From: an uncultured Ignavibacteria bacterium
GTDB taxonomy: Bacteria; Bacteroidota; Ignavibacteria; Ch128b
Assembly: GCA_937944105.1 (NCBI GenBank)
Contig: CALDZP010000076.1
Coordinates: forward strand, 1-64,000
DNA: 64,000 bases
Direction of reading: 5' to 3'
Shown: positions 1 to 64,000 of the stretch, piece by piece
Numbering within the stretch: position 1 is the stretch's first letter
Layout of the letters: each line of letters starts with the position of its first letter
Program-made: the position numbers and the translations under genes
The notes under the pieces: generated by a model
The model's input: only the letters and a program-made list of their open reading frames with translations
What the model was told of the DNA's origin: nothing
Database searches by the model: none

Positions 1-379
1 CTCCAATCATTATTAAAATATTTTCAAGTAATTTAGTTACTCCAACTTTCGAAGAACTTTCTCCATAACATCCACATTCAATATCAAGACCTTTAATCAT
101 TGCGATTATAACAAGAATCGTAAATGAGAACATTAAAAATATATAAAAAATTAGATTCGCTTTTAATTTATACTTGAAAATCAGTCCAAATCCTATAAAA
201 AGTTCAAACCATGGAATTAAAAGAGCAGACAAGTTAATAATCCAATCTGGAAAAATCTGATAAGCATCAACAGAAAGAGCAAAAGCATAGGGGTCTTTTA
301 ATTTCTCAATTGAAGATAAAATAAAAATAAATGCAAGAATTAGACGAATTATATCAAGAAGAATTAATTTGATATTCAT
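1..379 (-). CDS. MauE/DoxX-like membrane protein (3' end outside window)
   Basis: The reading frame starts at the ATG at 379-377 and runs off the window start, giving 126 visible residues. It shows four hydrophobic stretches: an N-terminal helix followed by Ser-Ile-Glu-Lys, a second around Pro-Trp-Phe-Glu-Leu, then two more. A Cys-Gly-Cys-Tyr-Gly motif sits near residue 104. The helix pattern, the PWFEL-like motif and CGCYG are typical of the MauE/DoxX family, membrane proteins tied to disulfide or thiol redox chemistry. The start lies one base after the stop of the membrane-anchored rhodanese, so the two are surely co-transcribed. That supports a shared thiol or sulfur role (inference). The C-terminus is not visible, so a fused redox domain cannot be excluded. 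Confidence 0.75.
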   Translation of the reverse strand, partial: MNIKLILLDIIRLILAFIFILSSIEKLKDPYAFALSVDAYQIFPDWIINLSALLIPWFELFIGFGLIFKYKLKANLIFYIFLMFSFTILVIIAMIKGLDIECGCYGESSSKVGVTKLLENILIMIG

Positions 380-380
380 T

Positions 381-857
381 TCATTTCTCCATCGGTAAAT
401 TTCTTTTTAACCAACCTTCAATTCCTTCGTACATAATCCATAAATTCTTGAATCCAAAGGTTTGAAGTTTTTCGGCAAGTTGATGGCTTAAATTACAATG
501 AATACCTTCACAATAGATTATTATTAGCTTATTCTGAGGCAGTTCAAAAATTTTATCGATGTAGCTGTCAAAATTTTTCACAGGAATATTTATTGCACCT
601 GGAATATGTCCACTCTGAAAATTTTCTTCACTCCTTGCATCGATAACAATGGCTTCATTAAAATGATCTTGTGCTTCTTCAATTGTGACTTCTTGAAAAT
701 CGGATTTTAAATCATGGGAGGATTTATTTTTTGCATTCTCGATGAAATTAATATTTCCATACAAAATAAAATTGTAAACAATAGAAAAGATTAAAGTCAA
801 CAAAATAATTGAAACTAAATCTTTGATTAATTCAATGTTAAATTTATTTTCTTTCAT
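381..857 (-). CDS. Membrane-anchored rhodanese-like domain protein
   Basis: This 158-residue protein has one N-terminal membrane helix (about residues 13-33) and a single rhodanese domain (about 55-155). The family hallmark Val-Ile-Asp-Ala-Arg-Ser-x-x-x-Phe-x-x-Gly-His-Ile-Pro-Gly-Ala lies at residues 71-88. The expected catalytic cysteine is Cys116, in an active-site loop reading Cys-Glu-Gly-Ile-His-Cys. A second cysteine (121) stands where most rhodaneses have Arg or Ser, so the site could form a disulfide rather than act as a plain sulfurtransferase (inference). The domain should face the periplasm if the helix is a signal anchor. It overlaps nothing, and its stop is one base before the MauE-like start. 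There is no clear Shine-Dalgarno sequence before the ATG. Confidence 0.85.
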   Translation of the reverse strand: MKENKFNIELIKDLVSIILLTLIFSIVYNFILYGNINFIENAKNKSSHDLKSDFQEVTIEEAQDHFNEAIVIDARSEENFQSGHIPGAINIPVKNFDSYIDKIFELPQNKLIIIYCEGIHCNLSHQLAEKLQTFGFKNLWIMYEGIEGWLKRNLPMEK

Positions 858-863
858 GTTTTT

Positions 864-903
864 TTATTTAAAATAAAAAAAGCCACCATAAAATGTGGTG
901 GCT
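864..903 (-). terminator. Rho-independent terminator after ahcY
   Basis: An 8-bp perfect stem (881-888 pairing with 896-903) is followed on the minus strand by a run of T with few interruptions (880 down to about 861). It lies between the ahcY stop and the rhodanese start, so it should end the ahcY transcript and separate the two operons. Confidence 0.85.
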
Positions 904-933
904 AAATAAAGTTATATATAAATTATTATAAAA

Positions 934-2211
934 TTAAGTCCCTTCAGAATAATCAGAGATATATTTAATTTGTTCTTTAGTTAACTTATCAATTTTATAC
1001 CCAAGGGTTTTCAATTTAATCGAGGCAATGAATTGATCCTGTTCTTCAGAAATTTCATGAACAGAATTTTCTAAACGAACTCCTTTTTTATCAAGTTCAG
1101 CAAGTCTGATTTGTGACATAAATTGATTAGCAAAAGACATATCCATAACTTCAGATGGATGACCTTCTGCGGCAGCTAAATTAACCAGACGACCTTGAGC
1201 CAGAACATAAATTCTCTTTCCATTTTTCAATGTATACTCTTCGTTATTTTCTCGGATCAATCTCTTAGATTTTGTAAGTTTAGCAAGATCATTAAGATTT
1301 ATTTCACAATCATAATGACCAGTATTACAAACAATTGCACCATCTTTCATCTTTTCAAAATGTCTTTTTACAATCACATCTTTAACTCCTGTTGCAGTAA
1401 TAAAGATGTCACCAATTTTTGCTGCTTCATCCATTGGCATAACACGGAAACCTTCAAGAGCGGCTTTCAATGCTGCGGTTGGTTTAACTTCCGTAACAAT
1501 GACATTTGCACCCATACCAGCGGCGCGCTTTGCAACTCCACTTCCACAATGACCATAACCAGCAACAACAAAATTTTTACCAGCAAGAAGAACACTTGTA
1601 GCTCTTAATATTCCATCTATTGAAGATTGACCGGTGCCATAAACATTATCAAAATCCCATTTTGTTTCAGCATCGTTAACAGCAATGACAGGATATTTCA
1701 AGGCACCATCATTAGCCATCGCTCGCAATCTTTTTACACCAGTGGTAGTCTCCTCAGTTCCACCAATAACTTTTTCAGCAAGTTTTGGATATTTATTATG
1801 AATTGTAAAAATTAAATCTGCGCCATCATCAAGAGTTAAATTTGGTTGGAACTTTAAAGTTTGTTCAATGCACCAGTAAAATTCTTTAACATTCATTCCA
1901 TGCCATGCAAATATTGAGATTCCTTTTTTTGCTAAAGCAGCAGCGACATCATCTTGAGTTGAAAGTGGATTGCATCCACTCCAGCTAACTTCTGCTCCAG
2001 CAGCAACAAGAGTTTCAATCAATACAGCGGTTTCTTTTGTAACATGTAAGCAGCCGGCAATTTTATATCCTTTTAATGGTTTTGTTTTACTGTATTCTTT
2101 TCTTAATTCCATTAAAACAGGCATTCTCGATTCTGCCCATTCAATTTTTTTTCTACCTTCATCAGCTAATTTTAGGTCTCTTACTTTATAAACACCAGGT
2201 TTATAGTCCAT
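934..2211 (-). CDS. ahcY: Adenosylhomocysteinase (S-adenosylhomocysteine hydrolase)
   Basis: This cytosolic NAD-dependent enzyme splits S-adenosylhomocysteine into adenosine and homocysteine, removing the product of SAM-dependent methylation. The 425-residue protein shows the family landmarks: His55, Asp129 in Leu-Asp-Asp-Gly-Ala-Asp, Glu152, Lys184 and Asp188, and the NAD-binding Gly-Tyr-Gly-His-Cys-Gly-Ser-Gly at 218-225. The length and the C-terminus (ending Glu-Gly-Thr, without the eukaryotic-type Tyr-Arg-Tyr end) match the short form common in archaea and thermophilic bacteria. It is last in a run with metK and a nucleotidyltransferase, 29 bases behind metK, so SAM synthesis and SAH clearance are coupled. 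A terminator follows. Confidence 0.97.
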   Translation of the reverse strand: MDYKPGVYKVRDLKLADEGRKKIEWAESRMPVLMELRKEYSKTKPLKGYKIAGCLHVTKETAVLIETLVAAGAEVSWSGCNPLSTQDDVAAALAKKGISIFAWHGMNVKEFYWCIEQTLKFQPNLTLDDGADLIFTIHNKYPKLAEKVIGGTEETTTGVKRLRAMANDGALKYPVIAVNDAETKWDFDNVYGTGQSSIDGILRATSVLLAGKNFVVAGYGHCGSGVAKRAAGMGANVIVTEVKPTAALKAALEGFRVMPMDEAAKIGDIFITATGVKDVIVKRHFEKMKDGAIVCNTGHYDCEINLNDLAKLTKSKRLIRENNEEYTLKNGKRIYVLAQGRLVNLAAAEGHPSEVMDMSFANQFMSQIRLAELDKKGVRLENSVHEISEEQDQFIASIKLKTLGYKIDKLTKEQIKYISDYSEGT

Positions 2212-2240
2212 TTAATTTTTTCTCCAGTTTTATTCTACAT

Positions 2241-3386
2241 TTATTTAATTAAAGATTTAAACAAGTCAACTAAATCAAGTTTTTCCCATGTGAAACCATT
2301 TTCAATTCTACCAAAATGACCATAGGCAGCTGTGGCTTTATATTTTGGTTTCAATAGATCAAGACGGTTAATTATTCCACGAGGAGTTAGGTCAATTTCT
2401 TTTAATATAAAGTCAGCGAGTTGTTTATCAGGAATTAATCCAGTACCAAAAGTATTAACAAAAATTGAAACGGGTTGAGCAACACCAATTGCATATGCAA
2501 CCTGAACCAAACATTCTTTAGCAAGTCCAGAAGCAACAACATTTTTAGCGATGTGACGTGCGGCATAGGTTGCGCTTCGATCAACTTTAGTTGGATCTTT
2601 ACCGCTAAATGCACCTCCACCATGTGGAGCATAACCGCCATAAGTATCCACAATAATTTTTCTACCAGTTAAACCAGTATCACCATGTGGTCCACCGATC
2701 TCGAACTTTCCAGTGGGATTCACATAATAAATTGTTTTTTCATCAAGTAAATGTTCGGGGATTACTTTTTTAATGACATATTCAATTACATCTTCTCGGA
2801 TTTTATCTTGAGTTACATCCCCATCGTGCTGAGTGGAAACGACCACAGTATGAACTCTAACGGGTTTTTTGTTCTCATCGTACTCAATTGTTACTTGAGA
2901 TTTTGCGTCAGGTCTTAAGTAAGGCATTAATTGTTTTTCTTTCTTCCTGATTTCTGCAAGTCTTTTTACCAGTTTGTGAGCATACATGATAGGTGCTGGC
3001 ATAAACTCTTCTGTTTGATCGGTAGCATAACCAAACATCATCCCCTGATCACCAGCTCCTCCTTTATCAACTCCCATTGCAATATCAGGTGATTGAGAAT
3101 GAATTGAATTCAAAACAGAACAAGAATCAGCATCAAAGCGATAAACAGGACTCGTGTAACCAATTTCTCTGATTGTTTCTCTCACAATATCCTGAATATT
3201 TACCTGAGCTTTTGAAGTAATTTCACCACCAACAAGCACAAGCCCTGTGGTTACAAATGTTTCACAAGCAACTCTAGAATTTGGATCCTGTCTGAGATAT
3301 TCATCTAAAATTGCATCTGAAATTTGATCACAAATTTTATCTGGATGCCCTTCTGAAACTGATTCAGATGTAAAAAGCATGGACAT
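2241..3386 (-). CDS. metK: S-adenosylmethionine synthetase
   Basis: This enzyme makes SAM from methionine and ATP. The 381-residue protein carries the family signatures: Gly-His-Pro-Asp-Lys at residues 13-17 (catalytic His14), Gly-Ala-Gly-Asp-Gln-Gly at 110-115, and the glycine-rich P-loop-like Gly-Gly-Gly-Ala-Phe-Ser-Gly-Lys-Asp. Its length is normal for bacteria. A GGAG precedes the first ATG at good spacing; a second in-frame ATG follows two codons later. It sits 23 bases downstream of the nucleotidyltransferase and 29 upstream of ahcY, probably in one transcript. No SAM riboswitch was recognised in the leader of this run. Confidence 0.97.
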
Positions 3387-3409
3387 TTTTAAGTTTCTCC
3401 ATTTAGTTA

Positions 3410-4393
3410 TTAATCAAATATTATTTCCGTTGAATCGCCAGTATTTAGTTTTTTAAACTGACCCTTAATAATAGTATTATTTCCGATAATTGAATCTTTC
3501 AAAATTTCATTTTCAACAATGGCATTAACACCAATAATACTGTTTACAACTATTGAATTTTTAATAATTGCACCATCATTAATAGTAGTATAAGGTCCAA
3601 TGATACTATTTTCGATTTTGCTATTTGGTGAAATATAAACAGGTTTAATTATAGTAACACCATCAATTTTTTCTTCATTATTCATTTTTTCAAGCAAATG
3701 ATGATTAGTTGAAAGTAGAGTTTCAGGTTTTCCACAATCAAACCATCCATCTACTAAGAAAGGTATAAATTTTTCACCTTTTTCAAGCATTAATTGCAAT
3801 GCATCTGTCAATTGATATTCATCTTTTGTGCGTATATTTTTTTGAATGATTTCATCAAGACATTGAGCAAGTAATTTTGAATTTTTTATGTAATATAATC
3901 CTACAATTGCAAGTTTACTTATAGGTATTTCAGGTTTTTCTACCAGTCTGGAGATAAAATTGTTTTCAACAATTGCAACACCAAATCTCCTTGGATCTTC
4001 CACTTCCTTGACACCAAGTGCAGAATATTCACTGGAAATCATTTTCATTAAATCGACATCAAAAACAGTATCACCAAGAATAATTAAAAGTTCATCATCT
4101 CCAAAAGTATCTTTGGCTAAATAAATTGCATGACCTAATCCATTCTGTTCCACTTGCTCAATATATTCCGCATCAAAATCATAATTTTTTTCTACATAAT
4201 TTTTTACCATTTCACCAAGATAACCTACAATAAAAGTTACCTTTGAAATACCTTCAAGTTTAATACGGTCAAGTATATGACCCAAAATAGGTTTGCCTGC
4301 GACATTAAGTAATACTTTTGGTAAAGTATAAGTATGAGGTCGCAGTCTGGTTCCTATACCGGCAACAGGAATAATTGCTCTTATGGTTTTCAT
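3410..4393 (-). CDS. Sugar-phosphate nucleotidyltransferase with hexapeptide C-terminus
   Basis: This 327-residue protein belongs to the nucleotidyltransferase family that makes NDP-sugars (glucose-1-phosphate thymidylyl- or uridylyl-, or mannose-1-phosphate guanylyltransferases). The N-terminal signature Ala-Gly-Ile-Gly-Thr-Arg-Leu-Arg-Pro is at 11-19 with the conserved Pro-Lys at 25-26. A Leu-Gly-Asp metal-binding motif follows near residue 106. The last 80 or so residues contain Ile-rich imperfect hexapeptide repeats expected to form a left-handed beta-helix, as in long-form RmlA-like enzymes. The substrate cannot be told from sequence. It is first in the run with metK and ahcY, an association whose meaning is unclear. 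There is no obvious Shine-Dalgarno sequence. Confidence 0.85.
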
Positions 4394-4735
4394 AAATTGA
4401 TTACAAACTTAAACAAAGTGTCTTTCAATATCAAAGGATTAATTTGTATTCTTTTTTTTGTCAACCAATTTTTTCTGATTACATAAATTTGAGAAATTTA
4501 ATTTTCATTTTTTAAACACTCACCCTATTAATGACTTAAAAACTTGCGATCAAAGAAGAAAAATTATATATAAAATTTAAAGTGTTGGTTTAATGTAAAG
4601 TTTTACTTACTAAAACTTAGATGATCATTATTTGATAAAGCCTTAAAATTATAGGCAAATTAAAATTAAGTAAAATTAAACTACAGATCTTTTAATGACT
4701 TGACTTTTGAAAAAAAATGAAGTTAGTTTTTAGAT
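4394..4735. other. AT-rich intergenic region
   Basis: These 342 bases separate two minus-strand genes. Nothing reads as a gene, riboswitch or tRNA. The part next to the nucleotidyltransferase holds a possible promoter (listed separately). The rest is AT-rich without clear repeats. Confidence 0.6.
4436..4464 (-). promoter_or_regulatory. Possible promoter for the nucleotidyltransferase-metK-ahcY run
   Basis: On the minus strand a perfect TTGACA (4464-4459) is followed after 17 bases by TAATCC (4441-4436), a weak -10 match, about 40 bases upstream of the start codon. The -35 match and spacing are good and the -10 is poor, so this is only a candidate. Confidence 0.35.
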
Positions 4736-5002
4736 TTATTTCTGAACTTCTTCTATTTTTTGCCTAATTAAATTAATAAGTTCATCACGTGATATTTTTT
4801 CAATTGTAAATTTATTTGTTTTTACAATAGTTTCGATATCATCACCCTCGCCCCTTAAATGACGATAGAGGTTAAAGCCCAATCTGTTTCTATCGTTTAT
4901 GATTGGAAGATAATCAGCCAGACTCTCAGCTATTTTATAAGCTTTTTTCTCAATACTATCTTCTGGAAAAGGTTTTACTGGTGCTGGTGGTAATGATGTC
5001 AT
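4736..5002 (-). CDS. Small hypothetical protein (88 aa)
   Basis: I do not recognise this protein. It has 88 residues, no signal peptide and no membrane segment. A proline-rich start is followed by a charged, probably helical body with Leu-Gly-Phe-Asn-Leu-Tyr-Arg-His-Leu-Arg-Gly-Glu-Gly-Asp-Asp in the middle and an Arg/Lys/Glu-rich C-terminus. The start has a good ribosome-binding site (AGAAAGGA) eight bases before the ATG, and codon use looks like its neighbours. It stands alone, divergent from the heptosyltransferase. It is probably a real cytosolic gene, with unknown function. Confidence 0.6.
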   Translation of the reverse strand: MTSLPPAPVKPFPEDSIEKKAYKIAESLADYLPIINDRNRLGFNLYRHLRGEGDDIETIVKTNKFTIEKISRDELINLIRQKIEEVQK

Positions 5003-5222
5003 ATTCTTATCCTTTCTACAATGCTTTTCAAATCACTCAAAATGTAATGCAATTTAAATAGAGAGAATTTCTAAACAAAGTTTGATATTTAAAAGTTATT
5101 TAATGGTTTTAATTAAATTAATTCTGTAATCTATCAAATTATTTTTTTAGTGCCTGAAATTATTGAAATCTAAATTAATCACTTATAAATCTTCTCGACA
5201 TTTTTCTTTAATTTAGTTTCAA

Positions 5223-6242
5223 ATGAGTCAGAAAATCGCAAAAAAGATATTAATCATTCGTTTAAGCTCGCTCGGTGATATATTACTAACTTTACCATTA
5301 CTCAAAATAGTTTACCAGATTGAGGAAGAAACTGTAATCGATTTTTTAACTAAAAAAGAATTTATTGATGCAGTAAAATTTAATCCATACATTAATGAAG
5401 TTATTTCATTTTCGTATGAAGAGAGAAAATTAGTAAAAGAAATAATCCGAAATAAAAAATATGATATAATAATTGACCTTCAAAATAATTTTAGAAGTCA
5501 CCAGCTTTATTCATTTAATTTTCATAGTAGAATTTTTCGATTCAAAAAACCAACTTTAAGGAAATTTTTATTGGTTAACTTTAAAATAAATCTCTTAAAA
5601 ACTAACCCATCAATAGCATACCATTACATTAAAACTTTTTATCCAAACATTAATGAGAATATCGAATTAGAACTTTACTTTCCAATTCCTGATGATATAA
5701 CGGAACGAGCCAGAAATCAACTAACTTATTTTAATACTTCGAGAAAACTTATTGGAATTTGTCCAGGAGCAAAACATCTTACAAAAAGATATCCATTGGA
5801 ATTAATGAAAGAATTAGTTCAAATTTTAATTGAAAGAGAATACTCAGTTGCAATTTTCGGTGGTAAAGAAGATCGAGAAATTTGTGAATTAATTAAAATT
5901 GACTCTCCATATGTAAAAAATTTTCAAAATGATAATGAACTTTTACTTACAGCGGCTTTAATGAAAAATTGTTCTGCTGTGATTTGTAACGATTCTGCTT
6001 ATTTGCATCTGGCATCATTATTAAAAATTCCTACAGTTGCAGTATTTGGTTCAACTGTTAAAGAGTTTGGTTTTTTTCCAATATTTAAAAAATCAATTAT
6101 AGTGGAAAATAATTCCTTAAGTTGTCGCCCTTGTTCACACATTGGAAGAAATAACTGTCCCAAAGGACACCTGAAATGTCTGATGGAAATTAGTCCGAAG
6201 CTAATTGCACAAAAAACAGAGGATTTATTAAAAGATGTTTAA
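5223..6242 (+). CDS. Glycosyltransferase family 9 (LPS heptosyltransferase)
   Basis: This 339-residue GT9 enzyme most likely adds L-glycero-D-manno-heptose from ADP-heptose to the LPS inner core at the cytosolic face of the inner membrane. The N-terminal Leu-Ser-Ser-Leu-Gly-Asp-Ile-Leu-Leu-Thr-Leu-Pro (about 13-25) is the family start. Later come Pro-Gly-Ala-Lys (donor site), Phe-Gly-Gly-Lys-Glu-Asp and Cys-Asn-Asp-Ser-Ala, and the C-terminal cysteine motif Cys-Arg-Pro-Cys ... Asn-Cys-Pro ... Cys-Leu typical of heptosyltransferases. It overlaps kdtA by 8 bases. The ADP-heptose supply genes rfaE1 and rfaE2 are elsewhere in this window (45.4-46.9 kb), which supports heptose as donor. WaaF and WaaC types cannot be told apart here. 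Confidence 0.88.
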   Translation: MSQKIAKKILIIRLSSLGDILLTLPLLKIVYQIEEETVIDFLTKKEFIDAVKFNPYINEVISFSYEERKLVKEIIRNKKYDIIIDLQNNFRSHQLYSFNFHSRIFRFKKPTLRKFLLVNFKINLLKTNPSIAYHYIKTFYPNINENIELELYFPIPDDITERARNQLTYFNTSRKLIGICPGAKHLTKRYPLELMKELVQILIEREYSVAIFGGKEDREICELIKIDSPYVKNFQNDNELLLTAALMKNCSAVICNDSAYLHLASLLKIPTVAVFGSTVKEFGFFPIFKKSIIVENNSLSCRPCSHIGRNNCPKGHLKCLMEISPKLIAQKTEDLLKDV

Positions 6243-7521
6243 TTTTTGGCAATTGATTTACAATTATCTCATAATTCCTTTTTTCTATGTTTTAATTAAT
6301 TTAGTTGCCATTTTTAATCAAAAAATTCGAATTGCATTAAAAGATCGAAAAACACTTTTTAAGAATTTAGTTCTATCTCTTGAAAAAATCGAGAATGGAA
6401 AACCTATCGTTTGGTTTCACTCATCTTCAGTTGGTGAATTTGAACAGGCAAAACCAATAATAGAAAAATTAAATTCCAATAACACTTACACCATACTTGC
6501 TTCTTTTTTATCTCCAAGTGGTTATAATGTTGCTAAAAGATATGACAGAGCAAATATAGTAACTTACTATCCCTTCGACTCAAAAAAAAATGTTAGGAGA
6601 TTTATCGATTTAGTTAAACCTTCAATATTAATTTTTATGAGATATGATATCTGGCCAAACTCTGTTTTTGAACTTTCAAAAAGAAATATACCCGTTCTTC
6701 TGGTTGACGCAACATTGAAAAAACATTCACCGAGAAAACTTCCTTTAGTAAGAAATTTTCACACCTACTTATTTAATCATTTTAATTTTATAGTCACAAT
6801 ATCCGAAGAAGATAAAAAAGGATTCCTAGAGCTAGGTGTTAAGAAAGAAATTGTTATCACAGCAGGTGATACAAGATTTGATCGAGTATATCAAAAAAGT
6901 CAGTCTGCTCTTAAACAAAAAATCTTAAATGAAAATATTTTAAAAGGTAAAAAAGTTTTTGTAGCAGGAAGTACATGGCCAGAAGATGAAGAGATTCTTT
7001 TTTCAGTTCTAAAAAAAATTTATAATTATGAAAAAAATTTATTGACCATTATTGTTCCTCACGAACCATCGATTCAATCAATAGAACAAATTGAATTTGA
7101 GTTGAACAAAAATTTATCAATAATTAGATTTTCTCTACTTAATCAATACAACGGAGAAAAAATAATTTTAGTTGATTCAGTCGGAATTTTGTTAACTTTA
7201 TATGCCTATGCAGATGTTGCTTTTGTTGGTGGTGGATTTAGATCTAATATTCATAATATATTGGAACCAGCCGTTTATGGTATCCCTGTTTTATTTGGAC
7301 CAAAATTCTCTAACAGTCAGGAAGCGTTCAAATTAATTGAGAATGAAGGTGGATTCAGCGTTAAGGACAAAAACGAATTATATAGAATACTTAGAAAACT
7401 TTTAGCAGATGAAAATTATAGAAAACAAATTGGTAATAATGCCAGAAAATTTGTTGAATCGAACACAGGAGCAACAGAAAAAATAATTTCGATTTTAAAA
7501 AACTTTTTAGTTGAAAAATGA
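6235..7521 (+). CDS. waaA: 3-deoxy-D-manno-octulosonic acid (Kdo) transferase
   Basis: This GT30 enzyme (KdtA/WaaA) transfers Kdo from CMP-Kdo to the lipid A precursor at the inner membrane. The 428-residue length is normal. An N-terminal hydrophobic segment (about 8-27) acts as membrane anchor. The family motif Trp-Phe-His-Ser-Ser-Ser-Val-Gly-Glu (60-68) carries the catalytic Glu68. Further motifs include Ala-Gly-Ser-Thr-Trp-Pro-Glu-Asp-Glu and, near the C-terminus, Gly-Gly-Gly-Phe ... Asn-Ile-Leu-Glu-Pro-Ala. It overlaps the heptosyltransferase by 8 bases, so the two are translationally coupled. Together they show that the organism makes LPS with Kdo and probably heptose. Confidence 0.95.
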   Translation: MFNFWQLIYNYLIIPFFYVLINLVAIFNQKIRIALKDRKTLFKNLVLSLEKIENGKPIVWFHSSSVGEFEQAKPIIEKLNSNNTYTILASFLSPSGYNVAKRYDRANIVTYYPFDSKKNVRRFIDLVKPSILIFMRYDIWPNSVFELSKRNIPVLLVDATLKKHSPRKLPLVRNFHTYLFNHFNFIVTISEEDKKGFLELGVKKEIVITAGDTRFDRVYQKSQSALKQKILNENILKGKKVFVAGSTWPEDEEILFSVLKKIYNYEKNLLTIIVPHEPSIQSIEQIEFELNKNLSIIRFSLLNQYNGEKIILVDSVGILLTLYAYADVAFVGGGFRSNIHNILEPAVYGIPVLFGPKFSNSQEAFKLIENEGGFSVKDKNELYRILRKLLADENYRKQIGNNARKFVESNTGATEKIISILKNFLVEK

Positions 7522-7560
7522 AAGATCTTTTAAAAAATCTCACAAAGGAGGTAAATAATT

Positions 7561-9315
7561 ATGAAATCAATTATTGTTGTATTAAAGTTTTTTATTTTCT
7601 TAAGTTTAGTCTTAGCATTCAATTCGTGTGGGAAAAATATGCCAGATAAAATTTTTATTAACGGAAAAATTTATTCACTCGATGATAAAAATTCCATCTA
7701 TGAAGCTGTGGCAGTAAAAGATGGATTAATATTTGATTTGGGAACAAATGAGAAAATTTTAAAGAAATATTCAGATGCAGAGAAAATTGACCTTAATGGG
7801 GCAGTTGTTTTTCCAGGGTTCATTGATTCTCACGGCCACATTATTGGCTATGGCGATAATCTTCTTCAAATTGATTTAGTAGGAACAGAGTCACAAAAAG
7901 AAATTGCTGAACTTGTGAGAAAAAAAGCTCAAGAATTGAAAGAAGGTGAGTGGATCCTTGGAGTTGGCTGGGATCAAAATGACTGGGAAGATAAATCATG
8001 GCCCGATCATAAAATTCTTGACGAAGCTGCTCCAGATAATCCCGTTGCACTAACAAGAATTGATGGACATGCACTATGGGTGAATAAAAAAGCCCTTGAA
8101 CTTGCGGGAATTACAAAAAATACCCCCAATCCAGCAGGTGGTGAAATAAAAAAAGACAAAAATGGTAACCCAACAGGTCTTTTAATAGATAATGCAATGA
8201 ATTTAGTTTATAAAGTAATTCCACCACCAGATGAAGAAGATTTAATAAAAACAGTTTTAGTTTCAACCGAAAACCTCGTTAAATATGGAATCACATCTGT
8301 CCATGATATGGGCGTAAGTGAAAGAACTATTGAGATTTACAAAAAGTTAGCCGATGAAGGTAGATTGCCTCTGCGTATTCACGCATATATTGATGGTGCA
8401 GGTGAAACATGGAATAAATATTTAAAAGAAGGAAAACTTACTGGCTATGCAAACAATTTTGTAAATGTCGATGGCATAAAACTTTTTGTCGATGGTGCAA
8501 TGGGTTCTCGTGGAGCTTTAATGACTGAACCATATCAAGATGATCCTGGAAATTTAGGTTTACTACTTCTTAGTGAAAATGAAATTTACAAAATTGCAAG
8601 AGATGCTTTAAGTAAAGGATTACAGGTTGCCACACACGCAATTGGTGATTCAGGAAATTATCTTGTCTTAAATGCTTATGAAAGGGCATTTAATGAATTA
8701 AAAACAGAAAACCATCGATTTAGAATCGAACATGTTCAGGTAATCAAACCAGAAGATGCAAAAAGACTTGCCAAACTTGGAGTTGTTCCAAGTATGCAAC
8801 CAGTTCATGCAACATCCGATATGCCATGGGCAGAAGCTCGTTTAGGACCAGTAAGAGTTAAATGGTCATATGCTTTAAGAATGGTTTTAAATGAAAGTAA
8901 AATGATAGCTGGTGGTTCCGATTTTCCTGTTGAAAATCCAAGTGTCTTAGAAGGAATCTATGCAGCTGTTACCAGACAGGATAAAAATGGTCGTCCAAAA
9001 AATGCTGATGATGTCTTGCAATTAATAAAGGAGAAGAAATGGGTTCTTTCAAAAGAAGGTATTAAAGATCCAAAAAATTTTGAAGGTGGCTGGTATCCAG
9101 ACCAAAAATTAACAATTGATGAAGCCATTAAATGTTTCACTAAATGGGCTGCATATTCAGTTTTTGAAGAAAATAAAAAAGGCACAATTGAAATTGGCAA
9201 ATGGGCGGATTTTACAATTCTTGATAAAGATTTATATAACATTAACCCAGAGGAAATATTAAAAACTAATGTTATTATGACAATAGTGAATGGAAAAATT
9301 GTTTATAAGAAATAA
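7561..9315 (+). CDS. YtcJ-like amidohydrolase lipoprotein
   Basis: This 584-residue protein is an amidohydrolase of the YtcJ/amidohydrolase-3 type, metal-dependent hydrolases of unknown substrate. It begins with a lipoprotein signal (hydrophobic stretch 4-20, lipobox ending at Cys23). An Asn-Gly-Lys-Ile-Tyr-Ser beta-domain start follows, then the metal-binding Gly-Phe-Ile-Asp-Ser-His-Gly-His (His91, His93), His-Ala-Ile-Gly-Asp, Arg-Ile-Glu-His-Val-Gln and Gly-Ser-Asp-Phe-Pro-Val-Glu. It ends with the usual Val-Asn-Gly-Lys-Ile-Val. It lies 39 bases after waaA and has its own very strong ribosome-binding site (AAAGGAGGT). It should sit in the envelope facing the periplasm. An exocyclic amide or carbamate is a reasonable guess at substrate type. 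Confidence 0.9.
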   Translation: MKSIIVVLKFFIFLSLVLAFNSCGKNMPDKIFINGKIYSLDDKNSIYEAVAVKDGLIFDLGTNEKILKKYSDAEKIDLNGAVVFPGFIDSHGHIIGYGDNLLQIDLVGTESQKEIAELVRKKAQELKEGEWILGVGWDQNDWEDKSWPDHKILDEAAPDNPVALTRIDGHALWVNKKALELAGITKNTPNPAGGEIKKDKNGNPTGLLIDNAMNLVYKVIPPPDEEDLIKTVLVSTENLVKYGITSVHDMGVSERTIEIYKKLADEGRLPLRIHAYIDGAGETWNKYLKEGKLTGYANNFVNVDGIKLFVDGAMGSRGALMTEPYQDDPGNLGLLLLSENEIYKIARDALSKGLQVATHAIGDSGNYLVLNAYERAFNELKTENHRFRIEHVQVIKPEDAKRLAKLGVVPSMQPVHATSDMPWAEARLGPVRVKWSYALRMVLNESKMIAGGSDFPVENPSVLEGIYAAVTRQDKNGRPKNADDVLQLIKEKKWVLSKEGIKDPKNFEGGWYPDQKLTIDEAIKCFTKWAAYSVFEENKKGTIEIGKWADFTILDKDLYNINPEEILKTNVIMTIVNGKIVYKK

Positions 9316-9433
9316 ACTTATTTACTTACTTAATTATTAAAAAAACAACTAAATAAATTTTTTATAAATGAATTTCTCTAAAACCACTCATTGTTATGAG
9401 CTGTACAAAAAATTACTATTTCGTTAATCTTTG

Positions 9434-9599
9434 TTCTGTCAAAAAGTATTATTTTATCAAACTATCCTGATTTTTCTGAATCATGTTCTATAACCAGGAA
9501 ATAAGAAAGGTCTTTAGTTAATTTATAATAACATTTCGAGTAAATTTTGACTCCGAACCCTTAAGTTTTAATGGCGGTTTGACACATATTGGACAGTCG
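9434..9599. mobile_element. Possible decayed MITE copy
   Basis: The left end (9434-9462) resembles the left terminal repeat of the MITE-like element at 50370 (shared CTGTC-like start, AAGTATTATTTT core and TCAA end). The right end (about 9579-9599) resembles it in inverted orientation (TTTGACACATATTGGACAGTC). The interior differs, and there is no transposase. This is a weak match. Confidence 0.3.
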
Positions 9600-9628
9600 C
9601 AAAACAATCTTTTCTCTCTAATACCATT

Positions 9629-10172
9629 CATTGCGAGTCCCGATGAAAATCGGGAAAGCAATCTTCCCTCTCTTGCCAGTCATTGCGAGCGAAGCGATGC
9701 AATCTTTCCTCTCAAACCAGTCATTGCGATTCCCGATGAAAATCGGGAAAGCAATCTTTCCTCTTTTGCAAGTCATTGCGAGCGTAGCGAAGCAATCTTT
9801 TGTGGTTGATCCAACAATTCCCAAAATGTAATATTTTGTCCTTTTGTAAAGGATTGCTTCGAGACAGCCAAAAGCTGTCTCTCGCAATGACAAACTAATT
9901 GGAACAGTCATTGCAAATACCAATTCCCATTTTATTCTTTTGTGAAGGATTGCTTCGTCGTTTCACTCCTCGCAATGACTGCTACAGGGAACTGTCATTG
10001 CGAGTGAAACGAAGCAATCTTTCCTTTTTTAACCAACAATTCCTAAAATGCCAAATATCATTCTTTTGTAAAGGATTGCTTCTTAATAATAAATTGCAAC
10101 TCGCAATGACTATTTATTTATCTTTTACATTTCTTTTGAAGAATTGCCCTTTCCCGATTTGCATCGGGACTC
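9629..10172. repeat. Array of REP-like palindromic units
   Basis: Eight clear units share the outer arms CATTGCGA and GCAATC, or the reverse complement. Forward units lie at 9629-9663, 9681-9704, 9722-9756, 9774-9797 and 9996-10019. Reverse units lie at 9852-9889, 9948-9977 and 10074-10108. A degraded unit is at 10141-10172. Inner sequences differ but stay self-complementary: CCCGAT/ATCGGG in two, GAGACAGC/GCTGTCTC in one. Reverse units follow a shared lead-in (CAATTCC-AAAATG then CTTTTGTAAAG) seen at about 9811, 9918 and 10034. These look like non-autonomous REP/BIME-type extragenic palindromes lying between convergent genes. Confidence 0.85.
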
Positions 10173-10277
10173 ACAAAAACATGTTTACCTTGATATTAAT
10201 TAACATCAATAAAGAAAATATTATCTTTCATTAAAATCATTAAGTCGGTAATAAAAATTTTTAATTTGTCAGGCTTC

Positions 10278-11639
10278 TCAATTTGTCAGGCTTCTTACTG
10301 GTGCAGGTATTCTTCCTCCTCTTAATACAAAATCTTTTGGTGTCAGATTTCTAACAGGCATAACAGGGGCTGAACCTAACAGACCACCATATTCAACCAT
10401 ATCACCAACCTTTTTACCGTATGCAGGAATAATTCTGACAGCTGTGGTCTTATCATTAATAACACCAATCGCACATTCATCGGCAATTATCCCAGCAATT
10501 ACTTCTTCAGGAGTATCACCAGGAATTGCAATCATATCAAGACCAACAGAACAAACACATGTCATTGCTTCAAGTTTTTCAAGAGATAAGTTTCCTTTTT
10601 GTACTGCTCTTATCATTCCTGCATCTTCAGAAACTGGAATAAAAGCTCCACTTAAACCACCCACATAGGAACTTGCCATTAATCCACCTTTTTTTACAGA
10701 ATCATTAAGCAATGCAAGAGCGGCTGTTGTTCCAGGAGATCCAACAGATTCAAGTCCCATTGCTTCAAGAATATCGGCAACGGAATCACCCTCTGCTGGG
10801 GTTGGTGCTAAAGAAATGTCGACAATTCCAAATTCAACACCAAGTAATTCAGCGACCTTTCTACCAATTAGCTCACCGGCTCGAGTTATTTTAAATGCTG
10901 TCTTTTTAATTATTTCAGCAAGTTGACCCAGGTCTATTTTCCCTGCATCTCTAATTGCTTGCAAAACCACACCTGGACCACTTATACCAACATTAATCGA
11001 AGCTTCTGCTTCTGAAACACCGTGAAATGCACCCGCAACAAAAGGATTATCTTCAGGAACATTACAAAACACCACAAGTTTGGCACAACCAATCGAACCA
11101 TCTTTTGCAGTTAGTCTTGCTGTTTCTTTGATTTGATGACTCATTAAATTAATAGCATCCATGTTAATTCCTGCTTTAGTGGATGCTACATTAACAGATG
11201 AACAAACTCTTTTAGTCTTTGCTAATGCTTCTGGAATTGCCTGGATTAGTTCTCTTTCTCCATTTGTAAACCCTTTCTGAACCAGTGCACCGAATCCTCC
11301 AATATAGTCAACGCCAACAGCTTCGGCAGCGCGATCCATTGTTTCAGCAACTTTTATAAATTCATCTTTTTTTAAGTTATCAAAAGGGATTGAAACAGGC
11401 GTAACAGCAATTCTTTTATTGGCAATAGAAATTCCAAATCTTTGTTCAATTTCATTTGCAATTTGGACATGATTTTTTGCAATACGAGTGATCTTATCAT
11501 AAATTTTTTGACAAATAACATTAACATCACGGTCAGCACAATCTCTTAGATTAATTCCAAGTGTAACTGTTCTTATATCAAAATGCTCAACTTGAGTCAT
11601 TTTGATGGTTTCTAAAATTTCTTCAAATTCATAAGGCAT
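10278..11639 (-). CDS. UPF0210 (PFL-like, DUF711) family protein
   Basis: This 453-residue cytosolic protein matches the UPF0210/PFL family, widely conserved proteins with a pyruvate-formate-lyase-like fold and no established reaction. The N-terminal [12 protein letters not shown] and the Gly-rich stretches (Gly-Gly-Phe-Gly-Ala-Leu-Val; [10 protein letters not shown]; [16 protein letters not shown]) are family features, and the length is normal. It follows an ACT-domain gene by 19 bases. This pairing is seen in many bacteria and suggests a ligand-regulated complex (inference). It converges on the palindrome array. Confidence 0.9.
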
Positions 11640-11658
11640 TTATTAATCTCTCATTTAT

Positions 11659-12084
11659 TTAAATTCTGTGCATACTTCTGAAAACATCTTCGTGTTGAAT
11701 CATAATTTTGATATTCATTTCTTCCGCTGCACTTGCAAGTAAATCGTGCAACTCTTTGAATGATAATGGTGATTGTGAAATATCAACAATCATAATCATT
11801 GTAAAAAATTCTTGTAGAATTTTTTGTGTTATATCCTGTATATCACAATTATTTTGAGCAAGAATGGTTGAGATTTTACTTACCACACCAGGCTTATTAA
11901 TACCATATGAAGTTATTATTACTCTTCCACTATCCATTGAATTTTGTGAAACAGAGGGTTTTTCTTTAAAACTTTGAACTCTTTTGTAAACTTCTTCTCT
12001 CAATTTTTCTGGTGAAATATTATCCCCAAATTCTTTCAAAACTTCAATTGTTATCTCTCTAATTTTTTGTTCTGAGACGTTCAA
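11659..12084 (-). CDS. ACT domain protein (UPF0237-like) with N-terminal extension
   Basis: The C-terminal 90 residues (about 50-141) form an ACT domain of the UPF0237 type: Val-Ile-Ile-Thr-Ser-Tyr-Gly-Ile-Asn-Lys-Pro-Gly-Val-Val-Ser-Lys-Ile, then Asp-Ile-Gln-Asp-Ile-Thr-Gln. ACT domains bind small ligands, often amino acids. Typical family members are about 90 residues; this one has an extra, charged, helical N-terminus of about 48 residues. The start is TTG with a good ribosome-binding site (AAAGAGG), and the extension reads cleanly in frame, so it seems real. A later ATG at Met50 would give a standard-length protein. It is directly upstream of the UPF0210 gene, its usual partner. Confidence 0.85.
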   Translation of the reverse strand: MNVSEQKIREITIEVLKEFGDNISPEKLREEVYKRVQSFKEKPSVSQNSMDSGRVIITSYGINKPGVVSKISTILAQNNCDIQDITQKILQEFFTMIMIVDISQSPLSFKELHDLLASAAEEMNIKIMIQHEDVFRSMHRI

Positions 12085-12110
12085 GTTTTAACCTCTTTAA
12101 TAATTATTCT

Positions 12111-13250
12111 TCATTTAATTAGATTTCTTGCAATAACTATTCTCTGAATTTCCGATGTACCTTCATAGATCTCGGTAATTTTTGCATCTCTTAAATATCT
12201 TTCCACAAGATATTCACGAACATAACCATAACCACCGTGAATCTGAATTGCCTCATCAGCACATTCCATCGCTACTCTTGAAGCAAATAATTTTGCCATA
12301 GCAGCTTGCACAGCAAAATCTTTTTGTTGATCTTTTAATGAAGCAGCTTGAAGTGTAAGAAGTCTTGCAGCTTCAACCTTTGTTGCCATATCGGCGAGTT
12401 TGAATTGAATAGCCTGAAGTTCTGCTATTGGTTTGCCGAATGCTTTCCTCTCTTTTGAATATTTAATTGCTGCCTCAAGTGAAGCTTGAGCAATACCAAG
12501 AGCCTGAGCAGCAATCCCAATTCTTCCACCATTTAGAGTATTCATTGCAAAGTTAAAACCTTTACCTTCCTCCCATAACAAATTTTCTTTTGGAACTCTG
12601 CAATTAGAAAACATTAAAGAACAAGTATCTGAACTTCTGATTCCGAGTTTATCTTCCTTCTTTCCTCTTTCAAAACCAGGAAAATCTTTCTCAACGATAA
12701 AAGCACTTATTCCTTTATGTCTTAATTGGCGATTTGTTTGTGCCATTACCAGATAAACATCAGCGGTTGTTCCATTAGTAATCCAGTTTTTCGTTCCATT
12801 TAGAATCCAGTAATCACCATCTTTTTCTGCAATAGTATGTTGATTGGTGGCATCACTACCTGCTTCTGGTTCAGATAACGCAAAGGCACCCAACATTTTT
12901 CCCTGAGCAAGTGGTTTGAGATACTTTTCCTTTTGTTCTGGTGTACCATATTCTTCGAGTCCCCAGCAAACGAGACTATTATTCACAGACATGATCACAC
13001 CAACACTGGCATCAACTTTAGAAATTTCCTCCATTGCAAGAACATAACTTATAGTATCAAGTCCAGCACCGCCCCATTCAGGAGAAACCATCATACCCAT
13101 AAAGCCGAGCTCACCAAGTTTTTTAACGATATCATATGGAAATTCACCTTTAATATCCCTTTCAACTGTACTTGGGGCAATCTCAGATTCAGCAAATTCT
13201 TTTGCGGTTTGTTTAATCATTAATTGTTCTTCGGTGAATGTAAAGTTCAT
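12111..13250 (-). CDS. Acyl-CoA dehydrogenase (short-chain/butyryl-CoA type)
   Basis: This 379-residue FAD enzyme introduces the alpha-beta double bond into acyl-CoA, passing electrons to ETF. Family signatures are clear: Ala-Leu-Ser-Glu-Pro-Glu-Ala-Gly-Ser-Asp near residue 120, Trp-Ile-Thr-Asn-Gly, Gln-Ile-His-Gly-Gly-Tyr-Gly-Tyr, and the C-terminal Glu-Ile-Tyr-Glu-Gly-Thr-Ser-Glu-Ile-Gln-Arg with the expected catalytic base Glu363. That position favours short-chain or butyryl-CoA type enzymes. The start has a good ribosome-binding site (AGGAG). It lies 26 bases upstream of the ACT gene and 9 bases after the M48 gene. No ETF or other beta-oxidation gene is in the window. Confidence 0.93.
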   Translation of the reverse strand: MNFTFTEEQLMIKQTAKEFAESEIAPSTVERDIKGEFPYDIVKKLGELGFMGMMVSPEWGGAGLDTISYVLAMEEISKVDASVGVIMSVNNSLVCWGLEEYGTPEQKEKYLKPLAQGKMLGAFALSEPEAGSDATNQHTIAEKDGDYWILNGTKNWITNGTTADVYLVMAQTNRQLRHKGISAFIVEKDFPGFERGKKEDKLGIRSSDTCSLMFSNCRVPKENLLWEEGKGFNFAMNTLNGGRIGIAAQALGIAQASLEAAIKYSKERKAFGKPIAELQAIQFKLADMATKVEAARLLTLQAASLKDQQKDFAVQAAMAKLFASRVAMECADEAIQIHGGYGYVREYLVERYLRDAKITEIYEGTSEIQRIVIARNLIK

Positions 13251-13259
13251 ATTGAACTC

Positions 13260-14099
13260 CTATCTCAATTTACTTTTAATATTTGCTTGATATAATTGAC
13301 GAAAAACATCAGGATCATTTGATTTATAATCTTTAATTGGAATCCCCAAGTTTCTTAATCTTGCTTCAGTTGTATTTATTCTATCAATCGGATCTGGATG
13401 AGTCGAAAGAAAAGTTTTGACTTTTGATGGTTGAGAATCAATTAACTTATCATCACGCATTTTTTCAAAAAAGAATTTTACGCCACCAGGATAAAAACGC
13501 GTGCTTCTTAAATATTTAATTGAGTAATCATCGGCTTCATCCTCAAAGGTTCTACTATTGGCTAAAAATGTCAAACCAGTTAAAAGATTTGCTGCAACTT
13601 GTGCAAGTTCATTTGCATTTTCTCCAAGAACTAAACTTGCTAACATCGAGATACCATAATATGAAGTAAGATTTTGAGTTGCATGTCTTCTCTCAGCATG
13701 TGCTATTTCATGGGCTAAAACTCCTGCTAACGCTGCTTCACTATCAAGGTATTTTAAAATTCCTGTATAGACATAAACAAAACCACCAGGGGTTGCAAAA
13801 GCATTGAGTGTATTATCATCCTGAATTAACTCGAGTTGGTATTTATAAACATTTCTTTTCTTTATCTCAGGTGAGTTTAATATTTGATTAAAGATGTTAT
13901 TGATGATATAATTTTTTACCGATGGATCGCCAGAATAGACCGGGTATTCTTTAGGATTTTTTCTGATTTCCTGGTCAAGTTGCATACCAAGACTAACCTC
14001 ATCGGCATCACTAAAAATATTTAATCCCCATTTTGCACATCCTACAAACAAAAACATTATAAAAATGAATGACAGCAGGTTCTTAAAATTGTTATTCAT
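13260..14099 (-). CDS. M48 family zinc metalloprotease, lipoprotein
   Basis: This 279-residue protein has a lipoprotein signal (hydrophobic 8-20, Cys21) and an M48 peptidase domain. The zinc site is His-Glu-Ile-Ala-His at 130-134, and the third ligand is the Glu in Phe-Glu-Asp-Glu-Ala-Asp about 55 residues later. A Ser-Thr-His-Pro-Asp-Pro-x-x-Arg motif follows near residue 240, as in BepA/LoiP-type periplasmic proteases that degrade misassembled outer-membrane proteins. A strong ribosome-binding site (GGAGG) supports the ATG. It starts two bases after the FecCD permease stop, so the two are co-transcribed, although their functions are not obviously linked. Confidence 0.92.
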   Translation of the reverse strand: MNNNFKNLLSFIFIMFLFVGCAKWGLNIFSDADEVSLGMQLDQEIRKNPKEYPVYSGDPSVKNYIINNIFNQILNSPEIKKRNVYKYQLELIQDDNTLNAFATPGGFVYVYTGILKYLDSEAALAGVLAHEIAHAERRHATQNLTSYYGISMLASLVLGENANELAQVAANLLTGLTFLANSRTFEDEADDYSIKYLRSTRFYPGGVKFFFEKMRDDKLIDSQPSKVKTFLSTHPDPIDRINTTEARLRNLGIPIKDYKSNDPDVFRQLYQANIKSKLR

Positions 14100-14101
14100 T
14101 C

Positions 14102-15115
14102 TTATCCTCCATTTGAAAATTGTTTACGTTTTAACAAAAATATGAAAATTGGTGAACCTATTACAGCAGTAATTGAACCGATTGGAATTTCAACTGGAGA
14201 AATTAAAATTCGTGATATTAAATCAGAAATGATCATAAAAATTGCACCAATAAAAATTGATGTTGGCAACACAATACGATTGTCATATCCGAAAATTAAT
14301 CGACAAATATGTGGAACTACAAGTCCAACAAATCCAATAATTCCAACACGAGAAACTATCACTCCTATTAAAAAACTTCCAAAAATGAATGAGATACTCT
14401 TTAGGCGTTTGGTATTAACTCCAAATTGTTTAGCATTTTCTTCATCTATTGAAATAAGATTGTAATGATTTGAATTAATAAGAAATAAAATGGATGTAAT
14501 AGAAAAGATTATTGAAATTACAATAAGATCTCTATAATCTGTTAGTGATAAATTACCCATCAACCAGAACAATGCTATTCTGAAACTCTGATCAAGAATT
14601 GAAACAAAAAATAAAATCAATGCAGAGAAGAAAGCATTAATCATAACTCCAACTAACAAAATTGTATTAGGATCAATTTCACCATATCGCCTACCAAAAA
14701 TGTAAACCATAAAAAATGTTAGCAAACTTCCTGTAAAAGCGAAAGCAGATATTCCAGCAAAATGAATTCCAATTGAAATTGCAATAATTGAACCAAGTGC
14801 TCCTCCGCTTGATACACCCAAAATATAAGGTTCAGCAAGGGGATTTTTTAGCAATGCCTGAAAAACTGCACCTGAAATAGAAAGAGATGCTCCAACAAGC
14901 ATTGCTGTTAAAATTCTTGGAAGTCGTAACTGAAAAATGATATCCACAACTATTTCATCATTACTTCTTCCAAAAATTGCCCTGATAATTTCTAAAGGAG
15001 AGAGATATTCCACTCCAAAACTCAAGCTCAATAAAAAAGAAAAGATTAATAACACGAAAAGTAACGACGAGTAAATATTAATTTTATGTGAGGTTAACTT
15101 AGTTTTTGTCAACAT
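14102..15115 (-). CDS. FecCD-family ABC transporter permease
   Basis: This 337-residue integral membrane protein is a complete FecCD/BtuC-type permease, used for iron-siderophore, heme or cobalamin import. It has about ten hydrophobic segments. Family motifs include Leu-Arg-Leu-Pro-Arg-Ile-Leu near 65, Gly-Ala-x-Leu-Ser-x-Ser-Gly-Ala-x-Phe-Gln, Asn-Pro-Leu-Ala-Glu-Pro-Tyr-Ile-Leu-Gly and, later, Gly-Phe-Val-Gly-Leu-Val-Val-Pro-His. The ATPase and the substrate-binding protein are not next to it, nor anywhere in the window. The upstream 237 bases contain no credible gene. The substrate cannot be assigned. Confidence 0.93.
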   Translation of the reverse strand: MLTKTKLTSHKINIYSSLLFVLLIFSFLLSLSFGVEYLSPLEIIRAIFGRSNDEIVVDIIFQLRLPRILTAMLVGASLSISGAVFQALLKNPLAEPYILGVSSGGALGSIIAISIGIHFAGISAFAFTGSLLTFFMVYIFGRRYGEIDPNTILLVGVMINAFFSALILFFVSILDQSFRIALFWLMGNLSLTDYRDLIVISIIFSITSILFLINSNHYNLISIDEENAKQFGVNTKRLKSISFIFGSFLIGVIVSRVGIIGFVGLVVPHICRLIFGYDNRIVLPTSIFIGAIFMIISDLISRILISPVEIPIGSITAVIGSPIFIFLLKRKQFSNGG

Positions 15116-15352
15116 TCAAATATTATAGAATTTTCTGAAATTAAAATAATATAAAAAGAGCTCGTTATCCTAAATTCTGAAATTTTTATGAAAAGAATTG
15201 AAATATCCTTTCTTAAGAATAAGCTTAAGTGAAAGAATTCCTGCTTAAAGTTATATACGATATGTTCAATATTATAAGAATAGTGAAAATTTTTTAATAA
15301 CAATTTTAAGAAAAAATATTTATCATACTTAAAATTAATAAAAAAATATTGA

Positions 15353-16381
<1,029 letters not shown>

Positions 16382-17653
16382 TCATTTTATGTTTTCATAA
16401 AGGAATTCAGTGAATTTAATTGCCCACTTGGAAAAAGGCTGGATATTTTTTTTATCAAAAAGCTCGGTTAATAAAAATGAGGCTTCGTCCCAATTTTTAA
16501 CTTTATTAATACTACTCATAAATTCATTAAACATCATTTCATTTCCATCGAATATTTTTCTTACAATTTTTTTCTTTAATCTGTTGGGCATCAGACCATC
16601 AAGATTTCTGTCTAAAATTTTTTGGCTTTTTTCGGGTTGGCCAGATTTTAGTTTTTCGTATAGTTCATTTCTTTCTGTACTAATTTTTTGTTCTATTTTC
16701 TCAGATGATGCAAAAACCTCTTTCTGTCTCAAATCTTGATTACTAATTTCTCCTTTCAAATTAGAATCTATTTCGTTAGACTTTTCATTGATTCCCGATG
16801 ATAATTTCTCCAGACCAGTTACCATTAATTGTTCTGAGGTGAAAGAATCTAAACTTTCTTCAGCTTCAACTTTAAACTCCTTTACAACATCTTTTGAAAC
16901 AGATTGTAATAAAAATTGAAGATAAGACTTAATATTTTCGCCCGATGATTTAAAATGTTCTTTACGTTCTTCAAGAAATTTAGCAATGTCCGAATGATTT
17001 TTATCCTTCAAATGAATTAGAAAAGCTTCATATTCTGGATAATCATTGATGAACAAATTTAATTCCATTAAAAAACTTTTAAATTGACTGAAAATTTCAT
17101 AATGATCCACTATTGTAAAATCTTTCGTGTATTCCTTCTCAATTTTATAAAGTAAATCAACAAAATTATCTCTGTGTATTTTGGTAATACCAGTACGATT
17201 AAAATATTCATTAATTAAAATTGGAAAATACTCGTACTTAGTGATAAACTTTAATCGCTCTTTAATAACCCCTACAGTTTGAAATTCTTCATATCTGAAA
17301 ACAAAAGTTTTTAATGTATCGCAAGGTTTGAGCAAATAATCCATGTTCAAATCAAGAGCAAACTTCAATAGGAGTGAAAGTTCGTTTTCGTCTAATTCTT
17401 TTGTGAATTTTAAGAGTACTTTTAATTCTTCGACAAGAGGTTTGACAGATGGATGGTTGAAATCAAACTTTGAAAATTTTTTAATCTCATTAAATTCATG
17501 TTCAACTCTAATTTCAATTTCTTTACTTATGTAATGTTTTATTGAATCTGGCAAATTTAGATTAAATAAATTAGAGACAGATATTTTATCTGTCTCATGA
17601 AATATCGCTTTACAATATCTGTCAATTACAATTTGTTTTTCTCTGTCAAACAT
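16382..17653 (-). CDS. Conserved-looking hypothetical protein upstream of obgE (423 aa)
   Basis: I cannot assign a function. The 423-residue protein has no signal peptide or membrane segment. It is highly charged and predicted largely helical, with a Glu/Ser/Lys-rich probably flexible linker at about 275-340. The C-terminal 70 residues (Lys-Lys-Ile-Val ... Trp-Asp-Glu-Ala-Ser-x-x-Leu-x-x-Leu-Phe ... Pro-Phe-Ser-Lys-Trp-Ala ... Phe-Thr) resemble a short domain I recall at the end of uncharacterised Bacteroidota/Chlorobi proteins; this is memory, not a search. It is 6 bases upstream of obgE, so it shares a transcript with it. Confidence 0.75.
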   Translation of the reverse strand: MFDREKQIVIDRYCKAIFHETDKISVSNLFNLNLPDSIKHYISKEIEIRVEHEFNEIKKFSKFDFNHPSVKPLVEELKVLLKFTKELDENELSLLLKFALDLNMDYLLKPCDTLKTFVFRYEEFQTVGVIKERLKFITKYEYFPILINEYFNRTGITKIHRDNFVDLLYKIEKEYTKDFTIVDHYEIFSQFKSFLMELNLFINDYPEYEAFLIHLKDKNHSDIAKFLEERKEHFKSSGENIKSYLQFLLQSVSKDVVKEFKVEAEESLDSFTSEQLMVTGLEKLSSGINEKSNEIDSNLKGEISNQDLRQKEVFASSEKIEQKISTERNELYEKLKSGQPEKSQKILDRNLDGLMPNRLKKKIVRKIFDGNEMMFNEFMSSINKVKNWDEASFLLTELFDKKNIQPFSKWAIKFTEFLYENIK

Positions 17654-18058
17654 TTATTCGTAATAATTTTAAAATTAATTTAGATAAGGAAAAAGCTTTT
17701 GTCAATGATTATGATAAATTGTGTTGTTATTTGCAATCCTGAGTATTTCAAAACCATATTGATAAGCTAACAAGATTTCTTATAAATTTTTATTTCTTGC
17801 TTTTATATTTAAGTTAAGCTAATAAATGCTTAAAATTAAATTTAAGTTTATGCTTTCTAATAAAATGGGAAGTATAAGTAAACTAATTCTGGACATAATT
17901 CGCATATATGAGTTTAAGCAAAAACAAAACCAACAATTTTTTCTTCCATCCAAAGAAAGTAATACCATAAAAACCACGATAGTCTGGTAAATCTAATTCA
18001 ACTATCTAATAGAAATAATTATAATTGATTATTTTTGATTACAAAACATGAGATTATA
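17654..18058. other. AT-rich intergenic region
   Basis: These 405 bases lie between two divergent units (the unknown-obgE run and the DUF697 pseudogene). Nothing here reads as a gene or structured RNA. It presumably holds the promoter for the obgE transcript, but no clear -35/-10 pair stood out. Confidence 0.5.
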
Positions 18059-19011
18059 ATGAACTCTTTTTATAAAAAAATCTTTATTCTCGTAAGTGAA
18101 ACAATAATTATACTCTTCACAATATTTGTAATAAATCAAACAGCACAAATTGTTGAATTATCAAAAACAATTTCAGAAGATTTCAGCATATTTGTTCTTT
18201 ATGCGTTGATAGTTGTTTACTTTTTTATCATTTTGATCCCCTATATCTCTTCATTTCTTTACCAAAAACTATAAAAGTACCCGAAAGTGAAACCTCTCCC
18301 GAATATCAAAAATACATTTTGTTAACAAAGAAAAGGTTAAATAAAAATAGATATATTAAAGAGAAAAATATCACAGTAGAAAGTAACGATGATCTTCAAA
18401 TAGCCATTAGAGAGTTAGATAGCCTTGCCGATCTTGAGATTAAAAAAATGCAACTGGAATTTTTACTGTAACTGCACTCTCACAATCAGGTAGACTTGAT
18501 GGATTAATTGTATTAATTCTCCTTACAAAAATGATTTATCGAATTGCTAAAATTTACAATCAAAGACCAAGATTTTCTGAGCTTATTCAACTTTATGCAA
18601 ATGTATTCACAACAAGTTTTATTGCTTATTCAATTGCAGAGATTGATATTATTGAATAAATAGAACCAATAACAGATAACCTTGCCCAAATTTCAGTTAT
18701 TAAAACTTTACAAACGCTTCCTGCTTCAGGGTTAATTGCCAAAATGTTAAATGTTATTAGATGGTGCAATAAATGCATATCTGGCTATGAGAGTTGGAAT
18801 TATTACCAAGGCTTATTGTTCATCTTTAGTAAAACCCGAACGAAGAAAATTAAGAAAATCTGCATCACTACAAGCAGCGAAAATGACCGTTTCACTTGTA
18901 AAGAAATTCGGCGAGGTTTTTGCTAAACAAATTGGTAATAAAATTAAAGATAAGATAAATCAGACTGGTGAAAATATTATTGAAAAGGGAAGGATCTTTT
19001 TGATAGAATGA
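18059..19011 (+). pseudogene. Decayed DUF697 (YcjF-like) membrane protein gene
   Basis: Four reading-frame pieces join into one recognisable protein. Piece A (18059-18273) gives two membrane helices. Piece B (about 18241-18449) gives a charged linker (Ser-Pro-Glu-Tyr-Gln-Lys-Tyr). Piece C (18450-18656, continuing past the stop) has Thr-Ala-Leu-Ser-Gln-Ser-Gly-Arg-Leu-Asp and Asn-Gln-Arg-Pro-Arg-Phe-Ser-Glu-Leu. Piece D (18751-19011) has Leu-Leu-Asp-Gly-Ala-Ile-Asn-Ala-Tyr-Leu-Ala-Met-Arg-Val-Gly-Ile-Ile. The order and motifs match DUF697/YcjF-family proteins. Lesions are a frameshift near 18241-18270, one at the A run 18442-18448, an in-frame TAA at 18657, and a frameshift at a 7-base near-duplication (18744-18757). 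With four lesions the gene is dead unless the assembly is wrong. Confidence 0.8.
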
Positions 19012-19159
19012 AAGACTTTTTCGGAAAATGGATTTAAAATTTCTTTTCAGTTAAATTATTTACTTTAATTCCTAATTTACCATTGATAAAAAACTTTTAA
19101 TAATATATCAAATTCATAAAAAATAATTTTATGGTTATTAACAGATATATCAAATCATT

Positions 19160-19196
19160 AAAAAACAAAAAGGTTGATGCTATACGCATCAACCTT
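19160..19196 (-). terminator. Rho-independent terminator after the PorV-like gene
   Basis: An 11-bp perfect stem (19170-19180 with 19186-19196) and a 5-base loop are followed on the minus strand by a T-rich tract (19169 down to about 19160). It ends the four-gene operon that begins at 27809. Confidence 0.9.
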
Positions 19197-19219
19197 AAAT
19201 TTTATTAATAATGAAAAAA

Positions 19220-20227
19220 TTAAAATCGAACCGAAATAGCTAAATGTTGAGTATTCTTTAATATCCCAAATTCTTGATAAGCATAATCGAAGCTAAATCC
19301 GTAACCTTCAGAAAAATCGTATTTAACTCCAATACCCAAAGTCAGTCCTTCCTGAGAATTCTTTAAAAATAAATTCTTATAACCTGCTCTCAATGAAATA
19401 AAATTATTAAAGACATATTCTCCACCAATATTAAGAGACTCTGAATTATCATTTGGATGTAAAGCATCAACGCCTAAAGTAATTTTATGCATTGGAGTAT
19501 TTACTACATCCATAGCCACTCCCACTCTAAATAACAATGGTAATGGATAAGCATCTGTTCTAAGATTTGCAAGAATTTGATCATTATTTCCATATATATT
19601 TGGATCAACATCATAAAGCACAAGTAAATCTTTTCCGCTCAATTTCATATCAGTTCCAAAATTAGAAATAGTTGCAGCAATTCTCATATTAAAGATCTCA
19701 GAATAGAAGAGAGTACCAAGGTCAAATGCAACAGCATCAGCAGATGAATTCCATATGCTTTGATTAATGTATTTAACACTACCCCCTATAGAGAATCGAT
19801 CAGTCAGATTATAAGCATAACTTAAAGCCAGAGACATATCCTTTGCAGAGAAAAATTCCCCGGTTCCATCCTGCTCACGAAGAGTAGTAACTTCCATCTT
19901 ACCATAATCAAGGTATGTGAGACTTAACCCAACAGCCCCATAATCACCTAAATTAATCTTTGCACCAGCCCAATTAAAAGTTATATCTGCAAACCAGCGA
20001 GTATGTGAGAAAATTGCTTCATTATATTCTGTTCTAGAAATACCTGCAGGGTTCCAGTAAAGTGCAGTAACATCATTAGCAGTCGCAGCAAAGCCCCCAC
20101 CCATTCCTATTGCTCTTGGCCCGATTCCAATATTCAAAAATGGAGCAGCTGTTGAGCCTACTTTAGTCTGGGAAAAGGTAATTCCATAAATAATCAAGTT
20201 AAGCAAAACTATTAATTTAAATTTCAT
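19220..20227 (-). CDS. PorV/PorQ family outer-membrane protein
   Basis: This 335-residue protein has a signal peptide (about 1-19), then the family start Gly-Ser-Thr-Ala-Ala-Pro-Phe-Leu-x-Ile-Gly-x-Gly-Pro-Arg-Ala-Ile-Gly-Met-Gly and Thr-Ala-x-Asp-Val-Thr-Ala-Leu-Tyr-Trp-Asn-Pro-Ala-Gly, followed by alternating beta strands ending in Arg-Phe. This is the PorV/PorQ (UPF0164) pattern. In T9SS, PorV is an outer-membrane barrel that takes cargo from the secretion channel to the attachment complex. Here it is last in an operon with a large T9SS-like protein, 14 bases behind it, so it may serve that protein in particular (inference). A good ribosome-binding site (GGAGATG) precedes the ATG. Confidence 0.88.
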   Translation of the reverse strand: MKFKLIVLLNLIIYGITFSQTKVGSTAAPFLNIGIGPRAIGMGGGFAATANDVTALYWNPAGISRTEYNEAIFSHTRWFADITFNWAGAKINLGDYGAVGLSLTYLDYGKMEVTTLREQDGTGEFFSAKDMSLALSYAYNLTDRFSIGGSVKYINQSIWNSSADAVAFDLGTLFYSEIFNMRIAATISNFGTDMKLSGKDLLVLYDVDPNIYGNNDQILANLRTDAYPLPLLFRVGVAMDVVNTPMHKITLGVDALHPNDNSESLNIGGEYVFNNFISLRAGYKNLFLKNSQEGLTLGIGVKYDFSEGYGFSFDYAYQEFGILKNTQHLAISVRF

Positions 20228-20241
20228 TTTCTCATCTCCAT

Positions 20242-23200
20242 TTACTTAATTAAAGCAAATTTACCGGTCTTTGTACCTACATCAGGCACCTCAACAACAT
20301 AAACATAGACTCCATAGGCGACATCCAGATTTTCTTCGGTTCTAAGATTCCAAAACACATCACCAACAAAGAGATTGTTTTGATATAGAGTTTTTATTAA
20401 TTCACCTCTCACAGTGAAAATTGAAATTTTTGAACCAGGTGGTACATAAGTAAACCTAATTTCTCTTTCACCTCGACCACTTGTTTGGGTACTCAATAAT
20501 CTCGATTCAGCTTCATGGGTAACAACATATGGATTAGGTACGACTTTAATTCTATCAAGCTCGTTTTTAGCTTTTTCGGTATTAATTGCTGCACCTCTTG
20601 TTGTGAAGAAATATTGATCATTTTTTGAAAAAGGTTTTAATGTATAGAGATATAAGAATTTGCCAACAGTTGTATCATTTAACGGAATATTTGGTGCATT
20701 AAATAAAATATTAAGTCTCCACGTTCTATAGACTGAATCTCTTCCTGTAATTGGATTTGTAATCCTTTCTCTAAAATAAATATTATGTGTTGTGCTCACA
20801 GTTCCAGTTCGCCAATAAACAAAATCTATGTATTCATTGGTGATTAAATTTTTTATTTTAAAGTTTACTGGTCTTGCGGGTAAAACATTACTCGGTGTTC
20901 GTGGATAGAGAGTGTCAGCAACTGATGTATCAACTACATCAGGATAAAATTCAACAACATAATCATAGGGCATTCTTATTCCGTTATAAGCTGCACCTGG
21001 ACCAGTAGCAGTTAAATAGAATGGAGCAAAAATCGGTTTCTGCAAAGAAGGATGTTTAGAACCACCTTCAATTATTGATTTTGCTGTATCAAGAACAATT
21101 TCCGAATGATTATAAAGATGAACTCTAAAACCATGAACAATAGGAGTTTCGCCATTGAATCTTGTTTCGTGAGAAATTAGAGTATCATAAACTGCAGTAT
21201 AAACTGTCATTGTGTCAGTGTATATTCGTTTACCATTTACGTAAATCGAATCGTTTGGTGGTACTTGAATGCTTTCGCCTGGTTTTACGATATAAGTTTT
21301 GTTGTTAGCGGGAATATAAACCGTATCAGGAGTAATCAAATCAACAAGAGACCAATCTCTTGTATAACCTTGAATAGCTGTATCTGTAAAGACGATTTTG
21401 TAACTCCACCCATCCTTGATAGCCGCATCATCAATAATTTCTAATTCACCTGAACCTGTTCCTCTGAATCCATCTGATTTAGTAAAAGTAGAATAACCAG
21501 CTGATGTATATCCAATTGGTCGACCACCAGGTGTGATATAACCTGTATTATCATCAGTAATTATCTGTCCAGTATTTGTTCTAAAAATATATTTTGAGTT
21601 CTCAGAAGGGAAAATATCAAGTGACTCATCACCACGATCATAAGCACAAACAGCATAGTAGTATGTTTGACCTTTGACGACATTAGAATCGATAAATTTG
21701 TTTACGATACCAGTATTATCTCCAAGGTAGAAAGTTACACCGCCCACCTGCTCAAGTAATGCACGAGACGGATAAAAGAATCCTTGAATAGTATCCTTCA
21801 AATCATATTGAGCAATTGGTTTATCAAAAGTCAAAACACCAAGAGCATTAGTAATCTGCCTAGCATCTTGAAATCCTGCATCAGTTGCTCTATAAATTTT
21901 ATAACCTTGAAAATCTTTTTGTTTAGTAATGAAATCTCTTGAATTTTCAGTTGGCCTTCCATCCCAATAAATCACAACATTACCATTTTCTTGTGTAATA
22001 GTAATTTTTGGTTTCTTTGGAGGTTGTGGAAATTTATAACCAGCATTATAAATTTGTTGAACAATTTTTTTATTGCCAATCACATCACGATAATCTTCGC
22101 CGAATAAAATTGCAACTGAGAATCTTTCAATTTTACCAGGAACTAATGGGAAATATCCAGAACCATAAATAAAATCGCCATCTTGTGGTTGTGAAGGAAT
22201 AATATCAAAGCGACCAGGAAACATTCGAGTCCATAGAAGTTCATCATCTTTCATGTTTGGAGAGGCAGCAAGATTGAAAAAGTTAAAACTTGTTAAACCA
22301 ATTTGGTCAGATTCATCAATATCAGTTTTTCCAAAATTTGGTTCACCCTGGTCAGGTCTGCCATTCCCTTCAGTTCCATCTGGATCTGGCCCAGGATAAC
22401 CATCATCTAATGGTCCAAGTCCATCGCTACCAACATCATCTACTAATGGATCCCAATCACCATCTTCATCACCAGACCAGTGTGTCAATAATGTAACCGT
22501 TCCATCAGGTAATCTAACCCAACTTGTAATTAATTGCCCTGCATCATTATCCCTTCTTTCATCTATTAGCGGGTCATTAACTCCTTTACCAGTTCTATAA
22601 TCTTTATATTTTAATGCAGGATAACCTTTAGTTTGTCTTGCAACTAAATGAACCGATTCGTTCTCATCAATTAATCCATCTAAATCGTTATCTATACCAT
22701 CGAATGCACTTTTATGTGGAATTGCTACACCATTTTCTATTCTTTCAATATGACCTTCCCTGAAATAAGTTACTCCAGGATTAATTATAAACCGAACACC
22801 CATTGAATAGACTGTATCAATTGTAGGTTTAACGGTATAAAGAGTTCTTTCATAAGTTACAGGATCAATCAAGACAATTTTATCTCCAGCACGATAAGTG
22901 ACTGAATCAAAATCAGTTTTAACAAACATTGGTGAATTTGGATCAGGTGAATCACCATCGTTATCAATACCATCGAATGGATTACCCGGTGCTTCAAGGA
23001 AAGCATATCCCACATAACCGACTTTTTGCCCCTTGTTTCCTTTGTTATCACTATCCCAGGAATAAGTAATCCAGTCATTTGCATCAAAGTAACCTAAATC
23101 ATCACCACTATCACCATCACCACCAGCAAGAGTGCCGACTACAGTTCCAAAAACCGCTTTTCGATAAATTGTTGTTCCTTCATTTTTAATATCATACAAC

Positions 23201-23871
23201 CAGAAAATTGCATCTTCTGCCAAAAAGTGTGACCACTGAAATCCACGAACTGCCATTTGTAAAGCCATTCCTTTTCGTGTAGTATCTGTACTATCAGGGA
23301 GGAAAAATCCATTAAATTCGTCATCCCATTGATCATCAGCTTTATAATAACTTTCCTGGTCTGCATTCATAATTCCACGGCCAAAATACCCATTCCATTG
23401 TGTTTTTCCATCCTTATCTTTCCATGTAGGTTGATCAGCCCATCCTTCAATAGGCCAGGTATGAGGCAGATGGCTCATTGCAACCGATTGTGCATTTGGA
23501 TTTAAATAACCTGGTAAAGGATTGAAACCCCAAAAATAACCATAAACCGGATGTCTTTCGTCTGCCTGACCAAATCTTGGTCCTCTTGAAATACAAACTG
23601 AGTGAAGGGTATCTCTTCTTCGATTAATAAATTCCACCCCAATTAAAGGAGTCAAATCACCAATATAATTTTCACCTGAACCAAGGGGCCATTCTCCTCG
23701 AATATCAACTCCAAGATTAAAACCAGCAATCGCACCATCATTATAAAAAGAAATACCAACACGATTACCGGTATGATATCCAATCCTTCTTAAAGATGGA
23801 TCACTTCTTTGAGCAAGAAGTAAATTTTCTAAAGAAAAAATGAGTGTTATTATAAATATTAATCTTTTCAT
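20242..23871 (-). CDS. Very large exported protein with T9SS/FlgD-like C-terminal domain and Ca-binding-like motifs
   Basis: This 1209-residue protein has a signal peptide (1-21) and no further membrane helices. Acidic Asp/Asn/Gly motifs resembling calcium-binding thrombospondin-3 or dockerin loops occur at about 299-310 (Phe-Asp-Gly-Ile-Asp-Asn-Asp-Gly-Asp), 390-404 (Phe-Asp-Gly-Ile-Asp-Asn-Asp-Leu-Asp-Gly-Leu-Ile-Asp-Glu) and 468-512. A fibronectin-III-like region follows (about 615-760). The last 80 residues (Pro-Asn-Pro-Tyr-Val-Val ... Ile-Phe-Thr-Val-Arg-Gly-Glu-Leu-Ile-Lys-Thr-Leu ... Tyr-Gly-Val-Tyr-Val-Tyr) match the FlgD-like/T9SS sorting domain. It is probably secreted and held at the cell surface. 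It lies between a TonB receptor and a PorV-like gene in one operon. I cannot name a function. Confidence 0.85.
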   Translation of the reverse strand: MKRLIFIITLIFSLENLLLAQRSDPSLRRIGYHTGNRVGISFYNDGAIAGFNLGVDIRGEWPLGSGENYIGDLTPLIGVEFINRRRDTLHSVCISRGPRFGQADERHPVYGYFWGFNPLPGYLNPNAQSVAMSHLPHTWPIEGWADQPTWKDKDGKTQWNGYFGRGIMNADQESYYKADDQWDDEFNGFFLPDSTDTTRKGMALQMAVRGFQWSHFLAEDAIFWLYDIKNEGTTIYRKAVFGTVVGTLAGGDGDSGDDLGYFDANDWITYSWDSDNKGNKGQKVGYVGYAFLEAPGNPFDGIDNDGDSPDPNSPMFVKTDFDSVTYRAGDKIVLIDPVTYERTLYTVKPTIDTVYSMGVRFIINPGVTYFREGHIERIENGVAIPHKSAFDGIDNDLDGLIDENESVHLVARQTKGYPALKYKDYRTGKGVNDPLIDERRDNDAGQLITSWVRLPDGTVTLLTHWSGDEDGDWDPLVDDVGSDGLGPLDDGYPGPDPDGTEGNGRPDQGEPNFGKTDIDESDQIGLTSFNFFNLAASPNMKDDELLWTRMFPGRFDIIPSQPQDGDFIYGSGYFPLVPGKIERFSVAILFGEDYRDVIGNKKIVQQIYNAGYKFPQPPKKPKITITQENGNVVIYWDGRPTENSRDFITKQKDFQGYKIYRATDAGFQDARQITNALGVLTFDKPIAQYDLKDTIQGFFYPSRALLEQVGGVTFYLGDNTGIVNKFIDSNVVKGQTYYYAVCAYDRGDESLDIFPSENSKYIFRTNTGQIITDDNTGYITPGGRPIGYTSAGYSTFTKSDGFRGTGSGELEIIDDAAIKDGWSYKIVFTDTAIQGYTRDWSLVDLITPDTVYIPANNKTYIVKPGESIQVPPNDSIYVNGKRIYTDTMTVYTAVYDTLISHETRFNGETPIVHGFRVHLYNHSEIVLDTAKSIIEGGSKHPSLQKPIFAPFYLTATGPGAAYNGIRMPYDYVVEFYPDVVDTSVADTLYPRTPSNVLPARPVNFKIKNLITNEYIDFVYWRTGTVSTTHNIYFRERITNPITGRDSVYRTWRLNILFNAPNIPLNDTTVGKFLYLYTLKPFSKNDQYFFTTRGAAINTEKAKNELDRIKVVPNPYVVTHEAESRLLSTQTSGRGEREIRFTYVPPGSKISIFTVRGELIKTLYQNNLFVGDVFWNLRTEENLDVAYGVYVYVVEVPDVGTKTGKFALIK

Positions 23872-23883
23872 ATCTCAATCCCA

Positions 23884-26685
23884 TTAAAAGTTGTAAGAAA
23901 TACCAAATTCGATTCTTCTTGGTTCCGAGAAAAATCCCGGATTTGTGTAGAGATCATCAAGTGTATTGTAATAAAGCTTTGGATTTATTTTTTGAGCCTC
24001 AAGCTTGCCGAATGTAAAGAATGGATCACCCGTATCACCATAAACTCCACGAGGATTATTTGAGTCAAGCAAGTTATATACTTTTACAAAAATCGTTAAT
24101 GTTGTAGTTGCAATAGCAATATCTTTATATGCTCTCATGTCAATATTAAAAATAGAAGGTTTTCGGCCACTATTTCTTGGAAAAGCATTTTGAGTTACCC
24201 GCGTGTTTTTATTTATTTGAGGAGTATAAGGCTGACCGGAATAAAGATTTCCAATAATAGAAAAACCATAATCCCTTGGTTTTGTATAAGCAACTACTAT
24301 ATTCAAAGTATGTGTTTGATCCCAATCAAGTGGAGCAATGAATGTTTCCGGTGCTGCCCCACCAAGAATAGCATTTCTTGCATCAGCTGGATTTGACGCG
24401 TTACCTTTAGTAACGGAATATGTATAATCAAGATTGGTAGCTAAACCTCCAGAAAATCTTTTCTCAAATCGTAAAGTTATACCTCTTGAAAATCCAAAAT
24501 CACTATTTGCAAAAATTGAATAACTTCTTGCACCACCAAACACTAAAACTTCATCCGTTTGTGTTCCTATTAAATCACGAAAATCTTCAAAGAACATTGT
24601 TACATCAATGGAAATATCATTTCCAATTTGTTGTTGCAATCCTATCTCCCCTTTAACTGTCTTCTGCGGTTTTAAATCAGCATTTCCGAATAATCCTTGG
24701 TTTCCACTACCAACTCCAAGTTCAAAATCAGGATTGGTGTAAAGCAATTCGTATGAAGGTAATTGTAAAAAATGTCCATAGGAGAAATGAATGACTCCTT
24801 TATCTGTGATTGGATAAGCGATACCAATTCTTGGGCTTAATTGATATTTTATAGAAGCTTTTCTGTACCAGTATTTTAATCTATCTTCAACAGTCTTTGT
24901 TGGCTCACCAGGATCTTGAACTCCATTACCGTTATAATCAAAAAATTGATTGTCAGGTTTTATTGGGTCATAAATATTTGGGTCTGTCGGATCACTTAAA
25001 ACAACACCATCGGGATTGAAGACATCCAGCCTTAAGCCAGCATTAACAATCATATTAAACATTTCAAGTTTGGTCTGGAAATATGCGGCTCCCTCAAGTG
25101 GCTTTCTCAGGTATTTATCATGATTGTTTGTTGTAATTGGTGGAATAACCACACTGTAAGGATTAACTTTATTACCATTTTCATCGACCATGGGCTGAAG
25201 ATTTATATTTTCATAATAAATTCTATGTTGTTTTATTTCCCCACCAAATTTAATTCCAACTTCCTGAGTTATTTGTGAAGTCCAATCAAGTCTTGCTGAG
25301 TAGGTTCCAGTATTTCGAACAAATCTACTTGTATTTGTCCCACCAGTGCTAAAACTATATGGAGGATTCTGAATCAAGTCATTATCAACATAAAGTGTTG
25401 GTCTTGCAGGATTACCAGTATAGATATCTTTGTAAAGATAATGTCTATAGTCTTTGAAATAATAAGATAAATTCAATTGATAAAATGTCCAGTTTGATAA
25501 GGCGTGATTAACAGAAATCGTATTTGAATAACCTTTGCGAAATCTATTCAAATTATTATCAGGATTAAGTCTCTGATAGTGATCGTAATCTTTATAATTC
25601 TGATAATCATAAATAAAATTATAGCTTAGCCTGAAAGTGGATGTAACTCTCTGAGTTAGTTTTGTCTGAAAGAAGAATCTTTTATTAGGATTCATCGGAA
25701 CAAATGCGCCATCACCACTTGCCTGAACAATAAAACTATCTGGTGAAACTTCTCTTGTAACATCAGTTGGTAGAAAAACTCTCTTTCCGTAAAGATATCC
25801 CTCATTAAAATAATAGCGAGCATTAGTAAAAAAGAAAAGTCGATCTCTTAATATTGGTCCACTAAAACTTGCGTCAAAATTTTGAACAGAGAAGGGATTA
25901 ATTTTTTCTATATTCATAAAAATATTTTTTCGATTCGAATAGTAATCACCACTATAAAGTTGAATATTCCCTGTAAATTTATTGTCCCCATCTTTTGTTA
26001 CAATATTTACAACTCCAGACATGGCCTGACCATATTCTGCATTAAATGCACCAGAGATAACCTGCAATTCCTGAATCGCACTGGTACCAACATCTATAAC
26101 AGTCGAATTATCATATGCATCAGTAATTGTAACACCATCAATTTGATATGCCAGTTGACCAGCTCTACCACCACGAACATGTATACCACCACCAGCCGAT
26201 ACAATTACACCAGCCTGTAATGTTAAAACATCTCTAACCTCAGTAACTGGTAGTTCAGAAATTAAATCCGAGCCGACAACCGAAGTTGAAGCAGTTAAAT
26301 CTTTTTGAATTAACGGTCTAGTAGCAGTTACAACAACTTCCTGACCTAACTCAACTGTTTTTTCTCTTAACTCAAAATCAATTCTTGTTGTTAAGTCAAT
26401 ATTTACCCGAACATTTGTAACAATTTTAGTCTCGTAACCTACAACAGATGCTCGCAATGTATAAACTCCAGGCGGAACATTAATGATAGTATAATACCCA
26501 TCAAGATTTGTGGCTGCCCCAAGTGTTGTTCCTTCAATGATAACATTCGCAAATGGTATTCCCTCTCCAGTTTTTGCATCTGTAACTCTCCCTGCAATCT
26601 TACCTGTAGTACCAGAATATAAGGTCATTGCTTTTAAAATTAAAAAGGAGATAAAAAGCACAAAATATTCTTTTCGGATTTTCAT
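23884..26685 (-). CDS. TonB-dependent receptor with carboxypeptidase-like domain
   Basis: This 933-residue outer-membrane receptor imports a bound ligand using TonB energy. In order it has a signal peptide (about 1-25), a carboxypeptidase regulatory-like beta-sandwich (27-112: Gly-Arg-Val-Thr-Asp-Ala-Lys-Thr-Gly-Glu-Gly-Ile-Pro-Phe-Ala-Asn-Val), a plug (about 115-235, Val-Val-Val-Thr-Ala-Thr-Arg-Pro and Val-Arg-Gly-Gly-Arg) and a long beta-barrel ending in a C-terminal Phe. An EF-hand-like Asp-x-Asn-Gly-Asn-Gly-x-x-Asp-x-Gly-Glu loop lies in the barrel at about residue 576. Its ATG overlaps the stop of the exported unknown gene (ATGA), with a strong GGAGG site. The ligand is unknown. Its place in the operon points to cooperation with the T9SS-like protein. 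Confidence 0.93.
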   Translation of the reverse strand: MKIRKEYFVLFISFLILKAMTLYSGTTGKIAGRVTDAKTGEGIPFANVIIEGTTLGAATNLDGYYTIINVPPGVYTLRASVVGYETKIVTNVRVNIDLTTRIDFELREKTVELGQEVVVTATRPLIQKDLTASTSVVGSDLISELPVTEVRDVLTLQAGVIVSAGGGIHVRGGRAGQLAYQIDGVTITDAYDNSTVIDVGTSAIQELQVISGAFNAEYGQAMSGVVNIVTKDGDNKFTGNIQLYSGDYYSNRKNIFMNIEKINPFSVQNFDASFSGPILRDRLFFFTNARYYFNEGYLYGKRVFLPTDVTREVSPDSFIVQASGDGAFVPMNPNKRFFFQTKLTQRVTSTFRLSYNFIYDYQNYKDYDHYQRLNPDNNLNRFRKGYSNTISVNHALSNWTFYQLNLSYYFKDYRHYLYKDIYTGNPARPTLYVDNDLIQNPPYSFSTGGTNTSRFVRNTGTYSARLDWTSQITQEVGIKFGGEIKQHRIYYENINLQPMVDENGNKVNPYSVVIPPITTNNHDKYLRKPLEGAAYFQTKLEMFNMIVNAGLRLDVFNPDGVVLSDPTDPNIYDPIKPDNQFFDYNGNGVQDPGEPTKTVEDRLKYWYRKASIKYQLSPRIGIAYPITDKGVIHFSYGHFLQLPSYELLYTNPDFELGVGSGNQGLFGNADLKPQKTVKGEIGLQQQIGNDISIDVTMFFEDFRDLIGTQTDEVLVFGGARSYSIFANSDFGFSRGITLRFEKRFSGGLATNLDYTYSVTKGNASNPADARNAILGGAAPETFIAPLDWDQTHTLNIVVAYTKPRDYGFSIIGNLYSGQPYTPQINKNTRVTQNAFPRNSGRKPSIFNIDMRAYKDIAIATTTLTIFVKVYNLLDSNNPRGVYGDTGDPFFTFGKLEAQKINPKLYYNTLDDLYTNPGFFSEPRRIEFGISYNF

Positions 26686-27809
26686 TTTTCCTCCGATATA
26701 TTTTTCACTAGTATAATTTTATTTCTATCAGTAACAATCAAATTATCTTGATAATGTAAATTGAATTCAGGATTGGATAAATAGCTTTCAATTACTTCTT
26801 GTTTGACAATTTTAAAGTTTGAATTTAATTCATAAATATTTGATTTAAGATTTTTTCTTGTTAAAACATAAATTTTATTTTTTAATGAAATCGCATCAAT
26901 TATTATTTCACCATCAAAACAAAGAGAAATTTTTTCAATCTTATTATTTGATAACTTATAAAAGCAATCTCTTGAAAATAGAATCGTTGGTTTATTTTTA
27001 ATTTGTCCCTCAATTATCACATTATCAATGAGACTAATTTTATTCTCAGAGAAATTATTTTTATTGAAGTCTAATAAAAAAAATGCTCCTTGAAAATACG
27101 GTTCTATATCTATTAAAGTGAAATAAATCTGAGAATTAATTTGAAAGACCTTATAAAAATAATCCATTTCAATTTCAAAACTTTCAAAATCAAAACTATT
27201 TAAGTTTATTGAATAAATTCTCGAAACATAATCATTTAGCTTTTTAATCTGTGACAAAAAAACAATTAAATTTCCATTGTAAAAATAGAGATGGCCAATT
27301 CTTTCCTGGAATAGTTCTTTTTCAGAATCTTTTAATAAATTAAACTCTCTCTCGGTATTTGAACCTAAAATTTTCAAAACTCCAATGGATGGATAAAAAA
27401 GTACCAATTCATTAGATGAAAGTACAAGAATTTTAGGGAGAGGCTCTTCATATGAAAATTTTAATTTTTTGTAAAAAGTTACCAGAAAATTATCATCAAT
27501 TAAGTAAATTTCTACGATTGATTCTTCTTCCTTCTGACCAAAATAATAATTAGCTATACCAAAAGATTTATTATCAACGCCCTTAATTAAAGTAAAATGT
27601 TTCTCATTAACATTCACCTTTGTGATAATCTGATTATCAAGTTCAAAACTTATGGAATTATTCTCAAAGTAAATTTTTTTATCATAACCAGAAGTTTTTT
27701 CATGAAATAAAATCAATTTATCAATAAAAGTCTGAGATTGACCCGTGTTAAAAATCATTAAGTTAATAATGAGTAAAAAACTAAATAAGACTTTTAATCT
27801 TAATTCCAT
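26682..27809 (-). CDS. Exported hypothetical protein, first gene of the TonB/T9SS-like operon
   Basis: I do not recognise this 375-residue protein. It has a signal peptide (hydrophobic 8-22, likely cleaved near Gly-Gln-Ser-Gln) and no lipobox. The rest alternates short hydrophobic beta-like stretches with polar turns (for example Ile-Leu-Val-Leu-Ser-Ser-Asn-Glu-Leu-Val-Leu-Phe, Ile-Tyr-Phe-Thr-Leu-Ile-Asp, Lys-Ile-Tyr-Val-Leu-Thr-Arg). That is compatible with a beta-propeller, though no classical repeat signature is visible. Its stop overlaps the receptor start, so translation is coupled. It is probably periplasmic or surface-exposed and works with the receptor (inference). There is no clear Shine-Dalgarno sequence at its ATG. 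Confidence 0.8.
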   Translation of the reverse strand: MELRLKVLFSFLLIINLMIFNTGQSQTFIDKLILFHEKTSGYDKKIYFENNSISFELDNQIITKVNVNEKHFTLIKGVDNKSFGIANYYFGQKEEESIVEIYLIDDNFLVTFYKKLKFSYEEPLPKILVLSSNELVLFYPSIGVLKILGSNTEREFNLLKDSEKELFQERIGHLYFYNGNLIVFLSQIKKLNDYVSRIYSINLNSFDFESFEIEMDYFYKVFQINSQIYFTLIDIEPYFQGAFFLLDFNKNNFSENKISLIDNVIIEGQIKNKPTILFSRDCFYKLSNNKIEKISLCFDGEIIIDAISLKNKIYVLTRKNLKSNIYELNSNFKIVKQEVIESYLSNPEFNLHYQDNLIVTDRNKIILVKNISEEK

Positions 27810-27969
27810 ACAAATTATAAATATGAAAATTAAACAATTTAATCAAGTGATTTTGGTTTGTTTCAACTTCAAAAACTTATTTGATTTACTAAAAGAAAAT
27901 TTGAAAATACACTTAATAAGAATCATATGATTTTAATTAAATACCTCAAATAATCAACAGAATAACAAT

Positions 27970-28010
27970 TGAAAATAAAAAAGGAGGACAGCCAAAATGA
28001 CCGCCTCCTT
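27970..28010 (-). terminator. Rho-independent terminator after rplI
   Basis: A 7-bp GC-rich stem (27981-27987 with 28004-28010) with a 16-base loop is followed on the minus strand by a T-rich tract (27980 down to about 27970). It closes the rpsF-ssb-rpsR-rplI operon. Confidence 0.75.
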
Positions 28011-28041
28011 ACTTAGGTAATTAAATTAAGAATCATTTATC

Positions 28042-28485
28042 TTACTCTTTCACTACCCACACTTTAATAGTAGCGGTAACTTCAGGATGTAACTTAATTT
28101 TTGCTTCGTAAATACCAATTGTTTTAATTTGTTCTTCAATTACAATTTTTCGTTTATCTATATCGTAGCCTTTTTCAACTAAAGCATTAGCAACCATTTC
28201 AGTAGTAACTGTTCCATGAATTCTATCTTCCTCTCCCACTTTAACAGGAATGGTTACAGAAACTTTCTCTAGTTCAGTCGCAAGTAACTCAGCAGATTTT
28301 TTTTCTTTTTGTAGCTTTACTTGCATTCTGTTTTTTTCTTCTTCAACAGCTTTGATTGTTCCTGGAGTTGCTGGATAAACAATTTTTTTGGGAATTAGAA
28401 AGTTTCTTGCGTAACCATCTTTTACTACCACAACATCACCAACTTTACCAAGTGGTTCATAATCTTGTCTTAATATAACTTTCAT
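28042..28485 (-). CDS. rplI: 50S ribosomal protein L9
   Basis: L9 binds 23S rRNA near the L1 stalk. The 147-residue length is normal. The N-terminal Met-Lys-Val-Ile-Leu-Arg-Gln-Asp-Tyr-Glu-Pro-Leu-Gly-Lys-Val-Gly-Asp-Val-Val is the family signature, followed by a long connecting helix (about 42-78, Lys/Glu-rich) and the C-terminal domain (about 80-147). A strong ribosome-binding site (AAGGAGATT) precedes the ATG. It is last in the classical rpsF-ssb-rpsR-rplI operon, 11 bases after rpsR. Confidence 0.97.
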   Translation of the reverse strand: MKVILRQDYEPLGKVGDVVVVKDGYARNFLIPKKIVYPATPGTIKAVEEEKNRMQVKLQKEKKSAELLATELEKVSVTIPVKVGEEDRIHGTVTTEMVANALVEKGYDIDKRKIVIEEQIKTIGIYEAKIKLHPEVTATIKVWVVKE

Positions 28486-28496
28486 CTGTAATCTCC

Positions 28497-28721
28497 TTAT
28501 TTAATTACATCAGAAACAAATGGAAGTAATGCAAGATGTCTTGCTCTTTTAATAGCAAGTGTTAGTTGTCTCTGATGTTTTGCACAGGTTCCTGTAATTC
28601 TTCTAGGAATAATTTTTCCTTGTTCTGTTATAAATTTTGCAAGTTTTCGATCGTCTTTGTAATCAATATATTCTTCTTTCGCTTCACAAAAACGACACGT
28701 TCTTTTTTTCTGTAGTTTCAC
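28497..28721 (-). CDS. rpsR: 30S ribosomal protein S18
   Basis: S18 binds the platform of the 30S subunit with S6. I chose the GTG at 28721 as start (74 residues) because an AGGTG site sits at proper distance and the upstream TTG alternative (28733) would abut the ssb stop. The protein keeps four zinc-type ligands (Cys9, Cys12, Cys46, His49), so it is the zinc-binding (C+) form. The core [17 protein letters not shown] is typical. It lies between ssb and rplI. Confidence 0.95.
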
Positions 28722-28733
28722 CTTACACCTCAA

Positions 28734-29225
28734 TCAGTTATTAGGTTGTGTATTCTCTTCATCAGTTGTTTGTGAATCCATCGATTCACCTTCACTTGAC
28801 GCTAAGAATTTATCAAATGAATCATCTGTATAGGTTGAAGGTTCTTCATCCTCAACTTCTTGACCAGTTTCAGTTACACGAACTCTTTTATTAAGAAATT
28901 GAATTCTTCTTGCTTTAATTTCAACTATACTTCTGTTATGACCATCTTCGGTCTTCCAGCTTCGGCTCTGAAGCTCACCATCAATTAAAACAGCACTGCC
29001 TTTTTGAAGCCTACCACGACAACTTTCTGCTAATTTATTCCAGGCGACAACACCAACAAAACAAACATCTTCCTGCCATTTACCATTGTTTTTAAATTTT
29101 CTATTTGAAGCAATGGTGAAATTAACAACAGGAGTACCATTTGTTGTTTGTCTGAAAACAGGATCTTTTGTAAGGTTACCAGCAATGATAACTGAATTCA
29201 ATTCGGGCATTTTATAATCTGCCAT
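28734..29225 (-). CDS. ssb: Single-stranded DNA-binding protein
   Basis: The 163-residue protein has an OB fold at about 7-112 (Asn-Ser-Val-Ile-Ile-Ala-Gly-Asn-Leu-Thr-Lys-Asp-Pro, then Trp-Gln-Glu-Asp and a Gly-Ser-Ala-Val-Leu-Ile-Asp-Gly-Glu motif). An acidic disordered tail follows. The tail ends Thr-Gln-Pro-Asn-Asn rather than the usual acidic Asp-Asp-x-Pro-Phe tip, so the standard docking peptide for SSB partners is not visible. It sits between rpsF and rpsR as in many bacteria, with a strong GAGGAG ribosome-binding site. Confidence 0.95.
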   Translation of the reverse strand: MADYKMPELNSVIIAGNLTKDPVFRQTTNGTPVVNFTIASNRKFKNNGKWQEDVCFVGVVAWNKLAESCRGRLQKGSAVLIDGELQSRSWKTEDGHNRSIVEIKARRIQFLNKRVRVTETGQEVEDEEPSTYTDDSFDKFLASSEGESMDSQTTDEENTQPNN

Positions 29226-29240
29226 AGCTAGATCTCCTCT

Positions 29241-29672
29241 CTATTGGTTATTTGTACTATTATCTTGTTCATCTAGATTTTGATTTAAATTTACATCTTC
29301 AAAATCATACTCTTCTTCTAATGAAGTGACTGGTTTACCTTTTTGAGCTTCTGCATAAGCTAATGCTTTTTTATCAAGACGAACAGTCAAGTATCTTAGA
29401 ATTTGTTCATCAATTTGCAAAGCTCTTTCAAACTTTTTGATAAAATTACCTTCACTCCTAAATCTAATGAGGAAGTAATATCCGGTTCTTATCTTCTTGA
29501 TATGATAAGCCATTCTTTTTCTTCCCCATTTCTCAATTTCCAGTATTTCAACATTATTATTCTTGAGAAATTCTTCATATCTCTTGAGAATTTTTTCGAT
29601 ATCTTCATCCTCATATGAAGCACTTACAATAATAACGGTCTCATAGGTATTTAATTTTTTTGTACTATCCAT
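29241..29672 (-). CDS. rpsF: 30S ribosomal protein S6
   Basis: S6 pairs with S18 on the 30S platform. The 143-residue protein has the S6 fold at about 7-105 (Tyr-Glu-Thr-Val-Ile-Ile-Val; Trp-Gly-Arg-Lys-Arg-Met-Ala-Tyr-His-Ile-Lys-Lys; Gly-Tyr-Tyr-Phe-Leu-Ile-Arg-Phe) and an acidic C-terminal extension of about 38 residues. It is first in the rpsF-ssb-rpsR-rplI operon. The mRNA leader contains a strong hairpin (separate entry). Confidence 0.96.
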   Translation of the reverse strand: MDSTKKLNTYETVIIVSASYEDEDIEKILKRYEEFLKNNNVEILEIEKWGRKRMAYHIKKIRTGYYFLIRFRSEGNFIKKFERALQIDEQILRYLTVRLDKKALAYAEAQKGKPVTSLEEEYDFEDVNLNQNLDEQDNSTNNQ

Positions 29673-29679
29673 ATTTTAA

Positions 29680-29730
29680 TATCTCCCTTTGGTCTTATGG
29701 CTCTTGATTCCCTCAAGAGCAGGGGTTTTG
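29680..29730 (-). promoter_or_regulatory. Structured leader upstream of rpsF
   Basis: Between hppA and rpsF the leader carries a perfect 8-bp stem (29700-29707 with 29713-29720; loop TTCCC on the plus strand). It is flanked by a C-run upstream and a GGGAG ribosome-binding site downstream that could also pair. S6:S18 feedback leaders occur at this spot in many bacteria. The CCG trinucleotide usual in that motif was not found here, so the identity is open. Confidence 0.4.
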
Positions 29731-29803
29731 TTCTAATTAATTTAATGCAAATTTAAAGATTTTAACTTGAATATTTTAATTTTTTAAACTTCAAAAGAAC
29801 GAA

Positions 29804-31879
29804 TTATTTAATCAATGGTGCAATAACCAATGAAACAACTGACATTAATTTAATTAAAATATTAAGAGAAGGTCCTGCGGTATCCTTAAAAGGATCACCT
29901 ACAGTATCTCCCACAACAGCAGATTTATGAGCTTCTGAACCTTTTCCTCCTAAATGACCAGCCTCAATATATTTCTTGGCATTATCCCAGGCACCACCAG
30001 CATTAGCCATAAAGATGGCAAGTAAAACTCCTGATGCTGTTACTCCTGCGAGTAAACCACCTAAAGCTTCTTTATTCATAAACCCAAAAAATACAGGAGT
30101 TAAAATAGCAATTAAACCAGGAACAATCATTCTACGTATTGCAGCTTTAGTTGAAATGTCGACACATCTAGCATAATCAGCTTTACCTGTTCCTTCAAGC
30201 AAACCAGGAATGGTCTTAAATTGTCTTCTAACTTCGGCAATCATGTCATAAGCGGCATCACCAACGGCTCTTAATGCCATAGAAGAAAATAAGAAAGGCA
30301 ACATTGCACCAACAAATAAACCTGAAATCACAAATGGATTACTTACATCAATTTTTTCGATACCAGCTGCCGTTTGATATGCACTAAATAAAGCAAGTGC
30401 GGTTAAAGCAGCCGATGCAATAGCAAATCCTTTTCCTATTGCTGCGGTAGTATTTCCTACAGCATCAAGTTTATCTGTACGTGATCGAACTTCTTTCCCG
30501 AGATGACTCATCTCTGCAATTCCACCAGCATTATCAGCTATTGGTCCATATGCATCAACCGCAAGTTGAATACCTGTTGTTGATAACATTCCTAAAGCAG
30601 CAATAGCGGTCCCATAAAGTCCTGCAAGTGAATAGGAAACAACAATCGCCGCAGCAATCATTAACATTGGTAAAGCTGTTGATGTCATACCCAATGCAAG
30701 TCCAGCAATAATATTTGTGGCTGTTCCTGTTTGAGATTGCTCAGCGATTTTTTGTGCAGGGCTTTGAGATTCTGCAGTGTAATATTCTGTAATTAAACCA
30801 ATTCCAATTCCACCAATTAACCCAGCGATTACGGAAATAAATAAACCATCCGCAGTTATTGTCTTTAAGGTACCCGTAATATTATGTTCTGGATCTACAG
30901 ATCCTGGTACAAAATAGTGAATAATGGGGTAAGAGAGAATTACCATTAAAATACCTGCACCAAAAGTACCAAGGTTTAGTGCTTTTTGAGGATTTCCACC
31001 TTCTTTAGTCCTTACAACAAAAGTTCCTAAGATTGAAACAAGAATTCCCACACCAGCCAGAAACAAAGGCAAAACAATTAAATTTATGCTTGAATCTTTA
31101 ATGTATGCTAGACCTAAAACCATCGTTCCTACAATAGAACCAACATAAGATTCAAAAAGATCAGCTCCCATACCAGCAACATCACCAACATTATCACCAA
31201 CATTATCAGCAATTACTGCTGGATTTCTCGGATCATCTTCTGGAATTCCGGTTTCAACCTTCCCGACAAGATCAGCTCCCACATCTGCTGCCTTTGTATA
31301 AATACCGCCACCAACTCTAGCAAATAAAGCAATTGATGAAGCCCCAAGCGAAAATCCGGTTAAAACATTTAAAACTTTTTGAAAATCAACTGTTCCATCC
31401 TGACCTATAAACAAACCTTGATAGAAAATAAACAGTCCACTCAAACCTAATAAACCAAAACTTACAACTGTCATCCCCATAACCGAACCACCAGAAAAAG
31501 CAACTTTTAATGCCTTAACCAAACTCTCTCTTGCAGCATTAGTTGTTCTTACATTTGATTTTGTGGCGATATACATTCCAATCCAACCCGCTAAACCAGA
31601 TGCAAATGCACCCACAATAAAACTAAAACCTATAAGAAAAGAGGAATTTTTTTCTTGAAATCCACTAATCCCAAGTAAAATCGCAACGACAATTACAAAA
31701 AAACTTAAAACACGATATTCTCTTTTTAAGAATGCCATTGCACCTTCCTGAATATAAGATGCAATTTCCTGCATTCTTTCATTCCCTGCATCCTGCTTAA
31801 GTATCCATTTGCTCTTGAAATAAGCAAATAAAAGACCTAAAACAGCTATGACTGGTAAAAGATAGATTAAAGAATTCAT
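29804..31879 (-). CDS. hppA: Membrane-bound pyrophosphatase, K+-dependent type
   Basis: This 691-residue integral membrane enzyme hydrolyses pyrophosphate and pumps Na+ and/or H+ out of the cytosol. It has about 16 membrane helices. Pyrophosphate-binding motifs are present: [11 protein letters not shown], Pro-Glu-Asp-Asp-Pro-Arg-Asn-Pro and Asp-Asn-Val-Gly-Asp-Asn-Val-Gly-Asp. The [10 protein letters not shown] motif at about 472 has Ala where K+-independent enzymes have Lys, which marks the K+-dependent class. The Glu in Asp-Leu-Phe-Glu-Ser-Tyr at about 245 is where Na+-pumping members carry theirs, so Na+ transport is likely but not certain. Its ATG overlaps the pth stop by 4 bases. Confidence 0.96.
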
Positions 31880-32484
31880 TTTATTACCCCTTTATTTGTT
31901 GGATTGGATTTTTTTACTGACTGAATTTTAGAATAAGTCTCCAACGCTGCTTTGATACCTCCCTCTAAAAAAGTATCACAAATTAAAGTAGCTTTTTCTA
32001 TTGATTCATTTATAAATGGTTTTTCCTCCTCATTAAAAGATGAAAGTACATATTCGGCTTGTTTTTCTTTCTCGAAATTGTTACCGATGCCAATTCTTAA
32101 TCTTGGAAAATTGGTGGATTGCAAAGCTTCTATAATAGATAATAATCCATTATGACCACCATGAGAACCTTTTGATCTCAATCGAATTTTACCAACGGAA
32201 AGGTTAATATCATCACATACTACCAGCATTTCACTCAAAAGGAAATTGTATTTTGAATAGAATTCCTTAACTGCTTCACCCGAAAGATTCATATAAGTTA
32301 AGGGAAGAAGTAAAGAGAATTCAAAATTATTAACTTTACCCTTTGCCAGTAAATACTTTGTGCTTACTTTATTGAAATTGAGTTTTCTTTTATAAGCTAG
32401 ATTCTCAACTACTTTATATCCTATATTATGTCTTGTATCAGAATATTTACTACCCGGATTTCCTAAACCAACAATCACTCGCAA
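31876..32484 (-). CDS. pth: Peptidyl-tRNA hydrolase
   Basis: This enzyme frees tRNA from peptidyl-tRNA that drops off ribosomes. The 202-residue protein starts (TTG) [11 protein letters not shown], exactly the family start, so the TTG at 32484 is preferred. Catalytic His19 (Thr-Arg-His-Asn), Asn66 (Tyr-Met-Asn-Leu-Ser-Gly) and Asp92 (Cys-Asp-Asp-Ile) are present, with Gly-Ser-His-Gly-Gly-His-Asn-Gly-Leu after them. It lies 12 bases after rplY, its common neighbour, and overlaps hppA by 4 bases. Confidence 0.96.
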
Positions 32485-32496
32485 AGCAAACCCATT

Positions 32497-33135
32497 TTAT
32501 TCTTCTTCTTCAGTCTTCTTTCCTTTTTGAATAACCTCAGGTTCAGCTTGTTCTGTTCCTGCTGCTTCAGTCGGAGCAGCTTCATGGATTGCTTTGTGAA
32601 TTACTGTAACTATAGTAGTGTCTGGATTGGTTAAAACTTTAACTCCAGAAAGATTTAAATCTTTAACATGAATAGAATCTCCAATTTTTAATTTGGAGAC
32701 ATCGACATCAATTTTATCTGGAATTTCATTTGGTAAACATTCAATTTCAATTTTGTGAAGTGAATGTTGAAGAAGTCCACCTTCTTTAACCCCGATGGGA
32801 GTTCCAACTAAATGTACTGCTACTTCTACAGTAATTTTTTCACCTGCTTTCAATCCATGAAGATCGACATGAATTATTTTGTCAGTGACCGGGTCGAGCT
32901 GGAATTCTTTTAATATACAAGATTTTGTACCAACGCCCTCGATTTCAAGGTTTATTAAATAAGTTTCTGAAGAAAATACAATTGGTTTGACTTTACTTTC
33001 CGGTATTGCCAGGAAAATATTATCTTCCCCGTGGGCATAGTAAACAGCAGGCACATAACCTTTCTGTCTTAATTTAGTTAAATAACCTTTAGTGCTTAAT
33101 TCTCTTTTTATACCCGAAATTGTAACTTGAGCCAT
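32497..33135 (-). CDS. rplY: 50S ribosomal protein L25/general stress protein Ctc
   Basis: This 212-residue L25 protein of the long Ctc (TL5) type binds 5S rRNA. The N-terminal L25 domain (1-90) has Val-Pro-Ala-Val-Tyr-Tyr-Ala and Phe-Gln-Leu-Asp-Pro-Val-Thr-Asp-Lys-Ile-Ile-His-Val-Asp. The C-terminal beta domain (about 95-185) has Pro-Ile-Gly-Val-Lys-Glu-Gly-Gly-Leu-Leu. An acidic tail of about 25 residues ends Glu-Glu-Glu-Glu. It lies between prs and pth, a common order. A good AAGGAG site precedes the ATG. Confidence 0.95.
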   Translation of the reverse strand: MAQVTISGIKRELSTKGYLTKLRQKGYVPAVYYAHGEDNIFLAIPESKVKPIVFSSETYLINLEIEGVGTKSCILKEFQLDPVTDKIIHVDLHGLKAGEKITVEVAVHLVGTPIGVKEGGLLQHSLHKIEIECLPNEIPDKIDVDVSKLKIGDSIHVKDLNLSGVKVLTNPDTTIVTVIHKAIHEAAPTEAAGTEQAEPEVIQKGKKTEEEE

Positions 33136-33154
33136 AATTTATTCACTCCTTTTT

Positions 33155-34126
33155 TCAATCTTTATATGTATCAAATAATGAACTAATCGATTTATATTCG
33201 AAAGTATATTGAATTGCCAGAGCAAAAGTTTTTGCTACTGAAACTAATTCTAAATTTTTTACCTCATGTATTTTAGGATTATAGATAGTGTCGGTCACAA
33301 ACAATTTATCAATTGGAGAATTATTTAATAATTCAACAGCATTAGCCGAGAAGACTGCATGAGTACAAATGCCAATAATTGAAGCCGCACCTTTTTCTTT
33401 TAATAAATGAGCTGCCTGAGAAAAAGTGCTTGCTGTATCTATTATATCGTCAACAAGCAAAACATTTTTCTTTTCTACATTACCGATAATATTTATAATT
33501 TCTGTAACATTTTGAGCAGGTCTTCTTTTGTCAATTACCACAAGATCAGCATTAAACTTTTTAGCATATGCTCGAGCCAATTTAATACCACCTACATCAG
33601 GTGAAACAACAGCGAGATTACTTAAATTTAGTTTTTCAATTTGCTTAAAAAAAGTCGCTGAAGCATAAAGGTGATCAAAGGGGATATCAAAAAATCCCTG
33701 AACCTGACTTGCGTGTAAATCCATAGAAATTACTCTATCAGCACCAGCAACCGTAATTAAATTTGCAATCAATTTAGCAGTTATAGAAACTCTCGGTTGA
33801 TCTTTTCTATCCTGCCTTGAATATCCAAAGTATGGAATCACAGCAGTAATTTTATTTGCCGATGCTCTCCTTGCTGCATCAATCATAATTAAAAGTTCAA
33901 TAAGATTATCAGAAGGAGTATTTGTCGATTGAATGATAAAAACATCGCTTCCACGAATATTTTCTGCGTATTTAACCCAGATTTCACCATCACTAAATCT
34001 TTTTATTTCACAATGGCCTACAAAATCTTTACCGAGGGTTTCTTTTAGTTCTTTTCCGATTGCTTCTGCTAACTGTTTATTTGAATTCCCGGCAAAAACC
34101 TTAAAATCGCGTACCTGATGATTCAT
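33155..34126 (-). CDS. prs: Ribose-phosphate pyrophosphokinase (PRPP synthetase)
   Basis: This enzyme makes PRPP, the precursor of nucleotides, His and Trp, from ribose-5-phosphate and ATP. The 323-residue length is normal. Motifs: Gly-Tyr-Ser-Arg-Gln-Asp-Arg-Lys-Asp near 105, the metal site Asp-Leu-His-Ala-Ser-Gln-Val-Gln-Gly-Phe-Phe, Val-Ser-Pro-Asp-Val-Gly-Gly, and the PRPP loop Val-Asp-Asp-Ile-Ile-Asp-Thr-Ala-Ser-Thr. It is first of the prs-rplY-pth-hppA run. Confidence 0.97.
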   Translation of the reverse strand: MNHQVRDFKVFAGNSNKQLAEAIGKELKETLGKDFVGHCEIKRFSDGEIWVKYAENIRGSDVFIIQSTNTPSDNLIELLIMIDAARRASANKITAVIPYFGYSRQDRKDQPRVSITAKLIANLITVAGADRVISMDLHASQVQGFFDIPFDHLYASATFFKQIEKLNLSNLAVVSPDVGGIKLARAYAKKFNADLVVIDKRRPAQNVTEIINIIGNVEKKNVLLVDDIIDTASTFSQAAHLLKEKGAASIIGICTHAVFSANAVELLNNSPIDKLFVTDTIYNPKIHEVKNLELVSVAKTFALAIQYTFEYKSISSLFDTYKD

Positions 34127-34245
34127 TATATCTCTTGATGTTCCTTATTAAACTCTTCACAAAGATTTGCTAAAATACTAAAAACTCATCTAGATTTCAA
34201 TCAAATGTTTATGATGAATTAAAACTTAAATTCACCCCATATTCA

Positions 34246-34920
34246 TTATTCATCAAGCCGTTTTTTTCTTTTACGAAGAATCAATATCAACCATAAAGCA
34301 ATGAGAATTAATATTGATATTGTAATTACATAACTAAGCCCAGAACTTATTGGTACCTTAAAGGTTACAGATAGAGTCTTTTCGTCTTTTAATTGATCCA
34401 GTGAAAATTTCCATATCAATGTATTGTTTCTTTTTTCTGTTGCGTTATCCGTAATTATAGTGCCGGGGAAATGATAAATATATTTTACATAATATTCATT
34501 CTGTCCTGGGAAGTTTAGATTAAAATTTCTTATCCTCTGTTCAAAAATCTTTTGCCCCTGAGCTCCATCAAAAAATCTTATCTGGTAATCTTTAAAGAAT
34601 ATACATTCGTTCAACTTAGTAATATCATCAAATACAATTTTAACCTCTGTATGAAAAGTTGAATCAGACTTATTTTCCCAAACTTTAATTGATTTTATTT
34701 CAATATTATCAGCCCCGAAATTTTTCCTGATTACATCTTTATTAAATGAAAAGTTATTGGAAGAACTTGTATCATTATAAAGAATTTCTAGATTTGTCCA
34801 ATAATGAATAATAGCTGAACCACTCCCATCACCACCAATAAAAGTTTCAATTTCTAAATTTATACATCCGGAAAATAATATGGTTAATAGTGATATTAAT
34901 GTAATAGAAAACTTTTTCAT
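34246..34920 (-). CDS. LppM-like lipoprotein with C-terminal membrane helix
   Basis: I set the start at the ATG at 34920 (224 residues), because an AGAGAGAG purine run precedes it and it begins Met-Lys-Lys; a longer TTG-started frame is less likely. The N-terminus is a lipoprotein signal with lipobox Leu-Phe-Ser-Gly-Cys (Cys19). A beta-rich ectodomain (about 20-185) begins with Gly-Gly-Asp-Gly-Ser-Gly-Ser-Ala, reminiscent of LppM/DUF3153-type domains (from memory). A membrane helix at about 192-212 is followed by a basic Arg-Lys-Arg-Lys-Lys-Arg tail. Double anchoring by lipid and helix is unusual; it would keep the protein in the inner membrane. It stands alone. Function unknown. Confidence 0.75.
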   Translation of the reverse strand: MKKFSITLISLLTILFSGCINLEIETFIGGDGSGSAIIHYWTNLEILYNDTSSSNNFSFNKDVIRKNFGADNIEIKSIKVWENKSDSTFHTEVKIVFDDITKLNECIFFKDYQIRFFDGAQGQKIFEQRIRNFNLNFPGQNEYYVKYIYHFPGTIITDNATEKRNNTLIWKFSLDQLKDEKTLSVTFKVPISSGLSYVITISILILIALWLILILRKRKKRLDE

Positions 34921-35263
34921 AATTAATCTCTCTCTCTTCAAGCTCAGTTTAATAAGAATAAAAACTTTTTACAAGTCTGCTTAATGGAATAACTTACTTA
35001 ATTGGATTCTAATAAAAATATTGTCTTATCTATTATCATCATTTATTTCATTAAAGGCTCATTATATTCAAGATGAAAATTCTGAACAAATAACGATTAA
35101 AATGTTTATTTTGTAAAAATTAGTCTTTTACTTAGTCATTAATATTTTATGATTTTTTCTGAGATTTAATTTTTTTTGAAACTTAAAATTTTTTTGATCA
35201 TCTAAAAATTGATGGAGTGTAAAATTTTTCGGAATTTTGTAAAAATTAAATATAGAGGGAATT
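34921..35263. other. Divergent intergenic region
   Basis: These 343 AT-rich bases separate the LppM-like gene (minus) from the FmdB-like gene (plus). They must hold both promoters, but no confident -35/-10 pair was seen. No repeat or structured RNA was noticed. Confidence 0.5.
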
Positions 35264-35503
35264 ATGCCAACATATGATTACAAATGTATCAAGTGTGGAA
35301 ATATATTTGAGTTATTTCATGGAATAAATGAAAGACCACAAGTTGTGTGCCCGAAATGTGGTTCAATTGCACAAAAACAAATTAGTTTACATTCGGGATT
35401 AATATTCAAAGGTAGTGGATTCTATATAACAGACTACAAAAAAAGTAATTCTTCACCTGCAACCACAAAATCCTCAAGTGAAGGTTCTGAGTCTAAAAAA
35501 TAA
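35264..35503 (+). CDS. FmdB-type zinc-ribbon protein
   Basis: This 79-residue protein starts Met-Pro-Thr-Tyr-Asp-Tyr-Lys-Cys, the FmdB/putative regulatory protein family start. Four cysteines (8, 11, 29, 32) form a zinc ribbon. A Phe-Lys-Gly-Ser-Gly-Phe-Tyr-x-Thr-Asp-Tyr motif follows, as in the family, and a Ser-rich low-complexity tail. The biochemical role of these small proteins is not settled. It is a single gene with an AGAGGG ribosome-binding site, convergent with the protease-propeller gene. Confidence 0.9.
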   Translation: MPTYDYKCIKCGNIFELFHGINERPQVVCPKCGSIAQKQISLHSGLIFKGSGFYITDYKKSNSSPATTKSSSEGSESKK

Positions 35504-35521
35504 ATTAATTTAGGACAAACG

Positions 35522-35547
35522 AACTGACCTCCAATTAGAGGTCAGTT
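35522..35547. terminator. Hairpin between convergent genes
   Basis: A 10-bp perfect stem (35522-35531 with 35538-35547) with a 6-base loop lies between the FmdB-like gene and the minus-strand gene ending at 35535. The TAA of the minus-strand gene sits in the loop and its last codons in one arm. T-tracts are weak on both sides, so it may be a bidirectional terminator or an RNA 3'-end stabiliser. Confidence 0.5.
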
Positions 35548-38500
35548 CCAAGGGATAAATAAAATTTCATATCAGAGAAATTAACAAGGTTATAATTCCA
35601 GGCGAAATCAAACTTGAGCAGGAAACCAAGGAAATAAATTCTTGTACCTAAACCAGTTCCAATCAATAAATCTTTTGTATAAACATTTCCGTATACATCT
35701 CTCACTGTACCTCTAAAATCTGAATTTCTTGTCCATGTTGAACCTATATCCAGAAATGCTACTCCTCGTATATTCTGAAACATTAAAGGTAATGGACTTG
35801 TTAGTAATAATTTAATTAATGGGAAATGGAGTTCCAGATTCATCAATGCGAATTTTGTACCTAACTTTTGAGAATAATTATAACCACGAAGCGGGAGTAC
35901 AGGGGTAAGAAACAAAAAATCCTCGGCTGATTCAATTGGAATTCGATTTTCCTCAAATTGATAATTAATCCAGTTATCTGTACCTCCCATCATAAATTTT
36001 TGTGGATTTCTTCCAAAACTTATTCCACCTGATAACCTGAAAGTTAAAGAATATTCTTTCCAAAATTTGAAATAAGTTCTGTAATCACCTGTAACTGTAC
36101 CAAAGCTAAATGAATTTTTCTTAAAAGCAGGAACACCAAAAATTGTGAAATTATATCTTGTTCCTCTTGAAGGAGCAGTAAATTCCCATAAGGAATTATC
36201 GTGTACGAAACTTGCTGATGGAATGAACAGAGATAGAGTTTGAGGTGGCTCTTCGTAAATATCGAGGTTATCTCTTCGAACATTTAACCAGCTAAATCCA
36301 CCCTCTAAACGATAAAATTTATCAATTGGATAAGAGGCTGAAAAGAATGTACCATAATTTCTATAACGATAAAGATAATAATATCTATTTCTTTCTTGAA
36401 TTAAGAATCGTGCTGTATGAAATGCTTGAAATGAAAAATCTGTCCTTTCGGGAAGATAGAAATATGCAATACCGTAATCACTGTTTTTTAAATCAATATT
36501 CAGACTTGTAATTCCAATGATTTGATGATCACCCATCATATCACTGAAAGCCAATATTGTTGTTCCAAGTAAACCATAAAATGTTGAAAAACCTGCATTG
36601 GCATAAACAATATCGGGAGTGAAATTAATTTTATATTTATTAATTATAAAATTGCCAAGTGAATCTTTCCTATCAAAAGAAAATAGATTTGTATCGGGTT
36701 GACTAACTTTCTTTGTGACAAATTTTTCATTAAAAATATAGTTAGTAAAATTTTGTCGTGCTATTTCAGAAAAGGTACTACTTGTATCAACAATGTTTCC
36801 TGTCTTTATTAAAATTGAATCACTATAAGTAATTTCAACTTTTTCTTTTATCTGGACCTTGAGAGGTTCATTTAATGTATCCATTGTTTTCTTTTCGGCA
36901 AGCTTTGCCTGAACGAATTTTGTCAATGGAAGCTTTACAAAATCTGTTATTTGTTCGACTGGATTTGTCATAACAAAAATGTTATAAGCCGCCTTATACA
37001 TTGAGCTAAAAGCTAATCGCTTTCCGTCATTAGAAAGACTTATTTGATAAATTCCATTCAAAGAATTAGTCAGAGGTTTTAGATCATCCTCTGATTTAAT
37101 AAGAACGGAATAGTTTTCATCAAAGATAACATTTGAAATATCCTTAAGGTAAATGTTATTTATACCATTTATATCAGAAATAAAGAAGAGGTATTTCCCA
37201 TCTCTTGAAGCAACTACAGAAGTTTCATTGCTATTTGGTAAATCAGTTATTCTCAGAATTTCTCTGGTCTCAACATTAATTCTGTAGATATCAACTTGCC
37301 GATAGTTATGATTTATAATATCGAAGAAATATTCTCTTGAAGCAAGCTCAGTGTAATCGCCTCTATCTGAAGAGAAATAAATTGATTTTCCATCGTGGGA
37401 AAAATGCGGATCTGAGTCACTAAAAATATCATTTGTTAGGTTGACAAGCTTTTTAGTTTCAAGATCATATATATAAATATCCGATTGATGTTTATACAAA
37501 CCGACAAACGCAAGTTTTTTCCCATCTGGAGACCAATCAACAGAAAAAATACCATCAAGTTGAAAATTTAATTTTTGATGTTTCCCGGTCTTAATGTCTA
37601 TTATGAAAATCGCATCGGATGCACCTGCTTTAGAAGACAAAGCGATTTTCTTCCCATCTGGTGACCAGCATAGACCTGGTGTAAGAATATGAAGTTCTTC
37701 GAAATTTGCAGTAGTGTTTCCTTTAACAAGTTTTTTAATGATTTTACCATCTGTTGCAGACATCAAAAATACATCAAAATAATCATCACGATTCGAAATG
37801 AAAGCGATCAAATCACCTTGTGGAGAAATAGCTGGTGAAGTATTGTAAAATCCACCATCTTTAGTATGATCGGTTAATTGCTTTGCGAATTCATTTGGTT
37901 CTTTTCTTATTTCTATATCTGGCCAGTAAAGAATTTTCTGTTCTTTTTTCCATTTTTCATTTAACTCTTGAAGATCAAAACCAAAAGTTGCCTTAATACC
38001 ACCTTCAAAACTTCCCTGTCCACGAATACGATTTAATAAATCTCCAATTTTCTCCTGCCCATATTTTTTTGAAATAAACCAGAATACTGACTGCCCCCCA
38101 CGATAAGCAAAATAACCATCAAGTCTATTTATGTCTGGTAAGTATTGATTAATAGTTGCATCTCTTAAAAACATATCGGAGTGGGGATCCCAACCAAGTG
38201 ACTCGAATTCTGAGAGTCCTTCCATAAACCACAATGGTAAATTCAAAGTAATATTATTTGAAATAATGGATTGAAGTGACCCACCATAAAACATATCATT
38301 CATCACAGCATGAACTAGTTCGTGATGGATAACATGACGAAATTGATCATAAGAGCCTTCAAACGGAACAACAACTCTGTTTTTGAAAAGTTCAGTTACA
38401 CCACCAATGCCTTCTTCAAGATATTCACTTATTACATTGGTCTGCTGGAAGTCATTGTGTGAATTATACACAATTATAGAGATTCGATTGTTAATATTGT

Positions 38501-38726
38501 ACTTAAAATTTTTCTGAATTGATGCTAAAGCAGATTCAGCAGCAACAATAGCAAAGGTTGCCAATCTTTCACCGCCGTCGGTAAAGTAAACATCAAAATG
38601 TTTCGATTGGATGTAATAGTAATTAAATTTTTTATACTGAACTTTATTTTTTCCGAATTGTGCTAAACCAGGAGAGTGATTAACGATTAACCCAATAATT
38701 AATAAAAACAAAACTTTTTTAAGCAT
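35535..38726 (-). CDS. Peptidase MA-like/TolB-propeller/outer-membrane barrel fusion protein
   Basis: This 1063-residue protein has a signal peptide (1-22). Residues about 30-285 form a gluzincin-type protease domain with His-Glu-Leu-Val-His at 135-139 and a likely third ligand Glu169 in Trp-Phe-Met-Glu-Gly, both intact, as in peptidase MA-like domains. Residues about 290-590 contain WD40-like/PD40 (TolB-type) blades: Ser-Pro-Gln-Gly-Asp-Leu-Ile-Ala-Phe-Ile-Ser, Trp-Ser-Pro-Asp-Gly-Lys-Lys (twice), Phe-Ser-His-Asp-Gly-Lys-Ser-Ile-Tyr-Phe. Residues about 690-1063 look like an outer-membrane beta-barrel. It is probably anchored in the outer membrane with protease and propeller exposed. An AAAGGTGG site supports the ATG. 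Confidence 0.85.
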   Translation of the reverse strand: MLKKVLFLLIIGLIVNHSPGLAQFGKNKVQYKKFNYYYIQSKHFDVYFTDGGERLATFAIVAAESALASIQKNFKYNINNRISIIVYNSHNDFQQTNVISEYLEEGIGGVTELFKNRVVVPFEGSYDQFRHVIHHELVHAVMNDMFYGGSLQSIISNNITLNLPLWFMEGLSEFESLGWDPHSDMFLRDATINQYLPDINRLDGYFAYRGGQSVFWFISKKYGQEKIGDLLNRIRGQGSFEGGIKATFGFDLQELNEKWKKEQKILYWPDIEIRKEPNEFAKQLTDHTKDGGFYNTSPAISPQGDLIAFISNRDDYFDVFLMSATDGKIIKKLVKGNTTANFEELHILTPGLCWSPDGKKIALSSKAGASDAIFIIDIKTGKHQKLNFQLDGIFSVDWSPDGKKLAFVGLYKHQSDIYIYDLETKKLVNLTNDIFSDSDPHFSHDGKSIYFSSDRGDYTELASREYFFDIINHNYRQVDIYRINVETREILRITDLPNSNETSVVASRDGKYLFFISDINGINNIYLKDISNVIFDENYSVLIKSEDDLKPLTNSLNGIYQISLSNDGKRLAFSSMYKAAYNIFVMTNPVEQITDFVKLPLTKFVQAKLAEKKTMDTLNEPLKVQIKEKVEITYSDSILIKTGNIVDTSSTFSEIARQNFTNYIFNEKFVTKKVSQPDTNLFSFDRKDSLGNFIINKYKINFTPDIVYANAGFSTFYGLLGTTILAFSDMMGDHQIIGITSLNIDLKNSDYGIAYFYLPERTDFSFQAFHTARFLIQERNRYYYLYRYRNYGTFFSASYPIDKFYRLEGGFSWLNVRRDNLDIYEEPPQTLSLFIPSASFVHDNSLWEFTAPSRGTRYNFTIFGVPAFKKNSFSFGTVTGDYRTYFKFWKEYSLTFRLSGGISFGRNPQKFMMGGTDNWINYQFEENRIPIESAEDFLFLTPVLPLRGYNYSQKLGTKFALMNLELHFPLIKLLLTSPLPLMFQNIRGVAFLDIGSTWTRNSDFRGTVRDVYGNVYTKDLLIGTGLGTRIYFLGFLLKFDFAWNYNLVNFSDMKFYLSLGTDL

Positions 38727-38750
38727 CGCTATCCACCTTTCAAATTTTAT

Positions 38751-40862
38751 TTATTCAACAAGCTCAAAATCGATTTCGTTCCTTTCTTCATTTACTCCGA
38801 TAACCCTAACTCTTACAAGATCACCAAGTCTATAAACCTGTTTATTTAACTTACCAATTAAAGCATATTTATTTTCATCATAAAAATAAATATCCCCTGG
38901 CATATTTTTTAACCTTACAAGACCTTCAGCAAGATTTTCGGTTAACTCCACGAAAATACCAAATGCCTGTACACCAGAAATAATTCCATCAAATTCTTCA
39001 CCAATTCGATTTTTCATAAATTGTGTTTGTTTAAATTTAATGGCTTCCCTTTCAGCTTCCATTGCAATTCTTTCTGCAACAGAACTTGTTTTACAAATCT
39101 CTGGAATATTTTTTCTTAGTTCATTAGCACGTTTGGGAGAAATATCTTTTTCATATTCTTTAATTAAACGGTGCACCACCAGGTCTGGATATCTCCGAAT
39201 TGGTGAAGTAAAATGAGTATAATACTTAAAAGCAAGACCATAATGCCCGATATTTTTTTCAGAATATTCTGCTTTTGCCATTGATCGAATCATTAATTCA
39301 TTAATGAGAATTTCTTCAGGTTTATCTTTGATCTGCTCAAGTAATTTTTGAAGAGCTTTTGATTTAACCCCGCCTGCTATGTTTAATTTATAACCAAGTG
39401 AATTTACCAGATTTGCAAGTTGTCTGATTTTTTCTTCATCAGGGACATCGTGAATACGGTAAATAAAAGGAACCTTTTTAATATCTTCAAATTTTTTGCC
39501 TTCCTGTGCAATTATTTTGTTAGCAAGCAGCATAAAATCTTCGATTAATTTATGGCTCTGAAGGTGTTCCTTCTTTTTTACTTCGACAGGGATTCCGTCA
39601 GGATCGAGAATAAATCTTACTTCATCAGTTACAAAATCAATTCCACCATTTTGTATTCTTTTCTTAAATAAAATTTTTGCAAGTTCGTTTAATGTAATAA
39701 GTTCTTCAGCAAAATCTCCCTTACCAGATTTTAATATTTCTTCAACTTCTTCGTATGTAAATCTTCTTTTATTATTAATGACAGTTTTCTCAATTCGGTA
39801 GTTTAAAACCTCCGCTTTTTTATTCATTTCAATAAAAACAGAAAAGCACAAGCGGTCTTCTCCGGGAACCAGACTACACCATTTATTGGATAATGCTTCA
39901 GGTAACATAGGTACAACATAATTGACAAGATAAACACTTGTGCCCCTTTTTCGTGCTTCCAGATCTAAAAATGAATTTTCTTTTACAAAAAAACTTACAT
40001 CAGCTATATGAACTCCAACAAGAAAACGATTTTTATCAATTACTTCTATTGATAGGGCATCATCAAAATCTTTAGCATCAGCTGGATCGATTGTAAAAAC
40101 AATTTTATCTCTGATGTCTAATCGATTTGGAATTTCGCTCTTGATTGTTTCTTCTGAAAATTGATTTGCTTCTTCGAGTACATCTTCGGGGAATTTAGTT
40201 CTAATTTTGAAACTTCTAGCAATTGAAATCATTTCTGTGGTGTGATCAAGTGGCTTGCCGAGAATCTCAATTACTTCACCAACAGGATTAACCTTTGGTG
40301 TTGTCCATTCAATTAATTTTATTACTACTTTATCTCCATGCCTGGCGCCATGTAGCATTTCTTCTGGTATAAAAAAATCTCGATGAATTAATTTATCATC
40401 AGGTATTAAAAAATAAACTCCACGATAAGCTTCTATTTTACCAACAAATTCATCCGTTGATCTTTCAAGAACTTTAATGATCTCACCTTCCTGATTTTTC
40501 CCTCTATATCTTGCAAAAACTTCAACAAGAACTTTATCACCATTTAATGCTGTCCCTAAATTTCTTTCAGAGATAAAAATATCTTCACTTTCTTTTGATT
40601 CAGGTATCACAAAGCCATAACCATTTCTTGTCATTTGAAGTTTACCAATAATTTGATTTGCATCTTGGACAAGTAGATATCGTTTACCTTTTTTAATTAA
40701 CTTACCCTGTCGATAAAGTTCTGAAAGAATTTGTTTTAAGTTTGCATATTCTTCTTCAGATTTAATATTTAGTTTTTTTGATAATTCTTTTGATTTATAG
40801 CCACGATTGGGGCTATTTTGTAAAATTTTTTCTATCTGTTGTTTGATTTTAGTTTTCTTCAT
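38751..40862 (-). CDS. rnr: Ribonuclease R
   Basis: This 703-residue 3'-5' exoribonuclease degrades structured RNA. In order: an N-terminal winged helix (about 10-60), two cold-shock-like OB domains (about 70-200), the RNB catalytic domain (about 245-575) with Asp-Pro-Ala-Asp-Ala-Lys-Asp-Phe-Asp-Asp-Ala at 259-269 (metal-binding Asp262/265/267/268 region), and a C-terminal S1 domain (about 620-700). The Lys-rich tail of the E. coli enzyme is absent. It lies 24 bases upstream of the protease-propeller gene and after tamB. Confidence 0.95.
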   Translation of the reverse strand: MKKTKIKQQIEKILQNSPNRGYKSKELSKKLNIKSEEEYANLKQILSELYRQGKLIKKGKRYLLVQDANQIIGKLQMTRNGYGFVIPESKESEDIFISERNLGTALNGDKVLVEVFARYRGKNQEGEIIKVLERSTDEFVGKIEAYRGVYFLIPDDKLIHRDFFIPEEMLHGARHGDKVVIKLIEWTTPKVNPVGEVIEILGKPLDHTTEMISIARSFKIRTKFPEDVLEEANQFSEETIKSEIPNRLDIRDKIVFTIDPADAKDFDDALSIEVIDKNRFLVGVHIADVSFFVKENSFLDLEARKRGTSVYLVNYVVPMLPEALSNKWCSLVPGEDRLCFSVFIEMNKKAEVLNYRIEKTVINNKRRFTYEEVEEILKSGKGDFAEELITLNELAKILFKKRIQNGGIDFVTDEVRFILDPDGIPVEVKKKEHLQSHKLIEDFMLLANKIIAQEGKKFEDIKKVPFIYRIHDVPDEEKIRQLANLVNSLGYKLNIAGGVKSKALQKLLEQIKDKPEEILINELMIRSMAKAEYSEKNIGHYGLAFKYYTHFTSPIRRYPDLVVHRLIKEYEKDISPKRANELRKNIPEICKTSSVAERIAMEAEREAIKFKQTQFMKNRIGEEFDGIISGVQAFGIFVELTENLAEGLVRLKNMPGDIYFYDENKYALIGKLNKQVYRLGDLVRVRVIGVNEERNEIDFELVE

Positions 40863-40896
40863 TTTTTATTTCTCTTTTTTTCATAAGCACTAATGT

Positions 40897-43800
40897 TCAA
40901 AATTCAACTTTATATTTTAATCCTATTTCATTTGTCATTTCAATAGATTTTGAAATTTGTAATTGAGAGGATTTTCTGACGAGTCTTAAAAATAATTTAT
41001 CCGATACAGGATATTCAATCTGAATATTAGCGAGAGCAAAATTTTGAAATACATCGGTTCCACCACCAACTTTGAACCGAATATCTTTAAAACGACCTTC
41101 AAAACTAAATCTTGTTTCCTCTCCAACTCTTCTTAATTCTACATTTCTTAAGACATCACCCAGAATACTATTTGCAAAATTAGTTACTACAGAACCGAGT
41201 AATGAACTTGCAGCACTTTGAAATGTTCCACCCCAATTTGAAAGAGCTCCTGTTTTATCTTCAGCGGTTAAATCATCTTTAAATTTTCCAACTAGAATGA
41301 AAGCAACAACATCAGAAGCATCTTTTGAGCGGTCTAAATTACCATCAATATAAACTTCAATATTCTCTCGATTATTAACGAGATTTTTACCAAGCTCACT
41401 TACTTTACCGACGAGTTTAAGATTTACAAGAACATCTTTTACTGTCTGGTTTAATGTATCACCCTGAATGTAATAATTTGAGTATGATGCTAAAACATCA
41501 AGATAAGGATTTGATAGTTCACTTTCGAATCTTATTTTGCCTGAAGCAGAAAATTTTTGATAAAAAACCAGATAAGAATCTTTTGTTAATTCGATTTCTC
41601 CTTGAGTTGATGTTTGATTGTCGGTAAAATTATAAACCACTTCTCCCTTAAGATCAGCAAAAAGTCTTTGATTTAATTCTTGATTGAAAATCAATACTAA
41701 TGCTACATTATTTTTCAAAGAAATTTTTATCCTACCTTTTACCTTAGATAATACATTCGAACTTGATTGAGCTTTTATTTTTTTCTGACCCCTTAATTCT
41801 TTTTCTGCCTGAAGAAACGCAATATCAGCTGGATCAATTTTAGGGGAGTAATCAACATACGAATAAACAAACATTTCTTCTTCGGTTGAATATTCAGATT
41901 GAATTGGAGGTATAATTAAAGAAGATTCCTTTATGTTAATATTACCAGTGATATTGTAATTATTATAACTTCCTTCTACGACAATTGGCGAGGCTGTCTC
42001 AAAGAAAAGATCGCCATAAACTTTTGGTGATACTGAACGAGACTCTGCACCAAGAACAAGCAAACTCCCATAAGTGGTGAGTTTCAAGTTCTTTATTCCT
42101 TTATTATCTATTTCAAGTTCTGCATTTGTAAAAAGTTTTCCTCTTTTCTTTGTGTTCAAATTAGCTACTTCAAACTTTTCAAGAATAACTTTATTCTCCT
42201 TTAATTTAATACTTATATCGGATGAATACTTTAAGTTATTTTGTGCAAGTATGAAGTTCATATTTCTTGATGTAACTGTTCCGTAAAATTCTGGTTTATC
42301 AAAAGTACCAGTAATTCTGAGTTTCCCATTTAATGAACCTTCGATATTCTTGAATGATGTAATTAATCCTCTTAATGGTTGAAGATTAAAATCATTTAAG
42401 TTTATTAGAATCTCAAATTCTTTGTTTTTAATTAGTCGTTCATTTCCTTCCTTAAAGGATAAATCAATTGGTAAGTATCCACTCAACTCAAAATCATTCC
42501 CCTGATATATTGAATCAATGTATGAAGCAAATACATTAAGTAATTTATTTTCGTAACCGATTTTTCCGTTAAAATTTCCGAGTAAATCTTCTCCAATTTC
42601 AAGATTTGTTAAATCAAATGATGCATTAATTAAAGGTGATTGAGAAGAACCATTAATGGTAATATTAACTGTCAACTCACCACTAATTTCTTCTGTAATG
42701 TTCGGGAAGAAATTCAATACAAGGTCATAAAGTTCAAGTTTTTCTATATTGAGTTTTAAATTTTGTTTTCCTTCATAATCGAACTCGCCAGAAATTGTGT
42801 ACAATTCTCTTTTTCTTCTTAAGACAAATTGTTCGAAATTTACTTTATCCTTACCAAAAGAAAATATCAACTGCCCTTGATTTGTTAATTTGTATTTCTT
42901 GTATGTTATAGTTGCCTTATCAATAGTTGCTCTTAAATTTGGAGTAGAAATATCAAATGTTCCTTCAGAACGAATCGAGAGAAGTGAATCAACAACTGAA
43001 TAAATTTTATACTTAAATACATCCGAATCATAATCTACTTGAATACTTAAATTTTCAATATTTGAACCGGTAAAGATCTTTTCTGATTCTACCGAAGTTA
43101 TAAGCTTAATTTTCTCTACATCATCAGAACCATTTTGTGTTTCAAGTGTAAACATAAAGTCGGTATTTTTTGCTCTCAGTGATTGATTCAAATCAATAAT
43201 CCAGAAATCCTTAACATTAGCTCGGTTTTCAAAAATAAATTTCTGATTATTACTTGAGATTCTTCCACTTATCGCGCCATCAAGATTTATTTTAATTCCT
43301 TTAAGAAATACATTCATTAAATCAAAGTTTTTGAAATCAATTTTATAAGTTAGATTAAATTCACTCGGAGTTACTTTTTCATCAGATGATTTTGTCTCAA
43401 CTAACTTTTTTTCTTGAACAATAAAAATCAGAGAATCTTTTTCATGCTTAAATAATTTTATTTTTTTATCTATCTCATGCTGAACTAATTTGATTTTTTC
43501 TTGTAGAGTTTTTAATACATCCGTAAATCTGTAATTACCATTTACATCAATATCAACAAAATCTGATCTGACATTAATTGTTTTTATTTTAGTATCGGCG
43601 TGATTAACTTTTAATAAGAAATTGGATTCGTTAATATCTATATTGTTCAAATTCGATTGTAAGATAGATAGTTTTAGATTTGCATTTAGATTGTTTAAAT
43701 CCAGTCCCTCACCTTCTAAAATACCAGCAAAGTTAAGATTACCCTGAAAGTCTTTTAGAAATAAATTTTTTGCTGGATCAACATTCTGCATAACTAAATC

Positions 43801-45399
43801 AAATTTATAAGTCGGAATTTGAACATTTTGAAAATCAATCAAGCCTTTTAATAGTACATTTGCATTAGTTAAAACAGCAGAAAAGTCAAAATCTAATTTT
43901 TTTTGTTTCCCTACAAATTCCAAATGAAGAGAATCTATTTTATTTTCAGCAAAAGAAGAATTTAAAGCGACAAAGTTTAATCTGGTATTCAATGATTTAA
44001 TTTCAAATCCTTCACCATCAATTCTTAGTTTTGAATTGACTAAGCTACTTGTATTAATAATTGGAAGTAAATTTAAGTTTTTAGTTACCACCTCCAGTGA
44101 GTAATTCGGAATAGTCCTTGTAAAATTAAATTTTGATGTACCTGTAATTTCGCCATATGAACTTAAAACACTTAAATCAGTTTTAAAATTAAGTGGTGCC
44201 CCTTCATATAAAATATTAAGATTCAATTTTCCAAGTCCTTCAAACGATGGTATACTATAAAAAGGCAAAAGATTTGAAACATCCTTAAGGAAAACTACAG
44301 AGTTTAAAACCTTAGCTTTGATATAAAGGTTTTCTGGTTCATCAAGATTGAATAAAATTCCCTGAATGTTTAATCGCGTTGAGTCATATCGGGCTGTTAT
44401 ATAATCAACATTTAAATTTTTTAATGAACCATTTGCTTCTGCATTAAGAAATAGTTTGCCTCTTAACATATCAACTTCAGAAATGATAGACCTTAGATCA
44501 TCAAAGTTAAATGGTTCTGCTTCAACTCTAATATCAATATTTTTATCAGGAAATTTTTCAAAGAGCAAAGAATCACTTAGATCAAATTGATTAATCTGAA
44601 AATAAATTTTAAGGTCAGATTGTTTAGTTTTTACTGCTAATGGCTGAATCCATAAAGTATGATCTTTCACTCGTAAATCTAAATTCAATTTCTCAAGAGA
44701 AAAATTCTTTACATTGGTATTAAAACTAAATTCATGGATTTTGAGTTCATATTCATTTTTGGGAAATTCTAAAATTGTTGAAAGTCTAAGATTCAATCCT
44801 GAAATCACCAAATCATCATAATTAAACGAATCATAAACGGTGTATTTATAATAATCTGTTGAGTCAGCATTTGTCTTTAATGCAAATTGACAATCTGAAA
44901 AAACTAATGATTTAATTGAAACAATGTAATTAAATTTTTTTGATGGAGTTGTATCCTTCTTAACTGGATATTTCAGAATTTTTTCTGTTATCCATTGCCC
45001 ATCTTTAAATTGGATTAAATTTACATGACCATTTTCAAAAAAGATTTTATTAACAACAATTTTATTTTGAATCAAAGCAAGTGGATTAATTGAGATATGA
45101 ACAGTTTTAGCCGAAATAAATTCAACACCATCAATTGAGTAATTAAAGTTTTTTATCGTAAGACTTGAAAACAAAGTCCCATAAATTGATTCAATATTTA
45201 AATTTCCGTTCAGTTCTTTTTGAGCAAGCTCGATAACTTGATTTTTAAGAAGATTTCTAAAGTAACTGGTTTGAGTAAATCCTATTAATATCAAAACTAA
45301 AATGAACAGAAAAAGTAAAGCTTTACCAATGAAATGAAAAATCTTAAATGTTGTGGATTTATATCTCAATCTATATTTACTATCAAGCCTTATTCTCAA
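40897..45399 (-). CDS. tamB: TamB-like translocation/assembly module protein
   Basis: This 1500-residue AsmA/TamB-like protein bridges inner and outer membrane and takes part in outer-membrane protein or lipid homeostasis. One N-terminal membrane helix lies at about 24-43. A very long repetitive beta-rich region follows (many Phe/Leu/Ile-alternating strands separated by Asn/Asp turns). The C-terminal DUF490/TamB domain (about 1130-1500) has Ala-Phe-Ile-Leu-Val-Gly-Lys-Phe and ends in a Phe. The start is a TTG six bases after the rfaE2 stop; no ATG start is plausible before the helix. No TamA-like Omp85 gene is adjacent. Confidence 0.9.
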   Translation of the reverse strand: MRIRLDSKYRLRYKSTTFKIFHFIGKALLFLFILVLILIGFTQTSYFRNLLKNQVIELAQKELNGNLNIESIYGTLFSSLTIKNFNYSIDGVEFISAKTVHISINPLALIQNKIVVNKIFFENGHVNLIQFKDGQWITEKILKYPVKKDTTPSKKFNYIVSIKSLVFSDCQFALKTNADSTDYYKYTVYDSFNYDDLVISGLNLRLSTILEFPKNEYELKIHEFSFNTNVKNFSLEKLNLDLRVKDHTLWIQPLAVKTKQSDLKIYFQINQFDLSDSLLFEKFPDKNIDIRVEAEPFNFDDLRSIISEVDMLRGKLFLNAEANGSLKNLNVDYITARYDSTRLNIQGILFNLDEPENLYIKAKVLNSVVFLKDVSNLLPFYSIPSFEGLGKLNLNILYEGAPLNFKTDLSVLSSYGEITGTSKFNFTRTIPNYSLEVVTKNLNLLPIINTSSLVNSKLRIDGEGFEIKSLNTRLNFVALNSSFAENKIDSLHLEFVGKQKKLDFDFSAVLTNANVLLKGLIDFQNVQIPTYKFDLVMQNVDPAKNLFLKDFQGNLNFAGILEGEGLDLNNLNANLKLSILQSNLNNIDINESNFLLKVNHADTKIKTINVRSDFVDIDVNGNYRFTDVLKTLQEKIKLVQHEIDKKIKLFKHEKDSLIFIVQEKKLVETKSSDEKVTPSEFNLTYKIDFKNFDLMNVFLKGIKINLDGAISGRISSNNQKFIFENRANVKDFWIIDLNQSLRAKNTDFMFTLETQNGSDDVEKIKLITSVESEKIFTGSNIENLSIQVDYDSDVFKYKIYSVVDSLLSIRSEGTFDISTPNLRATIDKATITYKKYKLTNQGQLIFSFGKDKVNFEQFVLRRKRELYTISGEFDYEGKQNLKLNIEKLELYDLVLNFFPNITEEISGELTVNITINGSSQSPLINASFDLTNLEIGEDLLGNFNGKIGYENKLLNVFASYIDSIYQGNDFELSGYLPIDLSFKEGNERLIKNKEFEILINLNDFNLQPLRGLITSFKNIEGSLNGKLRITGTFDKPEFYGTVTSRNMNFILAQNNLKYSSDISIKLKENKVILEKFEVANLNTKKRGKLFTNAELEIDNKGIKNLKLTTYGSLLVLGAESRSVSPKVYGDLFFETASPIVVEGSYNNYNITGNINIKESSLIIPPIQSEYSTEEEMFVYSYVDYSPKIDPADIAFLQAEKELRGQKKIKAQSSSNVLSKVKGRIKISLKNNVALVLIFNQELNQRLFADLKGEVVYNFTDNQTSTQGEIELTKDSYLVFYQKFSASGKIRFESELSNPYLDVLASYSNYYIQGDTLNQTVKDVLVNLKLVGKVSELGKNLVNNRENIEVYIDGNLDRSKDASDVVAFILVGKFKDDLTAEDKTGALSNWGGTFQSAASSLLGSVVTNFANSILGDVLRNVELRRVGEETRFSFEGRFKDIRFKVGGGTDVFQNFALANIQIEYPVSDKLFLRLVRKSSQLQISKSIEMTNEIGLKYKVEF

Positions 45400-45404
45400 T
45401 TTGA

Positions 45405-45878
45405 CTAACCATTACTTTTCATTTTATTAATAATATTAGTAGTGGAATAATTTTCCACATAAGGCAGAGAAAAAACTTTTCCACCATTTGCTTCGACAAT
45501 ATCTCGACCAACAATTTCATCGATTTTCCAGTCGCCACCTTTTACAAGCACATCAGGAATAATAGCAGAAATAATTTCGAACGGAGTATCTTCCTCAAAA
45601 CTTACCACAAAATCCACAGCTTTGAGATTTGCAACCACAAATGCTCTATCTTCAAGTTTATTTATTGGACGACCTTCACCTTTTAATCGTCGAACAGAAT
45701 CGTCAGAATTTAGAGCAACAATAAGATAATCACCTAAAGCTTTTGCACGATTAAGATAATCAACATGACCACGATGAATTATGTCAAAACAACCATTAGT
45801 AAAAACGAGTTTCTTCCCTTCTTCTTTAATTTTTTGTCTAATAGATAAAAATTCTTCTAATGATAATAATGTCTTCAT
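45405..45878 (-). CDS. rfaE2: D-glycero-beta-D-manno-heptose 1-phosphate adenylyltransferase
   Basis: This 157-residue nucleotidyltransferase makes ADP-heptose for LPS. The family motif Thr-Asn-Gly-Cys-Phe-Asp-Ile-Ile-His-Arg-Gly-His at 27-38 holds the nucleotide-binding HxGH. Asn-Ser-Asp-Asp-Ser-Val-Arg-Arg-Leu-Lys-Gly and Val-Lys-Gly-Gly-Asp-Trp follow. In E. coli this domain is fused to the kinase as HldE; here it is separate, with its ATG overlapping the rfaE1 stop by 4 bases. It supplies the donor for the heptosyltransferase at 5.2 kb. Confidence 0.95.
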   Translation of the reverse strand: MKTLLSLEEFLSIRQKIKEEGKKLVFTNGCFDIIHRGHVDYLNRAKALGDYLIVALNSDDSVRRLKGEGRPINKLEDRAFVVANLKAVDFVVSFEEDTPFEIISAIIPDVLVKGGDWKIDEIVGRDIVEANGGKVFSLPYVENYSTTNIINKMKSNG

Positions 45879-46873
45879 TTTTTCCCATCATCAATTAAAG
45901 TGTTATAAAGCAAATCTCTATCAATAGGAACAACTCCCACTTCTTCACAAACAAGTCCTGCAGCAAGATTTGCAATTGTGGCAGCTTCTTCAATCTCAGC
46001 ACCAGCCGCCAATGCCATTGTTAAAGTTGCAATAACAGTATCTCCAGCACCAGATACATCCGCAACTTTTCTTGCACGAGTAGGTATGTTGTGAATAGCA
46101 CTATCTTTACCAAATAAAGTCATCCCTTTTTCACCTCTTGTAAGTATTAAAAAATCAGGATTAAGTTTATCTTTTAATTTATAACAGGCTTCGATGACTT
46201 TTTCTTCTGAGTCAAGTCTTATTCCAAGTGCATCTTCAGTTTCTTTTTTATTTGGTTTAAAGACAGTCACATTTTTGTACTCAAAGAAATTATCAAATTT
46301 TGGATCAACTGTTATTATGATATTGTTATCTCTTGCACATTGAATAACCTTAGAAATAAGATTTTTTGTTAATACTCCTTTATTATAGTCTTCAAGAATT
46401 ATTGCATTTAAATTCTGAACATTGTCATTAAGGAATTGAAGGATTTTATTTTCCATTTCTTCAGAAATATTTCTTTTATCTTCTTTATCAATTCTTACAA
46501 CATGTTGATTGTGTGCAATGATTCTTGTCTTAACAGTTGTAGGTCTTTCATCATCATAAAAAACCCCATCCTTCTCAAAATCATTTTCTTTCATAAGCGA
46601 ATCTATAATAGTTCCTTCTCTATCGTATCCAATAACACCAATTAAAACTGGAATTCCACCCAGTGATTTTATATTCATTCCAACATTCGCAGCACCACCA
46701 AATCTATATGATTCTTCCTGAACTTCTACAACAGGAACTGGAGCTTCGGGTGAAATTCTCGCTACTTTTCCCCATATATAAACATCGAGCATTAAATCAC
46801 CAAGTACAGCTATCCGAATTTCTTGAAATTTATTAAAAATCTGATCTAACCTATCTTTTCTAAATTTAACCAA
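45875..46873 (-). CDS. rfaE1: D-glycero-beta-D-manno-heptose-7-phosphate kinase
   Basis: This 332-residue PfkB-family kinase phosphorylates heptose-7-phosphate on the way to ADP-heptose. N-terminal Val-Leu-Gly-Asp-Leu-Met-Leu-Asp-Val-Tyr-Ile-Trp-Gly, then Arg-Ile-Ser-Pro-Glu-Ala-Pro-Val-Pro-Val and Gly-Gly-Ala-Ala-Asn-Val-Gly, and the catalytic Ser-Gly-Ala-Gly-Asp-Thr near residue 278. The start is TTG with a strong GGAGGAT site seven bases before it; no ATG fits. It is the first gene of the rfaE1-rfaE2-tamB(-rnr) run. Confidence 0.95.
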   Translation of the reverse strand: MVKFRKDRLDQIFNKFQEIRIAVLGDLMLDVYIWGKVARISPEAPVPVVEVQEESYRFGGAANVGMNIKSLGGIPVLIGVIGYDREGTIIDSLMKENDFEKDGVFYDDERPTTVKTRIIAHNQHVVRIDKEDKRNISEEMENKILQFLNDNVQNLNAIILEDYNKGVLTKNLISKVIQCARDNNIIITVDPKFDNFFEYKNVTVFKPNKKETEDALGIRLDSEEKVIEACYKLKDKLNPDFLILTRGEKGMTLFGKDSAIHNIPTRARKVADVSGAGDTVIATLTMALAAGAEIEEAATIANLAAGLVCEEVGVVPIDRDLLYNTLIDDGKK

Positions 46874-47130
46874 ATTATCCTCCGTTTTTGACTCTATATA
46901 AAGTTATTTATCAAATTTTTTATACAAATTTACAGTATTACCAGAGTTTTTACTTGAAGTTTAAAATCATTTCAATCCATAAATTATTTCTATCTTTTTG
47001 CAAAAAAACAATAAGGGCTCTCAAATACCACTGGATTTTTCTTAAATCAAAAACAAAGCTACAATATTTTTATATTTATTATTGAAAAAAATTAAAAATT
47101 TAGTAAATAATTCTTAGATGGAGATTAGCA

Positions 47131-47427
47131 ATGAAAGTAATTGTAGATGTAAGCATAATTCCACTTGGAGTTGGACTTTCCCTTTCGCCTTATGTGGCAG
47201 AATGCGAAAGAATTTTTAAGGAAGCTGGTTTGAACACAATGCTTCACGCAAATGGGACAAACATTGAAGGTGATTGGGATAAAGTTTTTGATGCAATAAA
47301 AAAATGTCATGAAAGATTACATCAAATGGGTGTCCCAAGAATCTCTTCAAATGTTAGAATTGGAACGAGAATTGACAAAGAACAAACAATGATAGATAAA
47401 ATCAAAAGCGTCGAAGAAAAACTTTAA
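47131..47427 (+). CDS. MTH1187-family thiamine-binding protein
   Basis: This 98-residue protein is of the UPF0045/MTH1187 (YkoF-like, DUF77) family, small cytosolic ferredoxin-like folds that bind thiamine or a related compound in studied members. The N-terminal Val-Asp-Val-Ser-Ile-Ile-Pro-Leu-Gly-Val-Gly-Leu-Ser-Leu-Ser and the Gly-Thr-Asn-Ile-Glu-Gly-Asp-Trp-Asp stretch, then Arg-Ile-Gly-Thr-Arg-Ile-Asp-Lys, are typical. It is a lone gene with a GGAG ribosome-binding site. No thiamine gene or TPP riboswitch is nearby, so its ligand here is open. Confidence 0.9.
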   Translation: MKVIVDVSIIPLGVGLSLSPYVAECERIFKEAGLNTMLHANGTNIEGDWDKVFDAIKKCHERLHQMGVPRISSNVRIGTRIDKEQTMIDKIKSVEEKL

Positions 47428-47472
47428 TCAACTTCTCTGTGAATCTTTGTGATCTCAGTGGTTTAGAAAAAT

Positions 47473-49977
47473 TCATCTTTCATACCAGCTTGTAATTTTA
47501 TTTTCAAAATCAGGTTCAGAGGCAACAAACCTCAAAGGAATTAATTTAGGTTCAACAAAAGTTACACCATCTCGGCTAACTTTCCAGCTTTCATCTGGGA
47601 AAAACCTAAACTCTGAAATGGTTGTCTTAAGGTTAATCTGCACATTAACTCCAGCTGATACATTTTCACCATAATTTTTAGCAATAATTTTTATCTTATT
47701 TAATCCAGGTTTGAGTAAATCTGTAATATCAAAAAATTTTGCTCGTTGACTTTCAACTAACAAAGATAAAGTTCTTCTTCCTCTCACATCCCCTACAAAT
47801 TTATCATTCACATAAAGTTCACAGTAAGAATCTCCCATTAAATGAACAAGTGCAGATTGGATTTTGTCTTTCACGATTAAATCTCTTACAAAAACGGCTT
47901 CTTCAATCTGCTGTTTATCTTTTTGTCCTGGATTCGAATCTGGATGATACATCCATTGACTTTTGATTGTTTGATCATATTCCACAATTTCCTGTTTAAG
48001 AGCATCTTTCATTCTCTTCCATGCAAAAATTTGTCGATCATATTTTTCTTTCTCTATCAATTCCAATCCCTTCTCTTTGTTCGTTCTCAACCAGAGTTCT
48101 CTAAAATCTTTTTTCAATTTGTATAAACGATTAATCATATCATCACACATATTACTAATAAGGTTTCTTTCATCTTTTTGTAAAAATCCATTCTTTTTAT
48201 CAATTATTCGTTTAATGTTAACTGAATAAACAAGTTTGTTACCATACCAATCAGCCTGGTGAGCAACAAATTCCAGATAATCCAGATATGATTTATTTTT
48301 TACTGGTAATCTTTTCAAATCATTAATCAATTCGAATGAAGTTTTAGCTTTTGATTTTACAGTTTCTCCAAAGAGAATAAAATTTTGTTCCTGATAATTA
48401 ATTGTATTGTTCCATTTAACAAAAGGATTTCTCCAGAAGTCATATTGATTAAATGCTGCACCAAAATCATTCAAAAGCATAAAGAGAGCATCAATTGATG
48501 GATTATTAAAACCAAAAAATTCGTGGTAAAATTTTTCTTTGAATTTATAAATATCAGCATTCAAAGGATTCCAAGCACACTCAGCACCAAATGCATAGCC
48601 AAACCAGTTAAATTCTCTCAAATTTTCTCCACCATTATCACCCCAATTTGAATTTATTAATCCAATTGATCCATATTCATATGATACCTTTGCAAATAGC
48701 TGAATATTCAAAAGTGAGTTTACTATATGCGGAAAGATTCTATTGTAATTTGTGACGGAAGGAGAGCAAATAAAAGGCTGGTTATAATCTTTGTATTTTT
48801 TAACAAAAGGTTCGTAATCATTCACACCATATCTCCAATCAACTACAATTATATCTTTTGGAAGCATTTCAAAAATTTCCGGATGGTTATGAATGATATC
48901 ACCATACATCATCATATGTTTGCCATATTTTTTGACTAACTCATTTACTTTTTTATAATGATTTGCATGAACAGCTGCTAATCCTATTTTTTCAGTTAAT
49001 TTTTTACTTCGACCAAAACCAACATCCCACGATTCATCAAGTCCTGCATGAAAATACTTAGATGGAAAAAGTACGGAAAGCTCTGCTATACATTTATCAA
49101 GAAAATCATAAGTTTTATCATTAGTTACATCAAGTGATGCAGCACCTGGAAATTCTGCAAGTTCATAGTAATTTGATTGAATCAGTAAATTTTCCCAGTG
49201 ACCAAGCGTTTGAAAAATGGGAATTATTTCAACAAAATAATTTTCAGCATACTTAACCAATTCTTTTATTTCTTCTTGAGAAAGTCGGCTTCTATTTAAT
49301 CCTACATCTGGAAATGATTTCAATTCAATTGCATCCTCGAAGTATGGTTGATACACATTCATCTTATATCTGGCAATAAGTCGAATAATTTTTTTGAGAT
49401 CATCGAGTGTTGAAACCTGACCACGAGCAATATCATCTGATATTCCTCTTAATGGAAAAGCAGGGAAATCAACAATCAGACAACCATCTACAAAAGTCTT
49501 TTTTGAATTATCAGATTCAAATAATTGAAAAAGACTCATCAGGCCATAAAAAGCACCCTGTGAATTATTTGCAAGTATAGCAATTCGATTTTGTTCAACG
49601 CTTAATAGATAAGCTTCTTTTTTATCGAGTAATTTCTTTTCTCTGATGATCTCTTTGAATTGCCAGGCATACTCGTTGTCAGACAAAGAACCAAAGTAGA
49701 TAAAATTTTTTGATTGAGGTGATTTTGAAATTTTAAGATTTAAATTTTCTTTAGTTTTTGATTTTAATTCGTCAATTAATAAAGTTTTAAAAAACTCTGA
49801 CCGTTCTACAAATTCATCAAAAACAAGTTTTGTACTCTTGTTGATAAAAAATTTACCTGACGCAGACATTACAAACTGTGGTTCTGGAATTATTTTGATC
49901 GGATTCATTTGTTCACCTGATACATAAGATGTTTGAATTAAAAAAAGTAATAGTGGAAATATTAAAAAAAATCTCAC
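47473..49977 (-). CDS. Glycoside hydrolase family 20 (beta-N-acetylhexosaminidase-like), exported
   Basis: This 834-residue protein begins at a GTG backed by a strong GAGGAGG site and has a signal peptide (1-21). An N-terminal GH20b-type domain (about 25-165) precedes the TIM barrel, whose Phe-His-Ala-Gly-Leu-Asp-Glu motif carries the catalytic pair Asp314-Glu315. The C-terminal region (about 690-834) contains a beta-sandwich resembling a galactose-binding module. GH20 enzymes release terminal GlcNAc or GalNAc by substrate assistance. It is probably periplasmic or secreted, acting on chitin-, glycan- or wall-derived amino sugars. No sugar transport gene adjoins it. Confidence 0.85.
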   Translation of the reverse strand: MRFFLIFPLLLFLIQTSYVSGEQMNPIKIIPEPQFVMSASGKFFINKSTKLVFDEFVERSEFFKTLLIDELKSKTKENLNLKISKSPQSKNFIYFGSLSDNEYAWQFKEIIREKKLLDKKEAYLLSVEQNRIAILANNSQGAFYGLMSLFQLFESDNSKKTFVDGCLIVDFPAFPLRGISDDIARGQVSTLDDLKKIIRLIARYKMNVYQPYFEDAIELKSFPDVGLNRSRLSQEEIKELVKYAENYFVEIIPIFQTLGHWENLLIQSNYYELAEFPGAASLDVTNDKTYDFLDKCIAELSVLFPSKYFHAGLDESWDVGFGRSKKLTEKIGLAAVHANHYKKVNELVKKYGKHMMMYGDIIHNHPEIFEMLPKDIIVVDWRYGVNDYEPFVKKYKDYNQPFICSPSVTNYNRIFPHIVNSLLNIQLFAKVSYEYGSIGLINSNWGDNGGENLREFNWFGYAFGAECAWNPLNADIYKFKEKFYHEFFGFNNPSIDALFMLLNDFGAAFNQYDFWRNPFVKWNNTINYQEQNFILFGETVKSKAKTSFELINDLKRLPVKNKSYLDYLEFVAHQADWYGNKLVYSVNIKRIIDKKNGFLQKDERNLISNMCDDMINRLYKLKKDFRELWLRTNKEKGLELIEKEKYDRQIFAWKRMKDALKQEIVEYDQTIKSQWMYHPDSNPGQKDKQQIEEAVFVRDLIVKDKIQSALVHLMGDSYCELYVNDKFVGDVRGRRTLSLLVESQRAKFFDITDLLKPGLNKIKIIAKNYGENVSAGVNVQINLKTTISEFRFFPDESWKVSRDGVTFVEPKLIPLRFVASEPDFENKITSWYER

Positions 49978-50632
49978 GACAACCTCCTCTGATTAATTTC
50001 TTTGAAAATTTTTTACTAACTACTATTCTATTTTCTTCAGGATTTATTCTTTTTATTAGTAATTTACTTAATACTGAAATTAATCTATCTATTTTTAGCA
50101 TTTAACTAAATACACACTCAATAATTTAATAAAATTTCTATTTTTCTGACCTTTTGATCCTTTCATTTATAGCGAAAAGATTCTGTTATCATAAAGGAAC
50201 TATGAAAGGCTATTTTCATCATACAAGTAATTCCAAAAAAACTTTTATCACTTTCTTTTTGAAAATCTCATTACCGTCATAAATTTTTAGTTGCAATAAC
50301 AAATAATGAATTTTAATATTTATTCAGTCCAAAGTACTGGTTGCTTTATACAGACTAAAAATACATTGAGGCTGTCCAGCAAGTATTATTTTGTCAACCT
50401 GAAATTATCCAATACGTGTTGTTCCAAACCCTGTCCCGATGAATACCAGAATTGTTTTGGAATCTAAACTTGAGATTATGAGCTAAAAATAGACCCTGAT
50501 TGCGAAAAATCGGGACAAGGTGACAGAATAACACTTTTTAGACAATCCCATAATTCTGATATGCCTAAAGAGTGTCTCGAAATAACATTTGATGAACAAT
50601 TGATGAAAAATTCTTACATCCAAAAATCAATC
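49978..50632. other. Intergenic region with one MITE-like element
   Basis: In these 655 bases nothing reads as a gene. The first 390 bases are AT-rich and must hold the promoter of the GH20 gene. The element at 50370-50548 is listed separately. Confidence 0.6.
50370..50548. mobile_element. MITE-like element with imperfect terminal inverted repeats
   Basis: The ends 50370-50400 and 50518-50548 are imperfect inverted repeats of about 31 bases (left starts GGCTGTCCAGCAAGTATT; right, inverted, starts GGATTGTCTAAAAAGTGTT; both then read ATT-TGTC-ACCT with small differences). A second inverted pair lies inside (CTGTCCCGAT at 50431-50440; ATCGGGACA at about 50508-50517). The element is about 179 bases with no coding capacity, as in MITEs. 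No target-site duplication was confirmed. Confidence 0.6.
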
Positions 50633-51643
50633 TTACATTGTCAATGCCATTATTGCCTTTGCAGTGTGTAACCGATTTTCTGCTTCATCATAAACAATTG
50701 AAATATCAGGATTGTCAATTACTTCATCGGTTACTTCTTTGCCACGATCGGCAGGCAGAGCGTGCATTAATTTAACATCTTTAGCTGCAAGTTTTATTCT
50801 TCTTTCATCACAAATCCAATCTTTATATTTTTCGAGATTTGCTTTCATTTCTTTTTTACATTCTTCTTCATTCTGCAAATAGTAATCTACATCATAGAAA
50901 GCAAAACCACCCCAATTTTTTGGAATTACAACATTAGCACCTTCAAAAGCTTCGTCCATATTATTTGTAAATCTCACACTGCCACCACCCACTTCAGCAT
51001 TTTTATAAGCTTTCTCGACAATATTTTTTGTCAATGGAAATTCTTTAGGATGAGCTATGGTAACATCAATTCCATATCGAGGAAAAAGTAGAATTTGAGA
51101 TTGTGGAACAGAAAGAGGCTTTGCATGTGAAGTTGCATATGCCCATGAAATTGTAACTTTCAATCCTTTTGGATTTCTACCAAAGTATTCAAAAATTGTC
51201 ATTAAATCAGCCAGTCCCTGGAATGGATGATACACATCATCTTGAAGAGACATAACAGGAACTGTTGCATGCTTTGCCATTTCATCAAGATATTTTTTAC
51301 CAATCCCATAAAAACAATTCCGACAGGCTATTCCATGTCCCATTCTCGATAAAATTATCGCAGTGTCTTTAGCTGATTCACCATGAGATATTTGCATTTT
51401 ATCGGCAGTCAAATCATGAGCATGACCACCGAGTTGGGTCATTCCAGCTTCCATTGAATTTCTTGTTCGTGTTGATTGCTCAAAGAAAATCATAAACAAG
51501 GTTTTGTAAGGAAGGTAAAGAGTTGGTTCTTCGGCATAAAATTTTTGTTTCAATTCGAATGCTGTTTCGAAAACTACATCAAGTTCTTCTTTTGTCCAGT
51601 CATCTTCAGAAAGAAAATGTTTCCCTTTAAATTTTTTTTCCAT
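50633..51643 (-). CDS. ygeW: YgeW-type carbamoyltransferase family protein
   Basis: This 336-residue protein is an aspartate/ornithine carbamoyltransferase homologue closest to YgeW, a knotted transcarbamylase of undetermined substrate. The carbamoyl-phosphate motif Ser-Thr-Arg-Thr-Arg is at 57-61. Then come His-Pro-Phe-Gln-Gly-Leu-Ala-Asp-Leu, Ser-Trp-Ala-Tyr-Ala-Thr-Ser-His-Ala-Lys-Pro-Leu-Ser-Val-Pro-Gln (the YgeW-like stretch) and Met-His-Ala-Leu-Pro-Ala-Asp in place of the usual His-Cys-Leu-Pro. A Gly-Gly-Gly-Ser-Val-Arg-Phe stretch also matches YgeW. It lies 17 bases after ygeY with an AGGGAG site. The pairing with ygeY and ygfK supports a role in purine catabolism rather than arginine synthesis. 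Confidence 0.85.
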   Translation of the reverse strand: MEKKFKGKHFLSEDDWTKEELDVVFETAFELKQKFYAEEPTLYLPYKTLFMIFFEQSTRTRNSMEAGMTQLGGHAHDLTADKMQISHGESAKDTAIILSRMGHGIACRNCFYGIGKKYLDEMAKHATVPVMSLQDDVYHPFQGLADLMTIFEYFGRNPKGLKVTISWAYATSHAKPLSVPQSQILLFPRYGIDVTIAHPKEFPLTKNIVEKAYKNAEVGGGSVRFTNNMDEAFEGANVVIPKNWGGFAFYDVDYYLQNEEECKKEMKANLEKYKDWICDERRIKLAAKDVKLMHALPADRGKEVTDEVIDNPDISIVYDEAENRLHTAKAIMALTM

Positions 51644-51660
51644 TTTTACTCCCTATTATT

Positions 51661-52845
51661 TTAGAATAATTGAACATACATTGAATAAAATGCTGAGGCT
51701 TTAATTAAATCTTCAATTGGACATTTTTCGTCAGGTGCATGAGCATATACTTCATCACCAGGTCCAAACCCAATTACCGGAATACCAAACAATCCATTAA
51801 TCACAACTCCATTTGTTGAAAAAGTCCACTTATCTACTACAGGTTCAGAATTAAAAAGCTCTTTGTAAACTTCAATACCTTTTTGGATTACAGGGTGATT
51901 TAAATCAAGTTTCCAGGTGGGATAATATTTTTCCATTCCATACTTTTTACCGGTATAAGCAGTTTCTTCATAAAAGAGAAGTTCCACTTTACCATTGTAA
52001 GGCTTAACTATTTCTTCAATCTGAGCTAAGGCGATTTGTTTGTTCTCACCAAAGGTCAATCGACGATCAAGATGAAACTTGCAGTAATCAGCAACTGCAC
52101 ATAGAGAAGGGCTATCCGAAACAATTTGTGAACATGTAACTGATCCTTTACCAAGAAATTCATCTCTCGCAAGTTTTTCATTTAATTTTTCAATTTCGAT
52201 CAAAGAATGAGCGGCAAGATAGATTGCATTTACTCCTCTTTCTGGAGCTGAGCCATGAGCAGACAGTCCATTGAATGAAACCTCAATTTCCATTCTTCCT
52301 CTCTGACCACGATAGATATTACATTTTGTTGGTTCAGTGACTATTACAACATCAGGTTTAATCTTATCTTCTTCAACAATAAATTTCCAGCAAAGCCCAT
52401 CACAATCTTCTTCCATAACCGAACCGATAAAGTAAACAGTTGCATCATTTTGTAATCCGATTTCTTTAAGAATTTTACCAGCTGTAATAAAAGCTGCAAC
52501 ACCACCTTTTTGATCAACAGAACCTCTTCCAAAAACATAACCATCTTTTATTTCACCCGAAAACGGATCAAAAGACCAATTACCTAAATTACCAGCATCA
52601 ACCGTATCAATATGTCCATCGATTGCAATAACTTTTCTTCCATTACCAATTCTGCCAATAACATTTCCAAGTCCATCAATTCCAACTTCATCAAAATTAG
52701 CCTCTTCCATCATTGATTTAATAAGTAGAGCAACATCTTTTTCTTTTGTGCTTAAAGACTTTGTTTGAACAAGTTTTGAAAGATTTTTAGCTGTATAATC
52801 GCTGTATAAATTAGCTTTCTCAAGAATAGCTGATTTAAGATTCAA
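51661..52845 (-). CDS. ygeY: YgeY-type M20 family metallohydrolase
   Basis: This 394-residue M20 hydrolase resembles YgeY, whose substrate is unknown. Metal-binding residues are intact: Asp-Gly-His-Ile-Asp-Thr (His78, Asp80), Gly-Arg-Gly-Ser-Val-Asp-Gln-Lys-Gly-Gly (Asp111), Met-Glu-Glu (Glu145/146) and His-Ala-Pro-Asp-Glu near the end. The start is TTG with a GAAAGGA site; the first ATG is too far in. It is first in the ygeY-ygeW operon and divergent from ygfK with only 89 bases between, so shared regulation is likely. Confidence 0.88.
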   Translation of the reverse strand: MNLKSAILEKANLYSDYTAKNLSKLVQTKSLSTKEKDVALLIKSMMEEANFDEVGIDGLGNVIGRIGNGRKVIAIDGHIDTVDAGNLGNWSFDPFSGEIKDGYVFGRGSVDQKGGVAAFITAGKILKEIGLQNDATVYFIGSVMEEDCDGLCWKFIVEEDKIKPDVVIVTEPTKCNIYRGQRGRMEIEVSFNGLSAHGSAPERGVNAIYLAAHSLIEIEKLNEKLARDEFLGKGSVTCSQIVSDSPSLCAVADYCKFHLDRRLTFGENKQIALAQIEEIVKPYNGKVELLFYEETAYTGKKYGMEKYYPTWKLDLNHPVIQKGIEVYKELFNSEPVVDKWTFSTNGVVINGLFGIPVIGFGPGDEVYAHAPDEKCPIEDLIKASAFYSMYVQLF

Positions 52846-52934
52846 AGATTTTCTTCCTTTCGATTATTTCATTTTTATTTTTTCTTAAATTTACACAGAA
52901 TTAATATTTCTTATAACACACAGGTATTTGAATC

Positions 52935-55900
52935 ATGGCTCTAAGAATGAAAACTTTACCAGTCAAAAATTTATTACAATGGATTTTTCGGGAATTAAAC
53001 TCACAAAAATCAATTTTCGGAATACCTGAATCAAAGTTTTTCAGAAAAAGAAATAAAAATCTTTACAAGTTCGATAAATATTTACTGGAAACTCCATTTG
53101 GACCTGCAGCTGGACCTCATACTCAATTAGCTCAAAACATAATTGCCTCTTTCCTTGCTGGCGGAAGATTTATTGAATTAAAAACCGTTCAAATTCTGGA
53201 TGAACTTGAGATAGCAAAACCATGCATTGATGTAGCAGATGAAGGTTACAATGTTGAATGGTCTCAGGAACTTAGTTTAGAACAAAGTTTTGAAGAATAT
53301 TTAAAGGCAAAGTTAATTGTGGAGTTACTTAATAGTTGCTTTGATTTTTCGCTTTGCAGATTCTCAACAACAGTCTTTAACATGAGCGTTGGATATGATT
53401 TGAAAGGCATTAAATCCGAAAAGATTAATTCTTTTATCGAAAAAATGAAAATGCCACAGAGCACAGTTCAATACTATGAATATTTGAACGAAATTTATAG
53501 ATCTTATCAAGAAACAGATTTTCTAAAAAAGTATTTAAATGAATCGTTAAAGGAATTTTTTGATGTCCCACTTAATTCCGTATCTGACTCTGTCACCTTA
53601 TCAACCATGCATGGTTGTCCTGCAAATGAAATTGAGGATATAGCAAAATATCTTATCATAGAAAAACAACTGACAACTTTCATAAAATTAAATCCAACAT
53701 TGCTTGGCTATGAAAGAGTAAGAGAAATTTTAGATAGACTCGGTTACAATTATATCAAGATCAAAAGAGAATCATTTGAAAAAGATTTAAAGTTAGAAGA
53801 AGCAATACCAATGATTAAAAGGTTAATTGAACTTGCTAAAAAAAATTCAATTACTTTTGGAATTAAACTTTCTAATACTCTTGGGGTTGTAAATACAAAA
53901 CAAACACTTCCTGGTGACGAAATGTATTTGAGTGGAAGAGCGCTTTTCCCTCTGACAATTAATCTCGCTTATGAACTTGCAAAAGAATTTCCAGATGATC
54001 TAATAATTTCTTATTCAGGTGGTGCGAATATTAACAATGCTTCAAAAATTGTTGATGCAGGAATTTTCCCTGTTACTTTTGCAACTGAACTATTAAAGCC
54101 TGGTGGATATCTCAGACTAACTCAGATTGTTAATAGTGTAGAAAACGATTCTAATGAAATTATCAAGACACCTAAAGTAAATCTGGAAAAATTAAAAGAA
54201 CTTTGTGATGAAGCACTGGAATCACCTTACTATAAAAAAGATTTTAAGGAAATAGAAGTAGTTAAAATTAATAAAGATTTACCTGCATTCGATTGCTATA
54301 TAGCTCCTTGTGAAGTAATATGTCCAATTCATCAAGATGTTTCAGAATATGTTTATCTGACTTCTCAGGGTAGATTTCAAGAAGCTTTTGAGGTGATAAT
54401 TGAGAAAAATCCTTTGCCACATATTACAGGTTATATTTGTGACCATCAATGCATGACCAAATGTAATCGATGGGATTACGATTTTCCTGTATTAATTAGA
54501 GACCTAAAAAAATTCGCTGTTGAAAATGCATTTGAAGAATATTTGAAAAAATTCAAATCGAACTCTGAAAAAAATAAAAATGGAATAAAAATAGCCATAA
54601 TTGGTGCAGGACCTTCAGGTTTAGCAGCAGCATATTTCCTTTCTCGGGCTGGTTTCAAAGTAACGATCTTTGAAAAAACAAATAAAGCAGGTGGGACTGT
54701 TCGACATACTATACCTCAATTTCGCATTCCTCAAGAGGTAATTGATAAAGATGTTGAGTTCATTCAAAAACACGGAGTCGAGATAATTTACAATTCTCCA
54801 TTTGATTTAAAAATTGATCAATTGAAAAATAAAGGTTTCAAATACATTTTTATTGGAATCGGAGCTGAAATTCCGAACGAATTAAAGCTAAATTTTAAAA
54901 ATGAAAATGTCTTTGATGCATTAGATTTTCTAAAACGATTTAATAAAAAAGAGAAAATTAAATTAGGTAGAAATGTAATTGTTGTAGGTGGTGGTAACTC
55001 AGCAATGGATGCAGCACGAGCAGCTAAAAGAATTGAGGAAGTTGAAAATGTAACTATTGTTTATAGAAGAACGATAAAATATATGCCCGCTGATAAAGAA
55101 GAATTAAATGCTGCTCTTGAAGATGGAATAAAAATCCTTGAATTACTCCAACCAGTTGAGTTTGATGGAGAACAATTAAAATGTCAAAAAATGGTTCTTT
55201 CTGATTTTGATGAAGATGGCAGACAAAAATCAATTCCCGTTGAAAATGAATTTATCTATTTAAATGCTGATACAATAATTACAGCAATTGGTGAAAAAAC
55301 AGATCTGAACTTTTTAATAATGAATCAAATTAAACTTGACGAAAAAAATAAAATCATCATAGATCCAGAAACAAACGAGACATCAATAAAAAATGTTTTT
55401 GTTGGTGGTGATGCACTGCGTGGTCCATCGACTGTCATTGAATCAATTGCCGATGGGAAAAAAGTTGCTGAAGCAATATTAAAACGAGAAAAAATTCGAA
55501 TTGATTTTGAACTGAAGAAAAATTTCAAAAAAGAAATGTTAGAAATGATTGATAATAAAAGAGGAATCGTAAATTTTGATTTATCTTTAAATTTTAAAGA
55601 ACTTGGTGAAAGATGTTTACTTTGTGATGTAATATGTAACAAATGCGTTGAAGTTTGCCCAAATAGAGCTAATCTAGCCATCCCGTTTGATAATGAAATT
55701 TTCAAAGATAAATTCGAAATCATCCACATTGATTCTATTTGTAACGAATGCGGAAATTGTGAAACATTCTGTCCTTACAATGGAAAACCATACAAAAATA
55801 AATTAACAATATTTACTGACTATCTCGAATTTTTTAATTCATCCTCACCAGGTTTTATCTTTATTGACAAAAACACACTGATGATAAGATCAGTTAATGG

Positions 55901-56051
55901 TTCTATGGAAAAAATTAAATTTCAGAACTTAGAAGACTTAAATAAAAACATCAAAAATCTAATCAACTCAGACGAGAATCAAATTAAATTTTACTCAATC
56001 CTATCAAAAATAATTGTTGAATACTCTTACCTTATACCCGACTTTTATTAA
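52935..56051 (+). CDS. ygfK: YgfK-type multidomain iron-sulfur flavoprotein (putative selenate reductase subunit family)
   Basis: This 1038-residue protein matches the YgfK layout. The N-terminus (about 1-440) resembles dihydroorotate/dihydropyrimidine dehydrogenase TIM barrels (Phe-Gly-Pro-Ala-Ala-Gly-Pro-His-Thr-Gln; Ser-Thr-Met-His-Gly-Cys-Pro). A cysteine-rich GltD-type segment (about 450-510) is followed by FAD-binding Gly-Ala-Gly-Pro-Ser-Gly (about 557) and NAD(P)-binding Gly-Gly-Gly-Asn-Ser-Ala-Met-Asp (about 690). The C-terminus has ferredoxin-type cysteine clusters (about 895-950). Its annotation as selenate reductase subunit is historical; members occur in anaerobic purine/urate degradation clusters. 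The start is at the first ATG; a second ATG four codons on is possible. Confidence 0.88.
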   Translation: MALRMKTLPVKNLLQWIFRELNSQKSIFGIPESKFFRKRNKNLYKFDKYLLETPFGPAAGPHTQLAQNIIASFLAGGRFIELKTVQILDELEIAKPCIDVADEGYNVEWSQELSLEQSFEEYLKAKLIVELLNSCFDFSLCRFSTTVFNMSVGYDLKGIKSEKINSFIEKMKMPQSTVQYYEYLNEIYRSYQETDFLKKYLNESLKEFFDVPLNSVSDSVTLSTMHGCPANEIEDIAKYLIIEKQLTTFIKLNPTLLGYERVREILDRLGYNYIKIKRESFEKDLKLEEAIPMIKRLIELAKKNSITFGIKLSNTLGVVNTKQTLPGDEMYLSGRALFPLTINLAYELAKEFPDDLIISYSGGANINNASKIVDAGIFPVTFATELLKPGGYLRLTQIVNSVENDSNEIIKTPKVNLEKLKELCDEALESPYYKKDFKEIEVVKINKDLPAFDCYIAPCEVICPIHQDVSEYVYLTSQGRFQEAFEVIIEKNPLPHITGYICDHQCMTKCNRWDYDFPVLIRDLKKFAVENAFEEYLKKFKSNSEKNKNGIKIAIIGAGPSGLAAAYFLSRAGFKVTIFEKTNKAGGTVRHTIPQFRIPQEVIDKDVEFIQKHGVEIIYNSPFDLKIDQLKNKGFKYIFIGIGAEIPNELKLNFKNENVFDALDFLKRFNKKEKIKLGRNVIVVGGGNSAMDAARAAKRIEEVENVTIVYRRTIKYMPADKEELNAALEDGIKILELLQPVEFDGEQLKCQKMVLSDFDEDGRQKSIPVENEFIYLNADTIITAIGEKTDLNFLIMNQIKLDEKNKIIIDPETNETSIKNVFVGGDALRGPSTVIESIADGKKVAEAILKREKIRIDFELKKNFKKEMLEMIDNKRGIVNFDLSLNFKELGERCLLCDVICNKCVEVCPNRANLAIPFDNEIFKDKFEIIHIDSICNECGNCETFCPYNGKPYKNKLTIFTDYLEFFNSSSPGFIFIDKNTLMIRSVNGSMEKIKFQNLEDLNKNIKNLINSDENQIKFYSILSKIIVEYSYLIPDFY

Positions 56052-56286
56052 TCTATGTTTTTGCTTTGAATTATTACTGTATCTTCATTAATCTTCAAAA
56101 CTTACGGCAAATCAAAGGATCGCGCATAAAAGATTAATTAAAACCAAATTAGATAAACAATCAATTTTTATAACAAACAGAAAATCAATTCTTATTCTAT
56201 TTTGGATTTCAAATTAACATTATATCATTTCAAAAGTTTTCTTTTCAACTAAATCGTATTTTTGTCTATCACTCGGTTAATAATAA

Positions 56287-58932
56287 ATGAATATGACATC
56301 ACTTGATTTGAATAAAATTTTGTTCGATATCTTTGGCTATACTTCATTTCGTGAGCCCCAGAAAGAGATAATCAAATCAATCCTTCAAGGTGATGATATT
56401 CTTGCAATTTTACCTACTGGTGCTGGTAAATCAATTTGTTATCAATTACCTTCTTTAATCCTTGAAGGATTAACGATTGTAATTTCACCACTTATTTCCT
56501 TAATGCAAGATCAGGTTGAACAAATTAAACATAAAATTCCAGCAGCTTATTTAAACAGTTTTCAAACTTTCAAAGAACAGCAAATAATAAGTGCAAAAAT
56601 TCTCGAAGGCAAAATTAAATTACTTTACGTTTCTCCAGAAAAATTCAACACAGATGGTTTTAAAGAACTTATAAAAAAAATTAAAGTATCACTCATAGCA
56701 GTTGATGAAGCACATTGCATAAGTCAATGGGGACACGATTTTAGACCAAGTTATCTTAAAATTCCTGATGTTTTCAATGAAATACCCAGATGCACAGTAG
56801 CAGCATTTACAGCAACGGCAACACCAGAAGTTAGAGCTGATATAATTCAAAAACTTAAACTTCTAACACCTAAAATTTTTGTAAAAGGATTTTTTAGAGC
56901 CAATATATATTTAGAAGTAATAAAAATTAAAAATCGAGTAGAAAAAATTTATGATTTTTTAAATGAAATTAAAGGTTCAAAAATTATTTATTGCCCAACT
57001 CGAAAAGATACCGAAGATCTAAATGAAAAATTACTTAAACAGAATTTTAATTCCCTCCCATATCATGCTGGAATGACAAAGGATGAACGAAAAACAATAC
57101 AGGAATTTTTCACCGACAATAAATCTGACATCATAGTTGCGACAAATGCATTTGGAATGGGAATTAATAAACCAGACATAAGATCTGTAATACATTTTGG
57201 TATGCCAGGTTCGATTGAAAGTTACTATCAGGAAATTGGAAGAGCGGGACGGGATGGATTTAAATCTTTTGCTTACCTACTTTATAATAGTAATGATAAA
57301 AAAATTCATGAATATTTTCTCTTAAACTCTTTTCCTGAAAGAAAAACAATTCTAAATTTTTATAATCGAATTAATGATTACTTAAAACTTAGTATTGGTG
57401 AACAATCTAAAAACATAATTCCACTTGATTATAAAAAAATCAATTTAATATTGAATGAATCAATTCCAGAACAACAAATCCATTCAATCCTTTCAATTTT
57501 AGAAAAAAATGAAATTATAAAAATCGTCTCCGAAAATGATTATGTTACAATACGGGTAAACATCACTCCATCACAATTCAATCAATTAGAAGACAACCTC
57601 ACAACAAATGAGAATACAATTCTCGAGATTTTATTTAGAAAATATGGAACAAAGATAAATCGACAAGAAATAAACATTAATCATTCAAGCTTAATCGATG
57701 AAACTGAAATTTATTATTCACAAATCGAAGAGATATTAAATTCTCTCGAACAGAAAGGAATAATTGATTATAAAGTAACTTCATACAACGAAGGATTCTA
57801 TTTTACAACTCCCCGCACATATCCTGAAATGCTACCAATTAATTTTGCTGAGATTGATGAACATCGATCAAGAGGATTTGCAAAAATTCATGAGATGGAA
57901 AAATTTGTTAACTCCAATGAATGTAGATGGAAATTTATTCTCCAGTATTTTGGCGAAGATGTTCCAGATAATTTCAAGTGTGAAAATTGTGATAATTGTA
58001 AAGATAAAACTCGAATAATAGATTTTGCATCTTTTGATATTGAAAAAGAAATTTTGAAAACCGTCAAAGAAGTTAATGGAAAATTTGGAGTCAATACAAT
58101 CATCGATATACTAAGGGGGTCTAAATCAAAAAAGGTTATGGAATATAATCTCTATAATGTTTCAACTTACGGATTCTTAAGTGGAGTGAGTAAAGAAAAA
58201 ATCAAACAAAAAATAAATGAACTGATATTAAGCAATAAAATTGAGAAAGATGCTTCACTCTATCCAACTTTATCGCTCACCCCCAAAGGCGAAGAAGAAC
58301 TGATAAATGAAAAAATTGTAGAATTAAAAATAGAACAGAAGAGGTCTTCAGTACCATCAGGAGATTTAAGAAAAAATATTCCTTTATATGAGAGATTAAA
58401 AAATGTCAGAAAAACTTTATCAGCAAAATTTAACCAACCCGAATTCTTAGTTTGCCCCGATGAAGTCTTAAAAGAAATTTCTATCAAAATGCCCAAAACG
58501 AGAGAGGAATTTCTAGTTATTGATGGAATGACCGAAAGGATTTTTTTGAAGTGCGGTGAATCCATGATAGAAGAAATTATTAATTACCTATCCGAACAAC
58601 AAAATGATAACAAAGAAAAAGTTCTTCCTGAAAATATCCGTATAACATTAAATATGGTTAAAGAAGGACTTAGTCTAATTGAAATAAGCGAAAAAAGAAA
58701 TCTCAGCGATACAATTATTTCGGAACACATCATAACATTGATTGAAAATTCATTCGATATTGATATCAAAAAATTAATTCCTGATGAACACATTCAATTA
58801 ATAGAAAAAGCCATAAATGAATTAAATACAAACTTTCTGCCTTCAATAAAAGCAAAATTACCAGATGATATTTCTTATGCCGAAATTCGAATATTAATGA
58901 GTCACAAAAAAAAATATCAAAATAAGATATAA
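56287..58932 (+). CDS. recQ: RecQ family ATP-dependent DNA helicase
   Basis: This 881-residue 3'-5' helicase acts in recombination repair. It has Walker A Pro-Thr-Gly-Ala-Gly-Lys-Ser (43-49), the DEAH box at 140 (Asp-Glu-Ala-His-Cys-Ile-Ser-Gln-Trp-Gly-His-Asp) and Gln-Glu-Ile-Gly-Arg-Ala-Gly-Arg-Asp motif VI near 315. A four-cysteine zinc motif (Cys-Arg-Trp ... Cys-Glu-Asn-Cys-Asp-Asn-Cys) comes only at about 546-573. Then follow a winged helix (about 580-680), an HRDC domain (about 695-770) and a C-terminal HTH_40-like helical region (about 785-875). The 190-residue segment between helicase core and zinc motif is longer than in E. coli RecQ. A terminator follows. Confidence 0.95.
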   Translation: MNMTSLDLNKILFDIFGYTSFREPQKEIIKSILQGDDILAILPTGAGKSICYQLPSLILEGLTIVISPLISLMQDQVEQIKHKIPAAYLNSFQTFKEQQIISAKILEGKIKLLYVSPEKFNTDGFKELIKKIKVSLIAVDEAHCISQWGHDFRPSYLKIPDVFNEIPRCTVAAFTATATPEVRADIIQKLKLLTPKIFVKGFFRANIYLEVIKIKNRVEKIYDFLNEIKGSKIIYCPTRKDTEDLNEKLLKQNFNSLPYHAGMTKDERKTIQEFFTDNKSDIIVATNAFGMGINKPDIRSVIHFGMPGSIESYYQEIGRAGRDGFKSFAYLLYNSNDKKIHEYFLLNSFPERKTILNFYNRINDYLKLSIGEQSKNIIPLDYKKINLILNESIPEQQIHSILSILEKNEIIKIVSENDYVTIRVNITPSQFNQLEDNLTTNENTILEILFRKYGTKINRQEININHSSLIDETEIYYSQIEEILNSLEQKGIIDYKVTSYNEGFYFTTPRTYPEMLPINFAEIDEHRSRGFAKIHEMEKFVNSNECRWKFILQYFGEDVPDNFKCENCDNCKDKTRIIDFASFDIEKEILKTVKEVNGKFGVNTIIDILRGSKSKKVMEYNLYNVSTYGFLSGVSKEKIKQKINELILSNKIEKDASLYPTLSLTPKGEEELINEKIVELKIEQKRSSVPSGDLRKNIPLYERLKNVRKTLSAKFNQPEFLVCPDEVLKEISIKMPKTREEFLVIDGMTERIFLKCGESMIEEIINYLSEQQNDNKEKVLPENIRITLNMVKEGLSLIEISEKRNLSDTIISEHIITLIENSFDIDIKKLIPDEHIQLIEKAINELNTNFLPSIKAKLPDDISYAEIRILMSHKKKYQNKI

Positions 58933-58980
58933 ATTTGATTTATCAATTTTATTTGCAATTAAAAACATTATTATAATTTC

Positions 58981-59141
58981 ATCATCATTCATTATTATTT
59001 TTTCGAAAAGCGTTACCGTTTATAATAACGCGAAAAATGTTATAGAAAAAAGAAAAATTTAAAAACATCAGCATCATTCATGATGCTTTTTTCGGATAGC
59101 GTTGCTAATTATGGTAACGGAAAGCTAGAAATAGAATAAAG
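58981..59141. repeat. Tandem direct repeat, each copy with two hairpins (period 89 bp)
   Basis: Copy 1 (58981-59050) and copy 2 (59070-59141) align without gaps at a constant offset of 89 bases. TTTTTTCG-A-AGCG is shared (58998-59012; 59087-59101). Before it is a CATCATTCAT-type hairpin, perfect only in copy 2. After it is a hairpin with arms CGTTA/TAACG in copy 1 and CGTTGC/GGTAACG in copy 2. The copy-2 first hairpin also serves as the recQ terminator. Confidence 0.75.
59070..59092 (+). terminator. Rho-independent terminator after recQ
   Basis: A 7-bp perfect stem (59070-59076 with 59081-59087) with a TTCA loop is followed at once by six T (59087-59092) on the plus strand. It is 138 bases after the recQ stop and just upstream of the NagZ-like gene. 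Confidence 0.8.
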
Positions 59142-59150
59142 GTCACATTT

Positions 59151-60920
59151 ATGAGCCACAAAAAATTTTTAATATTTACCTATATCATTTTACTCACAAT
59201 AACAGGATGTTCAAAAATGATAATTCAAAATATCAATGATGTAAGAATATACATCGAAAAAAAAGATGAATGGGTTGAAAATACTCTATCACAAATGTCT
59301 TTAGAAGAAAAAGCCGCTCAAATTGTTTTTCCAAATGTTAATGGAATTTATTTAAGCGATGACAGTCCCGAGTTCAAACGATTAGAATATTTAGTTAAAG
59401 AGAAAAAAGTCGGTGGACTGATTTTTTTCGTAAGTGATTTATATGAGCAGGTTGTTTTAACAAATAAGATGCAACGACTGGCAGAAATTCCCCTGTTAAT
59501 TGCTGCTGATTATGAACACGGAGTCACAATGAGAATAGAAGGAGCAACTCCTTTCCCGAACATCATGGCACTTGGTGCTGTTGATGATACAAACCTAACC
59601 TATGAAATGGCAAGAGTAATTGCAAAAGAAGCAAGAGCAATTGGAGTTCACCAAAACTATGCACCTGTTGCAGATGTTAACAATAATCCACTTAATCCCA
59701 TTATAAATTTTCGCTCTTTTGGAGAAAGTCCGGAACTGGTAGCAAGACATTCAAACGCATTCATAAAAGGTTTGCAAGATGGCGGAATGGTTGCAACATC
59801 CAAACATTTTCCAGGTCATGGAAACACAAGTATCGATTCTCATCTCGATTTACCAGTTTTGAAATCAAATCTTGATGAACTTAATAAAATTGAATTATAT
59901 CCATTTAAAGAAAACATTAAGGCTGGTGTTATGTCTATTATGGTCGGGCACCTTGCTGTTCCCGCAATTGAAGGTGACTCTGGTATTCCAGCATCGCTTT
60001 CTAAAAAAGTCATTTCTGACCTTCTTAAAAAGGAATTGGGATTTAATGGATTAGTTGTTACTGATGCTCTCAATATGCATGGGATAACAAATTATTATTC
60101 AACTGCACAGGCAACAATTGAAGCAATTAAAGCAGGTCATGATTGTATTCTTTTCCCTGATGATCCAGTCGAATCTATTGATGCAATTGTTAACGCTGTC
60201 AAAAGTGGCGTGTTGGATGAATCGAGATTGAATTATTCAGTCAGAAAAATTTTGATGACAAAAAAATGGCTGGGACTTGATAAATCTAAACTTGTTGATT
60301 TAGATAAAATATCTTCAGTAGTTGGAATAAAAGAACATCTGGAACTTGCAAAACTTATCTCAAGAAAATCTATTACATTACTGAAAAATGAAAGTAGTTT
60401 AATTCCCCTATCATTAAATGATAAAAAGAAAATTGCCCATATAATAATTGTAGATAGCAAAAATGACAATGATGGCGAATACTTTAGAAAAAATTTAGAA
60501 AAACGAATTGATAAAATTAAATCTTCAAAAATTTTAATAAATAGTGGAGAAATTGATTACCAATCTGCATTTGAAAATTGTATCGAATCAGATTTGATTG
60601 TTATCTCAATTTATTCAAAAGTTCGTTCTTATCAAGGTACATTAGGAATAAGCAATAAACAAAAAGAATTTGTCCAGGAAATTTTAAAGCTAAACAAACC
60701 ATGCATTATGATTTCTCATGGTAATCCTTATTTATTAGGTGAGTTCTCTGAAGTTAAAGCATACATAAACAATTATGGAGATTCAAAATTTTCTGAACTT
60801 GCAACTATCGAAGCTATTTTGGGTGAGATTGATATTGAAGGTAAATCGCCTATTTCTATTCCTTCTGCAAATATTAAAATTGGAGAAGGTATTCACATTA
60901 AATCAATAAAATCAAATTAA
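59151..60920 (+). CDS. Glycoside hydrolase family 3, NagZ-like lipoprotein
   Basis: This 589-residue GH3 enzyme resembles beta-N-acetylhexosaminidase NagZ, which removes GlcNAc from muropeptides. A lipoprotein signal (hydrophobic 6-18, Thr-Gly-Cys) puts it in the envelope, unlike cytosolic E. coli NagZ. The NagZ-specific Lys-His-Phe-Pro-Gly-His-Gly-x-Thr-x-x-Asp-Ser-His lies at 218-231 (Asp229/His231 acid-base dyad). The nucleophile is Asp305 in Val-Thr-Asp-Ala-Leu-Asn-Met. A C-terminal domain (about 400-589) is present, making it about 250 residues longer than E. coli NagZ. An AAAGG site supports the ATG. The structured repeat lies directly upstream. Confidence 0.9.
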   Translation: MSHKKFLIFTYIILLTITGCSKMIIQNINDVRIYIEKKDEWVENTLSQMSLEEKAAQIVFPNVNGIYLSDDSPEFKRLEYLVKEKKVGGLIFFVSDLYEQVVLTNKMQRLAEIPLLIAADYEHGVTMRIEGATPFPNIMALGAVDDTNLTYEMARVIAKEARAIGVHQNYAPVADVNNNPLNPIINFRSFGESPELVARHSNAFIKGLQDGGMVATSKHFPGHGNTSIDSHLDLPVLKSNLDELNKIELYPFKENIKAGVMSIMVGHLAVPAIEGDSGIPASLSKKVISDLLKKELGFNGLVVTDALNMHGITNYYSTAQATIEAIKAGHDCILFPDDPVESIDAIVNAVKSGVLDESRLNYSVRKILMTKKWLGLDKSKLVDLDKISSVVGIKEHLELAKLISRKSITLLKNESSLIPLSLNDKKKIAHIIIVDSKNDNDGEYFRKNLEKRIDKIKSSKILINSGEIDYQSAFENCIESDLIVISIYSKVRSYQGTLGISNKQKEFVQEILKLNKPCIMISHGNPYLLGEFSEVKAYINNYGDSKFSELATIEAILGEIDIEGKSPISIPSANIKIGEGIHIKSIKSN

Positions 60921-61041
60921 AGTATGAAAACTCTCCAATAAAAATAAGATGCATTATTTTCAGTAAATTATGGTTTGTTTCTTAATGCTCTTATAAATTC
61001 GCACCTCACCTGAAGAATATTAAAATAATTTTTATTTAATG

Positions 61042-61845
61042 TTACCTGGAGACTTTTGAATAATCCAGTTCACTACCAAGTAAACTGTGAGGAATTAAAA
61101 AAACCACCAGCATAACAATAGCTGCAATCAAAATCCACTTTTCAAAATTTTCATTTCTTTTCATCTTGTAGTATGCAAATAGCCAGAATATTAACGCAAT
61201 CAAAGTTTTATTATCCGTAAGATCAATTCCAAAAGGGAAGCCAGTCCACCACTCCCCAAAAGCATAGTATTGAACTAATGGACCAAAGATAAACCCGCCA
61301 ATTATTAAAAATAAAATCGTAAAACTTACAAGCCTGTTATAATTTTTGTTGGAATTAAAATATTCAAGACCACTTCTTACAGAAAAAACCATCGAAATAA
61401 AGATGAAAATAATATGTGGTATCAAAATCAAGGATGGAACATCTCCCTTGAATCTAAGCACGACTGATCTCTCTTCAGGAATTAGAATTGAATTACTATC
61501 AAAAAATAATTCAACCCGATATTCAATTTTTCCTGCTGGAGGTTGTGGTGGAATTTCAGCGACTAATTTATCGCCATCTCTTACCATTTTTACAACCGCC
61601 CATTCATCATCAGTCTTAAATCTTTTCCAGTATACATTACCAGTCACTTTTTCGTCTGGCACTGCTAACTGGATTTTATAATTAGTACTGGAAGAATGCG
61701 ATCGTTCCAATTTATATTTGAATTCACTTTTAGCAAATGTAATTTTACCAGTGATCGGATAAGTAGGTCCTGTGATTCTTTGATAATAAGCAGAGAAAAT
61801 TGTAATTACAAAAGCCAGTATCCAGAGTAAGGTATTTCTCTTCAT
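61042..61845 (-). CDS. Membrane protein with extracytoplasmic beta domain, unknown function
   Basis: I do not recognise this 267-residue protein. An N-terminal helix (5-20) is followed by a soluble, beta-rich extracytoplasmic domain (about 25-135) containing Tyr-Trp-Lys-Arg-Phe-Lys-Thr-Asp-Asp-Glu-Trp and Pro-Pro-Gln-Pro-Pro-Ala-Gly-Lys-Ile-Glu-Tyr-Arg-Val, fibronectin- or Ig-like in feel. Four further helices follow (about 138-155, 170-190, 212-228, 238-256). It lies 15 bases downstream of aat and has a good GGAG site, so the two are co-transcribed. Confidence 0.8.
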   Translation of the reverse strand: MKRNTLLWILAFVITIFSAYYQRITGPTYPITGKITFAKSEFKYKLERSHSSSTNYKIQLAVPDEKVTGNVYWKRFKTDDEWAVVKMVRDGDKLVAEIPPQPPAGKIEYRVELFFDSNSILIPEERSVVLRFKGDVPSLILIPHIIFIFISMVFSVRSGLEYFNSNKNYNRLVSFTILFLIIGGFIFGPLVQYYAFGEWWTGFPFGIDLTDNKTLIALIFWLFAYYKMKRNENFEKWILIAAIVMLVVFLIPHSLLGSELDYSKVSR

Positions 61846-61860
61846 TTTATCACTCCATTA

Positions 61861-62448
61861 TTAAATGAATGTAGTATTTGTTTGGTAAGCTTCTTCTAAT
61901 AATTTATTGAATTCATCCAGAGAAATTTCTTTTGCTCCAAACATCTCCAAATGTGGATTCAAGATCTGAACATCGAGAAGTTTAAATTGCCTTTCGACAA
62001 GATGCAAAATAAGATAAGCGAGTGCGACTTTTGATGCGTTCTCATGAAATGAGAACATACTTTCACCGAAAAATGCACCTTTAATCACCACTCCATACAG
62101 TCCACCTACGAGCTTATTCATAAAGTAGGTTTCTACGCTGTGAATATATCCAAGTTTATAAACTCTTTCATAAGCTTCAATTAATTCGTCGCTAATCCAG
62201 GTTCTTTCTCGTTTTGCACAATTTCTGATAACCTGCATTGGATCAACATCAAATTTAACATCAAATCTTTTTCTTTTAATTAGTTGCTTAACACTTCTTG
62301 GAATGTTGTAATTATCAAGTGGAATAATTGCACGAACATTCGGGTAGTACCATTCAATCTTTCCGGTAATTTCATCAGCCATAGGAAAAGCACCGATTGA
62401 ATATAGTCTTATCATATTTTCAGGTTCAAGTGTTTCATCAAAAAACAT
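61861..62448 (-). CDS. aat: Leucyl/phenylalanyl-tRNA-protein transferase
   Basis: This enzyme adds Leu or Phe to N-terminal Arg or Lys, marking proteins for ClpS/ClpAP degradation. The protein is 195 residues from the ATG at 62448; a TTG two codons upstream is possible and no Shine-Dalgarno sequence decides. Family motifs: Tyr-Ser-Ile-Gly-Ala-Phe-Pro-Met-Ala, Thr-Trp-Ile, Leu-Gly-Tyr-Ile-His-Ser-Val-Glu and Gly-Ala-Phe-Phe-Gly-Glu-Ser-Met-Phe-Ser ... Ala-Ser-Lys-Val-Ala-Leu. The usual Trp-Ser-Pro-Asp-Pro-Arg is Tyr-Tyr-Pro-Asn-Val-Arg here, and Asn-Pro-His-Leu replaces the usual Thr-x-His-Leu. Confidence 0.9.
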   Translation of the reverse strand: MFFDETLEPENMIRLYSIGAFPMADEITGKIEWYYPNVRAIIPLDNYNIPRSVKQLIKRKRFDVKFDVDPMQVIRNCAKRERTWISDELIEAYERVYKLGYIHSVETYFMNKLVGGLYGVVIKGAFFGESMFSFHENASKVALAYLILHLVERQFKLLDVQILNPHLEMFGAKEISLDEFNKLLEEAYQTNTTFI

Positions 62449-62641
62449 AGTCAATTCAATAAATGTATTTCAACATTTCTAACAAGAAAAATTCCAGTAT
62501 ATTATTAACTCTTGTTTCAATGAAGATTAATATTAATTCTCTTTTTACAACTTAAAAAATATCTACATGAACTTAGTGGACTTAGTGGTTCAATATTATT
62601 TACAAACCTATAACTTATAAAATAAGAGATTCTTGCTAATC

Positions 62642-63985
62642 TCAATAAATCTTCCTCAACTCAGCTCCCGGGAAATAGTGCTTTAAAATTTCTTCAAAGG
62701 ATTTCCCTTTCGATGCCATTACGGCACCACCAATTTGACAGAAACCAACCCCATGTCCCCAGCCAGCACCATAAAAAATAAACTTACATGGAATTTCACT
62801 GTTATCTTTAAAAATTGGCTCGACAATAAACGCAGAACTATACAGGTGTTTTTCTGATAAAGCTCTTCTAATTTCCAGTTCTTTCCCTATTATATATTCC
62901 TTTTTTGTTCCCACTATCTTCAATTTAATTATACGACCAGATTTTCCCCTTTCCAGTGGAATTAACTCTTTTATCTCACCAAAATCAATTCCAAGTTTCA
63001 TCTCAAGCAATGTTTTTAATGCGAGTTGCTTTATTTCTATTTTCCAGCGATAAAAGTCTTTTGTAATCAAATCAAATTCATTTAAAACTTTTTTAAGAAG
63101 TGACTCATCTTTTGTATTGCAATAAGCTTCAGGCGATGATTTAATAAACTTTTCAAATTCCTCTTCTGTTTTCGGTAAATGTTCATCTTTATCATCAAAA
63201 TCTCGAATAGACTTGAGGTAAGGGTAATAAACACTCTGCCACACATTTTGAAATTCTTCAGTTATCCCGCCACAACTTTTTGAATATCTTGCATCGCAAA
63301 TTCTATCATTATACATTAATACAATGCCACTGGTATCCTTAACAGCTTCAAGTGCAAGATTATTACTTAATCTGGTCAATCCTTGATATCTTTGACAATG
63401 ATCATCAGCACACACATCAAAATCCGTATGTTCGGATTTATCATACCAGACAATTTTTTGATTCTCATTCACTTGAGATTTTTCCATTGACACAGCATTT
63501 TTTCTATTTTCAAGTTGTGCAAGTAACCAGCTTCTCGAAACAATTGAATGAGCTTTTAAGTACTCAAAAGGACTTTCTGAATTCATTTCAGATGAAATTA
63601 CACTTTGCAAATACCTTTCAACTTCTATTTCATTAATTAGAATTAGCTTCCCTTGCTTATTTATAATCTTAAAACTACCCTCGAAACTTTCTTTCTCTTT
63701 TTGTTCCCAATGAAAATCTATTCCAATCGTAACATTTTCAACCTCAAATTTATATCGAGCATCTTCTATTGATTTATTAACTTTAAGCGGTTCAAAACTT
63801 AAACTTTCTCCCGAATAAATTATCTCGTTCTTCTCTTGCAAGATCAAATTCTTACCATTTGGCAATACTTTTAATTTTCTATCGCTTAATTTAATTTTAT
63901 TGTTCAGTATATATCCACCATAAATTTTGAATGTAATTGAATCTTGATTTTGTAAAATTCCAACTTTGATAATTGGTTGATTCAT
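62642..63985 (-). CDS. SpoIID/LytB domain protein
   Basis: This 447-residue protein has a SpoIID domain: Leu-Ile-Asn-Glu-Ile-Glu-Val-Glu-Arg-Tyr-Leu-Gln-Ser-Val-Ile-Ser-Ser-Glu-Met (about 117-135, with the conserved catalytic-type Glu), Ala-His-Ser-Ile-Val-Ser-Arg-Ser-Trp, Thr-x-Gly-Ile-Val-Leu, Tyr-Ser-Lys-Ser-Cys-Gly-Gly, and near the end Gly-Trp-Gly-His-Gly-Val-Gly-Phe-Cys-Gln-Ile-Gly-Gly-Ala. SpoIID-type enzymes are lytic transglycosylases that cut denuded glycan strands. No signal peptide is visible at the chosen ATG (63985), which is odd for a wall enzyme. The start is only 15 bases from the window edge and a longer N-terminus upstream cannot be checked. Confidence 0.88.
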   Translation of the reverse strand: MNQPIIKVGILQNQDSITFKIYGGYILNNKIKLSDRKLKVLPNGKNLILQEKNEIIYSGESLSFEPLKVNKSIEDARYKFEVENVTIGIDFHWEQKEKESFEGSFKIINKQGKLILINEIEVERYLQSVISSEMNSESPFEYLKAHSIVSRSWLLAQLENRKNAVSMEKSQVNENQKIVWYDKSEHTDFDVCADDHCQRYQGLTRLSNNLALEAVKDTSGIVLMYNDRICDARYSKSCGGITEEFQNVWQSVYYPYLKSIRDFDDKDEHLPKTEEEFEKFIKSSPEAYCNTKDESLLKKVLNEFDLITKDFYRWKIEIKQLALKTLLEMKLGIDFGEIKELIPLERGKSGRIIKLKIVGTKKEYIIGKELEIRRALSEKHLYSSAFIVEPIFKDNSEIPCKFIFYGAGWGHGVGFCQIGGAVMASKGKSFEEILKHYFPGAELRKIY

Positions 63986-64000
63986 TTTAAGTAAACCATT

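Follow-up and report, generated by a model that had tools for sequence, protein, structure and literature searches.

What is a protein that appears to carry a zinc protease, a propeller and an outer-membrane barrel on one chain, and what might it do in the cell envelope? The question is raised by an intact open reading frame of 1063 amino acids at positions 35535–38726 of the window, the whole 64,000-nucleotide stretch of DNA from an uncultured Ignavibacteria bacterium that was analysed here. All coordinates given below refer to the window and all features lie on its minus strand. The initial annotation had proposed this combination, and Pfam profiles, an AlphaFold2 model and fold matches recovered all three parts, as well as the zinc site. 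What had gone unnoticed is the Omp85/BamA character of the barrel, the absence of POTRA domains and the existence of a described propeller-Omp85 subfamily. From the N- to the C-terminus, the protein consists of a signal-peptide-like start, a gluzincin peptidase domain, a TolB-like propeller, a linker and an Omp85-type barrel. The model of the whole chain, for which a 77-sequence alignment served as input, has a mean pLDDT of 83.4 and a pTM of 0.81, and values below 50 are confined to residues 1-3, 12-22 and 619-683. Residues 1-22 (38661–38726) resemble a signal peptide on inspection of the sequence, in which no lipobox cysteine was seen, and residues 2-15 form a helix in the model.

The peptidase and propeller domains

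The peptidase MA (gluzincin) domain spans residues 24-290 (37857–38657). Pfam Peptidase_MA_2 (PF13485) matches residues 62-261 and, at 61.2 bits, clears its cut-off of 32.4, and the domain modelled separately has a pLDDT of 84.7. This model aligns with M9 collagenases (Z 17.1, rmsd 4.9 over 233 residues; Z 16.4, rmsd 3.7 over 222 residues), with M30 lugdulysin (Z 15.0, rmsd 6.0 over 235 residues) and with M1 aminopeptidases (Z about 12.7-14), with which it has the gluzincin fold in common; the best 50 matches listed range in Z from 12.7 to 17.1 and in identity from 9 to 17%. We know of no propeller-barrel fusion in the M9, M30 or M1 families. In addition to the fold, the domain displays the HExxH motif and downstream glutamate ligand of gluzincins. 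By family, HELVH (residues 135-139; 38310–38324) presumably provides two zinc-ligand histidines and the catalytic glutamate, and Glu169 (38220–38222), within WFMEGLSE, is taken to be the third ligand. Membership of the M48 family, to which the stand-alone, TPR-bearing protease BepA belongs, was ruled out for the peptidase described here, as PF01435 scored 11.9 bits against a cut-off of 20.3.

The initial annotation had described this zinc site as intact and had pointed to ligand loss in homologues as the observation that would speak against it. No such loss was found. H135, E136, H139, E169, G170 and E173 are unchanged in 77/77 sequences of the class alignment, set A2, which comprises the window and 76 of 80 class loci (L041, L106 and L109 were omitted owing to contig-end truncation and L097 owing to a stop and unknown residues). 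The same six residues are unchanged in 31/31 orthologues, other classes included, at identities down to ~38%. These orthologues are the window, 12 loci chosen from the 80 of the class and 18 of 20 chosen other-class loci, the remaining two (L150 and L152) having been missed by ORF calling. L029 was omitted from set A1, and counts from sets A1 and A2 are not summed because the sets overlap (L004, L031). The HExxH motif is present in 77/77 loci checked, L097 included. E169 is also kept in all 18 aligned paralogues, drawn from 17 relatives and the genome itself; as these had been preselected by HEL[VIT]H, a filter that omitted the HELCH-bearing L178, only E169 and the barrel columns are independent in that set. 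Paralogues identified by BLAST with no motif prefilter carry HExxH in 18 of 18 cases. Retention of the ligands in the orthologues and of HExxH in the paralogues argues for catalysis, and the peptidase is, judging from its sequence, probably proteolytically active. Folds similar to this one can lose catalysis, and the domain might instead be a non-catalytic binding module within a structural or scaffold outer-membrane protein; however, the ligands, the catalytic glutamate and the next glycine and glutamate are invariant in both sets, and we regard this possibility as very improbable. A degenerate protease was rejected on the same invariance.

The TolB-like beta-propeller occupies residues 294-588 (36963–37847). 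Pfam PD40 scores 86.3 bits against a cut-off of 20.9, and residues from about 278 to 579 match TolB structures with Z of 24.0-26.4 across 240-251 residues, so that the blades recognized by the initial annotation are borne out. TolB is also the top match when the PDB is searched by phmmer; propeller proteins lead this search, which gave no match of the peptidase domain or the barrel worth pursuing.

An Omp85-type barrel and its linker

The C-terminal region had been described as barrel-like. A barrel is indeed predicted there by AlphaFold2, and the model, fold matches and profiles identify it more specifically as a 16-stranded barrel of the Omp85/BamA type, covering residues from about 703 to 1063 (35538–36620). 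A DSSP count gives 16 strands within residues 703-1059, 11 ahead of loop 6 and five behind it. The barrel aligns with BamA chains over 287-315 residues (Z 22-25.7, rmsd 3.5-4.1), and Foldseek matched both BamA and TamA. The arginine of the loop-6 motif [VLI]RG[FY] and the aspartate of FxDxG are hallmarks of Omp85 proteins. Both are found here: LRGY (residues 946-949; 35880–35891), with conserved R947 and G948, in a loop that by our count joins strands 11 and 12, its usual place in the superfamily, and FLDIG (residues 991-995; 35742–35756), with conserved D993. Among the orthologues R947 and D993 are kept in 31/31 and G948 in 29/31; a strict regular expression for loop 6 found the motif in the last 250 residues of 9 of 18 distant sequences, as adjacent positions vary.

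Profile searches point in the same direction. When the barrel alone was scanned, the best NCBIfam match was TamL (E 1.2e-6), followed by a collinear match to BamA (TIGR03303, E 1.8e-5, 8-342 of 361 aa), both far under their cut-offs. Neither PF01103 nor any other Pfam family matched the C-terminal part, either within the whole protein or as the barrel alone; PF01103 is reached by 4 of 29 orthologues, with a best E of 2.7e-10. Compared as profiles, the protein and the BamA of this genome matched weakly (E 0.0011, probability 21) though collinearly over the barrel, and the match to the TamL-like protein of the genome was likewise weak. Given the fold, the motifs and the NCBIfam matches, a random or ordinary barrel was ruled out. 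At least one POTRA is usual, although not universal, in the superfamily. No POTRA match was found by Pfam at E<=1, and residues 24-588 are occupied by the peptidase and propeller. The protein is thus a member of the Omp85 superfamily whose POTRA domains are replaced by a peptidase-propeller module. Membership of TamA/TamL was ruled out, as POTRA domains were not found.

The propeller and barrel are joined by a linker delimited from the model and alignment (residues 600-698; 36633–36929), which is of low confidence at 619-683. A conserved island, [DN]xxN[YF]xF (residues 659-665; 36732–36752), stands out in this variable segment. F665 is present in 97% of the 77 class sequences and in 30/31 orthologues, Y or F at position 663 in 30/31 and N662 in 25/31, while the motif position is a gap in 18/18 aligned paralogues of the C7 type described below. 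Conservation of so short a stretch in flexible surroundings makes residues 659-665 a candidate site for binding a partner.

On which side of the membrane would the module lie? The length and flexibility of the linker would suit a barrel that exports its own peptidase-propeller, yielding a surface protease for nutrition or secreted-protein processing, as was once proposed for PlpD. The presence of collagenases among the nearest folds fits this idea, as does a 633-aa protein of a Salinibacter ruber plasmid, which matches the peptidase-propeller region at 33.9% over residues 11-532, is too short for the barrel and whose neighbours include genes for a TonB-dependent receptor and for a zinc transporter. 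In the plasmid collection as a whole 39 records match the protein, no single place covering >80% of the query. However, PMC11116518 places the N-terminal enzyme domain of PlpD in the periplasm and notes that the POTRA domains of Omp85 proteins have been observed nowhere else; moreover, a folded propeller would probably be too big for a 16-strand barrel. Surface display appears unlikely on balance, and a periplasmic position of the peptidase is favoured by analogy with Omp85 topology and the PlpD precedent.

Distribution, paralogues and gene neighbourhood

How widespread is this architecture? A search of 61 genomes, the source genome and 60 relatives from 37 genera, gave some match in 61/61. 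The same domain order, which the initial annotation had suggested looking for, was pursued as target-type matches (>=40% identity), found in 59 of the 61: 52 as a single alignment, six as two same-frame pieces and one on two contigs. In one of the 52 (G037) the match begins at a contig end and contains one in-frame stop; in the two other genomes (G045, G054) the best listed match is partial, paralogue-like and 35-36% identical. This occurrence is far beyond chance, and conservation of the three-domain architecture in Ignavibacteria and relatives is well supported. At least 80 target loci are named, with labels mainly of Ignavibacteria or Bacteroidetes, plus Melioribacter and Kryptonia. A wider search of the phylum gave matches in 380 of 395 genomes and none in 15, a tally that takes in weak matches (families f31 and f35), probably to the propeller only, and is not an orthologue count. 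The best 150 listed places in the phylum all extend from model position 16 or earlier to 981 or later of 1044.

The genome encodes further proteins of this kind. One relative of 1031 aa (C69) has a recognized peptidase and propeller, but no barrel could be confirmed in it. A paralogue of 946 aa (C7) combines a peptidase (25.1 bits, where Pfam requires 32.4), a propeller and a PF01103 barrel, which at 36.5 bits exceeds the cut-off of 24 when scanned alone and gives no match when the whole protein is scanned. In a quick tree of 50 sequences, the target and C7 types form separate groups with SH-aLRT values of 99 and 100. When the longest ORFs are taken, the gene after C7 begins within it and is BamB-like (TIGR03300, E 3.5e-20; its 72 bits are under the cut-off of 285.2). 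Genes for a PEGA protein and for a TPR protein that gave a YfiO-type match follow. Of three places in the genome with PQQ_2, only the one beside C7 is BamB-sized. Among 20 relatives fetched, a paralogue was recognized in 18 (none in L169 and L171), and in 14 of these the very next gene is BamB-like; in a fifteenth (L168), an unlabelled BamB-sized gene with a lipobox-like pattern occupies the same place. Elsewhere in the genome lie a 696-aa POTRA-Omp85 that is TamL-like (NF052279, E 2.9e-56; at 191 bits it is below the cut-off of 400) and a separate patatin-Omp85 protein (G000:C3; RssA E 3e-30, BamA E 5e-38).

In the window, in which an Rfam scan at gathering thresholds and ARAGORN each returned nothing, the target gene is the last of a run of five same-strand genes separated by gaps of <=34 bp. 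RNase R (38751–40862; PF00773, E 3.3e-111) lies 24 bp upstream of it. RNase R is a cytoplasmic enzyme and forms the link between the target and a TamB-like gene, which is 34 bp further upstream (40897–45399). The 1500-aa product of the latter matches NCBIfam TamB (E 6.4e-24; at 83.9 bits it is below the equivalog cut-off of 825) and no Pfam family, and one copy was detected in the genome. Before it come a cytidylyltransferase resembling RfaE2 or the HldE C-domain (45405–45878; PF01467) and a PfkB-family kinase resembling RfaE1 or the HldE N-domain (45875–46873; PF00294), which we take to be RfaE2 and RfaE1, respectively. In 55 of 80 class loci RNase R and then TamB are found upstream of the target; in eight RNase R lies at a contig end, in one it is joined by another gene, 13 have a different neighbour, two no upstream ORF and one an incomplete target ORF. 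Among the 13, L064 and L097 carry RNase R by tblastn and L058 represents an inversion. In the 20 chosen other-class loci, the order TamB-RNase R-target occurs in five (families f26, f52 and f37) and RNase R only in one; 11 differ, one has no neighbour and two were missed.

These neighbourhoods raise the prospect that the protein is a TamA-like partner of TamB, whose peptidase-propeller would dock TamB in place of POTRA domains, proteolysis being secondary. It is the sole Omp85 found near the TamB-like gene, the two being linked in the 55/80 and 5/20 loci, and TamL is the best NCBIfam match of its barrel. A TamB-like gene was found in 26/26 genomes without a previously seen triad, and phmmer searches in which Omp85-type and paralogue proteins from this genome served as queries recognized no Omp85 in the TamB flanks (~1.7 to 7 kb per side) of 20 of them; of 22 long ORFs listed there without a label, 19 were scanned with Pfam, and none of the 19 gave an Omp85 or POTRA match. 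PMC4494059 describes a noticeable bacterial group with TamB and neither TamA nor TamL. However, RNase R intervenes between the two genes, the linkage is lost in several lineages, and the TamL-like POTRA-Omp85 elsewhere in the genome would be a more natural partner of TamB, which weakens the case for the target. The flank scan covered long ORFs, so that shorter ones and diverged barrels can escape it, and in one genome (L210) the contig stops right past RNase R, so that the target may come next there. RNase R adjoins TamB in many of the 20 triad-less genomes; many genomes retain RfaE2-TamB or TamB-RNase R with no target beside it, so that descent alone may account for the order. We consider a dedicated role as TamB partner doubtful; more generally, the gene neighbourhoods suggest that the protein, pictured by the initial annotation as a self-contained machine, may cooperate with other envelope-assembly proteins.

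A proposed function and its relation to known systems

How could the parts work together? The reading that we prefer, with a probability of roughly 45%, is that the protein is a periplasmic protease, tethered to the membrane, that serves outer-membrane assembly or its quality control. The conserved zinc site and barrel motifs, the tight run with a TamB-like gene and the paralogue ahead of a BamB-like one speak for it; against it, the TamB link passes through RNase R and a number of loci have other neighbours. The peptidase-propeller module would stand in for the POTRA domains on the periplasmic side of the outer membrane. The barrel would act as anchor for clients among the outer-membrane proteins or for their assembly machines, and may engage them, while the propeller would bind a client or a partner. 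The peptidase would then cleave stalled or misassembled clients, in a manner resembling the action of the separate BepA on the BAM complex. Export, periplasmic position, proteolytic activity, clients and partners are what we infer for this protein. A more ambitious conjecture, to which we give little weight, is a phylum-wide Omp85 branch in which POTRA domains were swapped for a protease and a propeller to give single-chain assembly or quality-control factors; the paralogues would be partnered with TamB and with a BamB-like lipoprotein, and the partner of the target would dock via [DN]xxN[YF]xF.

Known proteases that police assembly are separate proteins, such as BepA, which acts on BAM (PMC13067283), whereas the target would hold both functions. 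One conserved chain with both would offer a direct handle on the coupling of assembly and degradation. The protein also bears on the identity of TamB's outer-membrane partner in bacteria without a linked TamA or TamL. It resembles BepA in the role proposed for it, that of a zinc protease in outer-membrane protein assembly, but its M48 score is below the cut-off, and protease, propeller and barrel reside on one chain. As with TamA and TamL, for which TamL-TamB operons are described in PMC4494059, an Omp85 gene lies near TamB; in contrast to those systems, the protein is devoid of POTRA domains and RNase R separates the two genes. The BAM of Flavobacterium is the subject of PMC12611786.

In PlpD and other patatin-Omp85 proteins, an enzyme domain is likewise N-terminal to an Omp85 barrel, but it is a patatin-like lipase accompanied by a POTRA, rather than a gluzincin with a propeller. 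Omp85 members studied before PlpD function in assembly or translocation, as stated in PMC11116518. Titles and abstract openings in the open-licence PMC literature describe no gluzincin-propeller-Omp85 protein. Nevertheless, propeller-Omp85 fusions are an already described subfamily: Heinz and Lithgow (2014) defined WD40-Omp85, comparing it with a fusion of BamA and BamB, and the main text of that paper makes no mention of a peptidase in this subfamily (PMC4104836). A 'Metallo' Omp85 subfamily, separate from WD40-Omp85, carries PF00149, and the minor Omp85 subfamilies were read as horizontally spread (PMC4104836), whereas the target is class-wide. An Omp85 barrel, an N-terminal TolB-like WD40 propeller and the absence of POTRA domains are all features of the target, which therefore fits the description of WD40-Omp85, assigned by description rather than by sequence cluster, with a peptidase added.

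Linker motif and genes flanking the target

A conserved [DN]xxN[YF]xF motif (window 36732-36752) lies inside the low-confidence linker between the propeller and barrel of the target and is confined to the target group. Downstream of the target is a conserved lipoprotein-like gene (window 34246-34941), whose lipobox was judged by eye and which occupies this place in many loci of the class; a Pfam scan of this gene returned no convincing match. A small, FmdB-like zinc-ribbon gene (PF09723; window 35264-35503) runs on the + strand and converges on the target. At locus L058, the RNase R-TamB-RfaE2-RfaE1 block is on the strand opposite to the target, yet still adjoins it.

A relative too short for a barrel

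On a Salinibacter ruber plasmid, a 633-aa gene (L229 4944-6845) encodes a propeller and a peptidase-like part, the latter matching PF13485 at only 14.6 bits, below the cut-off; the length of the protein is insufficient for a barrel. A zinc transporter gene lies close by, as does one for a TonB-dependent receptor.

Relatives and a PlpD-like protein in the genome of the target

A peptidase-propeller-Omp85 paralogue forms one run with BamB-like, PEGA and TPR/YfiO-like genes (L130, G000:C7, 2452-7679), whose ends overlap or stand close together. A 1031-aa peptidase-propeller relative and its adjoining genes occupy L131 (G000:C69) 1171-8711; one adjoining protein has a C-terminus that resembles a T9SS sorting domain, and a PorV-like protein also adjoins the relative. 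The same genome encodes a patatin-Omp85 (PlpD-like) protein (L134, G000:C3, 4435-7128).
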